Positions 1-64,000 of a DNA stretch of 64,000 nucleotides are shown piece by piece. Within the stretch, counting starts at the first letter, position 1; each line of letters opens with the position of its first letter. Origin of the DNA: Polytrichum commune (taxonomy: Eukaryota; Streptophyta; Polytrichopsida; Polytrichales; Polytrichaceae); contig OX485808.1 of the NCBI GenBank assembly GCA_950295325.1, positions 22,466,527-22,530,526 of the forward strand, in the 5' to 3' direction. The translations under genes and the position numbers were made by a program. Under the pieces are notes generated by a model. That model was not told where the DNA came from and did not search any database. It saw only the letters and a list, made by a program, of their open reading frames with translations.

Positions 1-1065
1 GTGTGCTTGTAAGAAGTGAGGTTGGAGGTGATATCATGCGGGTCAAGGGTGGTGGGCCTTCCAAGGCCCCCCCGAATAAACATTTGAAGCCTTCGAATGT
101 TTTTAAGGATTATGGATGGTTTCTCACACGCGATGACAAGCATGTGCTCTTAAAGATTTCTACTTATCTGTGGATGGAAAACAAAGTATGGTGTTGTAAA
201 GCATGGTCCAAAGGAGAAATTGTTCAAAAAATTGTTACTCTTGCCTATACATATGATATGGATTTAGGTTTAGGTTTAGGTTTAGGTTTAGACTCTTTGG
301 ATGGTTAAAACTATTTTAGTTGAGATTCGTATTTTATATATATATATATATATATAGTTTGAAAAGAAAAATATTTGTTACATTATATATTGATATTTCA
401 ATATAAGATGACACAAGTATGTCGTTATTTTCTTTGGAACCATCAACTTCAATATTATTACTTCTATGGTGAAGCAAGTGTTGTGTCACTTAGTTTCAAT
501 TTATTTTCATGTGTTTGGTTCAAGGGTGAGGTGTATGTGTCGTTTTTTTTATTAGGTTTGCAAATAATGTATTTTAAGCTATGCACAAACGGATGTGTTT
601 TATTCCTTTGATTTATTTCATAACCTAAATGTTTTTACTAAAAAAATAAAACACAATAAAAATATGATGGTCATATAGTGTATAAGCCTTGTCTTGGAAT
701 TATTTGAAACTTATAATATTTGAAAGTATTTGTGTCAAAGTATGAATCATTGCGCAATCATTCCAAAAGTTGAGAATAAAATATTAAAAATAATCCCCCA
801 AAAAGTGCACATGCTTATGTGCACTTTCAACGAAACCATTGTTCTATATGCGGCACTTGCATTTCCATAGCTCAGAGGTGGAGTGAATGATGGAGCTCTC
901 TCTTATGGACCAAAGTAAGGCACATGACACATGTGTATTTGGCCCACAACATCATTACCCTCACCAATATAAAGCCGCACAACATCCCCTAGAAACAATT
1001 AATCTAAAGAAGTTATGAATATCAAGGAACAACATGTGATAAAATATACCCCAATATTACAAGAG
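1..1065 (+). repeat. Left arm of foldback element
   Basis: Begins (at least) at the window edge with GTGTGCTTGTAAG and ends at ...ATATTACAAGAG. It is the mirror image of 2415-3470, with scattered single-base differences and a longer AT dinucleotide tract near 335-355. Short reading frames inside it (for example 375-611) occur in both arms and have no recognisable product. Confidence 0.85.
262..290 (+). repeat. Telomere-like TTTAGG hexamer tract
   Basis: Four to five copies of the hexamer TTTAGG in tandem. The plant telomere unit is TTTAGGG, so this is one base short. The mirror copy lies at 3181-3210 in the other arm. Confidence 0.8.
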
Positions 1066-2414
1066 TGGCGGTATGTGTTTGTTTGTTTGTTGTTGATCAT
1101 GTGCGGAGTTTTTATGATGAACTATGGGTTTAGGTTATGTCTTTTCTAGGCCCTTCACTTGCTCACAGTTACACACTCAGTTTCCCCTCCTCCTCTCATG
1201 GCACACATACATAGAAGCTTGTTTGAACCTAGCTATGTCTGTGGTCTTATTGCCAACGAGGTCACTCAACTATGTATTCAAAGTTTTGGTTGCTTTGCAA
1301 CATAACCAATAATTGCATTCTTTATCCAATTACTATGCCCCAATCTTGAGTATTTTCCCAACCATAGTGGCCTCATTGAGATGTGCCTTTATTTCTGTTA
1401 TCAAACCTTTGAGGAGTGGAGTTTGTAAATATCCGCTAAACCCCCTTCAGAAAACCTAGAACAATTATTTATTTTTATTTGTATTTGTATTATTTATTTT
1501 TTCAAATTTGCATCAAGGTTGTCAATCTCTGTGTGGAACTTCGAAATTGACCAACAACAACTACCCATCGATGTTGGAAGTGTGTATCATTATCCTAGAT
1601 AATTGGTATTTGTGTTCTAAGTATGATTCTACTAGGGTAATTATTGTTAGTTTTATAAATGAAGATGGTTACTTATGATGTAAGGGCTAATTTGTTTTTT
1701 GTTCTAAGGTTAACGTTGTATTTCTTGTAGGTGATGGATTGGTTGCGTTCTCTTCCGTCTCAAATGAACCTCAAAGCATTTGGTAAGCTCCTTGCTAATG
1801 ATGTGGTACATTAGCATAAGTTAGTTGAGTTCAATTGGAATGGAAACCTTTTGAAAGAAAAAGAAAAAAGAAAAAAGAAACTCTACGCTGGAGAATTTGT
1901 TCGACATATTTCTTATGTTGTAAGGTTGACTTGTCTGATGGATTTTTTGATCTCAAATGGACATCTTTATTTGAGTGGTGTATGGGTGGATATGAATCTA
2001 AAAATGAACACCAAAAAGACATGGGTTGGAAAGATGTTGGATTACGTGCTAAAAAGATGCTAACCATTTTGATCGCAATAATCAACTTATTAGGCTACCT
2101 TTATGATCATTTCATGAGAGAGAGAATCTTCATTTTCACAGTGAACAAATATGCACACAAACTCCAATAATTACGAGGAAAGTGGCTACAAACACAATTT
2201 GGCTTTGCTAATCATCTTACACTAATTGTGTATTTCATATCCTACGAGAAGTGTGTGCAGAGAGAAATGTGTCTACTTGAGACTGCTTACCTAATATGTG
2301 TTCCTCTGCACGGGTGAAACCACGCATTCTTTACATTTACGTGGAAATTTGATGTCCAGGGTGGTGATTGTACTAAAAGTGATGGTATGGTTTTGGGACT
2401 TTTAGACACTTCAC
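1066..2414. other. Unique centre of the foldback element, no confident gene
   Basis: AT-rich DNA between the two arms. The longest frame, 1835-2170 (111 codons), starts with a Lys-rich stretch encoded by an AAG/AAA-rich tract and matches no family I recognise. I see no transposase motif, so the element looks non-autonomous. Confidence 0.5.
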
Positions 2415-3470
2415 CTCTTGTAATATTGGGGTATATTTTATCACATGTTGTTCCTTGATATTCATAACTTCTTTAGATTAATTGTTTCTAGGGGATGTTG
2501 TGCGGCTTTATATTGGTGAGGGTAATGATGTTGTGGGCCAAATACACATGTGTCATGTGCCTTACTTTGGTCCATAAGAGAGAGCTCCATCATTCACTCC
2601 ACCTCTGAGCTATGGAAATGCAAGTGCCGCATATAGAACAATGGTTTCGTTGAAAGTGCACATAAGCATGTGCACTTTTTGGGGGATTATTTTTAATATT
2701 TTATTCTCAACTTTTGGAATGATTGCGCAATGATTCGTACTTTGACACAAATACTTTCAAATATTATAAGTTTCAAATAATTCCAAGACAAGGCTTATAC
2801 ACTATATGACCATCATATTTTTATTGTGTTTTATTTTTTTAGTAAAAACATTTAGGTTATGAAATAAATCAAAGGAATAAAACACATCCGTTTGTGCATA
2901 GCTTAAAATACATTATTTGCAAACCTAATAAAAAAAGCGACACATACACCTCACCCTTGAACCAAACACATGAAAATAAATTGAAACTAAATGACACAAC
3001 ACTTGCTTCACCATAGAAGTAATAATATTGAAGCTGATGGTTCCAAAGAAAATAACGACATATTTGTGTCATCTTATATTGAAATATCAATATATAATAT
3101 AACAAATATTTTTCTTTTCAAACTATATATATATAAAAAATACGAATCTCAACTAAAATAGTTTTAACCATCCAAAGAGTCTAAACCTAAACCTAAACCT
3201 AAACCTAAATCCATATCATATGTATAGGCAAGAGTAACAATTTTTTGAACAATTTCTCCTTTGGACCATGCTTTAGAACACCATACTTTATTTTCCATCC
3301 ACGGATAAGTAAAAATCTTTAGGAGCACATGCTTGTCATCGCGTGTGAGAAACCATCCATAATCCTTAAAAACATTCGAAGGCTTCAAATGTTTATTCGG
3401 GGGGCCCTGGAAGGCCCACCACCCTTATCCCGCATGATATCACCTCCAACCTCACTTCTTACAAGCACAC
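2415..3470 (-). repeat. Right arm of foldback element
   Basis: Reverse complement of 1-1065. It ends at ...CTTACAAGCACAC at 3470, directly before ATGAACC. Confidence 0.85.
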
Positions 3471-3554
3471 ATGAACCATTTTAAAGACATAAAAATATCC
3501 TCTAAACACATTATATTTTATACAATCACAACAAAATTCGACTTTCCCACTAAG

Positions 3555-3819
3555 GATGAGGCATGTGCCTTACCTTTAAGCACAAGCATAAGGAAAAATT
3601 TAGATTTCTTAAGAAGGGTGAGGCATGTGCCTCACCCCAAAAACACAAATTCAAAATATAGAATTTTGTTTCATAAGAGTGAGGCATGTGCCTCATCTCT
3701 AAGCACAAGCTTCAGGAGATATTCAGATTTCTCAAGGAAGGTGAGGCACATGCCTCACCCAAAAAAAAAAATTCAAAACATAGAATTTTGTTTCATAAGG
3801 GTGAGGTATGTGCCTCAGC
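3555..3819. repeat. 62-bp repeat, each unit with a GAGGCATGTGCCTC palindrome
   Basis: Five near-perfect palindromes of the form GTGAGGCATGTGCCTCACC lie at 3555, 3617, 3679, 3741 and 3801, about 62 bp apart. The spacers alternate between two related AT-rich sequences. A frame at 3471-3857 runs through the array but only reflects the repeat length and AT-rich spacers; I do not call it a gene. Confidence 0.85.
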
Positions 3820-6360
3820 TTGAAAGAAATAGAAGTGATACAATATTTTGTAATTAAGAATGAGGAAAACAAAATTCAGCAATACGGATGAATAATATTG
3901 ATTTTGAAGGTTTATATAAGGGTAATGATCACATATTCCATAATTTGAAAAATGAGGATGAGGCATTTATTACGAAAATCTCATATAATGAACTACATGT
4001 ACTAAGTATACTGTAATCTTTTGTAATAATTCACAAATTATGTTGTTTTAAAAAACGAAATCAGATATTGATCTGAATCCCAAAAAATTGAAGAGTTAAA
4101 CAATTACCTGAATGGAGTGATGAATTGAAATACACTCTGAATAAAGTTGAAAATAAACATAAAATACGGTGGTATTTGAATATTGAATAAGAGTTGGTAT
4201 TAAAACGCATATATAAGTTGAAAGTAGAGTTGAAGATCAGTTGAGCTGCAAAGGAAGACATTAGAATTATTGGAGAGTGGATTGAACGCAATAAGATGAT
4301 AGAGAGCTGAAGGATCAAAATTCTGCAGAAATAGGTTAGATGATGTAGTACTAGAAAAATTTCTGAATTTTTGAGGAATAACAATTAGAAGAATGAGTGA
4401 AGAGGTACCATCGGTGAGAAACAAGAAGGTGTAGGAGTGAGAGTTGCAGGAGTAAGAGGCGCCGAAGTAGATCGGTGTTGGAAACGAGCGGCGGTGGAGA
4501 AGAGCGGCGTAGGAAAAGAATGGCGGCTGAAAACTTGACCTAATCCTAAGTGGAGTTTTAGGTTAGTTCAGACGTTTATTTTTTAATCTTATATGTGTGG
4601 ACAAACTTTGTATTGGTCTATCATGCACAAATTTAAGAATTTACACTTGAATTTTTTTACCTTACACTTTCAATGTAAGGTAGTTAGTTGTAAATAACCT
4701 CGGTGTATTTTTAGTGCGATCAGTGCCTCTTAATTTTAGTTATGAATATAATACACTCTATTTTTGGTGAATCTCTTAATTATATTTAAAGTTGAGCTAT
4801 AACACCCGTATTCTATTTTTAGATAAAATATTATAAAAATATTTTTTGGTATTATTTTCATATATTCAACTTATCATATTAAAATTTATATCATAACACT
4901 TTTTATAGTCGTATGACTCGTAATATTTAAGTTCCTTAGGCAACTAATCATGCTCATGAAATATAGATGACATACGTTTAAAAATCATTATGATAATTTA
5001 ATCTACATAAATATTATAAATACAACTTTAAATATATTTTATTATAATATATATAATAAAAATATATTTACAGCAATATCCATATTTGTTCATTTTCAAT
5101 TCAAGTATTGCTCATTTTAACTTAGGGGTAATGGGAGGTTGTTTATGTTATATTCTCCCGTATTTGGTATTTACCCTTACATATTTTAAAGGGGTGAGGC
5201 ATATGCCACACCTTGTGGAGCCGTAATTAGTTTTTTTTTCAAGTTTTAAGGGGGTGGGGCATATGCCTCACCTTGTACATTAATGACCAAGCACATTGAA
5301 CTAAATGTATCCATATTTATAATTTGTTTTTTTATAGCCAATACAATTATAATATGGTCATATTTTCATTAAAATCTACACGTTTGCAATAATTTGTTCA
5401 TGTGCACTTTTACATATTGAATTGCACTTTTAACGAAACCGGTGTTCTAGTGTACATAGTTGCATGCATGGAGAGAGTTGTCATATTTCAAAGCTATACA
5501 TTAAAAGATATTTCCATCACATTCAAAGATAGCAGCTGAGTTCGAAATATAGTCTAATGTATGATTGCATTGTGCCCAATGATTATTGTTACAACCAAGT
5601 ATTATAGCAAAGATGTGATACGTAGATTTACATACCTCATTTGTATGTATTCTCAATGTTTCAACTACTTTCTAGAATTTGTGTATACATCAAGATATTA
5701 ATCCAAAGTAGCATTATAACTTTCACAAGTGTAATATTCCAAGAGTGAAAGAGCATCCAAATATGACTAATGCATTATTGTTGGTGTTGAATATGTAAAG
5801 AGCTAACCTCATCTGCACCCGTTGTCGTAATGTAAATGCGTACACTATATAGATGTGTATTTATTTCGTGTTGCATTGTGATTCTTTGATTTGGAGGAAA
5901 GTAAAAGGAATAGAAATAGATTATATTTTTATTTACTCATAGTTTATTCTTAGTGACTTTTAGTTTACCCTTTTAATTTTATCTATTTTTTTTACTCTTA
6001 GCTTATCTCTTTTAGTCTTACTTCTAGTTTTATCCTTAGTTTATTTTTAGACCAATGATTAATTAGAAGCCATGTGATGAGGATAAGAGGAGGATTTTTG
6101 GGCTTACCTTAGATGTGTGGTTGGAGAGAAGACTCAGAGGGAGAGAAGAGGTTGGTGAGAGGAGAGTTTTTGTTGTTGTTGGAAGCTCATGGTGTGTGAG
6201 TGGATTTTACGAGAACCTTGAACTAAAAAAAATGTAGGAGTTGCGTTTCATGGTGTTGTTTTCTCGAGAGTGATCACTTGCTTGAATGGAAGTTAGCAAA
6301 AAATAAAAGTTGTGCTAGTTTGAGTGGAAGGAGGTCTGTTGGCTCTTGCAAAGAAGGGCT
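3820..6360. other. AT-rich intergenic DNA
   Basis: No gene is supported. Near 4440-4540 the minus strand has a short stretch rich in GCCGCC/CCACCGCC that resembles a 5' leader, but only short unrecognised frames follow. 5401-5455 shares a TGCACTTT.AACGAAACC.TGTTCT segment with both arms of the foldback element. 6061-6365 is ordinary flank of the giant retrotransposon. Confidence 0.4.
5193..5272. repeat. Two further GAGGCATATGCCTC-type palindromes
   Basis: GGTGAGGCATATGCCACACC at 5193-5212 and GGTGGGGCATATGCCTCACC at 5253-5272. They are 60 bp apart and clearly related to the 3555-3819 array, 1.4 kb away, suggesting a split or decayed larger array. Confidence 0.7.
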
Positions 6361-7212
6361 GAGACTGTACACCGCAGAAGGCACCCTCGGGCATTCAGGT
6401 AACAGACACTAAGCGGAGTGACGAAGAGGAGCGTCGCACACACAGAGGACCGCAAATTGAGCAAGTAAGAGAGAGAGAGTCCAGGAGGACCGGGGACTGA
6501 CAGTCGGGGAACTGAGGGCCCGGGCGGGAGCTGAAGGGACCGGGAGCCGGCGGGAGCGATGGAGACTGGTAGTGAGCTAGGCGGAAGCTGAGGGGACTAG
6601 GAGCTGGCATCGGGGCTTAATGGGGGAAACAACCAATAGGATGATGCCACGTTGAGAACGAGTTGGAGCCGGCGGGAACGGGAGCCCAACCGTAGGGAAT
6701 GGGCCTCAAACGGCGGGAACCGAGGACGAGACCGTTGGGGAACGGATGAAGACATTAGTAAGTTAGGTTAGAGATTAGTGAAGATGTAGTCACTTTTTGG
6801 ATGAGAGGCAAGCACTTAGTGACTTTAGGAAGTGACCACTTAGTAATTAACCAACAATGAGTGGACACGTACTTACTAACGTGTGTAGATGAAAGACAAT
6901 GCCAAGGGATTTCCATCCCTTTGATGACATTAACCGCTTTAACCATCTAAGCAATGAAAGGATGAGATCTTGGATGAATGACCCATGAATGGTAACCGCA
7001 CACACCTAGGCACATCTAGGTATTAGAAGGAATTGCAACCAATCCACTTCTCACGAACATCTATATTTAGCACGTGTGGTTTCTGTAAATAGATGCGACA
7101 TACCTAAATTTAGACTGCAGCCTTAATTCAGACTGAAATTAGCCTAATTAGACATTTGGCATTAGGGGCCACACCTAACCGCTAATTCAACCAATTATAA
7201 GATTTCAAAACC

Positions 7213-7220
7213 TATATAAA
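7213..7220 (+). promoter_or_regulatory. TATA box of the 5' LTR
   Basis: TATATAAA in the context CCTATATAAAGGGG, about 850 bp into the LTR. It would place the U3/R boundary near 7240-7250. The same sequence occurs in the 3' LTR at 31788-31795. Confidence 0.65.
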
Positions 7221-7391
7221 GGGGCACTACGGACCCCTATAGCACCTCATTATTCATTTCAACAATCCAACGTGAGCGTCAAGAAGAGCATTATCGGGAG
7301 CGTTTTAACGAAGACCTATTTGGAGCATTATCGGGAGCGATTTGAAGACAATCGGAGCTTCGCAATTTTACTCGAGGAATCGAAGATCTTT

Positions 7392-7500
7392 TCGAGCTTG
7401 AAGACTTAAAGGATTGAAATATATCCTCGAGCTTGAAGACTTAAAGGATTGAAATATATCCTCGAGCTTGAAGACTTAAAGGATTGAAATATTATCCTCG
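7392..7500 (+). repeat. 35-bp tandem repeat in the LTR (3 copies)
   Basis: Three copies of a 35-bp unit containing CGAGCTTGAAGACTTAAAGG; the last unit has a one-base change. Present identically in the 3' LTR at 31967-32075. Confidence 0.9.
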
Positions 7501-8792
7501 AACTTGAAGACGACTGAAGGCCCAAGGCTGAGGGACCACGAGGCCGCGAGGTGTGAAGACGAAGACTGAAGACTTAGCGACATTTGAAGATACTCGAAGA
7601 CGAACGCCTTCGAGTTTGAAGACCGAATTTAGACTGAGAGCCCGCGATACTGAAGGCCCGCGGACTGGAGACTGCGACTGGAGGACCGCGGAACCGGACG
7701 ACGATTTACGAGACTTGAAGATTGATTCATAACGAATCCGAAGACTTGGAGATTTGAAGATCCCTTTTGGGTGTACCTTGAAGATTGAGGGCCCGAGGTA
7801 CTGAGAGGCCACGAGACCATAGGAGCGAAGACTAAAGACCTGTGAAGTATTTGAAGACTTGATTGAAGACTTTTGAAGACCGGGAGAACATGGAAAGCTA
7901 AAGGGGCCACAAGACTGAGGGCCCATGTGACTGGAGGACCGAGAAGACTTTAGGATTTGAAGGTCTTTTCAAGAGATTACGAAATCAAGGACTACAAGAA
8001 AAGACTTGAAGACATTAAAAGTTTTCTTCAAGATTTGGAGACTGAGGGCCCTCGGGACCAGAGGACCGCAAGCCCGAGACCAAGACCGCAAGTTTGAAGC
8101 CCTTTTGAGGACTAAAGGTTTAAACGAACTTTCTAACCAAGATCTAAGATACCTTTTGGGTCTAAGGAGATGTCAAGATATCAAAAGTGAAGATGCTAAG
8201 AGATTGACAAAATCCGAAGCTCATCGTGAAGACAAAGAAGATTGCGTAAGGAATCCAAGACCGAAACACTCAAGAGAATAGGAAGATTAGAGAAGATCCT
8301 TCCTAGGAATTTAAAGATATTCAAGAATGAAGAACTAAATTCTCATGAGTAGAGAATACAAAGGAAAACCATACAAAAGGGAACTTTAGAAGAATGAAGA
8401 CATTAAGAGGATTTCAAAGCCATCATTCGAGAAAAGAAGAAATTAAAGACCATCAAGTAGTCAACTTCCACTTTGAAGGCATTGCAATGAATTGTTAAAT
8501 GAAAACTCTCAAAGTAATGTGATTGTGAACTTTGGTTGAGGATTTATAAATGAATGGAAGAATGTTGTTATTGATTACAAAAGAACACTCTCTTCATTCG
8601 TAACACTTAACCTCGACATTAGGATTTCGGGGAACATAAGCTTGAAAGCTTAGGCTACTTTCTCCTTAGAGATTTATCCAAGAGGAAACACCTTCAAAAG
8701 TTAATTTAGATAAGTGTAGTGTCCATGTAAACCGGTCAGCAGCGGGTTACACCGTCTAAGTTGTTGAGGGTTTGAAGGTGACCTCGACATTT

Positions 8793-8810
8793 TGGCGACC
8801 ATGTTGGGGA
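8793..8810 (+). promoter_or_regulatory. Primer binding site of the giant element
   Basis: TGGCGACCATGTTGGGGA begins three bases after the 5' LTR. The TGGCGAC...GGGGA form is the style of PBS I remember from Ogre/Tat-type elements (tRNA-Arg reported for some). The exact tRNA is not determined here. Confidence 0.75.
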
Positions 8811-8876
8811 TCCGCCACATGGATGTTACACTTACCTAGATTAGAAGATAAAATTTACAACATACAATATTTGGGA

Positions 8877-9609
8877 TAGGGTTGTCTATTGTGTCGTGAC
8901 GGAGGGTAATCCCGACATAATGTCGTGCCATCACGACACGTATCCGTCACGACATTATGACGGATGATGTCTTTATCCTGCCGGACTTGAATTTTACCGA
9001 ATTTTTTGTGTATTTACATTACCCCATTGCGGACACGTAGGAGTTACGATGTCCACGTGTAATGACATGTCAACAAAGTAGAGGTAAAGTGAGGAATAAA
9101 ATTACTAGCGCCCGTCCGCCCTCCCGTCCGCCCCCGTTCCCCGTACCCTAACCCCACTCCCTTAGCCCATTAACATGTTCCCTAACCCGTTCCCTACGTT
9201 CCCCACGTTCCCCCCGTCCGACCCTTCCCCCCGCCCGACCCTCACCCCCATCCGACCCCATGTTCCCCCGCGCTCCCCACCCATTCCCCCCGTCCGACCC
9301 TCCCGTCCGACCCTCTCCCCCATCCGACCTACACCCTCCTTAGTAATATTTTATTACTTTGATTTTAACAAAATGGTAAACACAATGGCAAAATGGTTTA
9401 CATGCCAAGGGAAATATGCACATCCACGTCGGCATTTTTTGCCACATAGGACGCCACCTTGGCAAGAAGGTAAGTATTTTACCCACCCTACTAGGTTGAC
9501 CCTAGTTTGACCCTACGAGGAGCCTATTGTGTCGTGACGGAGGGGTCCGACCCGACACGACGCGTCATGACGGCACGACCCCGTCATGACGTCGCGATAG
9601 ACAACCTTG
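8877..9609. mobile_element. hAT-type MITE (733 bp) nested in the giant element's leader
   Basis: Flanked by the 8-bp duplication ATTTGGGA (8869-8876 and 9610-9617). Termini are TAGGGTTGTCTAT and, inverted, CAAGGTTGTCTAT, fitting hAT elements (8-bp TSD, ends beginning TAGGG/CAGGG). Both ends carry clustered CpG-rich words such as GTCGTGACGG in both orientations, resembling subterminal transposase-binding repeats. The centre has a C-rich CCGTCCGACCC-type tract (about 9110-9335) that produces a spurious proline-rich frame. No transposase is present. Confidence 0.8.
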
Positions 9610-9688
9610 ATTTGGGAGTAAGTTGGATGGCAGGCGTCAATGGAGAACATGTACTACCTATATTGTGGAAGACTCCAACAGGAGATGA

Positions 9689-10282
9689 ATGAGAGACGCA
9701 AATGGGAAGAAACATTTGGACCACGGAAGCAAGATCGTATATATAGAGAGAACAGTGCAACGGAGACTCGAACAGTTTAATCTCCGAGGATTCTACGTGC
9801 AGGGAAGCGAAGGAGGAGAAGAAGGGAACTCAAAGCAACAAGAAGTCTTGGCTTTGGGTAAGTGGCCATGGGATTATCCAAAGTATGATACCAGCCGGGC
9901 AACTTTGAAGAAATGGGAAGGAACCAGGAGATTCCACGATCTCATGTGGGATATGCAGAAGATGTATGAAGACAAGGTCTGGCAATTACATGAAGATAGA
10001 GAAATAGGATTCACGTACCGGTCACAATTTGAAAGAGACATCGCTGAGTTACCAGAGGAGTTGCAAGCAGTAATTTTCTCTAAGGTATGGAATGACGGAA
10101 GAGAAGGAATTAGCGCCTATGTGTTAGGAGCAACGCGACATCGAGGTTACCACTACAAGCAAGAAGGTTTGTTGTACGATTTGTATGTTAGAAAGATATT
10201 CTTACCTCTGTATGGTGGTTTGCATGGTAGTGTGGGGAACTTGAATGTGGAAGAGGAAAAGGAACAAGAAACAAGAACTTAA
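9689..10282 (+). CDS. ORF1 of the giant element, upstream of gag, unknown function
   Basis: A 197-codon frame between the leader MITE and gag, in sense orientation. The protein is hydrophilic, with a Trp-rich middle (WPWDYPKYD near residue 60) and an acidic Glu-rich C-terminus. I do not recognise a domain. An extra ORF before gag is a feature of Ogre-type elements, so this may be the equivalent; that is an inference from position only. It lies 116 bp before the gag start in a different frame and has no internal stop, unlike pol. Confidence 0.55.
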   Translation: MRDANGKKHLDHGSKIVYIERTVQRRLEQFNLRGFYVQGSEGGEEGNSKQQEVLALGKWPWDYPKYDTSRATLKKWEGTRRFHDLMWDMQKMYEDKVWQLHEDREIGFTYRSQFERDIAELPEELQAVIFSKVWNDGREGISAYVLGATRHRGYHYKQEGLLYDLYVRKIFLPLYGGLHGSVGNLNVEEEKEQETRT

Positions 10283-10397
10283 ATCAAGTGTCCAAGTAAT
10301 CATCCACAGGCAAACAGGTGAAGTACGGGTGCATTGAGGCGTCATAGCTGAGAGAGCCGGCCAAGAGCATGATCCCGAAACACTCTCAGTAGCGTAC

Positions 10398-12341
10398 ATG
10401 GTTGATCATGAGGATACATCTAGTACGAGAGGTACATCACCAACTCCTAGAGAACAGGAGGCAGAAAAGAAGCATGTGGAGCGCATGCATTCTAGAAAAG
10501 ACCGCATAAGGCGGATTGAACAACTCAAGAGAGAAAGAGAAGAGAGGTACGCTAGGCGTACAAGACAAAGAACGATAGGAAGTGAAGAGAGCCGATACGC
10601 TTCTGAACCACCGGCAGTAGGTTCCCACACCCCTAAGCCCAACCACCATAGAAGTCAAAGTGAAGGAGGAGGTAATGGTGAGACAAACAAAGAACATGAA
10701 GACTTAGAAGAAGAGAACTTGAATCAGGGAGAAAACGAGGAAGATGAGGATGATCTGATAATAGGTACCCCTCTTGGAACCTATGTGTTAAGAACAAAAG
10801 GTATAGGTAAAAACACGGGTACACATACCCCAGTAGATAAAGCGCAAGACAACACCCATCAAGGAAACACGGCTGAGGAAAATCTTTTCAACCCAAGGAG
10901 TTGGGAGAAATTGAAAAGAAATTTTGAAGAACAATTTAACTTTGAAGACTCCGGCTTCTCCGGAGAGAGCACACAAGATAACACGGACCAAGGAGCAAAA
11001 AGACCCATCAGTCAAGAAGAATTTGACGAACTACGAAGAAAGTTTGAAGAGAAACTTAAGCAATTCCAAAACCTTGGAATTAACACCGGAGTCAGCCCAC
11101 CACCAGCCAAGAGCAATAATCCACCCAGTGTTGGAAACAACCCATCCAATTCAGCCAACATGGTTGCACAACAACGGAGAACAAAGGTTCCCTTACCGAC
11201 CTACAAAGGTAAGACAGATCCCGACACTTACATGCAAGAATTTAACAATGTGTGTCTTGCCAACCAGGAAGACACAGATGCAATCAAGTTGCAATTATTT
11301 CCAGTCACCTTGAAGAAGCGAGCATTAGAATGGTACTCCCAATTTGGCCCAAACCATTTTCCATATTGGCCAAGTTTAGGAACTGCCTTTCTTATGAGAT
11401 TCAGATCAAAGAAATCAGAGGGAGAAGTCATTGAAAGCTTAGGCTCCCTCAAGCAAAAGAAAGACGAGACAGTTGAAGAATTTTATGAAAGGGTTATGGT
11501 GGAATCATCAAAGATTCACCCTCAGTCTAGTAATCAATTTAAGAAAGCATGGTTCCTTAATGGGTTGAAAAATGAGTATGCCAAGCACATCGATTTAATG
11601 CCAACCGATGACTTCGACGAAGCCAAAGCCTCAGCTCAGACATTGGAGCTAGGACAAATGAGAAAAGGGAGATTCCATGATGAGAGTGACAGCGATGAAT
11701 CAAGCGATGATTCTGAAGAAGAACGGAAAAAGAAGAAAAAGAAGACAAAGAGTAGAAGAAATGACTCAACCAAAGATGACATCAAGACTCTCAGAGAAGA
11801 GATAGAAGGACTGGCTTTGGGAAGCCGGAAATTCAGAACGGGCATAATTTGTCGGCGATGCCGAAATGAAGGGCACTATGTGCAAGAGTGTCAGATGAAA
11901 CAATGTACGAATTGTAACAGCTTAACCCACAACACTAGCGAGTGTGTTTACGAACGGCATGAATCTCGGAGACCCCGAGATAGAAGATATGGGGTAAATC
12001 AAATACAACCCCAAACCAATCGAAGGCCAGGAGCGATCACTCCTAGGCGAGAAACGAATGACAGAAGGGTTCGGTTTGAACCAAGGATAGAATTCAGAAG
12101 AGATGAAAGGTCCCCATTCAGGGAAAGCGATTACCGGCAGGAGGCCCCTACCGGGGAAATGAATATCGCAGAGAAGAACGGCCCTACTACAGGCCCAACA
12201 ACAACTACAGAGATGATTTTAGGAGGGAAGGTTATTACCCCTACAAAAGCCAAGATTACCAGAGGGAAGATGGATACCCCTACCGAGGAGGTCCCAGAGG
12301 ACCTATCAATCATGACAGGTATGAGTATACCAGAAGCCTGA
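10398..12341 (+). CDS. gag: Gag polyprotein of the giant element (frameshifted near its end)
   Basis: 647 codons from ATG 10398. Residues 1-260 are charged and low complexity; about 265-420 match the retrotransposon gag (capsid) domain with a W-Y-x-x-F-type core (EWYSQF). Two CCHC zinc knuckles follow: CRRCRNEGHYVQEC (485-498) and CTNCNSLTHNTSEC (503-516), preceded by a Lys-rich segment. From about residue 582 (near 12140) the frame seems shifted. The Arg/Tyr-rich sequence expected to continue is read in the +2-relative frame and joins the 12341-12877 frame, so the last ~65 residues here are probably an indel artefact. Gag packages the element RNA in cytoplasmic particles. Confidence 0.85.
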   Translation: MVDHEDTSSTRGTSPTPREQEAEKKHVERMHSRKDRIRRIEQLKREREERYARRTRQRTIGSEESRYASEPPAVGSHTPKPNHHRSQSEGGGNGETNKEHEDLEEENLNQGENEEDEDDLIIGTPLGTYVLRTKGIGKNTGTHTPVDKAQDNTHQGNTAEENLFNPRSWEKLKRNFEEQFNFEDSGFSGESTQDNTDQGAKRPISQEEFDELRRKFEEKLKQFQNLGINTGVSPPPAKSNNPPSVGNNPSNSANMVAQQRRTKVPLPTYKGKTDPDTYMQEFNNVCLANQEDTDAIKLQLFPVTLKKRALEWYSQFGPNHFPYWPSLGTAFLMRFRSKKSEGEVIESLGSLKQKKDETVEEFYERVMVESSKIHPQSSNQFKKAWFLNGLKNEYAKHIDLMPTDDFDEAKASAQTLELGQMRKGRFHDESDSDESSDDSEEERKKKKKKTKSRRNDSTKDDIKTLREEIEGLALGSRKFRTGIICRRCRNEGHYVQECQMKQCTNCNSLTHNTSECVYERHESRRPRDRRYGVNQIQPQTNRRPGAITPRRETNDRRVRFEPRIEFRRDERSPFRESDYRQEAPTGEMNIAEKNGPTTGPTTTTEMILGGKVITPTKAKITRGKMDTPTEEVPEDLSIMTGMSIPEA

Positions 12342-12877
12342 TGGATAATAACAACACCAAGGCAGCGCCGAGAACTGGGTTCACTGGCGGACCACAACGA
12401 GATGGCAACCCCGACGAGTGTTTCTATTGTCATCAGAAGGGGCACCGGAAGCCGGATTGTCCGCACTATATCAAACATCAACAGGAGTTGAATGGATTTA
12501 GAAACACAAAGCCGGCCGTGGGAGCCAACGCGGTGTCCCCTGCGGTTTGTGTGATGACGAGAGCCCAGCGGGCTGCAGCCGAGGAAGGCAATGAAGATAG
12601 CAAAAGTGACGACAGTGATGATGACGACGATTCGAGCAGTGACAGCTCTGAGGAGCAGGAAGACCACCAACAAAGAGAGGAGAACTTTGATGAAGAGAGA
12701 TATGTCGTGCGCGAGCCGGACGCGCACCCCGATGAAGACAAAGAGGAGGTGTTCGAGCAAGATGAACACGTTGATGATAAGGAGAAAGAGGAAAGGCCGA
12801 TAGGAGCCAACAGTGATGAATGGGAAGCTGATAGGAGAGTCCACCGGGAGGTGAGTAAAACTATCAAAGACATATAG
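12341..12877 (+). CDS. Gag C-terminus with a third zinc knuckle, leading into protease
   Basis: This frame continues the Arg/Tyr-rich tail of Gag; its first Met is internal. It contains a third CCHC knuckle, CFYCHQKGHRKPDC (12419-12460), then a long acidic Asp/Glu/Ser-rich linker. It ends at TAG 12875-12877, but the same frame stays open from there into the protease ORF at 13025. Gag tail and PR-RT were therefore probably one reading frame before this stop. Three knuckles in one Gag is more than the usual one or two. Confidence 0.75.
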   Translation: MDNNNTKAAPRTGFTGGPQRDGNPDECFYCHQKGHRKPDCPHYIKHQQELNGFRNTKPAVGANAVSPAVCVMTRAQRAAAEEGNEDSKSDDSDDDDDSSSDSSEEQEDHQQREENFDEERYVVREPDAHPDEDKEEVFEQDEHVDDKEKEERPIGANSDEWEADRRVHREVSKTIKDI

Positions 12878-13024
12878 GAGGAAGAGGGCGAAGCTCTACC
12901 CACGCCAGAGGAGTTCGCACCTTGGTACCCAGAAGAAGAGGCAGAAAAGCCTACGAAATGGAGCCCCGAGAAAGGAGGCGTCCCGAAGACTACCCGGGCA
13001 AGGGTAGATGAGATTCTAGAAAAT

Positions 13025-15451
13025 GTGATGAATCACACAAGAGCCAACATTTCAATAGGGCAACTACTAGAGATAGCCCCCTATTGTAGGAAACGGGTAA
13101 TGGCTGCCTTTACCAGCCAAGAAGGAACGTCCAAGAAACCGACCTCTACATACCAAGTAACAACAAAGGCATTCGATGAGGAAATGCCCATGATATCAGT
13201 AATTATAAAGAATAAACGAATACCGAACGCGTTGATCGATGGTGGATCAGGAGTGAACATCATCACAGACACATTGAGGAAGAAATTAGGACTCAAGAAG
13301 ATAGAGCCCGCACCATTTACCATTAAGATGGTTGACCAGAGGAAGGTCATGCCCAAAGGAATCATCCGGGATGTACGCCTTGATGTGGGCGGAATCATAA
13401 TCCGGACGACACTCACCGTCATTGACATGGTGAGCACTGAAGACAGTTACTCCTTGTTACTAGGAAGACCTTGGTTGAAAGAGGCTCAAGCACAACATGA
13501 TTGGCCCCTCAACAAATTGACCTTAACGCAAGGGGGAAACAAGGTAGAGATAAGCACCCAAAGAACGCCGGCCCTACCACCGGCCAAAAGACCCCTAAAT
13601 TGGGAAGACTACGATTGGGAAATGGGATTGTCCGATGAAGAAGAAGCGATAGTCTATGAAGCCTTCCCAGAACTTCTACCCATGGGGAACTTTGATTTGA
13701 AAAGCTTGAGGAAGCTAAGAGAACCAAGCTGCAACACAGTGAAGATTGATACCCACCACGAACCAGGAAAACTTGGAGCACGGAAAAGAGAAACCGAGAA
13801 ACCTCGGTCAAGAAAAGAAACGAAGAAAGAACAAGAAGCTATGGAGGAGAAACCGGTATATCCCTCCCAGTTTTACAAGGCAAAAGAAGAAGAGATAGAG
13901 ATTGATCGCACCCCTGCCTCAGAAGCCGTTAAAGGGAAGAAGATAGCAGGGTGGACAGTTGAAGATGAAAACTTGGTGAAGAATTTAAACTTAGGAACTC
14001 CAGAGGAGCCTAAGTTAGTCAAAATCGCGAAAGACTTGGGAGAATACGAAGCAAAGGTGAAAGAGGTACTCCTAAAATTCAAGGATGTGTTTGCTTTCAC
14101 GTATAAAGATATGAAGGGCATACCCCCTCATGTGTGCGAGCATAAGATTGAACTACAGTCGGAAGCCAAGCCGGTACGACAAATGCGTTATAGGATGAAT
14201 CCTAATTACGCAGCCAAGGTAAAAGAAGAGATCGACAAGTACTTGGAAGCGGGATTCATATATCCCGTTGATAAAACAGAATGGCTATCACCGATCGTGA
14301 TTGTGCCAAAGAAGAATGGGAAACTACGAGTGTGCGTCGACTACCGCAAACTCAACGCAGTCACCAAGGTAGATCCTTTTCCTCTACCTTTTACGGAGTC
14401 GATTTTGGAAGCCGTTGCAGGCCATGAAATGTACACATTGATGGACGGGTACAACGGCTACAACCAAATCATGATCGCCTTAGAAGATCAATTGAAGACT
14501 TCTTTCATTACCGAGTACGGAGTGTTCGCGTACAGGGTGATGCCCTTTGGATTAATGTGTGCACCAGCTACCTTCCAAAGGGGCATGATGAAGATATTTG
14601 CTGACTACCTCGACAAATTCATGAAGGTGTTTTTAGATGATTTTACAATTTACGGAACCAAGGAAGACCACATTGAGCATTTGGAAAAATGTCTCATCAA
14701 ATGCCGCGAAAATGGAGTCAGCCTGAATCCGGAGAAATGTTTCTTCTGTGTCAACTCAGGGAGACTCCTAGGGCACGTGGTATGCAAAGAAGGGTTATTA
14801 GTGGACCCGAAAAAGGTGGGAGTCATAAACGGATTACCCCCACCAACCACGGTACGAGGGACCCGCAGTTTCCTAGGACAAGCTACATACCATCGAAAAT
14901 TCATATGGATGTACGCTGAGATCACTCGGCCTTTGTACTTATTACTCAAGAAAGGAGAAAAGTACATTTGGACAAAATCTTATCAAGAGGCCTTCGAAGA
15001 AGTGAAGAAAGTGTTAACAACTACACCCATTTTGGTAACTCCCAATTGGACCATGGAATTCCACGTACACTGCGATGCCTTGAACATCGCGATTGGAGCC
15101 GTTTTGGCTCAGAACATACACGGGGATAGAGATTCCCCAATTCATTACGCTAGTCGACTCCTAAACAATGCGGAGAAGAACTATAGTACGACGGAGCGTG
15201 AAGCCCTAGCAATGATCTACTCAATGGGCAAATTCAGACACTATTTGCTAGCAAACCATTTCGTATTCTACGTGGATCATCAAGCCCTACTATACTTGGT
15301 CGATCGACCAGTGGTGTCCGGGCGAATCGCGAGATGGATGCTGTTACTTCAAGAGTACGATTTTGAAGTAGTTTATAAGCCTGGTAGGAGCCATGTAATG
15401 GCTGACCACCTATCAAGGATAGAAAGCGGAGAAGATCCCTCAGGGGTATAA
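13025..15451 (+). CDS. pol: Pol: aspartic protease, reverse transcriptase, RNase H
   Basis: 808 codons without interruption. The protease active site is IDGGSG (71-76), with LLGRPW at 145-150. RT spans about 390-590: catalytic Asp 474 in LMDGYNGYNQ, RVMPFGL, and the FLDD box at 536-539. RNase H spans about 675-800 with acidic residues D684 (HCDAL), E726 (TEREALA), D751 (YVDHQ) and D794 (MADHLSR). Between PR and RT lies a long charged spacer (about 180-330). It ends at TAA 15449-15451, followed by TAG 15455-15457 in the same frame. The frame then reopens into the HHCC array, so both stops look like secondary damage. RT copies the element RNA into DNA and RNase H removes the RNA strand. Confidence 0.92.
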   Translation: MMNHTRANISIGQLLEIAPYCRKRVMAAFTSQEGTSKKPTSTYQVTTKAFDEEMPMISVIIKNKRIPNALIDGGSGVNIITDTLRKKLGLKKIEPAPFTIKMVDQRKVMPKGIIRDVRLDVGGIIIRTTLTVIDMVSTEDSYSLLLGRPWLKEAQAQHDWPLNKLTLTQGGNKVEISTQRTPALPPAKRPLNWEDYDWEMGLSDEEEAIVYEAFPELLPMGNFDLKSLRKLREPSCNTVKIDTHHEPGKLGARKRETEKPRSRKETKKEQEAMEEKPVYPSQFYKAKEEEIEIDRTPASEAVKGKKIAGWTVEDENLVKNLNLGTPEEPKLVKIAKDLGEYEAKVKEVLLKFKDVFAFTYKDMKGIPPHVCEHKIELQSEAKPVRQMRYRMNPNYAAKVKEEIDKYLEAGFIYPVDKTEWLSPIVIVPKKNGKLRVCVDYRKLNAVTKVDPFPLPFTESILEAVAGHEMYTLMDGYNGYNQIMIALEDQLKTSFITEYGVFAYRVMPFGLMCAPATFQRGMMKIFADYLDKFMKVFLDDFTIYGTKEDHIEHLEKCLIKCRENGVSLNPEKCFFCVNSGRLLGHVVCKEGLLVDPKKVGVINGLPPPTTVRGTRSFLGQATYHRKFIWMYAEITRPLYLLLKKGEKYIWTKSYQEAFEEVKKVLTTTPILVTPNWTMEFHVHCDALNIAIGAVLAQNIHGDRDSPIHYASRLLNNAEKNYSTTEREALAMIYSMGKFRHYLLANHFVFYVDHQALLYLVDRPVVSGRIARWMLLLQEYDFEVVYKPGRSHVMADHLSRIESGEDPSGV

Positions 15452-15478
15452 GACTAGTTTCCGGACGCAAGTTTATTC

Positions 15479-16291
15479 ATGGTTCACGTGCAACCATTCG
15501 AAGACTGGCGAGCACCTTTCATTGAGTACCTTACTCACGGAAGATTGTTGTCAGCTCTAGCTACCCCACGAGAACAAAACAAGATCAGGCAACTGAGTGA
15601 GCCATTCGTCCTAGACGACGAAAAACTCAAGCGAGTCAGTATCTCCGGCAAGATACATGAGTGTATAGCCGGGGACATCATTGAAGAAGTCATAAGCGAA
15701 GCCCATGAGCAAGATGGGATACACTACAATCTAACTTCAACATGGCATTACATACTATGCACCCCATATTGGTGGCCTACTCGACGAAGAGATGTACTGG
15801 AATACTGTCAACAATGTCTGGTATGTAAGGTTGCTGACCAAGGAAACGAAACCGGGAACATTACCCCACAAGATTCAGAGGATGACGACGATCCACTCCC
15901 TGTACAACCTTTGGAAGCGCAAGAAGACATGACAGGAAAAATAGAATCGGATTGGACAACACCATATGTCCAACACATGACATGTCTAACACATGGAACC
16001 CCCTGGGTGAGTTCCCTACCCAAAGAAGAGAGAAAATTGGTAGTGTACCGAAGCCATTTCTTCATACTCATTGAAGGAGAGTTACACCGCATGTTTCATA
16101 ACGGCATGACAAAGAAATGTATGCCTGGAAGGTATGTGAGGAGTTACATCAAGACCCTCCATATACGAGAAAATCGGCATCTCCCCGTAAGCGCCACCAG
16201 GGAATTGGTTCTAAAAGGCCCTTATTGGTGGCCAACTATAGCGGAAGACATCTCACTACTCATCACACTATGCACCGAGTGTGAAGAATGA
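15479..16291 (+). CDS. Pol segment with HHCC modules 1 and 2
   Basis: 270 codons in the same frame as PR-RT-RH. It contains two consecutive copies of the unit that normally occurs once before the integrase core: a DW..P....YLTHG head, a central beta-rich stretch, then a His-His...YWWPT...Cys-Cys zinc-binding domain. An acidic linker (DSEDDDD) separates them. It ends at TGA 16289-16291. The ATG at 15479 is probably internal to the original polyprotein. Confidence 0.85.
   Translation: MVHVQPFEDWRAPFIEYLTHGRLLSALATPREQNKIRQLSEPFVLDDEKLKRVSISGKIHECIAGDIIEEVISEAHEQDGIHYNLTSTWHYILCTPYWWPTRRRDVLEYCQQCLVCKVADQGNETGNITPQDSEDDDDPLPVQPLEAQEDMTGKIESDWTTPYVQHMTCLTHGTPWVSSLPKEERKLVVYRSHFFILIEGELHRMFHNGMTKKCMPGRYVRSYIKTLHIRENRHLPVSATRELVLKGPYWWPTIAEDISLLITLCTECEE
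15503..15829 (+). other. HHCC module 1
   Basis: Head DWRAPFIEYLTHGR. Zinc ligands are H at codon 15704, a second H six codons on (H-x5-H), YWWPT, and CLVC ending at 15829. An additional Cys lies three residues before the CxxC pair, as in module 8. Confidence 0.85.
15950..16282 (+). other. HHCC module 2
   Basis: Head DWTTPYVQHMTCLTHG. H-x5-H begins at codon 16160, then GPYWWPT and CTEC. It starts 447 bp after module 1. Confidence 0.85.
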
Positions 16292-16300
16292 GGAGAAGAG

Positions 16301-16713
16301 TTGCCAACAGAAGCAAGCTCTTCGGAACCTGGTAACGGGACGGACATTATACCATACAAAGAAACCTTCAACGATTGGACAACGCCTCTAGTCGAATATC
16401 TGGCGCATGGAAGATTCAAAATGGACATGGAGACCCAAAGAGGGCAGAGGGAAACCATACGAGAGAGCGAAATTTTCACTTTGGAAAAGGTAAACTTCGA
16501 AAACTGGAGAAGAATGGAATGGCTAAAATTTGCATCGCTGGTTACCAAATAAAGCATTGGATAGGGAAAATGCACGTACACCAGCAGAGACACTTAGACG
16601 ACCAACAAACTTGGCTTCGATGCTCGCAAGGGAATCGGTGGTGGCCCACGATGGGGCTGTGTGACATACAAATCTACATTATGTACGATTGCCCGTCTTG
16701 TCGAAGATTTTGA
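16301..16713 (+). pseudogene. Pol segment with HHCC module 3 (frameshifted)
   Basis: Module 3 runs 16373-16701. The first half (head DWTTPLVEYLAHGR) is in the pol frame used so far. Near 16487 the homology moves to the next frame, where H-x5-H begins at codon 16573, followed by RWWPT and CPSC. A one-base indel in an A-rich stretch explains this. All four zinc ligands survive. TGA ends the second frame at 16711-16713. Confidence 0.8.
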
Positions 16714-16770
16714 GGCCCGCTCCATAACATAATTTGCGGGTCCGTCATCATACAAGCTCATGACAACAAG

Positions 16771-17100
16771 GATTGGAGGAAATTACTTATAGAATACCTC
16801 ACATATGGATACTTGAAAGGGCCCCGCATCTCGAAAAATCAATACAAGAAAATAATTCGGCAAAGCCGAAAATATTTCATTGAAGAAGGGAAACTAAAAT
16901 GAATCTTGGCGAATGGAGATATTAAGATATGTATTGTGGGACGTGAGATCAACGAGTACCTGCAGGAACTACATGTTACTGAATCCGGGCAACATCTTAG
17001 CGAAGAGACAATGTGGCACCTAGTCATGTTTGGACCATATTGGTGGCCCACATGCGGAGCTGACATTAACGGCTTATGCCGTCGGAAATGTACGGTATGC
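16771..17100 (+). other. HHCC module 4
   Basis: Head DWRKLLIEYLTYG. H-x6-H begins at codon 16972, then GPYWWPT and CTVC. TGA at 16900-16902 interrupts it. Confidence 0.85.
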
Positions 17101-17181
17101 AACAACCAAGCAGAATTTTCAAAGGACCAGCAAACACCATCACCTGTGGACCGGAAAGACCTACCAAGAGAGATTGCTGCA

Positions 17182-17508
17182 GATTGGAGACGCCCTTACA
17201 TGGAGTACCTAACATGCAAGGAAATCTTCGACCAAACTTTACCACCAGAGGTAAAAAGGGCAGTAACACAAAGCCATAAGTATTTTATGTTCACCAACGA
17301 CACTTTGCAACGGATACGCAAAGGAGGGAAAAGTAATCAAGTTTGTATGCCCGAGACTCAAGTTTCCAGATACCTAGCCAAGGTACATGGGGAAAGCGGA
17401 CCCCACTTGGCCGCCATAGAAACATGGAAGGCCGTGGCCACGGGGATGTACTGGTGGCCAATATGGGGAAACGACGTGTGCAACCATTTAAGAGATTGCA
17501 AAATCTGC
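17182..17508 (+). other. HHCC module 5
   Basis: Head DWRRPYMEYLT. H-x5-H begins at codon 17386, then MYWWPI and CKIC. No interruption. Confidence 0.85.
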
Positions 17509-17583
17509 AGAATAACAAAGACCCGGGGTAAGTACCCCGAGGAAAGTCAGAGTTCAACCCCACCAAAACAAACGCTGGAGCCC

Positions 17584-17907
17584 GATTGGAGACAACCGAT
17601 CACACAACGGCTAAGGAACTTTGAGGAGTTGAACCACGTTAGCACACATGACGATTTGGGATTACTCAGCCTCAACACCGAGACGTATTTCATAGCCGAA
17701 GATGGGTTGAAATATCGATTACCAAATGGGGAAGTTAAGATGTGCGTGGCCAAAGAAGACGCCAAAGATTGGGTGAAGAGGATACATGAATATCAAATAC
17801 CGCATCTAACGAGACAAGAAGTACTCACACAAGTACACATAGGCCCGTAGTGGTGGCCCACCATTTCTTCAGATGTAAACCACTTAATTGACGAATGTAA
17901 ATCATGT
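17584..17907 (+). other. HHCC module 6
   Basis: Head DWRQPITQRLRN. H-x5-H begins at codon 17785. TAG replaces the Tyr before WWPT at 17848-17850, then CKSC with Cys codons at 17896 and 17905. Confidence 0.85.
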
Positions 17908-17979
17908 CAGATCACTGCAACGTCAAGCCTCAAAATCGAGAACTATGGGGCCATCCTCTTCCAGAATCAGAAGACACGT

Positions 17980-18303
17980 GATTGGAGAGAACCAATCCTT
18001 CAACACCTCAAAAATCCCATGGAACTAAGCAACTTTGCTTTCCATGAGGAATTGGGTACATTACGGGCAGAAGTGCCCCGTTATTTCCTAGAAGAGGAAA
18101 AGTTAAAGCGAGACTTTGCAAGTGGACAAGTAAAATTATGTATCTCTCAAGAAGAAGGAATTGAATGGTTATCCACCATTCACCATCAAAGGTACCCTCA
18201 CCTCTCAATGGATGAGATGGTTTTGCAGGTCAACCTAGGACCTTATTGGTGGCCCACAATACCACCGGACATTGACCACATGTGCAAGGGATGTCGGATT
18301 TGT
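17980..18303 (+). other. HHCC module 7
   Basis: Head DWREPILQHLKN. H-x5-H begins at codon 18181, then GPYWWPT and CRIC. No interruption. Confidence 0.85.
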
Positions 18304-19656
18304 TGGCCTCATAAATTTTCGAAGCTTATGGTTGATTGCAAGACTGTCACCATTAACGAAAAGGAAGAACCGGATTGGAGAGCACCTTTCATCGATTACT
18401 TAACACACGGGAGGTTGACTACGGAAGCCTCAACCACGCAGCGTCAACAAATTGCTATACGAAGTCGTCCGTACATGCTGAACCACAACGGGACTTTACT
18501 AAAAGAAGGTCCCGATGGTATCCGGAGAATATGCGTAGTTGGACCGATAACTACGGCCATTATTGCAGAAGCTCATGAAGGAATAGCTGGAGGGCACTTT
18601 TCAGCCAACATCACACTACATAAGGTGTTAACTGCCTTGTATTGGTGGCCCTCCATGAAGAAAGATGTCCATCTTTATTGCACTCAATGCGATATCTGCC
18701 AAAGGGTTGGCCCAAAAATCTCAACCAATCTCCAACCCTTACATCCCACAATGCCCACGGAGGTATTTCAGAAATGGGGTTTGGATTTCATTGGACCGGT
18801 CAACCCGCCAGCCAAAGATACCAAGAATCGGTACATTATCACGGCTACGGACTACACCACCAAATGGGTGGAAGCCAGAGCTTTAAAAGATAGCACGGCT
18901 AAATCTACGGCCAAGTTCCTTTTCGAAGAGAAAAAAACAAAATTTGGATGCCCATTGGAAATTGTGAGCGACCAAGGAAGTCACTTTATCAATGACACTA
19001 TTAAGGTGCTCACTCAAGAATTTATGATTTTACACCGGAAATCAACCACTTACTACCCACAAGCCAACGGCCAAGCGGAAAGTACCAACAAGGTAATTAA
19101 GATTGCCTTAACCAAAATGGTGAACGCCAATCGAACTGATTGGGACACCAAGTTACACACAACACTTTGGGCCTATAGGACAGCCTATAAGGTCACGACC
19201 AAACACTCTCCATTTTCATTAGTATTCGGGACGGAAGCCTTGTTACCTATGGCATACCTCCATCCCGACGTTTATCACAAGAGGAGTCAAGAGATTCACC
19301 CCATCCTTGAAAAGAGGATGGAACAACTCAAGGTAATGGATCTCACTCGACACGAAGCTGAGGAGAACATGAAACACATGCAGTTGTTACGAAAGGAAAG
19401 GCATGACAAGCCAAAGGTGAGGACACCATATAAGCAGCATGGTCACGGGATAACCAAGCTCCCACAAAAGGGGCCCAACAACCACAGTACCATACAAGCG
19501 AGGGAGGTCATCCAAGCCTCCTCCAAAAATAAAGGGGCGGAACAAATCCTACACCCAAGACCCGATTTTACCCCGGCCAACAAATCCTATGGCACTTACG
19601 CCATAAAATACCTGGGCCGGGCAAGTTCAAAATACGATGGGCAGGACCTTACCTAA
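17980..19656 (+). CDS. Pol segment with HHCC modules 7 and 8 and the integrase catalytic core
   Basis: Open from the DW head of module 7 through the integrase core. Module 8 is the canonical integrase N-terminal zinc domain: H-x6-H, YWWPS, then CTQCDICQR. The rve core has its catalytic triad at D 18784 (GLDFIGP), D 18970 (VSDQGSH) and E 19078 (GQAEST), giving D-x61-D-x35-E, the canonical D,D35E spacing. After about 19420 the frame loses similarity, and the true C-terminus is read in another frame (19623-19817). Integrase joins the cDNA ends to host DNA. Confidence 0.9.
   Translation, partial: DWREPILQHLKNPMELSNFAFHEELGTLRAEVPRYFLEEEKLKRDFASGQVKLCISQEEGIEWLSTIHHQRYPHLSMDEMVLQVNLGPYWWPTIPPDIDHMCKGCRICWPHKFSKLMVDCKTVTINEKEEPDWRAPFIDYLTHGRLTTEASTTQRQQIAIRSRPYMLNHNGTLLKEGPDGIRRICVVGPITTAIIAEAHEGIAGGHFSANITLHKVLTALYWWPSMKKDVHLYCTQCDICQRVGPKISTNLQPLHPTMPTEVFQKWGLDFIGPVNPPAKDTKNRYIITATDYTTKWVEARALKDSTAKSTAKFLFEEKKTKFGCPLEIVSDQGSHFINDTIKVLTQEFMILHRKSTTYYPQANGQAESTNKVIKIALTKMVNANRTDWDTKLHTTLWAYRTAYKVTTKHSPFSLVFGTEALLPMAYLHPDVYHKRSQEIHPILEKRMEQLKVMDLTRHEAEENMKHMQLLRKERHDKPKVRTPYKQHGHGITKLPQKGPNNHSTIQAREVIQASSKNKGAEQILHPRPDFTPANKSYGTYAIKYLGRASSKYDGQDLT
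18373..18699 (+). other. HHCC module 8 (canonical integrase zinc domain)
   Basis: Head DWRAPFIDYLTHGR, nearly identical to module 1. H-x6-H begins at codon 18574 (EAHEGIAGGHFS), then LYWWPS and CDIC, directly followed by the integrase core. This is the copy found in ordinary elements. Confidence 0.92.
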
Positions 19657-19817
19657 TTGAGCAAGTGTACAACAACGGATCAGTGGATGTTACCACCTTA
19701 CAAGGGGACAGCTTGGGACGAGTTAACATGAACAAGTTAAAACCATACCAAGAGCCTGAATCAACTCAGGCTTATGCCTTACAAATTCTAGCATGCCACC
19801 TTTTAGAGACGGAATAA
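19623..19817 (+). pseudogene. Integrase C-terminal tail, displaced frame
   Basis: The frame contains RWAGPYLIEQVYNNGSVDV and NMNKLKPYQ, the typical end of a Ty3/gypsy integrase C-terminal domain (W-x-GPY..., ...LKPY). It overlaps the end of the core frame by about 34 bp in another frame, so an indel lies upstream. It ends at TAA 19815-19817, taken as the original end of pol. Confidence 0.75.
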
Positions 19818-20914
19818 CGAGCAAAACAAAATCCTTTATACAAAGGGACTAGTATTGCACCAATTCCCATCACCCCATCTTCTCAATCAAATAAGGAAAC
19901 CATTTCACACACGGGTTCCACCTCTTACCAAAGTCAAGAAACCTTAGATGCTGAAGATTTGGAAATGCATAGGGTCATGTTAGAAGTATACCACGTACAT
20001 CCCTCAAAACAAGAGAAAGATACCTTAAACCCCCAAAGGTATGACCAAAGGAAGGAAAAAGAAACCAACCTACATACCATACAATTACAACAAAAGAAAG
20101 ACACCCTAAACCTCATAAGGCACGACCAAAGGGATGGAAAAGAAACCAACCTACATACCATACGATTACAACCCGTATCCCGATGGGAACTACTACCAGG
20201 TTCGGAAGAAGATTCGGGAACCACAACACCTATGAGGAATGCAACCTATGTCTACCCCGCCTTACCTGGCTTGGAGCCAATTGGGGTGGAACCAACTAAC
20301 CAATGAAAATTTTGAGAAAATGCGGCCTAGGAAAAGACTCACCTAGGACTGACCACTGGAATAGTAAACCAGTAAGAGCCCTTTCATCGCACTTTAAGGA
20401 TGAGAGGATTAAGAGAGAAGTCACTAGTATCTAAGCCTACACGGAAGAAACATAACCAAAATAATCACTTATTACTGAGGATCACCTCAAAAGTTAAGAA
20501 GAAGATGCTTTAAATATGGAAGAGATTCCCGACAAATTATGACATACGGATGAATTACATTAGTGAGAGAGGCACGTATTTTTAGGAAGTTAAAACCACA
20601 GAGGAATTAATTTCAACTTGAGGAGGATGAAGATTTTTAAGTATTTTAAATAAAACCACCTCCTTGGACGAATGAAGAAGGGAAGCTCGGACCTTTGTTT
20701 GAAGAAACCAAACCATAGGAGCTAGATGAAGTACGTGAATGAAATCTTGGTTGAAAGAGAATCTGGTTGTAAACTGAAGGGGACTTTGAAGTCAAGTGGA
20801 TGAAGAAAGTTAAGTTTTTGTTAAGGTTATATACAGAGCTTTGAGAGCGTCAATTGTGAGTTACTGGACTTATGGGCAGTTTGAAACTCATGGAATAGAT
20901 TGCAGAACACTTAG
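19818..20914. other. Giant element, region after pol, no confident gene
   Basis: A 115-codon frame (19959-20306) is Gln/Thr-rich and built partly on an 81-bp duplication. I cannot assign it. The rest to 20914 has no long frame. Confidence 0.45.
20019..20172 (+). repeat. 81-bp tandem duplication (about 1.9 copies)
   Basis: GAAACCAACCTACATACCAT occurs at 20061 and again at 20142. The unit is 27 codons long, keeps frame and encodes KDTLN...KETNLHTI. Keeping frame suggests the segment was once coding. Confidence 0.75.
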
Positions 20915-21087
20915 TGTGAGGCCAAACCCACCACCCTTAAGCGTCCTAGTCCGGGTGATGGTGTTGAGAATCACATGTATTGTTTTGTGTATTGAAAATG
21001 CTCACTTCACATCCCAAGGCATTCATATTATTTTGAATCACTTCATTTACTAATGGTAGCCTCTTGACTTGTAGCCGAATTGGCCCT

Positions 21088-21138
21088 CTCAAGGGTCCAA
21101 CCGGCGGCCTTGGCAACATAAGCTCTCAAAGATATTCT
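21088..21138 (-). other. Conserved 17-codon peptide frame in LTR C
   Basis: Part of a minus-strand frame (21043-21252, 70 codons, begins MEKVED). The segment encodes RISLRAYVAKAAGWTLE, matching the segment in A (23065-23115) at 15 of 17 residues. No known domain is recognised. Confidence 0.55.
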
Positions 21139-22570
21139 GCTTTGGCTTTTGATTATCCCCTCCTTCACTCTTCCGTCACTAGAGTCCTCCATTTTCTCCC
21201 TCGGCCTAACCTCCTTTGTCTCGCCACCGCGGATGTCCTCCACCTTCTCCATTAGTAATCCAAATGATTTATTCTGACCAATAGGTTCAAGTGTTGAAAA
21301 ACACTTTTATCAATGGTTCAAGTACCAAATACATTTAAAAGTCACACTGTGAGCCCAAAAGGGTGCCCACATTTAGTCTTAGACCCTTGAAACGTTAGTT
21401 GATGCACTTTGAAGTAGCATGTTACTTCACAAAAATATAAAAAGAGTGAAATGTTAGTCTTAGAAGTACCATGTTGTAAGAGGCTAGGATGTGAGTTGTT
21501 ATTGTGTTTTTACCTTCGGAAGGATTTGAGTGAATGAGGATAGGTAAGGAGAACTTGGATTGAGTAGTTAGTAAGTAGGCTAGTACAAATGGATGGAGAC
21601 AACCAAAGTGACTCAAGAGGCAAGTGCATTCGAATTGGGATGAATGGAGGATCACATGGAGCGCACAAGTGGACCACCTCATCATGGCCACTTAATGGGG
21701 AAGGCCCAAGGAAGAATGCAAGGTGGAGGATAAGCAAATTCTCAAAGCACCAATCAAATCACGAGTTAAGCATCGTGGTTTGAATTAAGTGGTGAGCGAC
21801 GATTTGGGAAAGTAAGGGGAGAAAGTTATGGCGGCGGAAAGCGAAGGAGGCTAAGTTTGGGTTGAAGCATCCCAAGTTTGGTAAAGTGTGGTAGGTAGAA
21901 AGCCAAGGCTAGTTAAATGTTCGAATTAGGATCCTTGTTGATCATTTGAGGGAGGAAGGCTTAGAAGATAGGATTGGCGCCTACTAAGTAGGAGGAAATC
22001 TCAAGGGCTTATCGTGAGCCTTGAGGGTGCTCACCCCCTCAAGCTTACTATATAATCCCTCATTCTTCCCTCACTCATCCTCTCTTTCCTTTGTGCTCCA
22101 AGGCACCCCACGAGTTATAAGTGTGGGTGTGGGAAGCCATATTGGAGCACATGTGTGTGCTTAGTTTTTAGTTTGAGAGCCAAGGCTTGTTAGCCTTGAA
22201 GAGGGCTTGACCTCTTGGTAGAATTAGTGTTGACGTGAAGGATTTTAAAGTTAATTCATGATTCCAATTTGTGGTACTTAAAGTTCATGTTTTGAATACA
22301 CGTGGTTGCAAGTTCCATGTTTAAGAGTTGAGCACTTGATGTTGTGATGAGTGCAAAAATATACTTGTGTGGATTAGTTAGTCTTAGTGAAGTTAGGAAA
22401 TTCTCTCTCCCCCTCTCCTCTCTAGGATTTTAGGATTTTAGGATTAGAGAAGAATTGTGTGATTAGAAAGGGGTTGTTAGTAGAATTAGGGAAATTAGGT
22501 AGGAAGATTAGTTAAGGGCTTGAATAATTAGTGAGGTAGTTGGGGATTACAACTACAAAGTTGTGGGTTT

Positions 22571-22675
22571 ATGAAGGAGCTGGGTTTGTTTAGTTAGAAA
22601 GTAAAGAGCTGGGTTTATGAAGGAGCTAGGTTTATGTAATTAGAAAATAAAGAGATGGGTTCATGAAGGAGCTTA
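22571..22675 (+). repeat. 46-bp tandem repeat in LTR A
   Basis: ATGAAGGAGCT recurs at 22571, 22617 and 22663, with the intervening GGGTTT...TTAGAAA.TAAAGAG conserved (about 2.3 copies). It differs from the minisatellite in C. Confidence 0.75.
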
Positions 22676-22953
22676 GTAGATAGCCTACCTAATTAGCTCA
22701 TAGACAAGTAGTTAGTTACATTATGCTAGTTAGTGTTATGTGTGGCTTTCACAAGTAAATGTATTTGAGATTGACTATAGAGAATAGTGTTTTTTTTAAC
22801 ACTTGCATCCTCTCTTTAAAAATAAACCACGTGCATAACTTAATGGAGAATGTGGAGCACTCTCGCGATGGCAAGACAAAGGAAGCAAAGACCAAAGGTG
22901 CGAGGGAGAGATTGACATAAGTCACATAAGTATTTCTTAATACTTAAAGGCTT

Positions 22954-23166
22954 ATGTACGGTATGGAGACACCAAGTGAGACCTCTTATAGTAGCGATAC
23001 GGAATACACAAGTGATAGTTCAAGTGGTAGTATAGAGTCAACGGCACGGACTCCATTTAGGAGAGGGATATCCTTAAGGGCTTGTGTAGCTAAAGCAGCC
23101 GGATGGACGTTAGAAGCAAACAAAGACAAAATAGCACCCGAGCATAAGGAGGTTAAAATAACATAG
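22954..23166 (+). other. Short ORF in LTR A with the conserved peptide
   Basis: 70 codons, Ser/Thr-rich N-terminus then GISLRACVAKAAGWTLE (23065-23115). About 100 bp before it A has ATGGAGAATGTGGAG, the counterpart of the MEKVE start in C, so the coding segment may once have been continuous or spliced. A second conserved tail, ECEPKPTTRTTDA, lies further down (about 23307-23346). Confidence 0.5.
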
Positions 23167-23520
23167 TTAACTTGTGCATTCTCCACATACGTATTGAAAT
23201 CGTACATTGAGTTGTTAAAAGTGAAATTCCAGTTAAATCCAAGACCACTTGAAGGGTGAACATTGCACTATGGACTCATCCAAGTCCAAATCCAATACCG
23301 CGGAGGAATGTGAGCCCAAACCCACTACTCGGACTACGGACGCTTAAGGGTGGGGGGTTTGGCCTCACACACACATGCCCTACCTAGCCTAATAAATCCA
23401 ATACTTACCTAAGTCTTAATATATTCTAAAATATTCTATTGTGGTTTAAGGTTAATTTGTGGGGAGGTGGCTAAGGTTTATATTTATTAACTCGTTAAGT
23501 GAAGGCCTAACAAGGCTTAG

Positions 23521-24246
23521 ACCGGCTTGATCCAAGACTCGGCTCAGCAGCAGCTTGTATGTAGCAACCGGCTTGATCCAAGACTCGGCTCAGCAGCAGC
23601 TTGTATGTAGCAACCGGCTTAACCAGCTGACCCTCGGCTCAGCAGCAGCTTGTATGTAGCAACCGGCTTGATCCAAGACTCGGCTCAGCAGCAGCTTGTA
23701 TGTAGCAACCGGCTTAACCAGCTGACCCTCGGCTCAGCAGCAGCTTGTATGTAGCAACCGGCTAACCAGCTGACCCTCGGCCAGCAGCAGCTTGTATGTA
23801 GCAACCGGCTAACCAGCTGACCCTCGGCTCAGCAGCAGCCTGTATGTAGCAACCGGCTTAACCAGCTGACCCTCGGCCAGCAACATCTTGTATGTAGCAA
23901 CCGGCTAACCAGCTGGCCCTCGGCCAGCAACAGCTTGTATGTAGCAACCGGCTTAACTAGCTGACCCTCGGCCAACAGCAGCTTGTATGTAGCAACCGGC
24001 TAACCAGCTGACCCTCGGCTCAGCAGCAACCTGTATGTAGCAATTGGCTTAACCAGCTGACCCTCGGCCAACAGCAACTTGTATGTAGCAACCGGCTAAC
24101 CAGCTGACCCTCGCCCAGCAGCAGCTTGTATGTAGCAACCGGCTAACCAGCTGACCCTCGCCCAGCAGCAACTTGTATGTAGCAACCGGCTTAACCAGCT
24201 GACCCTCAGCTAGCAGCAGCTTGTATGTAGCAACCGGCTAACCAGC
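23521..24246 (+). repeat. 47-49-bp minisatellite, about 15 units
   Basis: Units of the form AACCAGCTGACCCTCGGC...CAGCAGCTTGTATGTAGCAACCGGCT. The first units have a variant middle (TTGATCCAAGACTCGG) and later ones lose 1-2 bases. The array belongs to LTR C and is interrupted by LTR B at an AACCAGC site. Confidence 0.9.
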
Positions 24247-26506
24247 TGTGAGGCCAAACCCCCCACCCTTAAGCGTTCGTAGTCCGAGTAGTGGGTTTGG
24301 GCTCACATTCCTCCGTGGCATTGGCCTTAGGCTTGGATGTGTCCTTTGATGACTCAAGTGTCCAATTCCTTGCCTTGTACGCGCAAGCCCAAGCGGATAT
24401 TCCCTTCTTCCTTTTACCAATGGTTACCTTCACTTCTTTAGGGTCCTTGAGCTCCTCACTAGGTTTGGTTGTTGAGTCCATAGTGCAAGGATCAACTTTT
24501 TAACCTCTACTTAATAATTCAATACACCATGCATGGTATGGAAGCATCCAAACACACAAATCTTTATTTGACAATCCAAGTGAATAGTATTAAGAAATAC
24601 TTTTCTCCAAGGCTTATTGTCTCACAATCAAAGCATCAAGCCCAACGAGTCTACTCCTCAGGCTTCCTACCCTACCAATCACTTAAACACAACCACCCCA
24701 ACCTCAAAAACTTAGGAATGTGGCTCTTGGTTCATCACAATCACCAAATCCTCATTTTTCTATCTTCCTCCATTTTTTTCATTCAAGGTGAGTAGATTCC
24801 CCCATAGAAGAACCCCGGCAGTCTCCAACAAGACCCTTCCCGAGGTCTCAGTCTCAAATCTCCGGGTGTAATTTTGCGTTGTTCTCCAATTGTTCCGCCC
24901 GTCATCGCCCGTCACTTTCTTCCTTGAGGCACCTGTTCCCCGCAGACAGAGACCAGCTCCTTGTTAGCCCTCCTCTAGTTAGGCTAGCTTCGAATTAGCT
25001 AGCTCCTGATTTGCTTGGCCTTGATTAGCCAGCTCCTACGTAGCTAGCTCCTCTCTGGCCTAACTTCAAATAGTCCGGCTTCTAATTTGCCAGCTCCTTA
25101 GTTAGCTCAACTCGCAATTAGCCTATCTCCTAATTAGCATGGCTCATGATTGGCCTAGATGTCCTTTAAACAATTTGTAACCAACTGTCGGTTCTCCCCG
25201 ATCATAGCCACCTTCCCCTAATTAGCTGCCGTCTGGTGATTCCTTTGATCTCAGCTTGGTTAGTGCAGCTCCCTTGATTTAACTAATGCAGTTCCCAGTC
25301 TCGGCTTCAGTTGCCACCAACAGTCTCGGCTCAACATTACAAGGTCACGGCTCTTGGCTCATGTGTGAAGTGGCCCTGACCAGCAACTGCAGCTAACTAG
25401 GCCCAGCTACAGAGCTAATCCCAGCTTACAACTTACCCAGTCTCGGACTCCCAGCACCTTCTCCAAAAGTCCTGCTCCTTCTTCAACAATTCAGGCCTTT
25501 GGCCAAATATTAAACCATTCAAAATAAGTACCATCATCTAATACCAACTGAGTGCGCCAATTTAATGGTTCAAACTAAGCTCCATAAACTAAATGCTATG
25601 AGGTGAACACTATGAACTAAACACTATCACTAAATGCCTTAAGTCAAATACTATATCTAAGCAATGCAAAACCAATCAAAAAACTAGTTTGCCTCGGTTC
25701 TCTACCTAGAACCTTGCACCACACGTGCACCCTTCTTGCTCCACACACACCCACACACACCACATGAGGTGCCAAGAGGGCAAGAAGAAAAGAGAGCCAA
25801 GAGAGAGAGACTAACTAACTACACTAATTCATCCCACTAATTTCCCACACATTGCCTCTAAGTACAAGAGTTTTTCCTACTAACTAAGTCACATCCTCCT
25901 CATGAGCTCTAAGAGCTTCACTTCCTAACATCAACAAGAGAGAGCGAGAATGAGAGCAATCCCCCACCTTACCTCGGACCCCCTTGGGAGTGCTCAACCC
26001 AAACTTAGCCTCATCCACTTTCCGCCGCCATAACTTTCTCCCCTTACCTTCCCAAATTGTCACTCACCACTTTAATTCAAACCACGATGCTTACATCGTA
26101 ATTTGATTGGTGCTTTTAGAATTTGCTTATCCTCCATCTTGCATTCTTCCTTGGACCTTCCCCATTAAGTGGCCACGATGAGGTGGTCCACTTGTGCGCT
26201 CAATGTGATCCTCCATTCATCCCAATTCGAATGCACTTGCTTCTTGAGTCACCTTGGTTGTCTCCATCCATTGTACTAGCCTACTCACTAACTATTTGAT
26301 TTAAGCCTTTCCTATCTACCCTACTTCACTCCAATCCTTTTCTAAGGTAAAAATACAATAACCACTCACATGCTAGCCTCTTACAACATTGTACTTCTAA
26401 TATTTCACTCTTTTTATATTTTTGTGAAGTGATACACCACTTCAACGCACACCAACTAATATTTTCTAACGCTAAGACTAAATGTGGGCACCGCTTTGGG
26501 CTCACA
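24247..26506 (-). mobile_element. Solo LTR B (minus orientation) inserted in the minisatellite of C
   Basis: 2260 bp, TGTGAGGCC...GGGCTCACA, flanked by CCAGC (24242-24246 and 26507-26511), which is part of the minisatellite unit, so the insertion site is unambiguous. It is inverted relative to A and strongly similar to it at about 25975-26506. The segment 24950-25160 has a degenerate TAGCTAGCTCC-type repeat of its own. Confidence 0.85.
24269..24481 (-). other. Short ORF in LTR B with the conserved peptide
   Basis: 70 codons, begins MDSTTKPSEE, contains GISAWACAYKARNWTLE (24353-24403) and ends ECEPKPTTRTTNA. In B the start, the peptide and the tail are in one frame. In A the same pieces are separated, so B may show the intact layout. 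Confidence 0.5.
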
Positions 26507-26511
26507 CCAGC

Positions 26512-26610
26512 TGACCCTCGGCTCAGCAACAGCCTGTATGTAGCAACCGGCTTAACCAGCTGACCCTCGGCCAGCAGTAGCTTGTATGTAGCAACCGGCT
26601 TAACCAACTG
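26512..26610 (+). repeat. Minisatellite remainder beyond LTR B
   Basis: Two more units of the 23521-24246 array, resuming directly after the duplicated CCAGC. Confidence 0.9.
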
Positions 26611-26935
26611 GCTCACTTAAATGACGCCACCTTAGGTGCTAATCAAGCATCCACTAATCCCTTTCTTCTTTGCACTTTGGCTAAATGAGCTAAACTAAAC
26701 CACTAATGACTAAACTAATCTAACACACAACTACTCTAAGAGCTACTTACTTCACCCACCTTGTCCCAAGCTCTAAGAGCTCACACCCTTGAGAGACAAT
26801 GAGGGAGAGAGCTTAACTAATTAAATTCACTAAAACTAATAACCTACACACGTGGCTCAAGCTCTTAGGAACTTGCTCCCTTGAGAGCGCTTGATGAAGA
26901 GAGAGGAAAATGAGAGAGAAAACACCTTAAGTAGT

Positions 26936-26985
26936 AAAGAGGGAGAGAGGGAGAGAGGGAGAGAGGGAGAGAGGGAGAGAGAGGT
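26936..26985 (+). repeat. GGGAGAGA microsatellite
   Basis: About five copies of the octamer GGGAGAGA in tandem, inside LTR C. Confidence 0.9.
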
Positions 26986-27353
26986 GAGGATAGGGTGAGA
27001 GGATTAGCACCTCCAATCACAATCCCTTAACCTTCACCTCTAAAGTAGGGACTAATCCCCTTCCACCAAGCTTCCTTCTTCCTAAACTAACAAGGTGGAT
27101 CCAAAAGTGGGCATTTAACCCGCGGAGCTCACCTTGCTTCACCTTACCCCCTACTCACAATATCAAGGCATACTCTTATTGAATTCAAACCTTGGAATAA
27201 CCACACCACACATTCTAATGCCTAAACTTAAATCCACACCACACTTCACTATTTTTATGTTTTGTGAATAATCATAACACCTCAAAGTCAAACTAAAATT
27301 GGTTCCGAAGAGTTAATCACCACATGTGGGCACCATTTTGGGCTCACACTTAG

Positions 27354-28175
27354 CAAGAATTTAAATGCTGAAGGGGATTAACTCATTAAGGTTAGATGAA
27401 ATCGGTGAATGGACGAAAGCTGGTTCAATAAGAGTCGTGATTTTGGGTGAAGTCGGAGTCCAACGAGTAAACAAAGTGAAACGGTGTTAAGGGCTATATG
27501 ACGCCTTAAGCACATAAACTGGGAGTTGTTTCTTATGAAAGGTTTCGAAACCACGAACTAGATTTTAAAACACTTGGTAGACTTTAGATATGAGGAAAAA
27601 CTTATGTAAAATCAAAGCTGGATACCCTGTGGGCAAGTAAAACCTTGGGAAGAGGTTGAAGGTGCGAGTCACCACAATGCAGTAATATCAACCAAAATTA
27701 TCAACCAATACTCAAGGGTGAACACACAACACAAGAAAGGGAACCCACATATTGATCAAGTGAATTTCAAGTTACCATCAGAAATCAACACACCTACTTA
27801 ATCAAATTTCAGTTTACCATAAACACACATATCAGAAATCCAAGCAAACGAAGAAGTTAAAATCCAATTTTGATTTTATTGGAAGGGCCCACACAAGGTG
27901 AGCCCCAAAGAAATGGGGATTCAACCCACCGAAGTGGGGAATCCCACAAAAGAGGACTTACAGTACCTGCAAGGAGACACTTACACAAAGTCAGTAAAAA
28001 GAAGTAACTCAACAACTTTCAAAATGGTAATTGGGTTGAGGGTAATACCTGAGCTAAGGGGTCCAGCACGGATGGGGATCACCACCCAGCTGGCCAAGAA
28101 AGCATGCCAGCTGTAGCACGGTAAACCCTAATCAAGAATCCCAACCACCAAATTTCAGCTGAAGGCACAAGGGAG
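27354..28175. other. Giant element, leader of the accessory ORF
   Basis: No confident gene. A 72-codon frame (27898-28116) is unrecognised. GCACAAGGTGAGCC near 27890 resembles a splice donor, which would matter if the accessory ORF is expressed from a spliced RNA as reported for env-like ORFs of Athila; nothing else supports it. Confidence 0.35.
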
Positions 28176-30908
28176 TTGCACACGGAGGAACCAACCCTTA
28201 CACCACGCGCAGCAGTTGTCCCAGGAGCACCCGAATTGAGGAAGTTAGAGAAACTACCCGATTGTTCAGTAAGAGCTAACAGGGAAGCCGAGATGGAGAG
28301 TTTATATGAGATTAGACCACAGCTGGATGAGCAGGGAACATTCTGGAGAAACTTGCAAACCAAGTGTTTACAAGGTTTTACCTCGGTCCGCTGGAGCACA
28401 AGTGAGTCCCAGTGGTATCCTTTGTTGTGCAAATTTCACACTTACCAGGACTTGTTGTGTAAAGCGGTGATCAACAGCAAGGAGTCAGATTTTACAGAAA
28501 TGAAGAGAAGACAAGGAGAGGAGGAGCTGGGGCGTTACATTTTTGTGGTTGATACGGTCCTTAGGAACCAACAGTTTACTTTGGAAGAAGTGCAGTTCCT
28601 CAAACAGATCAATCTGGAAGGCTTTGTGACCAGGATTACATGGGGAGTGTTGCATGAGGTTCTGGTTCGGGAGGCCTTGACAAATCTCCAAGAACAGACC
28701 ATGACAACAACTGTACAAGGCAAGGAATTTCCCTTATTGGAGCCGGACTGGAGAACACAGATGCGAGAGACATTCGAGCTTACAACCCGGCTAGTGCCCT
28801 CAACCAAGCAATGGGAGCTATCAGAGTTGTTTCCATCACTCAAAACAATAGCTGCCGGACAAGTGATGGTGGAAGTGACTGATTGCACATATCCAGGTGC
28901 AAAGAAACCCCTCAGAATCCTGAGTTCTTTATTTTGTTTAAACATAGCTGGTCAGAACCTCATTTCCATATCGTTTGCCGAATTGATCCTCGCAGCCCTG
29001 AACGGCCAGGCAGTAGACTGGCCTGAGGAATTTTATCCAGAACTTCGGGAGGAAGTTATCAAACTCCATCAAAAACATTCACAGACTATGGTAAAGGTGG
29101 TAAGGACCACCATCGGCCCTCATCTCACCCTCATGATCAAGGTTGCGGGGGTAATGAATTTACAGCACGAGATCGAAGCAGGTTTTCGAGTGGCTAAACC
29201 TTTCTGCACTCCCAACCCGAGCATCCAGCCCAAGAGAAGAAGGTGTACGAAACCATCAATCCCACCACCAACCCTACATACCACCGTAAGAGTTGTACCA
29301 CCCGAGGCAGATCAGAAGGGGGCTTCCCCATCGGCACCCCCACTAGCTTCGGAAACTCCTCATTCAATAGTGGTCGAGACGGAAGAACCATGGCAGACTC
29401 CAGAGGCCATACCCAACATCATAGAACAGGTGAAGCAAGTGCACAGGAGGTTGGAAAATTTACTCACAACCCTCGCAAGCAAAGCACCACCAGAATTACT
29501 GAGAACACTGAATTCTCAGTTTTACAGAATCCAGCGCCAAACCATTTTGCAAGAAGACACACATCCAGCAGACACCACCAACACATTGAGAACAGAGGTT
29601 CTTAAATCTCAGAGTGTTCAGTTGGAAAGGCTGGGGGAAAGGTTGGCCGAAACAGAGGAACTCAATCAGATTTACATTGAATACTCTTTCGAAATGGAAG
29701 AGGAAGTGGCAAGACTGAAAATCGAAGCCCAGTCCCTCACCCAAAAGGATCAGGAGAATCTGGCCAAGTTTCAAAGTCTGGAAGAAATTCATTCCCAACA
29801 GTCAGAAGCCAAGGACAAGTTAGTGGCAACCCTGCAATACTAGATTCGCAAACTCAAGGAGGAGGCAACTGCCTGCAACAAGAGGGCGAAAGAGTCGCAT
29901 AAGATCCGACAACATGATAGGGAGGAGCTCGGCAGGTTGCGCACCGAGAATGAGGCGTTACGAGCAACCAAGGTAGGGAAAGAATCAACTTACAACCGCA
30001 AAAGTGATCCAGAATCCAGTCAGGCCTCCAAACGGCCAATAGATAGAACAGAGCGCCAAGCATTGGCCACGGGTGCAGCGGAGCAATTACTGAGTGACTT
30101 ACAACACGAGTTACACATGAGTAAGCATGAAAAATAGGAGCTGCAACATCAGCTTCAGAACGGAACTACACCCGGACAGATGGGAATACCACTGTCCCAT
30201 ATCCACCCAAAGGCGGAAGTTTACCACCAATTGTTAGAGCACACCGAACCCCTACAAACGGTGATGCAGTATTACCAAGCCTATTGGGCAATCGACCTCC
30301 TCACTAGCAACTTACCCTTACCCAAGAAGGGTGTTACATTCAATCTAAAGCAATTTCAGGAGTTATGGGAGCACGCGAACCCAAAGGCGAGAGACACCTT
30401 AGCCTTCATGTGGATGCGAAGCGATTTCAAGCTATCTCTGGGCACCATCGAAGTGGTAACAGGATCACCGCCATTTTACATCCGAAGGTACATTCTCCGA
30501 AGTATAGCTTGGTTAGCACAACATAAAGCAATCCAAGCCAAGGGACGCATCATGAATCAGATCTTACCCAACCTGCGTCCTTACACCCACAGTCAGAAAA
30601 TGGAGATCACCCGACTCCAGTACAAAAACGAGGCGATCTTCCAACAGGCTACCGATAACCTGCGAAGAGAAGACACCACGATTTGTTTCGAGGCCGTGAG
30701 ACGCCACCAATGGCTACTGGAGCACCACCTAGAACACTCGACGAAAGTAACCCTTCCGCAACTGAAGGAGTATGTGACTCAAACCTTAGAGGAGCAACAG
30801 CTGACTACCAGCAAGGGCCAGTTTGGCACCATCAACCATGGCACAATTCTTCGGATCCAGACATCAGAACGCACCAGTTACAATCCTCAGGATAGTCATG
30901 AAGCATGA
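28176..30908 (+). pseudogene. Accessory ORF between pol and 3' LTR, long coiled-coil protein
   Basis: One frame of about 910 codons, interrupted only by TAG 29841-29843 and TAG 30135-30137; both sit in Gln/Lys-rich coiled coil, so CAG to TAG or AAG to TAG changes are plausible. Residues about 50-340 form a globular region with a moderately hydrophobic segment (ILSSLFCLNIAG); 340-420 are Pro/Thr-rich; about 470-650 are heptad-rich coiled coil (ERLAETEELNQIYIEYS, MEEEVARLKIE, LRTENEALRA). The last ~240 codons form a second globular part. Athila/Tat elements often carry an ORF here, but I recognise neither an envelope signature nor any other family. Confidence 0.6.
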
Positions 30909-30925
30909 GGACATGCTTCTTTTCC

Positions 30926-30936
30926 GGAGGGAGGGG
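30926..30936 (+). promoter_or_regulatory. Polypurine tract of the giant element
   Basis: GGAGGGAGGGG, four bases before the 3' LTR. It primes plus-strand DNA synthesis. Confidence 0.85.
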
Positions 30937-30940
30937 TAAA

Positions 30941-33364
30941 TGTACACCGCAGAAGGCACCCTCGGGCATTCAGGTAACAGACACTAAGCGGAGTGACGAA
31001 GAGGAGCGTCGCACACACAGAGGACCGCAAATTGAGCAAGTAAGAGAGAGAGAGTCCAGGAGGACCGGGGACTGACAGTCGGGGAACTGAGGGCCCGGGC
31101 GGGAGCTGAAGGGACCGGGAGCCGGCGGGAGCGATGGAGACTGGTAGTGAGCTAGGCGGAAGCTGAGGGGACTAGGAGCTGGCATCGGGGCTTAATGGGG
31201 GAAACAACCAATAGGATGATGCCACGTTGAGAACGAGTTGGAGCCGGCGGGAACGGGAGCCCAACCGTAGGGAATGGGCCTCAAACGGCGGGAACCGAGG
31301 ACGAGACCGTTGGGGAACGGATGAAGACATTAGTAAGTTAGGTTAGAGATTAGTGAAGATGTAGTCACTTTTTGGATGAGAGGCAAGCACTTAGTGACTT
31401 TAGGAAGTGACCACTTAGTAATTAACCAACAATGAGTGGACACGTACTTACTAACGTGTGTAGATGAAAGACAATGCCAAGGGATTTCCATCCCTTTGAT
31501 GACATTAACCGCTTTAACCATCTAAGCAATGAAAGGATGAGATCTTGGATGAATGACCCATGAATGGTAACCGCACACACCTAGGCACATCTAGGTATTA
31601 GAAGGAATTGCAACCAATCCACTTCTCACGAACATCTATATTTAGCACGTGTGGTTTCTGTAAATAGATGCGACATACCTAAATTTAGACTGCAGCCTTA
31701 ATTCAGACTGAAATTAGCCTAATTAGACATTTGGCATTAGGGGCCACACCTAACCGCTAATTCAACCAATTATAAGATTTCAAAACCTATATAAAGGGGC
31801 ACTACGGACCCCTATAGCACCTCATTATTCATTTCAACAATCCAACGTGAGCGTCAAGAAGAGCATTATCGGGAGCGTTTTAACGAAGACCTATTTGGAG
31901 CATTATCGGGAGCGATTTGAAGACAATCGGAGCTTCGCAATTTTACTCGAGGAATCGAAGATCTTTTCGAGCTTGAAGACTTAAAGGATTGAAATATATC
32001 CTCGAGCTTGAAGACTTAAAGGATTGAAATATATCCTCGAGCTTGAAGACTTAAAGGATTGAAATATTATCCTCGAACTTGAAGACGACTGAAGGCCCAA
32101 GGCTGAGGGACCACGAGGCCGCGAGGTGTGAAGACGAAGACTGAAGACTTAGCGACATTTGAAGATACTCGAAGACGAACGCCTTCGAGTTTGAAGACCG
32201 AATTTAGACTGAGAGCCCGCGATACTGAAGGCCCGCGGACTGGAGACTGCGACTGGAGGACCGCGGAACCGGACGACGATTTACGAGACTTGAAGATTGA
32301 TTCATAACGAATCCGAAGACTTGGAGATTTGAAGATCCCTTTTGGGTGTACCTTGAAGATTGAGGGCCCGAGGTACTGAGAGGCCACGAGACCATAGGAG
32401 CGAAGACTAAAGACCTGTGAAGTATTTGAAGACTTGATTGAAGACTTTTGAAGACCGGGAGAACATGGAAAGCTAAAGGGGCCACAAGACTGAGGGCCCA
32501 TGTGACTGGAGGACCGAGAAGACTTTAGGATTTGAAGGTCTTTTCAAGAGATTACGAAATCAAGGACTACAAGAAAAGACTTGAAGACATTAAAAGTTTT
32601 CTTCAAGATTTGGAGACTGAGGGCCCTCGGGACCAGAGGACCGCAAGCCCGAGACCAAGACCGCAAGTTTGAAGCCCTTTTGAGGACTAAAGGTTTAAAC
32701 GAACTTTCTAACCAAGATCTAAGATACCTTTTGGGTCTAAGGAGATGTCAAGATATCAAAAGTGAAGATGCTAAGAGATTGACAAAATCCGAAGCTCATC
32801 GTGAAGACAAAGAAGATTGCGTAAGGAATCCAAGACCGAAACACTCAAGAGAATAGGAAGATTAGAGAAGATCCTTCCTAGGAATTTAAAGATATTCAAG
32901 AATGAAGAACTAAATTCTCATGAGTAGAGAATACAAAGGAAAACCATACAAAAGGGAACTTTAGAAGAATGAAGACATTAAGAGGATTTCAAAGCCATCA
33001 TTCGAGAAAAGAAGAAATTAAAGACCATCAAGTAGTCAACTTCCACTTTGAAGGCATTGCAATGAATTGTTAAATGAAAACTCTCAAAGTAATGTGATTG
33101 TGAACTTTGGTTGAGGATTTATAAATGAATGGAAGAATGTTGTTATTGATTACAAAAGAACACTCTCTTCATTCGTAACACTTAACCTCGACATTAGGAT
33201 TTCGGGGAACATAAGCTTGAAAGCTTAGGCTACTTTCTCCTTAGAGATTTATCCAAGAGGAAACACCTTCAAAAGTTAATTTAGATAAGTGTAGTGTCCA
33301 TGTAAACCGGTCAGCAGCGGGTTACACCGTCTAAGTTGTTGAGGGTTTGAAGGTGACCTCGACA
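30941..33364 (+). repeat. 3' LTR of the giant element
   Basis: 2424 bp, identical in length and, as far as I compared, in sequence to 6366-8789, including the TATA box (31788-31795) and the 35-bp repeat. It is followed by GAGAC. Confidence 0.97.
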
Positions 33365-33369
33365 GAGAC

Positions 33370-34638
33370 TTCGACCGACCATGCTCCTCCTCCATGCTTG
33401 TAAAAGAATCTTTGCATGGAAGAGTCTAGGGTTTAAGTATTGGTTTAGTAAGGTATAGTGGCCGCTTTAGGTCACTGAAACCCTAAATCGTGGAGTGTGG
33501 TAACTTCCTTTATCATGGTCAATTAACTCATGATTAAGTATAGTGTAATGTTATAACTTCGGTGTAAAGCTTACCAATTATTACATGCTTTGTAGGAATT
33601 TTTAATCAACTTGTCAAGAGTATAACATTTTATTATTTATATAGCTTAAAGGCAATAACAAAAGAGAAAGAGATCAAATTTTTGTCTTAATTTTACAATT
33701 GTTAGTAATATGCAGTTTAACAAAGCCACCCTTCAACTACTTATAATTACTCTATTTGTTTTTTTCAAGTTCCCTACATGGTTTCATATTTAGTTTTTTT
33801 GTCAACATCCTCCAAGATTTAATTTGAAGTCAAGCTAGACTTATACACCTACACTAAAGTGTTGATTGCCTTTGTTTTTATTTTAGAACCATGTACATTA
33901 CGTCTAACGAAACTATAATTTGTTCCTTTGGGAGGACCCTATGTTACTCATAATGGGCTTATAACATGTTCCATTGCATTTATACGGAGGGTCTTAGTAG
34001 GGACCACATGAGAACCATATACAAAAGTTACTTATTCACAAATTTTACCCCCAATGAATTCTTGAGACCCTATATTTTGAACATTGATGGTTTTAGAATG
34101 TGAACACACAATGACCTCCCTCGGAAGTCTTAGATTGTTTGCAAATGCAATGATAGGAAAAAGACTTGACATGAAAATACTCCTAGTCCGAGATGACTCT
34201 AAACTACCGGGTGATGGTGGAAAGGTACCCATTTCCAAATGGAGTGATTGGCAGTTCGATTCCCGCTGCAATATCTTCTCTTCACTTGAAAGAACTAGCT
34301 AGGTAGTTAGGAAACCAAGAGCCCACCCACTATAAGGTAGGCAGTAAACCCCACCTTGCATCAAGAGGATTCTTGAGCAGGTTAAGGCCAACGGGCTCAA
34401 ATTCACATTGGATTGCTCAACGTTGGTTATTTATTTGAGAATAATCCAATTAGAAGGCGTACAATACCGTTTTACATTGGCAATTTTGAATATAGGAGTC
34501 AAATGTCTAATTTATTTCCAAAAACAAATTTTGACAAACTTGGAAATACGTATTTTCCTTAAAATTTCCATGTTAGATTATATTTTAGGAAATAAGTTAA
34601 CTCCCATCAAAGCCGACTGGATAGGACAGCACACAAAA
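33370..34638. other. Intergenic flank of the giant element
   Basis: No gene supported. Short unmatched frames on both strands near 34032-34302. Confidence 0.4.
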
Positions 34639-34846
34639 TAGTGTATTTAAATGTCATTTTCTATTTTGGAGTCACACAATGCTATATATATTTACTATTA
34701 TTGTATTTGTTTTACCAAGTAAAGATGACAATGTTCCATAATATCTAAACAACCAATTTGACTTTTGTTAGCAAAAAATGAGTTATACCATTCATAGTTG
34801 TGGCATTGTGTAATTCCAAATAGTAAATGACACTAAATACAACATA
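34639..34846. mobile_element. MITE with ~44-bp inverted ends (family 2, copy 1)
   Basis: The left end contains TGTCATTTTCTATTTTGGAGTCACACAATGC and the right end its imperfect reverse complement with GCATTGTGTAATTCCAAATAG. No coding capacity. A relative lies at 49211-49422. The outer motif ACACTAAATAC resembles the ends of the 397-bp family. Confidence 0.7.
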
Positions 34847-36306
34847 TAGTGTAGCGATGGTTTGACACCCATTCTCCTATGATATGTGGCCTTAATTGTG
34901 GCATGAGGCTCTTGTTTGATGAATGTGGGGTTACGAGCTTACACGGTTACTTGGTCATTGGGTTACTTTGGTCCAATTACCTTCAAGCACAGCCTTTTCT
35001 TGGTGTTCCAATGTCCTAACTGTAATTGTGCTTTTTTTTGCAATGGATATCTATTTGATTTCACATTGAAGTTCAATCCAATAGAACAAAGATGCTCATT
35101 GACCCAAAATATAAAGTATAGAATTTTATGTATGGACCATGGTCCCCCAAACTGGACAATGTTGAGAGTCGATGTTTTGCCTATGTGAGCCAATGGTATG
35201 GCATCTTGGTCCATTGAACAATATAGCAAGCACCGTTCATTTGAACTAATAGTTGCTACATTTATTATCTCGAGATAGTGAGGGATTGCTAATAGTGCGT
35301 GTGGGAAATTAGTGAAGGTGGTACTAAATGTCTTTGTGTCATCAAAAGATCTAGGAAGCATTGTTCATCTTGTCACTATGCATAAAAAATACTATTCATA
35401 ACAACATTATTCACTGAAATTATTGTGCCTATTTATCATGGCCCTATTCATTGACAAGCATGTGTTCCAATATAATATTTTTATCACTTTACAAGCACCT
35501 TGGAGCACACACACACTAGTTTTCTTGAAGTGTATGGTAAATGAGCATGTATTCATGAATTTGATATCACTCAGTAAAAATTTCAATCCTCACCAATTTT
35601 GAGACTTGGCAAAAAAATAGTGCGTCTTTTAGGATAATCAATATAGTCTCCATTTGTTCAAATGAACACTTGTAACCATTTTAGACCTACATGCCTTTAA
35701 ATATCCTACTCAACAAGAAGATATCCATAACCGGATCACTCATCCAAGAGCATAAAGGTATCATAACTCGTCATAACTTTCCATTTACGGAGGCACCATA
35801 TCATCCATAACTCACTATTATGTCCATGAGCAGTTTAGGTATGATTAATAACCACTCGAGTAGATGGATGCCTCACCGCTCCTACGTTTTATCATCCACT
35901 CTCCTCTCGCTAGTTATTTGTCCCATACTCCTATATATCTTTATCTAGTTCCCATAGTCTACTCATGATTGAAGGCTCCTTATGGAGACTCGACACAATT
36001 TGCATCAAACTCCCAAATCTAGAAAAACAAAAGTAAAAGCAAAATAAAAATGCACACTCGATGTACATCCTTTATAATTAACCATGCATAACATTAGTCA
36101 ACGATGTGGGCCCACATAATATAACAGTGGGATGCTAGTAGATCTATATGATTATGAGTCTCCATGTGCAACTTTTCGACCATCTCATTGTTATAGGAAC
36201 GATGGCTGAAAACTAAGTAATGTTACATGTTGTGGTTGAATTTTGTGTTGACTTATGAGAAGGTTTGTTGCATACATCTCCACCCACTAATACACTAAAT
36301 AAACAT
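34847..36306. other. Intergenic DNA
   Basis: No gene supported. Frames at 34916-35188 and 34963-35361 are on opposite strands of the same DNA and match nothing I know. Confidence 0.4.
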
Positions 36307-36632
36307 ACTAGTGTGGGTAAAAAATTAGCATGGGCCATAATGTTTTTCTAGTAATGTTGGAATTACCGTGGGACGAAGGCCCTAAGTCTTCTCTAAGCTT
36401 CATGAAGACCTCTGACCAACACCTTACAGGAAAAAATAGTCATTGTACATCAAAAGTACCACAAAAAGAAAACAATCACCCACATCGATTTTATAGAAAA
36501 TAAATATTATGGTCCACCCTAATTTCCTATTAGAAATTTACCGTGGTTTGAAAATTGAAGGTGGACCACACTAATTTTCATCATGAGAAATAGCTTAAGC
36601 TCTAGAAACTTATTGTGGCCCATACTAATAAG
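36307..36632. mobile_element. MITE (family 3, copy 1)
   Basis: Ends are CTAGTGTGGGT...TTAGCATGGGCC and, inverted, CTTATTAGTATGGGCCACAATAAG. 47583-47892 is a diverged copy in the opposite orientation, sharing the inner GACCAACAC and AGGCCCTA.GTCTT segments. Confidence 0.7.
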
Positions 36633-37247
36633 ACAATTAAGTGCAGCCAAGGATTGTTGATTAATCAGTTACGCAATAACGTTCTTCTCATAAGTTCAAC
36701 CTTTACTAACAAAAGTTCAACATATTGTTTGAATATTATAGAACACAATGTCTTTGCTTGGTAAAATATTACATTCTCATCAAATTGTTATTGTACTGCG
36801 TACCTCCAAATAATAACACACACTAATTGGGATAATCAATGTAGCATGTGGGTAACCTCTTCACATGATCCATCTTATTACACTCAAATTTTGGCCACAA
36901 ATTCACGTCTGATTAATGGAAGTTGAAGGTTGAAATTTAAACCATCTAATTAATTTTTTTTCAAAGTATTCAATTCAATTGTCTATAAGAAATGCTACTT
37001 GTATAATTTTGTTTCAAAATTTGTAATTAGAATAGTACTAAGCCTACCCTCTACACCCTTTTCAAAGGGGTAGGGGGTAGGTAGTAGCTTACATAGCCGG
37101 TGTTGTCATATCATGGTTTCCAGGACCATAATCATGTATTAATAGATTTCAACACATTCCACCAGGTTAGCAGTCCCATGTAGGGATCAAGCTAGTGGCC
37201 ACACATGGTTTTCATGGTTTTTATTTAAAGTACATCAATATTAATTG
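36633..37247. other. Intergenic DNA
   Basis: AT-rich, no gene or strong repeat seen. Confidence 0.4.
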
Positions 37248-37622
37248 GTTAGCCTAGGCCCCGGGCTCAATCACATATGTGTTCGGCTGGGCCCCGCCCC
37301 CTCCCAAGCCTCCTTAATTGCCCGGTCAGTCTTCATGACCGCACCTGCGTGGGAACTCTTCTCCGTTGGGAACCAATGTGACAATACCCAGGTTAAAATT
37401 ATAAATATTCAAGTTGACGTCATTTTCAATATTTCTAAGTTAATTGATGGAGTTAATCGCACGCCAAAGGAGCTTACTGGCTTAGGTGACTGGGTATTGT
37501 CACATCGGTTGGAAGAGTTCCTGCGCAAATGCGAGTATGAAGACTGGGCAGTGAAGGAGGCGTGGGAGGGGCGGGTCCCACTTAAACACATATGTGATTT
37601 AGCTTGGGGCTTAGCCTAGCCC
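37248..37622. mobile_element. GC-rich hairpin element (375 bp)
   Basis: Two imperfectly complementary arms of about 150 bp (37248-37400 and 37485-37622) around a short AT-rich loop. Both contain ATCACATATGTGTT, GGG.CCCGCCCC(T)CCCA.GCCTCCTT and TGTGACAATACCCAG. AATTG at 37243-37247 and 37623-37627 could be a 5-bp target duplication. It is either a MITE or an inverted duplication. A 124-codon frame through it reflects the absence of stops in GC-rich arms. Confidence 0.7.
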
Positions 37623-37627
37623 AATTG

Positions 37628-38114
37628 TTGGCTGACTACCAATTTACCCTTGCATAATAAACATTACTTCTGTTGAGTATTTTTCAATTCGTATGGATGG
37701 CCCAACTCAAAAGGGCATTATGCTTCCTAAATTCCCGGCCCTAGGTTGCAACAACTTAATGCTTTTTCTTTTATCTTTTTTTTTTTTTTGTAAAAACAAA
37801 CCTATTTCTCATTTGAAGGTTGAAGTAGAACCAATAGAAATACATGTATTCATTACTATTGTGTTGTCACGGACACCCATGTGGAAGCCTAGAAACAATG
37901 TTGATTTTGTCAAGTCAACACCGCAACTTAGGGTCTTGCGTTTTAATGTTAACTTTGAACTTTTATAACTTTTGCATAAGAAATGCAAACAAGGAAAATA
38001 CTTTGATGCCTTGGAATCCCATGTGAATTGGTGATGTTAACCATTTTTTCTTAAAATGTAAGAATGTGCTCAGTGATTAGTTAGTGACAATTTTAGCACC
38101 ACCTACGTTAGGGT
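37628..38114. other. Intergenic DNA
   Basis: No gene supported. Confidence 0.4.
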
Positions 38115-38615
38115 TTAAGGGGTTGTTTACACCATGGACCATGAAGTCATCCCAAGACTGTGTAAAATTTGTGATTGGTTGTCGAACTTGTCTTAGGACC
38201 ACTTCGGTTTACACCAAAGAAAAGAATGTTAGAGCGACCATGGAGTTCGAGGTTCCTAAGAGATAGATTTTAAGGCCTACATTATTCATTGACATGGTCC
38301 AACATGTTTTGCGGTGGGAGAGGCAAAAGAGGTGCTATGATAGACAAAGGCAAGGGCCCATGGCAGAGAAGACAAAAAAAAAAGGTCAAACTTGATTTTT
38401 TTTTCTTCCATAATTGCCCTTTTCGGACATATATTATCAAAGAAATTAACACATCCACTTTTGGATGCATGGTCATTCCTCTTGGTCCACATTCGATTTA
38501 CACCTACTGACGGGCCCAAAGGCTTTGTTTAAGGAATCGGACCATGAAGTTGGACCGTGGGAAAAGACCATCTTATATGGCCCGACTTCATGATCCGTGG
38601 TATAAACTGCCCCTA
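38115..38615. mobile_element. MITE with ~33-bp inverted ends
   Basis: Left end TAAGGGGTTGTTTACACCATGG followed by ACCATGAAGTC; the right end is its imperfect inverse, ending AACTGCCCCTAA. TAGGGG-type ends suggest hAT, but I could not find a clean 8-bp duplication. Confidence 0.6.
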
Positions 38616-40010
38616 AGTTTCTATGCACAAGTTGTTACGGTGGTTCCAAATCCCCAATGGGGCAATCCAGGGTTCAGGAGATTTTTGAGCTCAACCAGCT
38701 AAAAGCTGCCCCTTCACAACTTCTACTGGTTTTTTCAAGATTTGACTGGTTGCAAATTTGTTGCCATTAATTTGGACCAGCCAATATCCTATATGTTTTT
38801 TCAAGTGTTGGCTAATTTCCTCTTCGTTGTAATGACAACCGGCCAAAAACTTGGGCATTGATAAGTAAGCCGGTTTCCAATGTAGCAAAATTATATCTAC
38901 AAACAACATGCACCAATCAACAACAACGTCCAAAGAACATATCAACATATAACAATAACATGTAATGATATCAACATCCAACAACAATGATCAACAATTT
39001 ATCCATAGCAGGAGTTGAACCTGAAATAACCTATCAACCGGTTGATGGCCATGGATTTACTCTTCTATCATACCTAGGTCTTAAAACCTCATATTAGATT
39101 TGAGGCCACAACATGATAAAATAGTAACCTAACATACCATACTATATACAAAAATGAAATTCATCAACTATTAGAATCAAAATCAGCAATATCATCTTCA
39201 CCTTCAAGAGGAAAACGCCCTGAAAGGTATCTATGTGGATGTGAAAACAACCATCTAAACTTTGTAGAGTTCCTCCATAAAGCTATGGCTTCCATTAGTA
39301 CGTTACCAAGATCACCACGAAGATCTTTCATAGACACACGCATAATACATTCTAAACGCTAGCGGTCAACAATGAAATGCAATAATGAAGCAAAAGCTTC
39401 GCCTATCCGCCATTCACCAAATCGCTACAAGCCTACAACAAACACATAACCTATACCCTAGAACCAAATGATATCCAACCCTAGATGAATCAAGCCGGAC
39501 AAAATCCGCATGTTTCACAATTCATCCGGGTGAAAATCCTCCTCCTCAAAACGATTGCCGGTTGAAACCCATTTTATTTTATTTTTAAAAGCACCGGTTT
39601 CACATCCTCCACTTGCCCAATTCAACTGGACTTTTCACAAAACCAACCGGCCGCCATTACAAAATTACCGGTTCTCCCCGGACATTAGGGCAATCATATT
39701 CTACAAAGCAGATGGCAATTGATGGGTGTAGACTGTGAGGCTTTTATGAGAGTCCATCATTTGGATGTCTGTAAGCTAAGCAGGCCAAATCGCATGCTCA
39801 TTGCTCAAGCAGTCCAAGAGGATGAATTCAAAACGACCGACCTAATCACACGGCCACAGGCTCCACACTTTCACTTTGTTCACCCAACCAACCACATCAA
39901 CTATTAAAAGAATACCCCCAAAAAAACAACTACTCGAAAGAAGAAGAAAAAGACACCTTTCATTTATTTACTCGAGGGGTGGATGGGTGGGGCAGATCCA
40001 TGTGACTTGA
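38616..40010. other. Intergenic DNA with decayed repeats
   Basis: 39480-39690 has several CCGGTT/AACCGG words and GGTTCTCCCCGG, resembling decayed copies of the hAT MITE family at 58332-58557. No gene is supported; the 62-codon frame at 39719-39907 is unrecognised. Confidence 0.4.
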
Positions 40011-40011
40011 C

Positions 40012-40198
40012 CCTTCCACACACGAGACTGAGAGCCCGTGGTGACCGTTGCACTTCAAGCACTCTCACTGGTGGTCCCAAGTCTTAGGGCCATTCCACAC
40101 ACGAGACTGAGAGCCTGTGACCATTGCACTTCCAGCACTCTCATTGGTGGTCCCCAATCCCACTGATCTCAGGGCCATTCCACACACGAGACTGAGAG
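40012..40198 (+). repeat. ~80-bp tandem repeat cut by the chromovirus
   Basis: TTCCACACACGAGACTGAGAG recurs starting near 40012, 40090 and 40175 (periods about 78 and 85). The third unit is cut off by the 5' LTR at 40199 and does not resume after the 3' LTR. Confidence 0.85.
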
Positions 40199-40559
40199 TG
40201 TAACGTGTATTACATATTTATTGTTTTATGTTTATTTACAACCTCTCATTCAACTGGGACTCCTTTACTATAAAACTAGAGGCGCTACCCTGAGTGCTCT
40301 AGCAGTCCTAAAGGTAAAGGGAGTTAACTACTAGTTGATGACTGTGGTTCTACATGTAGTTCTCCCACGTAAGTAGAGACCACTATTTAACTGCACTTAG
40401 AGATATCCTAAAGGCATGGGGGAGAGCTCGTTAATATATATTTAACTACCACTTAACTACCAGTTGGAGGTGGCCTCAACTGCCAGTGGTACTTGTATAT
40501 AAGCTCTAAGGTTGGGTGGAACATGCCTCTTGAATCTCATAATATTTGAGAACGTTACA
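40199..40559 (+). repeat. 5' LTR of the chromovirus
   Basis: 361 bp, TGTAACGTG...GAACGTTACA, with short inverted ends TGTAACG/CGTTACA. TATATAA at 40496-40502 is the likely TATA box. Confidence 0.95.
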
Positions 40560-40560
40560 T

Positions 40561-40578
40561 TGGTATCAGAGCCGGCGC
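40561..40578 (+). promoter_or_regulatory. Primer binding site (initiator tRNA-Met type)
   Basis: TGGTATCAGAGCCGGCGC, one base after the LTR. TGGTATCAGAGC is the standard tRNA-iMet PBS of many plant LTR elements. Confidence 0.92.
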
Positions 40579-41299
40579 TCTTGTACCTTGTTTTCATTTG
40601 GGTTTCTATTAACTTCCGCTGTGTAATTGTTATGCTGGTAATTTTTCTGGAGGGTGTTGCGATCCTGGGGGGTCGCGTCTCGCCTCGTCTCGTCTCGTCT
40701 CCTTCCGGCCTAGCAGAGGGAGGCAGCCTGCTGCCTGGGCAGTGAGCGTCGCACAGGAGAGCTACGTCGTCTCCTGTGGCTCTCATTTTAGGGGGTCATA
40801 AATAATTGGTTTTAGTGATCACTGCTAAAATCTGAAGATGTTTTAAGTCAGTGGGGTGGAGTTATAGTATTCTGAAACCTGGGTAGATTTATGCACGAAA
40901 AAGGGTATAACTCCTAGACAGAAAATATGATAGGCTCGAAATTTGGTGAGATGATTTGTGTTTAGTCTCTCTAGTCACAGTTAAAATTTCAGGTCATTTC
41001 AAGAAAGTCAGAGGAAGCTATCCTATTCTGAAGTTCTTCTGAGAGCATCATACGAAAAAGTTTATAACTCCTAGGCAGAAAATCGGATCGGGTCGAAATT
41101 TTGGGGCAAGATTTCTGAGTAGGTTGTTTACTCGTGGTTAAAATCTGAAAACTATGGCTCTCAGACACGAGGTTATTTTTTCTGTTGGGGAAAGCTACTG
41201 GGGGGTAGAATTGTTTTGTCTACTGTTTTGGTTTTTATTGTACAGGACCGCGTGAGCAGTCCCGTAAATTTTTGGCATTGTATTTTGTGTGTTTATGTT

Positions 41300-42353
41300 A
41301 TGGCCATCGAGGATATGGACACTTCTGGACCGTCACGGGAGGATAGTCCTCCCCAGGTTTTCCCGATTGGCACATCCTCTTCACCGAGTGATGCAAGTAT
41401 CCATAGTTTGGTGGTCCAAGCTATTCTCGATTGTGAACACGCATTCCAATCGCTTGAAAGCATTGGAATGCCAGGTCCAACTCTTGAAGAAGTATAATGA
41501 GGGGGACCGTTCTAAGTCCACCACAGCTGCTGGCAAGCCGGAACGGTTCAAGGATAAGTCCAAAATTACCATTCAGGCTTGGCTCAACCAGATGAAAAAG
41601 TTTTTGGTTGCACGCCAGATTGCTCCTGAGGAGTGGGTCACAATTGCGTCAACATATCTGGAAACCAATGTGTCACAACATTGGGATATACTTGCATTGG
41701 AGCTGGCAGCGGATAAGAAAGATCCGCAGCTCTGGGATAACTTCTATGATACATTACTCACTACTTATGGCAGTGTCAATCAGGAGTTGGTAGCCCGGAA
41801 CAAGCTTCGTGTTCTTAAACAGAAAGGTTCTGTTGAGGACTATGCAAATGAGTTTCAGCAGTTGTGCTCACACATTACTAAAAATCCTGTCTCATGGGGA
41901 GATAAGATTGAGAGATTCATATCAGGGCTCAAGGAGGATATCCGCAAGAAGGTCTTGGTGGATCCTAAGGGCGATGGTGGGCCATGGGAGGACATCAAGC
42001 GTCTCATCAATTATGCAGTGACTATAGACGCTACGTACACACAAGATGCAAAAGGACGGGACAATGATAAGTCTCATTTTGATGCACCGGTTGTCAAGAC
42101 CAATGGCCACACAGGGCCGATTAGAGACAACAAGTCTCGCCGCTCTGAAGGCCGCTCTTCCGCCTTTTACAAGAAGAGTAAGCAGGGTAAAGGGGAGGCC
42201 CCTTCGGCAAGAAGCACTGACAAAAAGGATGGTCTTTGTTTTCAATGTCACAAGGAAGGACACTTGGCTAGAGATTGTCCTGATGGCAAGAAGAGTGTTG
42301 AGCAGCAACCTGCAAAGAAAAGCAAAAAGCATTTTCACAAGTCCGATACTTAG
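41300..42353 (+). pseudogene. gag: Chromovirus Gag (one frameshift)
   Basis: The natural start is ATG 41300 (MAIEDMDTSGPS). That frame runs to about 41460, where a one-base indel moves homology to the next frame. It then continues with a typical retrotransposon gag core (QAWLNQMKKFL, LETNVSQHW, FQQLCSHI) and one zinc knuckle, CFQCHKEGHLARDC, ending at TAG 42351-42353. A basic Lys-rich tail follows the knuckle. The Met at 41289 in the second frame is not the biological start. Gag forms the virus-like particle. Confidence 0.85.
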
Positions 42354-42364
42354 GCAGTGGGCTA

Positions 42365-45300
42365 GTGTCAGGACCTGTTCAAGTTTCAGAGGGTGTTTTT
42401 GATTTTCCTAATGATGCTTTGGAAGTGATTCAGGGCTTAGTTAATAAGCAATTTAATGTAATCGTGTCTGATATTTTGAATAAAGACATTATTTTGCCAA
42501 CTCCGTTACTCCCACTCAGTGATGTGTTAGATGTGAACTCTAAAGTTTATGGAGCGTTCTCATTGATTATACCATCAGTGGATGATTTGCAAAGTTTATT
42601 GAGATCTTATTTGCACGGTAAAGAGGGAGCGCCCTATGAGACCGGTGCTTGTTTTATTGTTGACAAACGTAAAGCAAAAAGTCTTAAGAGAACTTTACCA
42701 CGATTTAAATTGGTCCATCAATTTGAATCAAACTCAGTGTAGTGGCATGTTTATTTGGATGAACCTAAGCCACGTGTGCTGAATCAGTTCACTCTGTCTT
42801 TTCAACTGATGATGAGTTTTTCAAGGCAAGTAGTTCATCAGGATGCATCTGTATTAATGGATAGTGCCGCATCACATTTCTTTGTGAGTTCTGGTTTTGC
42901 TAAGACCTTCGGGTTAAAAGTGAAAAATGGCAGTAACACACTGGTATTAGGCAATGGTAATGAAGTCCAAACGGACGGCAAGATTAAAGTTCATGTTAGA
43001 ATACAGCAATATCAAAGCCAAATTATTTGCCTGGTGGCAAAGTTAAGTGAAGGCATTGATTTGATATTGGGCAATGATTGGCTAGTGCAGCACAAAGCAC
43101 GCTTGGATTTTGCATCTGAATGTTGCGTGTTGTATAAGGGCCGCTGTAAAATAACACTGCATATAAACCCAGTGCAATGTCAGAGTCCAAATCCCCATAG
43201 ACTCACCGCCATGCAGTTCAAACGGTCAATTTGGAAGGGAGCAACGTCGTTCCTAGTTCAGTTGAGCGCGGTTGGAGATGACGTAGAGGACACAATGGCA
43301 ACACCTTATACCACAGTGTTGGAGGAATATGCTGATGTTTTTCAGCCCATACCTACAGGGTTACCTCCAGAGCGGGAAATGGCCCATACTATTCCTTTAG
43401 AGCCAGATGGCAAGCCGCCATTTAGGCCGATCTATAGGTTGAGTCCTCTCGAGCTGCAGGAGGCCAAGAAACAGATCAAGGAGTATTTGGAAAAGGGATG
43501 CATAGAGCTTAGTTCATCGCCTTATGGGTCTCCCATCTTGTTCGTCAAGAAAAAGGATGGAGCGCTGCGAATGGTGGTGGATTATCGGGCACTTAATAAG
43601 CAAACGGTAAAGAATCGTTATCCGTTGCCTCGTATTGATGATCTTTTTGACCAGTTAGCCGGCTCTACAGTATTTTCATCTCTTGATTTGACACAAGGTT
43701 ATCACCAGATTAGGATATCCGAGGAGGATGCTCCTAAGACGGCGTTTAGAACACCGTTTGGTCATTACCAATTCAAAGTATTAAGTTTTGAATTGACCAA
43801 TGCACCAGCAACTTTTCAAGGAGTAATGAATCGTGTTTTTCACAAGTTCATTGGAAAGTTTGTTTTGGTATATCTGAATGACATCTTAATTTTTTCAAAG
43901 AACGAGGAGGAACATGTCAGTCATTTGGCACAAGTACTTCAAATTCTACGAGAGAATTAGTTTTATGCAAAGATATCTAAGTGTCATTTCGGAAAGAATG
44001 AATTGCATTATTTAGGACATGTTGTTGGCAAGGAGGGCATCAAGGTGGATCCTAAGAAAATTGAGACTGTGGCCAAGTGGCATAGACCTCTTGAAGTCGG
44101 ACAATTACGATCCTTCTTGGGGCTTTGCAATTACTTCCGCAGATTCATACATGAATATTCCACTCTGGTTGCGCCTTTGACTTCTCTAACGCGAAGCAAA
44201 GTCAAGTACATTTAGACTGACGAGTGTGAACGCGTTTTTGAGAATGTTAAGTATGTTTTAACACATGCACCAGTTTTGACCTTACCCAAGTTAAGGGAGC
44301 CATTTGAGGTCGTTAGTGACGCTTCTTTACTCGGAGCAAGGGCCGTCTTACTTCAGGGAGGTAAGCCCATTGCTTTTGAGAGTAAAAAATTTTCTCCCGC
44401 TGAAAGAAATTACACTACTGGTGAACAAGAACTTACAGCAGTTGTGCACGCCATGCGAACCTGGCGGTGTTACCTAGAGGGTGCAGATTGCACGATCGTC
44501 ACAGATCATAACCCTCTGGTGTATTTAAAAACACAACAGACGTTATCAAGGCGTCAAGCTCGGTGGTTGGAGTTCTTGGAGCAAAATTTTGTCTATAAAT
44601 GGGTGTATAGACTAGGAAGGATTAATATGGCAGATCCTCTGAGTCGGAATCCACTAGACCCGGGTGACCAGCTAGCCTTGATGGCACCGCGATCTACTCC
44701 AAGTAATTCGGTCCTTCAAATGGTGGCTACAGACACTAGGCGAGGTGATCATGTTGAGCAAGACAACAATCCGAAGGGGTACCCGGAGTTCGTCAGTGAT
44801 CAAAAGTTATATCAAACTATCATTGCCGGGTATGCTCTTGATCCTTGGTTCTCAAACCCGCACAATCTGAAACATTTTGTTTATGAGAATCACATCTGGT
44901 GGTATGAAAAGGCGGTTGTGGTTCCAGATGTGTCATTCCAAGGATCGAATATCAGGTCATTTTTGCTCCGTGAGTATCATGATGCAATGTATAGCGGTCA
45001 TGTAGGGGTAACTAAGACGTATAAGAAGGTGCGAGTAAACTTTTGGTGGCCTGAGATGCAAGGGTCCATCAGAAGCTATATAAAATCTTGTGAGATTTGC
45101 CAAAGGAGTAAGGCCCCTACTCTTAAACCAGCAGGCCTTTTACAACCATTGGAGATTCCTGATAGAAATTGGGAAGTAGTGAGCATGGATTTTATCTCTA
45201 GATTGACTCCATCTGCTAATGGTTATGATGCCATCTTTGTATACGTGGATAAGTTGTCCAAGATGGCCCACTTTATGCCAACCACCACACACGTGACTGC

Positions 45301-45934
45301 TGAAGGTACGGTAAGGTTATTCCGTGATCATGTATATAAGTTGCATGGTCTACCCAGGGTAATCCTAAGCGACAGGGACACTAGATTCACAAGTAGGTTT
45401 TGGGATGTGTTGCATGGTCTTTTGGGGATAAGGTTGGCCATGTCCACCGCATTCCATCCTCAAACTGATGGGCAGAGGGAACAGGTAAACCGTATCCTGG
45501 AGGATATGTTGCAGCATTATGTCAACCCAGTGCAAGATGATTGGGATGAATTCCTTGCAGTAGTTGAATTTGCATATAATAGTTCTTGGCAAGAGTCTGT
45601 ACGGAATACTCCGTTTGTCCTGAACTATGGTCAGCAGCCCCGGACACCAATTAGTGGAAACAACATGTGTCAAGTCCCTGCTGCGCAGAATTTTGTCGAG
45701 CATATGACACATATGATTGGCGAGGCCAAGAAACATCTCATTGCTGCGCAACAACGACAAAAGTTCTATGCTGACAAGAACCGACGAGAGGTTTCGTTCG
45801 AAGTGGACCAGCAAGTGCTACTAAGTACTGCCAACATTAAGTTGAAGGTCCCATGAACTCGAAAGCTTTTACCAAGGTGGATTGGCCCATTTCGGGTGGT
45901 GCAAAGGATAGGGGTGGTAGTATACCGCATGTAA
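42365..45934 (+). pseudogene. pol: Chromovirus Pol: PR, RT, RNase H, integrase (stops and active-site changes)
   Basis: One frame throughout, broken by stops at 42740-42742, 43958-43960, 44213-44215, 45854-45856 and 45932-45934. The protease motif at 42860 reads DSAAS where D-S/T-G-A/S is expected. RT has [22 protein letters not shown] and YLND (43871-43882), where the family has YLDD, so one catalytic Asp is lost. RNase H (about 44300-44640) has VSDASL, GEQELTA, VTDHNPL and MADPLSR. Integrase has the HHCC region (HDAMYSGHVG, CEIC) and the D,D,E core (SMDFIS, LSDRDTRF, GQREQVN). It cannot make active enzymes. Confidence 0.92.
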
Positions 45935-45970
45935 CTGCCAGATACATTTAAAATCCACGATGTCTTTCAT

Positions 45971-46309
45971 GTGTCACTTCTTAGGTCTTATGTGGCCGAT
46001 GGCAGGGTACAACCTCCCCCTCCGCCAGTCTTTGAGGAAGATGTATCTTATGAAGTAGAACGCGTGCTTTCACACGAAGATAGAGGGTCTCGTTCTCGCC
46101 CCAATAAATTCTATCTTATCAAATGGCTCGGATATGCACTTGAGCATAATTCATGGGAGCCCGAATGCAACTTGAGTGTAGAAGTCCTCAAGGAGTACTG
46201 GGATGCGGTAGCAAAGTCTGAGGACAGACTTACACGCCACGGGGTTAAGCGTGCCCGCGAAGCCCCAGCTGCGCAAAAACGTTTGAGGCGGAAGGTATCT
46301 TCGGGGTAG
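45971..46309 (+). CDS. Chromovirus chromodomain (Pol C-terminus)
   Basis: Same frame as Pol. HDVFHVSLLR lies just before the start; then YEVERVL, KFYLIKWLGY and NSWEPE form a chromodomain (about 46040-46200), followed by a basic tail ending at TAG 46307-46309. Chromodomains read histone marks and guide integration to heterochromatin. All core aromatic positions I can recognise are present. Confidence 0.88.
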   Translation: MSLLRSYVADGRVQPPPPPVFEEDVSYEVERVLSHEDRGSRSRPNKFYLIKWLGYALEHNSWEPECNLSVEVLKEYWDAVAKSEDRLTRHGVKRAREAPAAQKRLRRKVSSG

Positions 46310-46505
46310 GCGCGTTCTGTTCTCTCCGGCCCGCACAGGATCCGGTAAACGGGGTGTTATTATTAACTTGTTTCACCCTGCCAATTGGCATGGAGCATGG
46401 TACAGATACAGATCCCATGGCTCGCTTAAATTAGTAGTGGTCTTGACTATATTTGTCTTGATGTACTACGATTTGGGATCATTCATGAACGCGGACGTTC
46501 ATTCC

Positions 46506-46519
46506 TAAGTGGGGAGGTG
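46506..46519 (+). promoter_or_regulatory. Polypurine tract of the chromovirus
   Basis: TAAGTGGGGAGGTG directly before the 3' LTR. Confidence 0.8.
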
Positions 46520-46880
46520 TGTAACGTGTATTACATATTTATTGTTTTATATTTATTTACAACCTCTCATTCAACTGGGACTCCTTTACTATAAAACTAG
46601 AGGCGCTACCCTGAGTGCTCTAGCAGTCCTAAAGGTAAAGGGAGTTAACTACTAGTTGATGACTGTGGTTCTACACATAGTTCTCCCACGTAAGTAGAGA
46701 CCACTATTTAACTACACTTAGAGATATCCTAAAGGCATGGGGGAGAGCTCGTTAATATATATTTAACTACCACTTAACTACCAGTTGGAGGTGGCCTCAA
46801 CTGCCAGTGGTACTTGTATATAAGCTCTAAGGTTGGGTGGAACATGCCTCTTGAATCTCATAATATTTGAGAACGTTACA
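46520..46880 (+). repeat. 3' LTR of the chromovirus
   Basis: 361 bp, same ends as the 5' LTR, four substitutions by eye (for example TTATGTTTA versus TTATATTTA). Confidence 0.95.
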
Positions 46881-46885
46881 TTGAA

Positions 46886-47582
46886 TTTCATTATGACCAA
46901 ATATATTGTAAGTGGGTACATGCAAATTCAATTATGTCAAATGTGACAATGGAATACGATCCAATTAACAAGATTTATTCACTTGATATGTAGATGCTAA
47001 GAGCTTAGATGAATTTGTGGGAAAATCATAATTGCAAAAATTATGCATTGTTGTTGATCAAGCTTGAACACCCACCCCATCTAGAAAATAATGTTGGGCA
47101 TTTGATTCTTTGCATACAATAATGTTGGATATTTGACTCATCTTTTAGGCTCATTCAATTGTGTTTTTTTAACACATTACTTGAACGTGAGAACCATCTA
47201 ATTCTTTCCTTTGTTATAGTTTTTGTTCATGTTTTTGAAGGTAAGTACACCAAATTGCAGCACTTTAGGCATTGAGTACAATTCTTATTATTTGAAAGTT
47301 TCCTTAATGTATTGTTGTCATTTTGTTATAAATCAACATCAATTTAAGTCAATTTTCCAAGATTTTGATAAATGGTATAGTTTACAAATAAAATAAATTC
47401 TATAAAATATGATCACGGTGTATATTATATTTACCTATAGAGTCTTGAAAAATACCTCAAAGTACCATTTTATTTACTAATAAGGCACCAATTATTCAAG
47501 AACTTTAGATAAATAACCCACCTTTAAATAATCCTTGACCTCACATGGTTTACAAAAGTATATAGCTAATGACCTCCTTGTG
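46886..47582. other. Intergenic DNA
   Basis: AT-rich, no gene or repeat that I can define. Confidence 0.4.
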
Positions 47583-47892
47583 CCCACACTAATTCTCATA
47601 ATGAGAATTAACATGGGCCACACTAATCCCCCCCTGCAAAATTTCTAGTACATAATTAGCATGGGCCACAATAATTGTTCTTCTAGAAAGTTAATGTGGG
47701 TGATAATTTGTTTTTAATTACCTTTAATGTAAGGTGATTATTTTATTTTATACCACGTGTTGGTCAAAAGTCCTCGTGAAGACCTAGGGAAAGACCTAGG
47801 GTCTTGGACCCATAGTAATTCCACTTTGACTAGAATATTAGTATGACTTACATTAACTATTTTCATATTAATTTTCCACCCACACTAATAGG
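47583..47892. mobile_element. MITE (family 3, copy 2)
   Basis: Inverted relative of 36307-36632. Ends are CCCACACTAATTCTCAT and CCACCCACACTAATAGG. Confidence 0.7.
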
Positions 47893-49013
47893 ACTATTTA
47901 GTGCAACTGTCAATTCTTCCCCATTCATTAATATGTAAAGTTAATCTTGGGAAATACAAAGGTGAACTTGGTAAGGGCATATTAAAGTGCTTGTAAATTC
48001 ATAGTAAAGGACTTTGTCTCATTCGTTATATGGGCCCTTGCATTTCAAGCCCATATGCAAGCGGGTTAGCCAACTTTGCATCAATTATCATCCATATATG
48101 CAGTATGTAAGCATGAGCAAGGCATTGTCCTGCATTTGCATTGCAGATAAAAAAAAAGCAAACGCAAATGCAAATGTAGGGTAAGTGGGCTTGCCCTTAG
48201 AACACAATTAGGCATTCATGGAAATGGCCAAGCAAGCACAATAGCCAACGACAACACAACCAAAACCATCATAACCTTAATACTATCACACATGCACATA
48301 GCCCACACCACACCATATAGACTAGCGAAACCACCCTCGTCAACTGACATTACGATAAGAATGAGGAACCTAAAAACACCTATAAAGAAAGCATACAATG
48401 GACAAATGGTTGAAATTGTGCCGGAAAACGGATCTCCAATGACAACATTCATCATAAGCTATCCAATTCATTATGGAAAACACCACAAACTACCTATGCC
48501 CAAACTGCACAAATCTTAAAATTCAAGTCTGCTCAATACATAGGGGACCACATGATAAGTTTATTTTGGCACCAAAAGTTTACTAACCCCTATTGCACAC
48601 TATGCTACGTAACAAAAAATACACATGGTTGCATCTACTATCTCTATGCTATCATAAATTCCTCAAAGGCCTCAGGAATCCAAGACACAACCGTCCACTC
48701 AACAATCGTCCACTCAACAATCGTCAGCATACTTAGGGGTCAAATCATGCAGCCACACAAGACATTACACACTCACAAATGTCGGCAACAAAGGTGGCCT
48801 CCTCCAACAACTTTATAACATTCTAACACACCACCTTCTAACTTATAGCCTCCCCACACCTGATGGTAGTGAGGCCAGTCGGCGACTCCCACCAACAGGG
48901 TTGAGTTTTTTTATTAACTTTATAGTAGTGCCAGCGACTGGTCGCATTGGTCCTGCCACTCGCTCGTTCGCTGCTGCGATCGGTAATTTCACACGCTTTT
49001 ATAATTTCGTACT
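47893..49013. other. Intergenic DNA
   Basis: No gene supported. ACAATCGTCCACTC is duplicated near 48690-48722. Confidence 0.4.
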
Positions 49014-49132
49014 ATTAGAAAATCTCGAGCGAGATAATTTCACACTATTAGATAATTTTGAGCGAGATAATTCCGCAATACTACATAATATCGAGCGAGA
49101 TAATTTTTCACTTCTGGATAATTTCATGTGAG
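49014..49132 (+). repeat. 33-bp in-frame tandem repeat (about 3.4 units)
   Basis: GAGCGAGATAATT recurs at 49027, 49060 and 49093. The 33-bp unit keeps an open frame (48901-49131) encoding an 11-residue repeat, LDNFERDNFTL. No family recognised and no upstream gene, so coding status is unclear. Confidence 0.6.
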
Positions 49133-49210
49133 ATAAATCACTACGTTTTCACCTTCACAATGAGTGAGTCTACATAGAGGCCACAAATTCATATCTCTCT
49201 ATAACTACAC

Positions 49211-49422
49211 TGGATATGATATTTGGGCAAAGCTTACTATGTGGAATTACGCAATGCTATATTTATTTATCGTACATCTCATATTTTACCAACAAATGTT
49301 GAATTGATAGTTTGGACATTGTAAAACATTGACAAGTTTACTTGGTAGAAATTTATTTCATTAGTAAAAGGATATAGCACTGTGTAAATCCAAATAGTAA
49401 GTCACACTAAATATTGTATTTG
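49211..49422. mobile_element. MITE (family 2, copy 2)
   Basis: Ends share CTTACTAT.TGGA.TTAC.CA.TGCTATA in inverted orientation, as in 34639-34846. It ends with ACACTAAATATTGTATTTG. Confidence 0.65.
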
Positions 49423-49424
49423 AC

Positions 49425-49728
49425 TAATTGTCCATGGAGATTTTTTTGGCATGATTGGTTAATATTCTATTATTTCAAGTCCGATTGGTTACATGTTGCG
49501 TGAACTTTCAGTTTTTTCTTTATTAATTTGAAGCATATTCTCTATATTCCTCTAGAACGCTTGATAAGTTTTCTGAGGTATTGTTCAACCGGGCTATTTA
49601 TGAAATTCACCGGTTCATATTTGTAACTTAAGGTACCAAATTATCGTGAAGTCTAGAACTTCAACCAGGTTATTTCTCAAAATCAACCAGTTCATGTGGA
49701 ACTAACCGCGGGTTCTCCCCAGTTCTTG
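49425..49728. mobile_element. Diverged hAT-type MITE, inverted relative of 58332-58557
   Basis: Read on the minus strand it follows the order of the 58332-58557 element: GGGGAGAACC, GAGAAATAACC.GGTTGAAGTTC, CTAGAGGAATAT.GAGAATAT, then AAAAATCTCC. No clean target duplication is left, so boundaries are approximate. Confidence 0.6.
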
Positions 49729-50942
49729 CCCACACTTACTAGCGGTAGTGAACGGAGTTCGCCCGTTCACTACTGCCCACCACCAATATGTGTGGGTGGC
49801 CTATTAGCCGTGCAAATACTATAATTCACATTCACACATGATAGGTATACAGACCAAACCATCAAAACAAAACAAGAAAAAATACAACCTCCTTATAGAC
49901 GCTATTAAGGCAAAGGGCATGAAAGTCACCCCCCTCCTTATCATTATTGCAGAATTTTGTGGCTCCATATATACAAGAAGCATTGAACTACCTATACAAC
50001 TATCCCACACAAAGGCCGAAATTGTCTGACTACCCGTATTAAGCCCACCTACCGCAAAGATGAGCAGTAAACCCTACCTTTGAACACCTTCCATAAAGAA
50101 ACTCTTGAACATAGTTGGATCAACATGCTCAAATTCACGTCGGTCATTGGAAACACTAATGTTAGCTTTCTTTCCTTTCCTAATGTAATTATTCCTTTAT
50201 CGTAAAGCCTAAACCGTAGCCTTGCAATGTGGACGACTTCATGCTCAGTTGAACACAAGAAAAACCTTTTGGACAAATCTGGCATTCCAAATGACGATAT
50301 TTCTCAATTTAGGCATGGTCAAGTTATGCTTCAAATTTAGCAATATTGACTTGGAAAACAAAGCTCTAGACTCCAGAGTCCAGATTACATGGAAGCCTAT
50401 TTATGATTTTGTAAGGGGTCCAACTGGGGGGAAGGGGGGGGGGGGGGAAGATGATGGGGTCCTTCCATTGACTCTTTTGCAGTGCAAATTGTTGTCATTT
50501 TAATGCGTTGGAAACGTCATAACATTATTCACTTGCTATCAACCGTTTCATTCTAATAAACATCATTAATTATGCTTCAATGGTGTTTATCAAGCTAAAC
50601 ATGTTGGTAAGATAATAACCTTGATATTGTACCTGAATACTATGTGATAGATTCATGGCCCCATTCACTCCGTACTCAAGTGGATAATGTTATGCTTATA
50701 TGGCAGATGATTACCCAGTTGTCTATCGTCATATTTGGATGTAAGGAATATTTTAGGCTACAACTTTGAAATTCTTAGGCCAATTCTACACATGTGGACA
50801 AGGACCATGACAAAAAGAAGAAGAAGATGATGTAAGTTTCTCATGGTCATGGTTGGCGGCCTGAAAATGTGACTAAGAGAAATTCACACCACTTTTTAGA
50901 GGACTTGATAACATGGTATAGTGGCGAACAACTTGTAATTAA
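49729..50942. other. Intergenic DNA with a G14 homopolymer
   Basis: No gene supported. A run of 14 G at 50434-50447 is prone to slippage and assembly error. Confidence 0.45.
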
Positions 50943-51339
50943 CTACACTAAATATTGTATTGAGTGTCATATGGTGTTCTATGCAACTTCAATAAATTTT
51001 CTAGTGACACTTCTTATGAATAAGTCACAAATATTGTCATCTCAACTCACTTTAGTTCATCCAAATGCCAATTATTAAAACAAAGCCTGGTATATTTTGC
51101 ATTCTAAACATATTTGGGATAAAATGTTGCCATGGATGTATCAAATTTAGATGAAAAACCACTTAGTAAGTGACAATAATTGCAACATTGCAAATCTAAA
51201 GTGACCAATTTTTTTCTACAAAGAATGGTGAGTAATGTTAGGTTTACATTTAGTGTTGGTGACACCACACAGGCGGTTTACAATTAGTACTAAACAAGGC
51301 AAATAGAAATGATGACACCAAATACAGTATTTAGTGTAG
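50943..51339. mobile_element. 397-bp MITE (family 1, copy 1)
   Basis: ~28-bp inverted ends beginning CTACACTAAATA.TGTATT. The interior matches 58281-58915 over its length once the nested insert there is removed (CACTTCTTATGAATAAGT, ATTGCAACATTGCAAATC and others). No target duplication found. A 69-codon frame crosses it by chance. Confidence 0.75.
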
Positions 51340-52658
51340 TATGGGCTTGTGTTGTCACAATCCTTTCTGCATGTGCATATGATACATCATTTTAATGTGG
51401 GTCCCTCCCCTCAACCCTTTTGGAAATGGTGGGGAACATTGGAGAATATTGGGTAATGCCACCACCATCACATATATAGATGTTTGTATATTGTTGTATA
51501 TAGATGTTTGTCTTTGGTTGTTTTTTGGTTGACAGAGACCATTTTGAGTTAGTCACCATCAAATGAGCTTCTTTGAATTTGGGATGACCAACTTGAGATG
51601 GTCACCATCGACCAAACCACAAGAAGAGGCAAACATTAATTACATGTTGGTTGCCATTTCAAGTGGGCAAACCCTCATGTGTGAGTGGTGTATCTTCAAT
51701 TAAACTAAAACCAAGTTATAATTTGTATAAACTTGCAACAAAAATTGAAATAGTATTTTATCTGGTCTAAGGCATGGCATCCATTATATTTACCACAACC
51801 TGGTTTTTTATTTTTAAATGTCACATGTGACAAAGATATTTATATATGTACACTTGACTATCAAAAACCGAGTCAATAAAAAAAAGAAACAATCAATTTT
51901 GGGAAGCCGTATCTAGAAGAGTATTGATCTTTTTGCCAAACCGTAAAGTGGGTCAGATGTGCAAAACAAGTTGGCTATCGTCCTTCCAATTTTTAGCTTG
52001 ACTAATGTAGCAACAAGAGAGAAATTGCATTTTGAAAACTTAGGTCTATTGACTTAGTTTTGGAACAATTTTCATCACTCACTATCAACTGCAAAAATAA
52101 GTTCACATCGCCGCCTAGGGTTCTTCCTAGGACATCTCCTCTTACAATTGTGAAGGTTTTCTTTGCCCATGATAACATTACTAGAGGAGAAGAGGTTGAG
52201 TGCTTCAGCCATGTTGCATGATGGGAATAACACACGCAAAGTGTCAAAATTGTTCGGTATATCTCTATCCACGTGCTCTAGGATTCATAGAGAGTGTGTT
52301 CCTCATGTGGAGCCTTCAAGAGGAGGGTGCCTGAAAAACATCACCCTTATTCAACGATGAGTGTGTGTAAAGAACCGTCATAGTTGGATGTACCGTTTGC
52401 AATAGACTTCGATGATTAGTTTTGTGTAATACCAAATTATAAGTGACATTAATACCACATATGGTGTAGTAAACATAAGTGGACACGATTAGAGCAACGA
52501 ATGGGGAGAACCAACTACTAGTTATAGATCAAGTGTTTTGTGTTCCCAAATAACCGGCTCAAAGTCAAACTCTAGGAAATAAACCGAACCATATTTTGAA
52601 ACTTTCTTAATTTAAAATACAAGGAATAACGGACGCATTTCAATGAATATGTACAATA
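51340..52658. other. Intergenic DNA
   Basis: No gene supported. 52495-52610 has GGGGAGAACC and AAATAACCGG, a probable decayed relative of the hAT MITE family. Frames at 52002-52360 lie on both strands and match nothing. Confidence 0.4.
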
Positions 52659-53146
52659 CAATCTACCCCCTATAAATGTTAGGCTCTGGAGTAAAATTTT
52701 CCTAACATTTATAGTGAGTTAACATTGTAACAATTATAAAGGGAGCTTTTTGAATGCTTAACAAATATAAATTCATTACAATTATGGAGGGAGAGTTTTG
52801 CAAAATTATCATATATCAAATATGTGTATCAAATCAATCTTTTATTTTTATGAAACAAAATAAGAATCAATATAGTCAAGATCAATAATTTGATCACAAA
52901 AGTCAAATTTGGTGGCTTTTGCCACTTTGAAAGGTTGTGAGTCAATGTAATGGATGTCATCACACAATATTGGATGTATTTCGTAGGTTAACATTTATAA
53001 GTGGCAAATTAACAAAGAGGGGAGTAAATGATTGTTAACATTTAACATAGTTAACATTCTAGTTAGCAATATGAGGGGAGTACGATTTTGTTAACAAATA
53101 TAATGAGTTAACGTTTATAAGTGTAACATTTATCGAGGGTGGACTG
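52659..53146. mobile_element. pogo/Tc1-mariner-type MITE upstream of PAL
   Basis: 488 bp, flanked by TA (52657-52658 and 53147-53148). Ends CAATCTACCCCCTATAAATG and, inverted, CAGTCCACCCTCGATAAATG. TA duplications with CAGT...CTATAA-type ends fit plant pogo-derived MITEs such as Emigrant/Lemi. The interior is AT-rich with GTTAAC...TTATA repeats, non-coding. The right end is about 275 bp before the putative PAL TATA box. Confidence 0.75.
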
Positions 53147-53148
53147 TA

Positions 53149-53460
53149 ATTGGTTGATAATGAGAAACTAAGGATAGCGTCTGAGTTGGCTCAAATTTCT
53201 TCCCATTCACCGGGACCGGAGCGGGCAGCCCAAGACTGCTGACCGTAAAAAACATCCTCAACACTGCACGCTATCCACGTGTTCCTCTTGTGTCAAAGAC
53301 GCCGAGTCTCGTTCCCATGCCACCTTACAGCCAATCAGATGACGCCACGTCACCGCATGAGCAGCGCCGCACCTGCTTACAAATTCCAGCCCCACTCCAG
53401 CGCCTCCTCCAACATAGATTAATATATTTCCTCTGCACTTTGATCCGAGGGAGGAGCTCC
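53149..53460 (+). promoter_or_regulatory. Putative PAL promoter
   Basis: A GC-richer island between the MITE and the leader. It contains a G-box CACGTG (53276-53281), a CCAAT box (53331-53335), an ACGT-core element GCCACGTCAC (53344-53353) and a TATA-like TAATATATTT (53420-53429), which predicts transcription from about 53455. G-box/ACGT elements fit light- or stress-responsive control known for PAL genes. The order and spacing are seen; function is inferred. Confidence 0.5.
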
Positions 53461-53520
53461 AGTCACAGGCCGCAACAACGCCGACTACTCTTGCCTGTTC
53501 CTGGATCCCACCGAGGTACT

Positions 53521-54000
53521 GGATCTGTAGTTGCTCGAAATCGGCGGACAGTATCTCACAATGTAACTGTTGAGCACTGAGATAATGCAATATATTGATA
53601 GGTCGGGATTTCTCTGGTTCCTGGTCACGTGAAAGACACAGTATGTATTTGATCCTGCAACTGCTTGAACTGGTGGACATGAACTCACAAATCAAGTGAC
53701 CAGTGTTCCACTGTTGGTTTCAGTGTTGATACATACTCTGGAGGGGGTTCAGTGTCTTTTCAGTGCTAAATTATCAACATTGAGCTAACTGTATAGTTGA
53801 TAGGTTTGATTAGTCTGGAGTGTTCCTGGTCTCTCCACTGGCACATTTTGATCCTGCAATTGCTTGAATTGGTTGACATGATCACAAATCAAGTCACCAG
53901 TGTTTTCAGTCTTGAAAGTTGATGAGCAGTGTTGACATCCTTGAGGGTTTGATGTCTTTTCAGTGCTAACCCAACATTGAGCTGAATGTTGAGTGACCTA
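53521..54000 (+). repeat. ~200-bp tandem duplication in the PAL 5' leader
   Basis: TTTGATCCTGCAA.TGCTTGAA.TGG begins at about 53648 and again at about 53847. Each is followed by ATCACAAATCAAGT, CAGTGTT, GTCTTTTCAGTGCTAA and CAACATTGAGCT. 53521-53640 is a more diverged partial copy. The leader from the predicted start to the ATG is about 1.1 kb, so it may contain a 5'-UTR intron; TCTTCCAG two bases before the ATG could be its acceptor. Confidence 0.7.
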
Positions 54001-54552
54001 GTGTGGATATGTTATAGACCCTTCAGGTTTGAGGTCTCTTTCATCCTGACTCTGACATATTTTATTAATAATGAATATGCTCAACCTTGATTCATTTCAT
54101 GATTCAACCTGTTGGGCTAGTATTGCAATTATGAAACATAGAAGGAACTGAATATTACAATTAAACCCTGTATATGTTTAATAGGCAATGGTTCAATGTT
54201 CGGGTTGATGTGATTGAATCAATGTGAATTTATTGGTGTTGGTGGGATGTGAATGTAGAGGTTTGTGATCATTCATTCGGACTACTGGTATGCAGTATGA
54301 CAAGAGAGAGATTATCCGCTTACTGACGTAGTTCTTATGCTTTTTAAGTTTGGAAACTTGATTGTGTGAGAGTGTGTGTGCATTGAATTAGGGCACTTAT
54401 CGTCTCCGGAGGCTGATCGGTGAATTAGGTGCATTGCTCGTTAGAAGAAAATTCAAACGGGTAGGCGCCTGAGTATGAATTGATGACCTTGGCCAGATAG
54501 CTACGAGTTGAGTTTCGGAACTCTAGTTCCTAAGTTCGAAGTCTCTTCCAGG

Positions 54553-57442
54553 ATGTCCGGAATTAAGAGACCCAGCAAGGTGGTGAGCGATGAATCTGAA
54601 GTTGGCATGAATGGCAACGGGAACGGCCATGTGGGCAATGGCAATGCGAAGATTCTCAAGGTGGACGTTCATGCAAACGGCACTAATGGCACCCATGCCA
54701 CCAATGGCTTCGCGAATGGCACCAAGAGCTGTGTGCATGGCCACATCGACCTTTGTAGCAATGGCGGCAAGGGGAATGTGGATTTGGGGTACGATCCTCT
54801 GAATTGGGGGAGAGTGGCAGCGGGGTTGTCCGGAAGCCACTTGGAGGAGGTGAAGAGAATGGTGCACACATTCTTTGATTGTGATGAGGTGATGCTGGAG
54901 GGCGCCAGCTTGACGGTGGCGGATGTGACAGCGATTGCCAGGCGGCCGGATGTGAAGGTGGCGTTGAATGCGGAGGTTGCCAAGAGTAGAGTCGATGAGA
55001 GTTCCAACTGGGTTTTGTCCAATGCCATGAAGGGCACCGACACATACGGCGTCACCACGGGTAAGTGACTCTATTTATTTGCTGTATCCGAAAGTCAAAT
55101 TGTACAATGCAGCAAGCGCAAAGGCTTGCTTTAGAAAACGTTTGGTGCAACCAGGAGCTGCATCCTCTCATTGCACCCAATTGGTCATATGCTCACTCTG
55201 TCCACCGCCTACTCTTCGTATGCACCAAATGCCCTCACCATAGAGAGAGCGAGAGAGAGACGCACATCAATCTGACGTCCCTGCTACAAGTGCAGATTGT
55301 TTTGAATTGGTAACTGTCTTTGTTGTCTTGAGGAGAAGTGCTTTCATGATATAGATGCAAGGAGGTGCATGGACTCGAGCGTCGTTGTAAATCTCAGCTC
55401 TTCTCATGGATGATGTGACAGCCACCCACGAATTGGTACCCAATTGATGAAAGTGCATTGTCGCATTGCAGGATTCGGGGCCACGTCGCACCGGAGAACG
55501 AACCAGGGGGTTGAGCTCCAGCGTGAGCTGATCCGCTTCCTGAATGCGGGGGTGGTGGGCAAGGGCGACGGCAACACTCTGCCCTCCGCCACCACCAGGG
55601 CGGCCATGCTCGTGCGCACCAACACTTTGATGCAGGGCTACTCCGGCATCCGCTGGGAAATCCTGGGCGCCATGGCTAAACTCCTCAACGCCAACGTCAC
55701 TCCCAAGCTTCCTCTGAGGGGCACCATCACCGCCTCCGGCGACCTGGTTCCTCTTTCGTACATCGCGGGATGCTTGACCGGGAGGCCCAACTCCAGGGCC
55801 TGCACAGCGGAGGGCAAGGAAGTGACGGCCTTGGAGGCTCTTCGCATGGCGGGAGTTGGCGAGCCATTCCAGCTGGAGCCCAAGGAAGGATTGGCGTTGG
55901 TGAATGGCACGGCGGTGGGGTCAGGGCTGGCCTCCACCGTGTGCTTCGATGCCAACGTGCTGGTGGTGATGGCGGAGGTGTTGAGTGCGCTGTTCTGCGA
56001 GGTGATGCAAGGCAAGCCCGAGTTCGCGGACCCCTTGACCCACAAGCTGAAGCATCACCCGGGCCAGATGGAGGCGGCGGCCATGATGGAGTGGGTGCTG
56101 GACGGGAGCTCGTACATGAAAGCGGCCGCCAAGTTGCACGAGACCGACCCCTTGAAGAAACCCAAACAGGACCGCTACGCTCTCCGCACTTCGCCGCAAT
56201 GGCTGGGCCCCCACATCGAAACCATCAGGACGGCCACGCACGCCATCGAGAGGGAAATCAACTCCGTGAACGACAACCCCCTGATCGACGTCGCTCGAAA
56301 CATGGCATTGCACGGAGGGAATTTCCAAGGGACGCCCATCGGAGTGTCCATGGACAACATGAGGCTGTCCCTGGCGGGCATCGGGAAACTGATGTTCGCT
56401 CAGTTCTCGGAGCTGGTGAACGATTTCTACAACAACGGATTGCCTTCGAATCTGAGCGGCGGACCCAACCCAAGCTTGGACTACGGCCTGAAGGGAGCCG
56501 AGATTGCCATGGCGTCCTACACCTCGGAGCTGCAGTACTTGGGCAACCCTGTCACCACCCACGTGCAGAGTGCCGAGCAACACAACCAGGATGTGAACTC
56601 CCTGGGATTGATTTCTGCGAGGAAAACGGCAGAATCAATCGAGATTCTGAAGTTGATGTCGTCAACATACTTGGTAGCCCTGTGCCAAGCTGTTGATTTA
56701 AGGCACATTGAGGAGATAATGCAAGCGACTGTGAAGAACGTGGTGGCACAAGCTGCCAGAAAGACATTGGTGTCTGGAGTGAATGGTGTGTTGGAGGCCT
56801 CAAGATTTTGTGAGAAGGAGCTTCTACAGGTCAGTAATGCCTTTTGACTTGCTTTTTCAAATATCCGTCCGCCAATATTATCGTCGATATTGCAAGAAAA
56901 TGTCTAAACTTTCTGGATTTGCTGAGTCTTCTGGTGGCTTTAGGGGCACCAGATATGGTAGAGTGTTCCTCACACATGTCGCATGAACATTTCAGGTTGT
57001 GGATCATCAGCCAATATTTACATAGATCGACGACCCTTCGAGTACGAGCTACCCATTGATGCAAAAGCTCCGTCAGGTCTTGGTCGAGCATTCTCTAAAA
57101 TACTTAGCAGGAAAAGAAGATCGTGTGTCAATCTTCAACAAAATTCCAGCCTTCGAGGAAGAGGTAAAGGTGCAATTGGAGCGTGAGGTAATAGCAGCCA
57201 GAGAAAACTACGACAAGGGAGTGTATGCCGTTCCAAACATAGTAGTGGATTGTAGATCATATCCTCTCTACGAATTCGTTAGAACCGAGCTTGGGACTTG
57301 TTTATTAACTGGACAGAAACCACAATCTCCAGGCTCCGACATTGAAAAGGTGTATGATGCAATCTCAGACGGGAAACATGTGGCACCTCTAATGAGGGTA
57401 CTTGACGGATGGACCTGTGCACCTGGACCGTTCCATGTGTAG
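54553..57442 (+). CDS. PAL: Phenylalanine ammonia-lyase, three exons, in-frame TAG in exon 3
   Basis: Exons 54553-55060, 55472-56829 and 56996-57442; spliced length is 770 codons plus one internal stop, slightly longer than usual PAL (about 710-760). It deaminates L-phenylalanine to trans-cinnamate, the entry step of phenylpropanoid metabolism. The MIO cofactor triad Ala-Ser-Gly is at 55732-55740 (residues 257-259, [11 protein letters not shown]). The catalytic Tyr is in TDTYGVTTG, and the Phe-Leu of ELIRFLNAG indicates Phe rather than Tyr preference. The first ~70 residues are Asn/Gly-rich ([12 protein letters not shown]). Start ATG 54553 (MSGIKRPSK) is the first Met in frame. Codon 632 is TAG (57023-57025) where a Tyr is expected in F-x-YIDDP; beyond it the frame is intact to ...CAPGPFHV. 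It is thus a nearly intact gene with one nonsense change, or a young pseudogene. Confidence 0.93.
55061..55471 (+). other. PAL intron 1 (411 bp, phase 1)
   Basis: GTAAGT at the donor, TTGCAG at the acceptor. Splicing joins ...GVTT-G to FGATSHRR without loss. It contains a GAGAGA microsatellite near 55245. Confidence 0.92.
56830..56995 (+). other. PAL intron 2 (166 bp, phase 0)
   Basis: GTCAGT donor and ATTTCAG acceptor, joining ...EKELLQ to VVDHQP. A second intron is unusual for PAL; I recall Arabidopsis PAL3 as another case. Without splicing, a stop follows after five codons. Confidence 0.88.
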
Positions 57443-58280
57443 GTTCAAATGACGATTATTGTTGACAATTCGCTTGAAGACCATGGGTCTAGGGTTTAGC
57501 GTAGTGTTGGAGTGATTAATTCCAGGGAGATAGTTAAAATTTTGCCAGTGTATATATCCTAGCAAATATAACGGTAGAGTTTTGATCGTTCTCGAGTTAA
57601 TCTGTCTGTTGAAGGTGGAAATCTGCGTAGGAGGCGTGAAATTTACATGTATATCGAGGTGACAGAGCTGATGAGAGATGTACTATAAATTGGAATTTGT
57701 GCACAATGCAATGACTTGCAAGTCAACACTTGATGCATTCAAAGATTGTCATTAGATGTTGTTACATTCAAGCTCAAAGTTACATGTCAGTACATGATGT
57801 ATTATGAATTTACGCATTTATAGCTTATGCACCAGCCCATTTGATTTCTTTTTTGGAAATAGTACACTTTGCTACAATGCTGAGTGGACATGTAGCCAAA
57901 GTGGCCAGCTTGAAATTTGTTTGTGGAGTTTGTAGTTATATCCAATAGAATTCAAGGCTGTCTATGGCAAGTGGGCACATACAACATTAAACAATGAGGA
58001 AGTTGGCTACCTAACGAAACACATGAGTACAATCTATATGGGAGGTAATCATGAGCATTCATTGAACTCGTATATGGGGAAAGCTGGCTGCTAGCCACAG
58101 ATCTGGACACTGAACCAGAAAGATGTGAACATTCCAAAATGCCATTCATTCCAACTAACATGCAAAGTGATAGTTTGATGGGCCACATCAAATGCAAGGT
58201 GAAAACTCAACCAAAAACTCCATCATGTGGGAGTCTCTGGGGTTTCATATTGCAACAAGCTGCATTCATCAACTGATCTT
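57443..58280. other. PAL 3' flank
   Basis: No gene supported. No canonical AATAAA is obvious close to the stop, so the poly(A) site is not placed. Confidence 0.4.
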
Positions 58281-58915
58281 TACACCAAATATTGTATTTA
58301 GTGTCATATAGTATTTTATGTCACTCTGGTACAATGATCGGGGAGAACCGGCAGTTCGTTACAAATGAATTGGTTGAGTTTGAGAAATAACCGGTTGAAG
58401 TTCAAGACTGTAGGAAAATCACCGATCATTTTAGAGGAATTTATAGAATATATACCAAGGCAATAAAGGAAAACCAGAGGATGTCAACATGTAATTGGTT
58501 GGACTTGCAAACACTAGGATCTGAACCAATTATGCCCAAAAATCTCCCCGATCACTGCTCTGGTAACTCTTCTAGTGGCACTTCTTATGAATAAGTTTAC
58601 ACATATTGCCATCCCAACTTACTTTTAGTTCATCTAAAGGCCAATTATTGGAACAAACTTTGGTATGTTCTGCATCCTAACGTATCCGTAATGAAATATC
58701 GTCATGGGTGATTGAAATTGGTTGAAAAATCACTTAGTAAATGATAGTATTTGCAACATTGTAAATCTATAATGCCTTTTCTTTTTTCTTTTTTCTTTTT
58801 TCAAAGAATGACAAATAATATTAGGTTAACAGTTAGTGACACAACATGGGCTGTTTACGACTAGTATTTAGCAAGACAAATAGAATTGGTGACAGGGAAT
58901 ACAATATTTAGTGTA
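58281..58915. mobile_element. 397-bp-family MITE (family 1, copy 2) with nested hAT MITE
   Basis: Ends TACACCAAATATTGTATTTAG and, inverted, TACACTAAATATTGTATT. Removing the nested 226-bp insert and its 8-bp duplication leaves 401 bp that align with 50943-51339. Confidence 0.78.
58332..58557. mobile_element. hAT-type MITE (226 bp)
   Basis: Flanked by the exact 8-bp duplication CTCTGGTA (58324-58331 and 58558-58565). Ends CAATGATCGGGGAGA and, inverted, CAGTGATCGGGGAGA. No coding capacity. Confidence 0.9.
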
Positions 58916-60249
58916 GCGGTTGCAATGTGCAAGGAATTTCCTTCTTGCAAAAGCATAGCATGATGCTTTTGTTCATCCACTTCTAGAGCAAGTCCACACT
59001 GTCAATCATGGCACAATAATCCAACATGAATAATCTCAGCATATAGAAAGTGGGGGTTGTCATTGCTAGCTGTGGATGCAAAGATAAGCAGGTCTTCAAT
59101 GGACATTTCTAGATCTGCACCCACTTCTTGTAGGATGTGAAACACGCAATTAGTGCAAGATAATTAGCGAATCTAAATCGTGCATGTTGTCATTTTCCTC
59201 GTAATTGTTTGAGATCATGTAAATATCTTATTTAATGTCAAAGTTGAGATTGTGTTTCTCATCAAATGGTCATATCGGTCCCCTCAATCATGTTGACTAT
59301 TGAGCCTAGCCTAAGATGGTTAATAGATCTTGAGCACATAATCCAATCTCTTTGAAGCGCATTTTTTTTGGCGTCCATTCTTAGATCCACACCGAACCAC
59401 ACGCCACTCAAAATATACATGTCCATTTCTAACAAGTAACCGAATTAGGCCCACTTAGCTTAGCACAAATTAGAAAGAGCTTTGATCAACAAGTTGATGT
59501 GAAAATGGGCATCCTGAATGCAACAAAGTTGAATTGAAATCAATCCCTAAACCTTCAATTTGATTGTATGTACCCACTAAAAAAACTAGCCTATTCACGT
59601 CACCCAATCTTGTGCTTGGAGCACATCTTAAATTGTCTGAATGTTTTTGAGAGGATCCATGGTGGGTTTTGGGAAAGTGGGATTGGATTTGGGCAAGCAT
59701 TGGAATGTAGCTAGGGGTGGCTTACTTATATGCATTTACTAATTAAGATTCCACATGCAAAAGTTATAGGGGCTCAATTTTTTTTATTGGGTGGAAAGTT
59801 GGTTGTAGTGTAGGGGCGGTTTGGGCAAAAGATGGGGATGGTTTTGGGAGAAAGCAAGGTTGGTTTTGGACAAAAAATGGGAGCAATTTTGGGCAAGTGA
59901 CAAGATCCTTGTGGGAGCCATTTGCAGTGTAAAAAGTGGGGGTCTCAAGAGTTAGGACAAATGTAGGAAGGTAGGGGTAAGCAACTTCAAAAAATATAGT
60001 TTTATAGTATATTCATATGTTGTACAATTTATTTTGTTCTTCTTTCTACAATGCCTTAACCAATTTGCTAAGCCAATCATGCACACCACTAATCCAAATG
60101 GACTCCCAAAATAGGCAAAGTTGCTAAAGTGTCAGTCCAAGCACCCCCTACCTTGAATCTTTATTTATTTTTTGATGTTTTAGCCTACTTTTGTCCTTTC
60201 TTGTATGTATCGTGGAATAAGAGGTGTGGAGGCAACTTGAATTCAAGTA
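58916..60249. other. Intergenic DNA
   Basis: No gene supported. 59800-59960 has a loose TTTTGGGCAA..ATGGGG-type repeat on the plus strand. Confidence 0.4.
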
Positions 60250-61231
60250 CAATCAAGACTCTATAAGTGTTAACTCTATAAGCGTTATAATTCATATATG
60301 TTAAGAAAATTTTACTCCCCTACAGAATCACAATTGGTAAGACTTGTGAGTGTTATGTGTTAAGTGTCATAACATGCTCTACTCCCTTCTTTGTTAATTG
60401 CACCTCTATAAGTGTAAATTTTGAGAAAATCAAGGTAATAATATATAAGAGCATACATTTTAAACATGTAATCACATTTATCCCATATTCTTTGCGAACA
60501 ATTCAAAATTGTTGGAGGCACACGGGTGTTCTTTCGATCTCTATTGAGAGGGAGATAGAGGAAGCTAGGCGCTTGGTAGAGGTTGATGAAGTTGCTACTC
60601 TACTTCATCAACTGACGTTGTTGTCATCTGATAGTGAGGTGGGTGACGTGATGAATGCTCATGAATACCTCAATTATGAGATGAAGTTTGATTTAAACAA
60701 CCCCTATGAACCTACCGACGAGGAGTTTTTGGACATGTATTCCTCATAACATCAAGAAATTAATGTTGATGAGGTTATGGTTGATGTGGTAGAAGAAGTT
60801 GTAGGATTTAGTGGTGTTGAGCGTTCTCTAGAGACTTTGAAGAAATACTTTGAACAAAGACCAAATGATGCCCTATCACACATCATGAACATTCAAGGAC
60901 TCCAAAAGGAAGTTTCATCTCATCATTTGGAAGCTTCTCCTCATCTACTATAGACTCTTTCTTTTAGTTAGTTTAGTTGGAAGAATCTCGTCAAGTTACT
61001 ACTATATGGATTATTTCTTTCAATTAGTTTAGTTGAATTATGTATTATCATTTGTACTTTCACTTTTCATTTTTATAATACGTTATGTACTTCATTTTCG
61101 GAAATTTTAAGTGTCATTTCTATAAATGTTATTAATCATCATTATGAATTCTATAAGTGTTACTTGTTATAATTCTATATATGTTATTTTTTTGCTACTC
61201 CTGACCTATAACATTTATAGAGTCTTGACTG
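60250..61231 (+). mobile_element. pogo/Tigger-like DNA transposon, internally deleted
   Basis: 982 bp, flanked by TA (60248-60249 and 61232-61233). Ends CAATCAAGACTCTATAAGTG and, inverted, CAGTCAAGACTCTATAAATG, typical of pogo-group elements. It retains the C-terminal part of the transposase but not the DNA-binding and DDD catalytic parts, so it is non-autonomous. Confidence 0.85.
60498..60953 (+). pseudogene. Transposase C-terminal remnant, pogo/Tigger (DDE_1) type
   Basis: Frame starting near IQNCWRHTGV, the W-x-x-[TS]G signature after the DDE_1 domain. It continues through an acidic region ending DEEFLDMYSS, TAA at 60747-60749, then the same frame resumes (VDEVMVDVVEEVV, LETLKKYFEQ) to TAG 60951-60953. 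The N-terminal CENP-B-type domain and the catalytic Asp residues are absent. Confidence 0.65.
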
Positions 61232-61233
61232 TA

Positions 61234-62015
61234 GAGGGTAACGGGTTGGATCATGCACTAAGGTATGTGGTCCTTATTATGTGGGCTATCTAATTGCGAG
61301 GCCTAGTTTAGTTCCTTATTCCATGGCTTTTGCAATGTGAAAGGCAGGTGGGGGAAGTGGGTGCTAATTAGACATTAAGTGGACCAAGATTAGGTGTTAG
61401 TCGTGGGTGGTTTAACCCGTAAAGGACAATGTTGCCCCACGGGCTTGGTATTATTTTGGGAGAATCTTGTTCAAAACTTCTACTCCATTGCACCAAATGG
61501 GGTTTTTAGAATGCCAAATCAAGCACCTTAGCAAGATGCCACCACTTGGCACCACTAGGGACTTGTAATGACTAGGGAAAAATCGCAATGGCGTTTATGA
61601 CCGTAGTCGTGTGTTTGCATGTTCATCCACATGCAATTGGTTTTCATGAGTTCATAGCTACTACCAAGTCAAGGATACATATGCTGGAACTAGAGGGAGT
61701 GGGCAAGTGTTGTTGGGTACACGCAACCTAACTGAAAGTGCACAATGGGCATAATTAGAACCAACGATTTACATAAAAAAAAACCAAGAGTTGTGGTTAC
61801 ATCACATACTACTTTTGCGATTAGATCTAGCAAAGGGGCATGTATTAGTTCTAGCACCCCTTAGCTTATCTTGATTGCTTTCCAACTCTAGCAAGTGTCA
61901 CGAGCGCTAACATGCACATCTCCCACACATGCATGGTTAGCTCCCCATACCACGGACCTCCAAGCTCATGTCTTGGTCACCAAACCCTCGTACACATGCA
62001 TTTAGGACTCTCCCC
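61234..62015. other. Intergenic DNA
   Basis: No gene supported. Confidence 0.4.
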
Positions 62016-63015
62016 TTAGTAGGTAGCCAATGGTTAGATGTGGACTTTCATTCATGGAAGTCCACTCTTGAGTTGATCATCGTGTTGCCAAAACAACACT
62101 ACAACAACCCAAAGCATAGTTGCCAAGTATGCTCCGGGTGGGGTCGGTTGGCAACGCCACCTCACCCATATAAGCCTCTAGGACTTTGGGCAGGGCCCCT
62201 ACCCCACCGTCAAGTACTCGGGGGGGGGGGGGGTGTCGCGCACCTCTCCATGAGGAGTGCCCGAAACACCATGGGCACAAGGGGGACCCCGGAGTGACAC
62301 CCGGGACTTGTGGTGCCGTTGGTGAGAGGGCCCAAGTGATCCTAGTGTGGGTGAGGGCCCCGGGCGTTGGGAACGCCTCCCACCCACGGTGACTAGGAGG
62401 CACGAGGGTAAGGCCATGAGCTATGCGTAGCTCATGGCGTGGTGATTCTAGAATGCTCAAGAACACCTGAATCGGAGGTGTGAGCTAGGAGTTATGGCCA
62501 TTTGAGTGGGGCGCTGTCCCGGGACAGCGCCCTGGTACAGCAGTGCCTGGGAGTGATTCCCGGGACTGCCAAGGTTCAAACAGGCATAACTTCCTCACCA
62601 CTTGCCCGAATGGGGCAAGTGAGGAGTCCATCGGCATCTACGTGAAGCGTAGATGAGGATGGAGTGGTTGGTTGTTATGATCGGACATCATACAAGGAAG
62701 TTATGATGGTCTGAAGCTGTGGGGGCTTCTAGGCCCAGCGGCTAAGGGAAAATGTCCACTTGGCCCCAACTCTTGGTAGAGAGACAAGAGGTTGGTTGAC
62801 GGTGGGGTAGGGGCCCCGCGTAGAGTCCTAGAGGCTTATATGGGTGAGGTGGTGTGGCCTCACCCACCCGAGGCCGAACGGCACGGCCTCAATGGGCTTT
62901 GGCCTATTGTGAGGCCATAGTTGCCTAGTATGCTTCGGGTTGTTGTAGTGTTGCTCCGGCAACGCGATGATCAACATAGGATTGGACTTCCATGGATGGA
63001 AGTCCACATTGGGGA
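62016..63015. mobile_element. Inverted-repeat element with ~200-bp arms
   Basis: Left arm 62016-62215 recurs inverted at 62798-63015. Shared words include ATGTGGACTT, CATGGAAGTCCA, TTGCCAAGTATGC (decayed on the right), CACCTCACCCATATAAGCCTC and GGGGCCCCTACCCCACC-like. The 580-bp centre is itself a repeat (see 63541-64000). Frames at 62077-62466 arise from the GC-rich sequence. Confidence 0.7.
62220..62233 (+). repeat. G14 homopolymer
   Basis: Fourteen G in a row, inside the inverted-repeat element. Confidence 0.95.
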
Positions 63016-63540
63016 AATGGGTTACCGATTAAGGGGTGAGTCCCGAAAGCAAAGTAGGAGGGTTGGTTCCCTCCTATGAACTATTGGTCCGGGGTAAGAG
63101 GAGCTATCCATTAGCATGGCGGAATGCGAATGGTTAGCGACTCGTAACCTTTGCTAGAATTGAAAATTGGCAAGATGGTCAAGGGGGGGCTAGCAAGGGT
63201 TGCGACAGGGGGGTAGTCATTGGTTGGAGTAGCAATATACGTGCGAACAAATGATAGGGTATTTTAAAAACATGGGGGCAAAAAGTTATAAATGGACTTA
63301 AGAGTAATATAGGGTATCAAAAATGGCACTGGACATCTTTAAAGTACTACAGGGTATGGAATAATAGGTAATTTGGAATTATAAGTAATGCAAACCATTT
63401 TTCTATTAACCCAAAGTAGAAATTTACATAATGATAGCATGTGAAAAAAAAAAATTGAAAGTAATACCCCCCTATAAAATAGTGGTTGTTCGCACCTATA
63501 TCCTTAATTTTTTAACACACTGCCCCCCCTGAGGTCAAGT
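63016..63540. other. Intergenic DNA
   Basis: No gene supported. Confidence 0.4.
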
Positions 63541-64000
63541 AACCTTTTGTCTCTCTCCTAAGGGTTGGGGCCACCTATGGGTTGGAAGCCCCCAACAACT
63601 TTAGACTTTGTCATGTGATCTTTGATTCTATCAAGCGGCCACTTTGTTGACATCCATTCTTTGCATAGATGTTGATGGACCCCTCACTTGCCTCATTGAG
63701 GAAGTTATGGTTGTTTAAACCTAGGCAGTCCCGGGTGCCACTCCCATGTCAGTGTTGTCCCAGGGCGCTGTCCCTAGGCAACGTCCCACTCATATTATCA
63801 TGTCTTAGCTCACACCTCCGATTGAAGTGTTTCTTGAGCATTCTAGAATCCGGACGCCATAAGCTACTTAATGCTTATGGCCATACCCTTGTGACTCTTA
63901 GTCCCCATGGGTGGGAGGCCTCCTCAACGCCCATGGCCCTCACCCTCATTAGGATCACTTGGGCCCTCTCACCTATGGCGCCACAAGTCTCGGGCGTCAC
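63541..64000 (-). repeat. Inverted second copy of the 62270-62797 core, cut by the window end
   Basis: Reads as the reverse complement of the centre of the previous element (GTCTCTCTCC...GGTTGGGGCC, GGCAGTCCCGGG, GGGCGCTGTCCC, GAGCATTCTAGAATC, GGGAGGC.TCC). The copies are well diverged. Its own outer arm is not present on the inner side, so the core is probably an independent repeat captured in one case between the arms. Confidence 0.7.

What the first reader, a model, noticed from the sequence alone, without database searches (positions are those of the whole stretch)
15503..18699. Eightfold tandem array of integrase HHCC zinc-binding modules in a retrotransposon Pol
Between RNase H and the integrase core, the ~110-residue unit that normally occurs once occurs eight times. 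Module starts are 15503, 15950, 16373, 16771, 17182, 17584, 17980 and 18373, a period of 393-447 bp. Every module keeps the DW...head, H-x5/6-H, a (Y)WWP motif and C-x2-C. The modules are highly diverged otherwise, so the duplications are old and the zinc ligands appear to have been maintained. Modules 1 and 8 have the most similar heads. A poly-zinc-finger Pol could alter integrase oligomerisation, RNA/cDNA binding or target choice; this is speculation. I know of no described element with this architecture (Tat elements are known for an extra RNase H instead).
Basis: partly seen in the sequence, partly recalled or inferred. Interest (0 to 1): 0.92.

Follow-up and report, generated by a model that had tools for sequence, protein, structure and literature searches.

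The report
Retrotransposon with eight integrase zinc modules
A very large plant retrotransposon carries eight copies of the small zinc-binding unit that normally occurs once at the start of its DNA-inserting enzyme, and related elements keep the same row of copies in open, conserved reading frames.

Summary
Confirmed, and stronger than first described. The window holds a 26,999-bp LTR retrotransposon (6366-33364; LTRs identical over 2424 bp, 5-bp target duplication). Between RNase H and the integrase core lie eight diverged copies of the integrase N-terminal unit (extension plus HHCC zinc domain). A profile from one- and two-module elements detects all eight; 10 shuffled windows give no hit. 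In the PDB only foamy-virus and Ty3 integrases match. Relatives keep the array open; one (787 aa) has seven modules, the outer two partial, in one frame. Modules group by array position in a tree, so the array predates the copies. Zinc ligands are kept in 190 of 200 cells of M1-M7. The window copy is broken (six in-frame stops, one frameshift) yet has identical LTRs, so it was probably moved in trans. Two-module elements, some from the fern Adiantum, look like an independent duplication. Function is unproven; my best guess is a multivalent integrase/cDNA-binding arm. No DNA of relatives was available, so no dN/dS; structure predictions were unusable.

The parts
6366..8789 (+). 5' LTR, 2424 bp, TG...CA, flanked by target duplication GAGAC
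   Evidence: 100% identical to 30941-33364; same 5 bp outside both LTRs
8790..8815 (+). primer-binding-site-like sequence starting TTTTGGCGACC directly after the 5' LTR
   Evidence: read from sequence; not matched to a tRNA
9689..10282 (+). extra ORF upstream of gag, 197 aa, no Pfam match at E 0.01
10398..12341 (+). gag ORF (Retrotrans_gag, zinc knuckle)
   Evidence: Pfam PF03732 7e-9, PF13696 5e-4 (the latter under its curated cut-off)
13025..15451 (+). protease-RT-RNase H ORF, 808 aa; RT about 14303-14779, RNase H about 15050-15358
   Evidence: Pfam RVT_1 2e-27, RT_RNaseH 1e-32, Asp_protease_2 0.0015 (the last under its curated cut-off)
15503..15844 (+). module M1 (NED-NTD unit of integrase)
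   Evidence: Pfam 4e-9; one/two-module profile 2e-16
15950..16288 (+). module M2
   Evidence: Pfam 4e-5; one/two-module profile 9e-12
16373..16707 (+). module M3, split by a frame change near 16500 in this copy
   Evidence: relatives' M3 profile 3e-19 and 5e-48 on the two pieces
16771..17124 (+). module M4, with one in-frame stop at 16900
   Evidence: relatives' M4 profile 7e-21 and 1e-39 on the two pieces
17182..17529 (+). module M5
   Evidence: Pfam 2e-6; relatives' M5 profile 8e-67
17584..17925 (+). module M6, with one in-frame stop at 17848
   Evidence: relatives' M6 profile 6e-47 and 2e-8 on the two pieces
17980..18333 (+). module M7
   Evidence: Pfam 9e-4; relatives' M7 profile 3e-67
18373..18729 (+). 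module M8, the canonical integrase N-terminal unit directly before the core
   Evidence: Pfam 1e-15; one/two-module profile 2e-33
18757..19059 (+). integrase catalytic core (rve)
   Evidence: Pfam PF00665 8e-10
28176..29843 (+). ORF downstream of pol, 555 aa, no Pfam match at E 0.01
30180..30908 (+). ORF downstream of pol, 242 aa, no Pfam match at E 0.01
30941..33364 (+). 3' LTR, 2424 bp, preceded by a purine-rich tract

Best explanation
This is a Ty3/gypsy-type LTR retrotransposon family whose Pol has gained seven extra copies of the integrase's own N-terminal unit (an N-terminal extension of the NED type plus the HHCC zinc domain) between RNase H and the integrase proper. SHOWN: the eight modules; their kinship to integrase N-terminal units; the same positional array, open in overlapping pieces, in relatives; ligand upkeep; and a window copy that is broken yet has identical LTRs. 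INFERRED: in working copies the array is translated as part of Pol and folds as zinc-bound beads in front of the integrase core. Because the single unit in related integrases helps hold integrase on the element's DNA ends and on partner subunits (the latter recalled), I think the row most likely works as a multivalent binding arm. It would raise the integrase's grip on, or assembly around, a very long (about 27 kb) cDNA or RNA, with diverged modules sharing or specialising the contacts. The window copy probably moved using Pol from intact copies.
For: Modules match integrase N-terminal units: Pfam; in the PDB a profile of five window modules matches, up to E 1, only six sequences: five integrases of the foamy-virus kind (best 6e-7; one is labelled just 'integrase') and Ty3 (2e-4); without M8 the foamy-virus match stays at 4e-5, Ty3 falls to 0.06. 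Open arrays in relatives: P0139 has M1 (part) to M7 (part) in 787 aa; P0143 the end of RNase H, M1, M2, M3 and part of M4; P0140 M4-M8-core; P0002 M3 (part)-M8-core. Modules group by position: M2, M3, M4, M5, M7 each one clade at 99-100 bootstrap (SH-aLRT 85-100), M6 94/98, M1 86/58. Ligands kept in 190 of 200 cells of 50 M1-M7 modules (summed). Drift simulation: at 66-75% protein identity a mean of 3.9-7.0 stops per 247-314 codons; zero stops in 5 of 360 runs. [quoted passage not shown]
Against: No function was tested. Ligands can be lost: in M6 of P0003 and P0140 the second His and second Cys are both gone while the frame stays open, so not every module must bind zinc in every copy. Two-module and one-module relatives manage without the array. 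The relatives are predicted ORFs, a set that favours open stretches, and no single protein covers all eight modules. The window copy has six stops and a frameshift in this stretch. M8 is not recovered as one clade across the two array families, though one clade is not rejected (AU p 0.33). Both structure models were poor (mean pLDDT 33 and 45) and the fold search on the M5 model found nothing significant. No DNA of relatives, so no dN/dS.
Confidence: 0.5

Rival explanations
1. Neutral ratchet: the unit was duplicated by template switching or unequal exchange and the copies are kept only because a Pol polyprotein must stay in frame, fold and be cut properly. The beads are tolerated linkers with no added task.
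For: Duplication of the same unit seems to have happened at least twice (first modules of two-module elements group with their own second modules, 95/93 branch; AU p 0.016 against one origin, a test named after seeing the tree). Zinc ligands lost together in M6 of P0003 and P0140 without loss of the frame. Relatives P0011 and P0015 lack M8 and the core (read; in the profile scan neither has an M8 match).
Against: Modules only 21-39% identical to each other in the window copy keep the same 12 signature columns and 190 of 200 ligand cells; a mere linker should shed zinc sites more often. Order is the same in the overlapping relatives read here.
Confidence: 0.25
2. Host-factor tether: the extra modules dock on chromatin or transcription factors and steer target choice, standing in for the chromodomain that other lineages carry.
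For: No chromodomain was found by Pfam in window 18358-19653 nor among the precomputed domains listed for P0001 and P0018. [quoted passage not shown] Modules are diverged from one another but steady within position.
Confidence: 0.2
3. The array is a relic or assembly artefact of this one copy.
For: Six stops and a frameshift in the stretch from RNase H to M6 of the window copy.
Against: The same modules in the same order, open, in proteins from other samples at 54-91% identity to the matching window pieces; modules within the window copy are only 21-39% identical, so this is not an assembly repeat.
Confidence: 0.02

Closest known systems
Integrase N-terminal unit of Ty3 (7q5b) and prototype foamy virus integrase (3l2q, 3oyi and others)
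   Same: The only solved chains matched by the module profile up to E 1; H-H, YWWP and C-x2-C line up.
   Different: They carry one unit per integrase (recalled; one matched stretch each); here there are eight.
Two-module Ty3/gypsy elements of the fern Adiantum nelumboides (P0092, P0099, P0129) and of unnamed ENA samples (P0053, P0060, P0076, P0128)
   Same: Two integrase N-terminal units in tandem, 126-129 residues apart, behind RNase H and, where the protein is long enough, before the core.
   Different: Only two units; their first unit groups with their own second unit and not with M1-M7, so probably an independent event.
Ogre and Retand (Tat lineage) elements
   Same: Large plant Ty3/gypsy elements with extra ORFs and something added between RH and INT (PMC6317226 passages; PMC11963269 abstract start and passages).
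   Different: What they carry between RH and INT is an extra RNase H (aRH); none was found by Pfam in the window ORFs scanned.
Ordinary one-module Ty3/gypsy Pol of liverworts (Calypogeia P0049, Marchantia P0083, P0096) and of Tanacetum
   Same: Homologous RT-RNase H-integrase; RNase H region 61% (Calypogeia), 55-56% (Marchantia) and 37-51% (Tanacetum rows) identical.
   Different: One integrase zinc module in the liverwort proteins named; three Tanacetum proteins have two matches, but far apart.

Membership tests
Ty3/gypsy (Metaviridae) LTR retrotransposon | Pol order protease-RT-RNase H-integrase | tested here: met
   Pfam order on the + strand, 13025-19653; the protease match is weak
Ty3/gypsy (Metaviridae) LTR retrotransposon | Long terminal repeats TG...CA with short target duplication | tested here: met
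   2424-bp identical LTRs, GAGAC on both sides
Tat lineage (Ogre, Retand, TatI-III) | Second RNase H of archaeal type (aRH) | tested here: not met
   No such Pfam match in the ORFs and module pieces scanned; sequence outside those ORFs was not scanned
Chromovirus | Chromodomain after the integrase core | tested here: inconclusive
   None in window 18358-19653 or among precomputed domains of P0001 and P0018; window sequence behind the stop at 19654 was not scanned
Athila lineage | Place in the RT tree beside named Athila elements | not tested
   No named lineage references in the sequence sets used; the RT-RH tree has only host names
Integrase zinc-binding domain (Pfam PF17921) | Sequence match and H-H-C-C ligands in each module | tested here: met
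   Six of eight modules by Pfam in this copy, three of them under its cut-off; eight of eight by profile; ligands in 190 of 200 cells of 50 M1-M7 modules
Integrase zinc-binding domain (Pfam PF17921) | Helical zinc fold of the integrase N-terminal domain | tested here: inconclusive
   Models at mean pLDDT 33 and 45; fold search without a significant match
Integrase zinc-binding domain (Pfam PF17921) | Zinc actually bound | not testable with these tools
   needs purified protein

The most novel reading that the evidence does not exclude
Integrases are not limited to one N-terminal zinc unit: some plant retrotransposons built and kept a poly-NTD integrase, with position-specific modules that work together as a multivalent assembly or targeting arm for an unusually long genome, and such arrays arose more than once.
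Probability: 0.4. Interest if true: 0.85.

Novelty: new variant of a known kind. Interest (0 to 1): 0.75.

Why it matters
The N-terminal zinc unit helps decide how integrase subunits and DNA ends come together, and every integrase I know of (recalled) has one. A family with eight, kept in order over long divergence, gives a natural experiment on what that unit does, on how large an intasome can become, and on how retroelements with genomes near 27 kb handle their cDNA. It also shows that Pol can grow by repeating one of its own domains and not only by capturing foreign ones such as aRH or chromodomains.

Tried and rejected
Rejected: local assembly or tandem-repeat artefact (modules 21-39% identical to each other, the same array in relatives). 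Rejected: chance motif matches (10 shuffled windows gave no hit for the one/two-module profile; four of the eight positional profiles gave one marginal shuffled hit each, at 0.025-0.096; outside the array the real window gave the other gypsy element near 45 kb and one marginal hit at 22919-23020, 0.022). Rejected: two-hit Tanacetum proteins P0028, P0038, P0040 as further arrays; their two matches are about 160-530 residues apart and look like predictions that span two elements.

Led nowhere: structure prediction of P0139 (pLDDT 33) and of window M5 (pLDDT 45); Foldseek search with the M5 model (no E under 0.001; the model is too poor to mean anything). Scans of viral contigs with P0001, A1 and P0076 and of genome contigs with A1 gave no relative, so no DNA for dN/dS. 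The whole-genome search for PF17921 did not complete (11 tries). The host could not be named: the neighbouring PAL-like gene has a GT-AG intron, but one paper search gave nothing decisive (listing only). There were ten paper searches, two of them with no paper listed; none of the titles or abstract starts shown describes a multi-module integrase, and the full papers were not checked for it. Of papers I saw passages of PMC6317226, PMC8632968 and PMC11963269, nothing else.

Choices that affect counts: the second protein search listed only the best 120 of 3329 hits. Modules were extracted only if matched nearly from end to end (130), and 88 of these went into the IQ-TREE tree (near copies and most single modules dropped by hand). 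Position groups for the ligand table were taken from the FastTree tree; the broken window modules M3, M4 and M6 are not in that table, and the three extra modules of P0009 (all four ligands present) are not in the 200 cells. The AU test was named after seeing the tree. The three P0009 modules sit on long branches and are not placed.
Full report
WHAT IS THERE. The finding lies inside a structurally complete LTR retrotransposon at 6366-33364 (26,999 bp). The two 2424-bp LTRs are identical and are flanked by the same five bases, GAGAC. On the + strand, in order: an ORF without Pfam match (9689-10282), gag (10398-12341), protease-RT-RNase H (13025-15451), the array (15503-18729), the integrase core (18757-19059) and, far downstream, two ORFs without Pfam match (28176-29843, 30180-30908) before the 3' LTR.

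THE EIGHT MODULES. Each is about 110-120 residues: a DW head, a stretch in the place of the N-terminal extension (NED) of Ty3 and foamy-virus integrase, then H-x5/6-H, (Y)WWP and C-x2-C. Pfam Integrase_H2C2 matches M1, M2, M4, M5, M7 and M8 of this copy with E 1e-15 to 9e-4 (M2, M4 and M7 under the curated cut-off); the pieces of M3 and the first part of M6, broken in this copy, give no match. To test kinship without circularity I built a profile from 25 modules of one- and two-module relatives only. It detects all eight window modules (weakest: the first piece of M4 at 0.037, the two pieces of M6 at 0.016 and 0.0013, M3 at 5e-4) and also the single module of the other gypsy element at 44963-45121, with no hit in 10 shuffled windows. 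A profile of the five unbroken window modules matches, in the whole PDB up to E 1, only integrases of the foamy-virus kind (6e-7) and Ty3 integrase (2e-4); without M8 it still matches foamy-virus integrase (4e-5), Ty3 only at 0.06. Identity between the five modules is 21-39%, M1-M8 highest. Twelve columns have the same majority letter in M1-M7 and in window M8: D1, W2, L42, C54, H68, H75, W91, W92, P93, D98, C106, C109 in M8 numbering. C54 is not one of the four classical ligands.

RELATIVES KEEP THE ARRAY. Three protein searches brought 143 proteins; the second listed only the best 120 of 3329. A module profile finds two or more modules in 29 of 143; 3 of these 29 (Tanacetum) have their matches far apart and are not tandem. 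P0139 (787 aa) runs from the end of M1 through M2-M6 into M7 in one open frame; P0143 from the end of RNase H through M1-M3 into M4; P0033 RNase H-M1-M2-M3; P0141 M2-M5 and P0142 M2 into M5; P0002, P0003, P0140 and P0001 from M3, M4, M4 and M5 through M8 into the start of the core or beyond. P0019 runs from protease through RNase H into M1 without interruption. Identity of these relatives to the matching window pieces is 54-91%. Neutral drift of window pieces to 66-75% protein identity gives a mean of 3.9-7.0 stops per 247-314 codons, with zero stops in 5 of 360 runs; at 85-94% identity zero stops are more common (65 of 360). A 787-codon open frame at 63-79% identity is therefore hard to reconcile with drift, although gene-calling favours open pieces.

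AGE AND ORDER. In a maximum-likelihood tree of 88 modules (of 130 extracted) modules group by position in the array, not by copy: M2, M3, M4, M5 and M7 are each one clade at 99-100 bootstrap, M6 94/98, M1 86/58; M6 and M7 are sisters (100/100). All extra modules, including those of the more distant P0009, fall on one side of a 100/100 branch, and M8 falls on the other side with the ordinary single modules. M8 of the two array families is not recovered as one clade, but one clade is not rejected (AU p 0.33). The root is not inferred; from its place beside the core and its company in the tree I take M8 as the original unit and M1-M7 as derived. The array predates the split of the copies. P0009 (50-55% identical, at least four modules) and P0023 (M1-like) appear to belong to one or more sister families that already had extra modules; the exact correspondence is unresolved (long branches).

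A SECOND, SMALLER CASE. Seven proteins have two modules 126-129 residues apart: P0092, P0099 and P0129 from the fern Adiantum nelumboides, and P0053, P0060, P0076, P0128 without a name. Their first module groups with their own second module (95/93), and a tree forcing all extra modules of both kinds together is rejected (AU p 0.016; the test was chosen after seeing the tree). In an RT-RNase H tree two- and eight-module elements lie in separate clades within a 21-row clade; lineages with one detected module (P0082, P0124, P0125, P0126, P0136) fall on the eight-module side, on weak support (87/75). Independent duplication is likely, not proven.

LIGANDS. Over 50 M1-M7 modules in relatives and window (unbroken ones only), the four ligand columns hold the right residue in 190 of 200 cells (H 46, H 48, C 49, C 47 of 50 each; two of the ten misses are gaps), and M8 in 50 of 52 (summed). 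In M6 of P0003 and P0140 the second His and second Cys are both lost (P0140 also the first His) while WWP and the frame remain: five of the eight residue changes in M1-M7. This suggests that zinc sites tend to be kept or lost as units, and that a zinc-free module can be tolerated.

THIS COPY IS DEFECTIVE BUT YOUNG. It has in-frame stops at 15449, 15455, 16289, 16711, 16900 and 17848, and a frame change within M3; relatives open over these stretches exist. With 0 differences over 2424 bp the 95% upper limit (rule of three, my arithmetic) is about 0.0006 substitutions per site per LTR since insertion, about two substitutions over the array. Six stops are very unlikely to have arisen since then, so the RNA that was copied was probably already broken and the enzymes came from elsewhere (inference; LTR gene conversion is the alternative). 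P0011 and P0015 are other likely non-autonomous relatives: they pass from M7 straight to the region behind the core.

HOW IT MAY WORK. Shown: architecture, kinship, order, upkeep. Inferred: translation and folding of the array in working copies. [quoted passage not shown] I therefore favour a multivalent binding arm for cDNA/RNA or integrase assembly (about 0.5), above a neutral ratchet (0.25) and host-factor targeting (0.2). The 27-kb length of the element fits the first but does not prove it.

KNOWN OR NEW. [quoted passage not shown] the words 'zinc' and 'HHCC' do not occur in its main text, and the passages I saw mention no repeated integrase domain. In the listings of ten paper searches no title or abstract start describes a multi-module integrase; subscription papers and preprints were not covered. 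I class it as a new variant of a known kind.

Noticed in passing
21348-26506: Inverted repeats of about 529 bp (88% identical) enclose the sequence between them (5.2 kb end to end) in the 3' part of the retrotransposon, probably a nested element; it holds a minisatellite (23538-24248, 48/95-bp units) of which a further piece lies just outside at 26506-26610.
   Followed up: partly
P0003 and P0140, module M6: Second His and second Cys of the zinc site are lost together while the reading frame and WWP motif remain.
   Followed up: partly
P0011, P0015: Relatives that run from M7 directly to the region behind the integrase core, lacking M8 and the core: likely non-autonomous deletion derivatives, or chimeric assemblies.
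   Followed up: no
window modules, M8 column 54: A cysteine about 14 residues before the first ligand histidine is the majority letter in M1-M7 and present in M8, though not a classical HHCC ligand.
   Followed up: no
9689-10282, 28176-29843, 30180-30908: Three ORFs of the retrotransposon outside gag-pol without a Pfam match at E 0.01.
   Followed up: no
1-1065 and 2415-3470: Near-perfect inverted repeat (98%) with a 1.35-kb centre at the window start.
   Followed up: no
40198-46883: A second Ty3/gypsy element with 365-bp LTRs (98.9% identical) and an ordinary single integrase zinc module near 44951-45121.
   Followed up: partly
54508-56847: Phenylalanine ammonia-lyase-like gene of the plant host, recognised by eye; its first exon matches Pfam Lyase_aromatic at 1e-5, under the curated cut-off, and a GT-AG intron follows the codons for GVTT(G). 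The second exon was not scanned (one search failed), and the host could not be named.
   Followed up: partly
62038-64000: Several inverted repeats (84-91%) at the window end.
   Followed up: no
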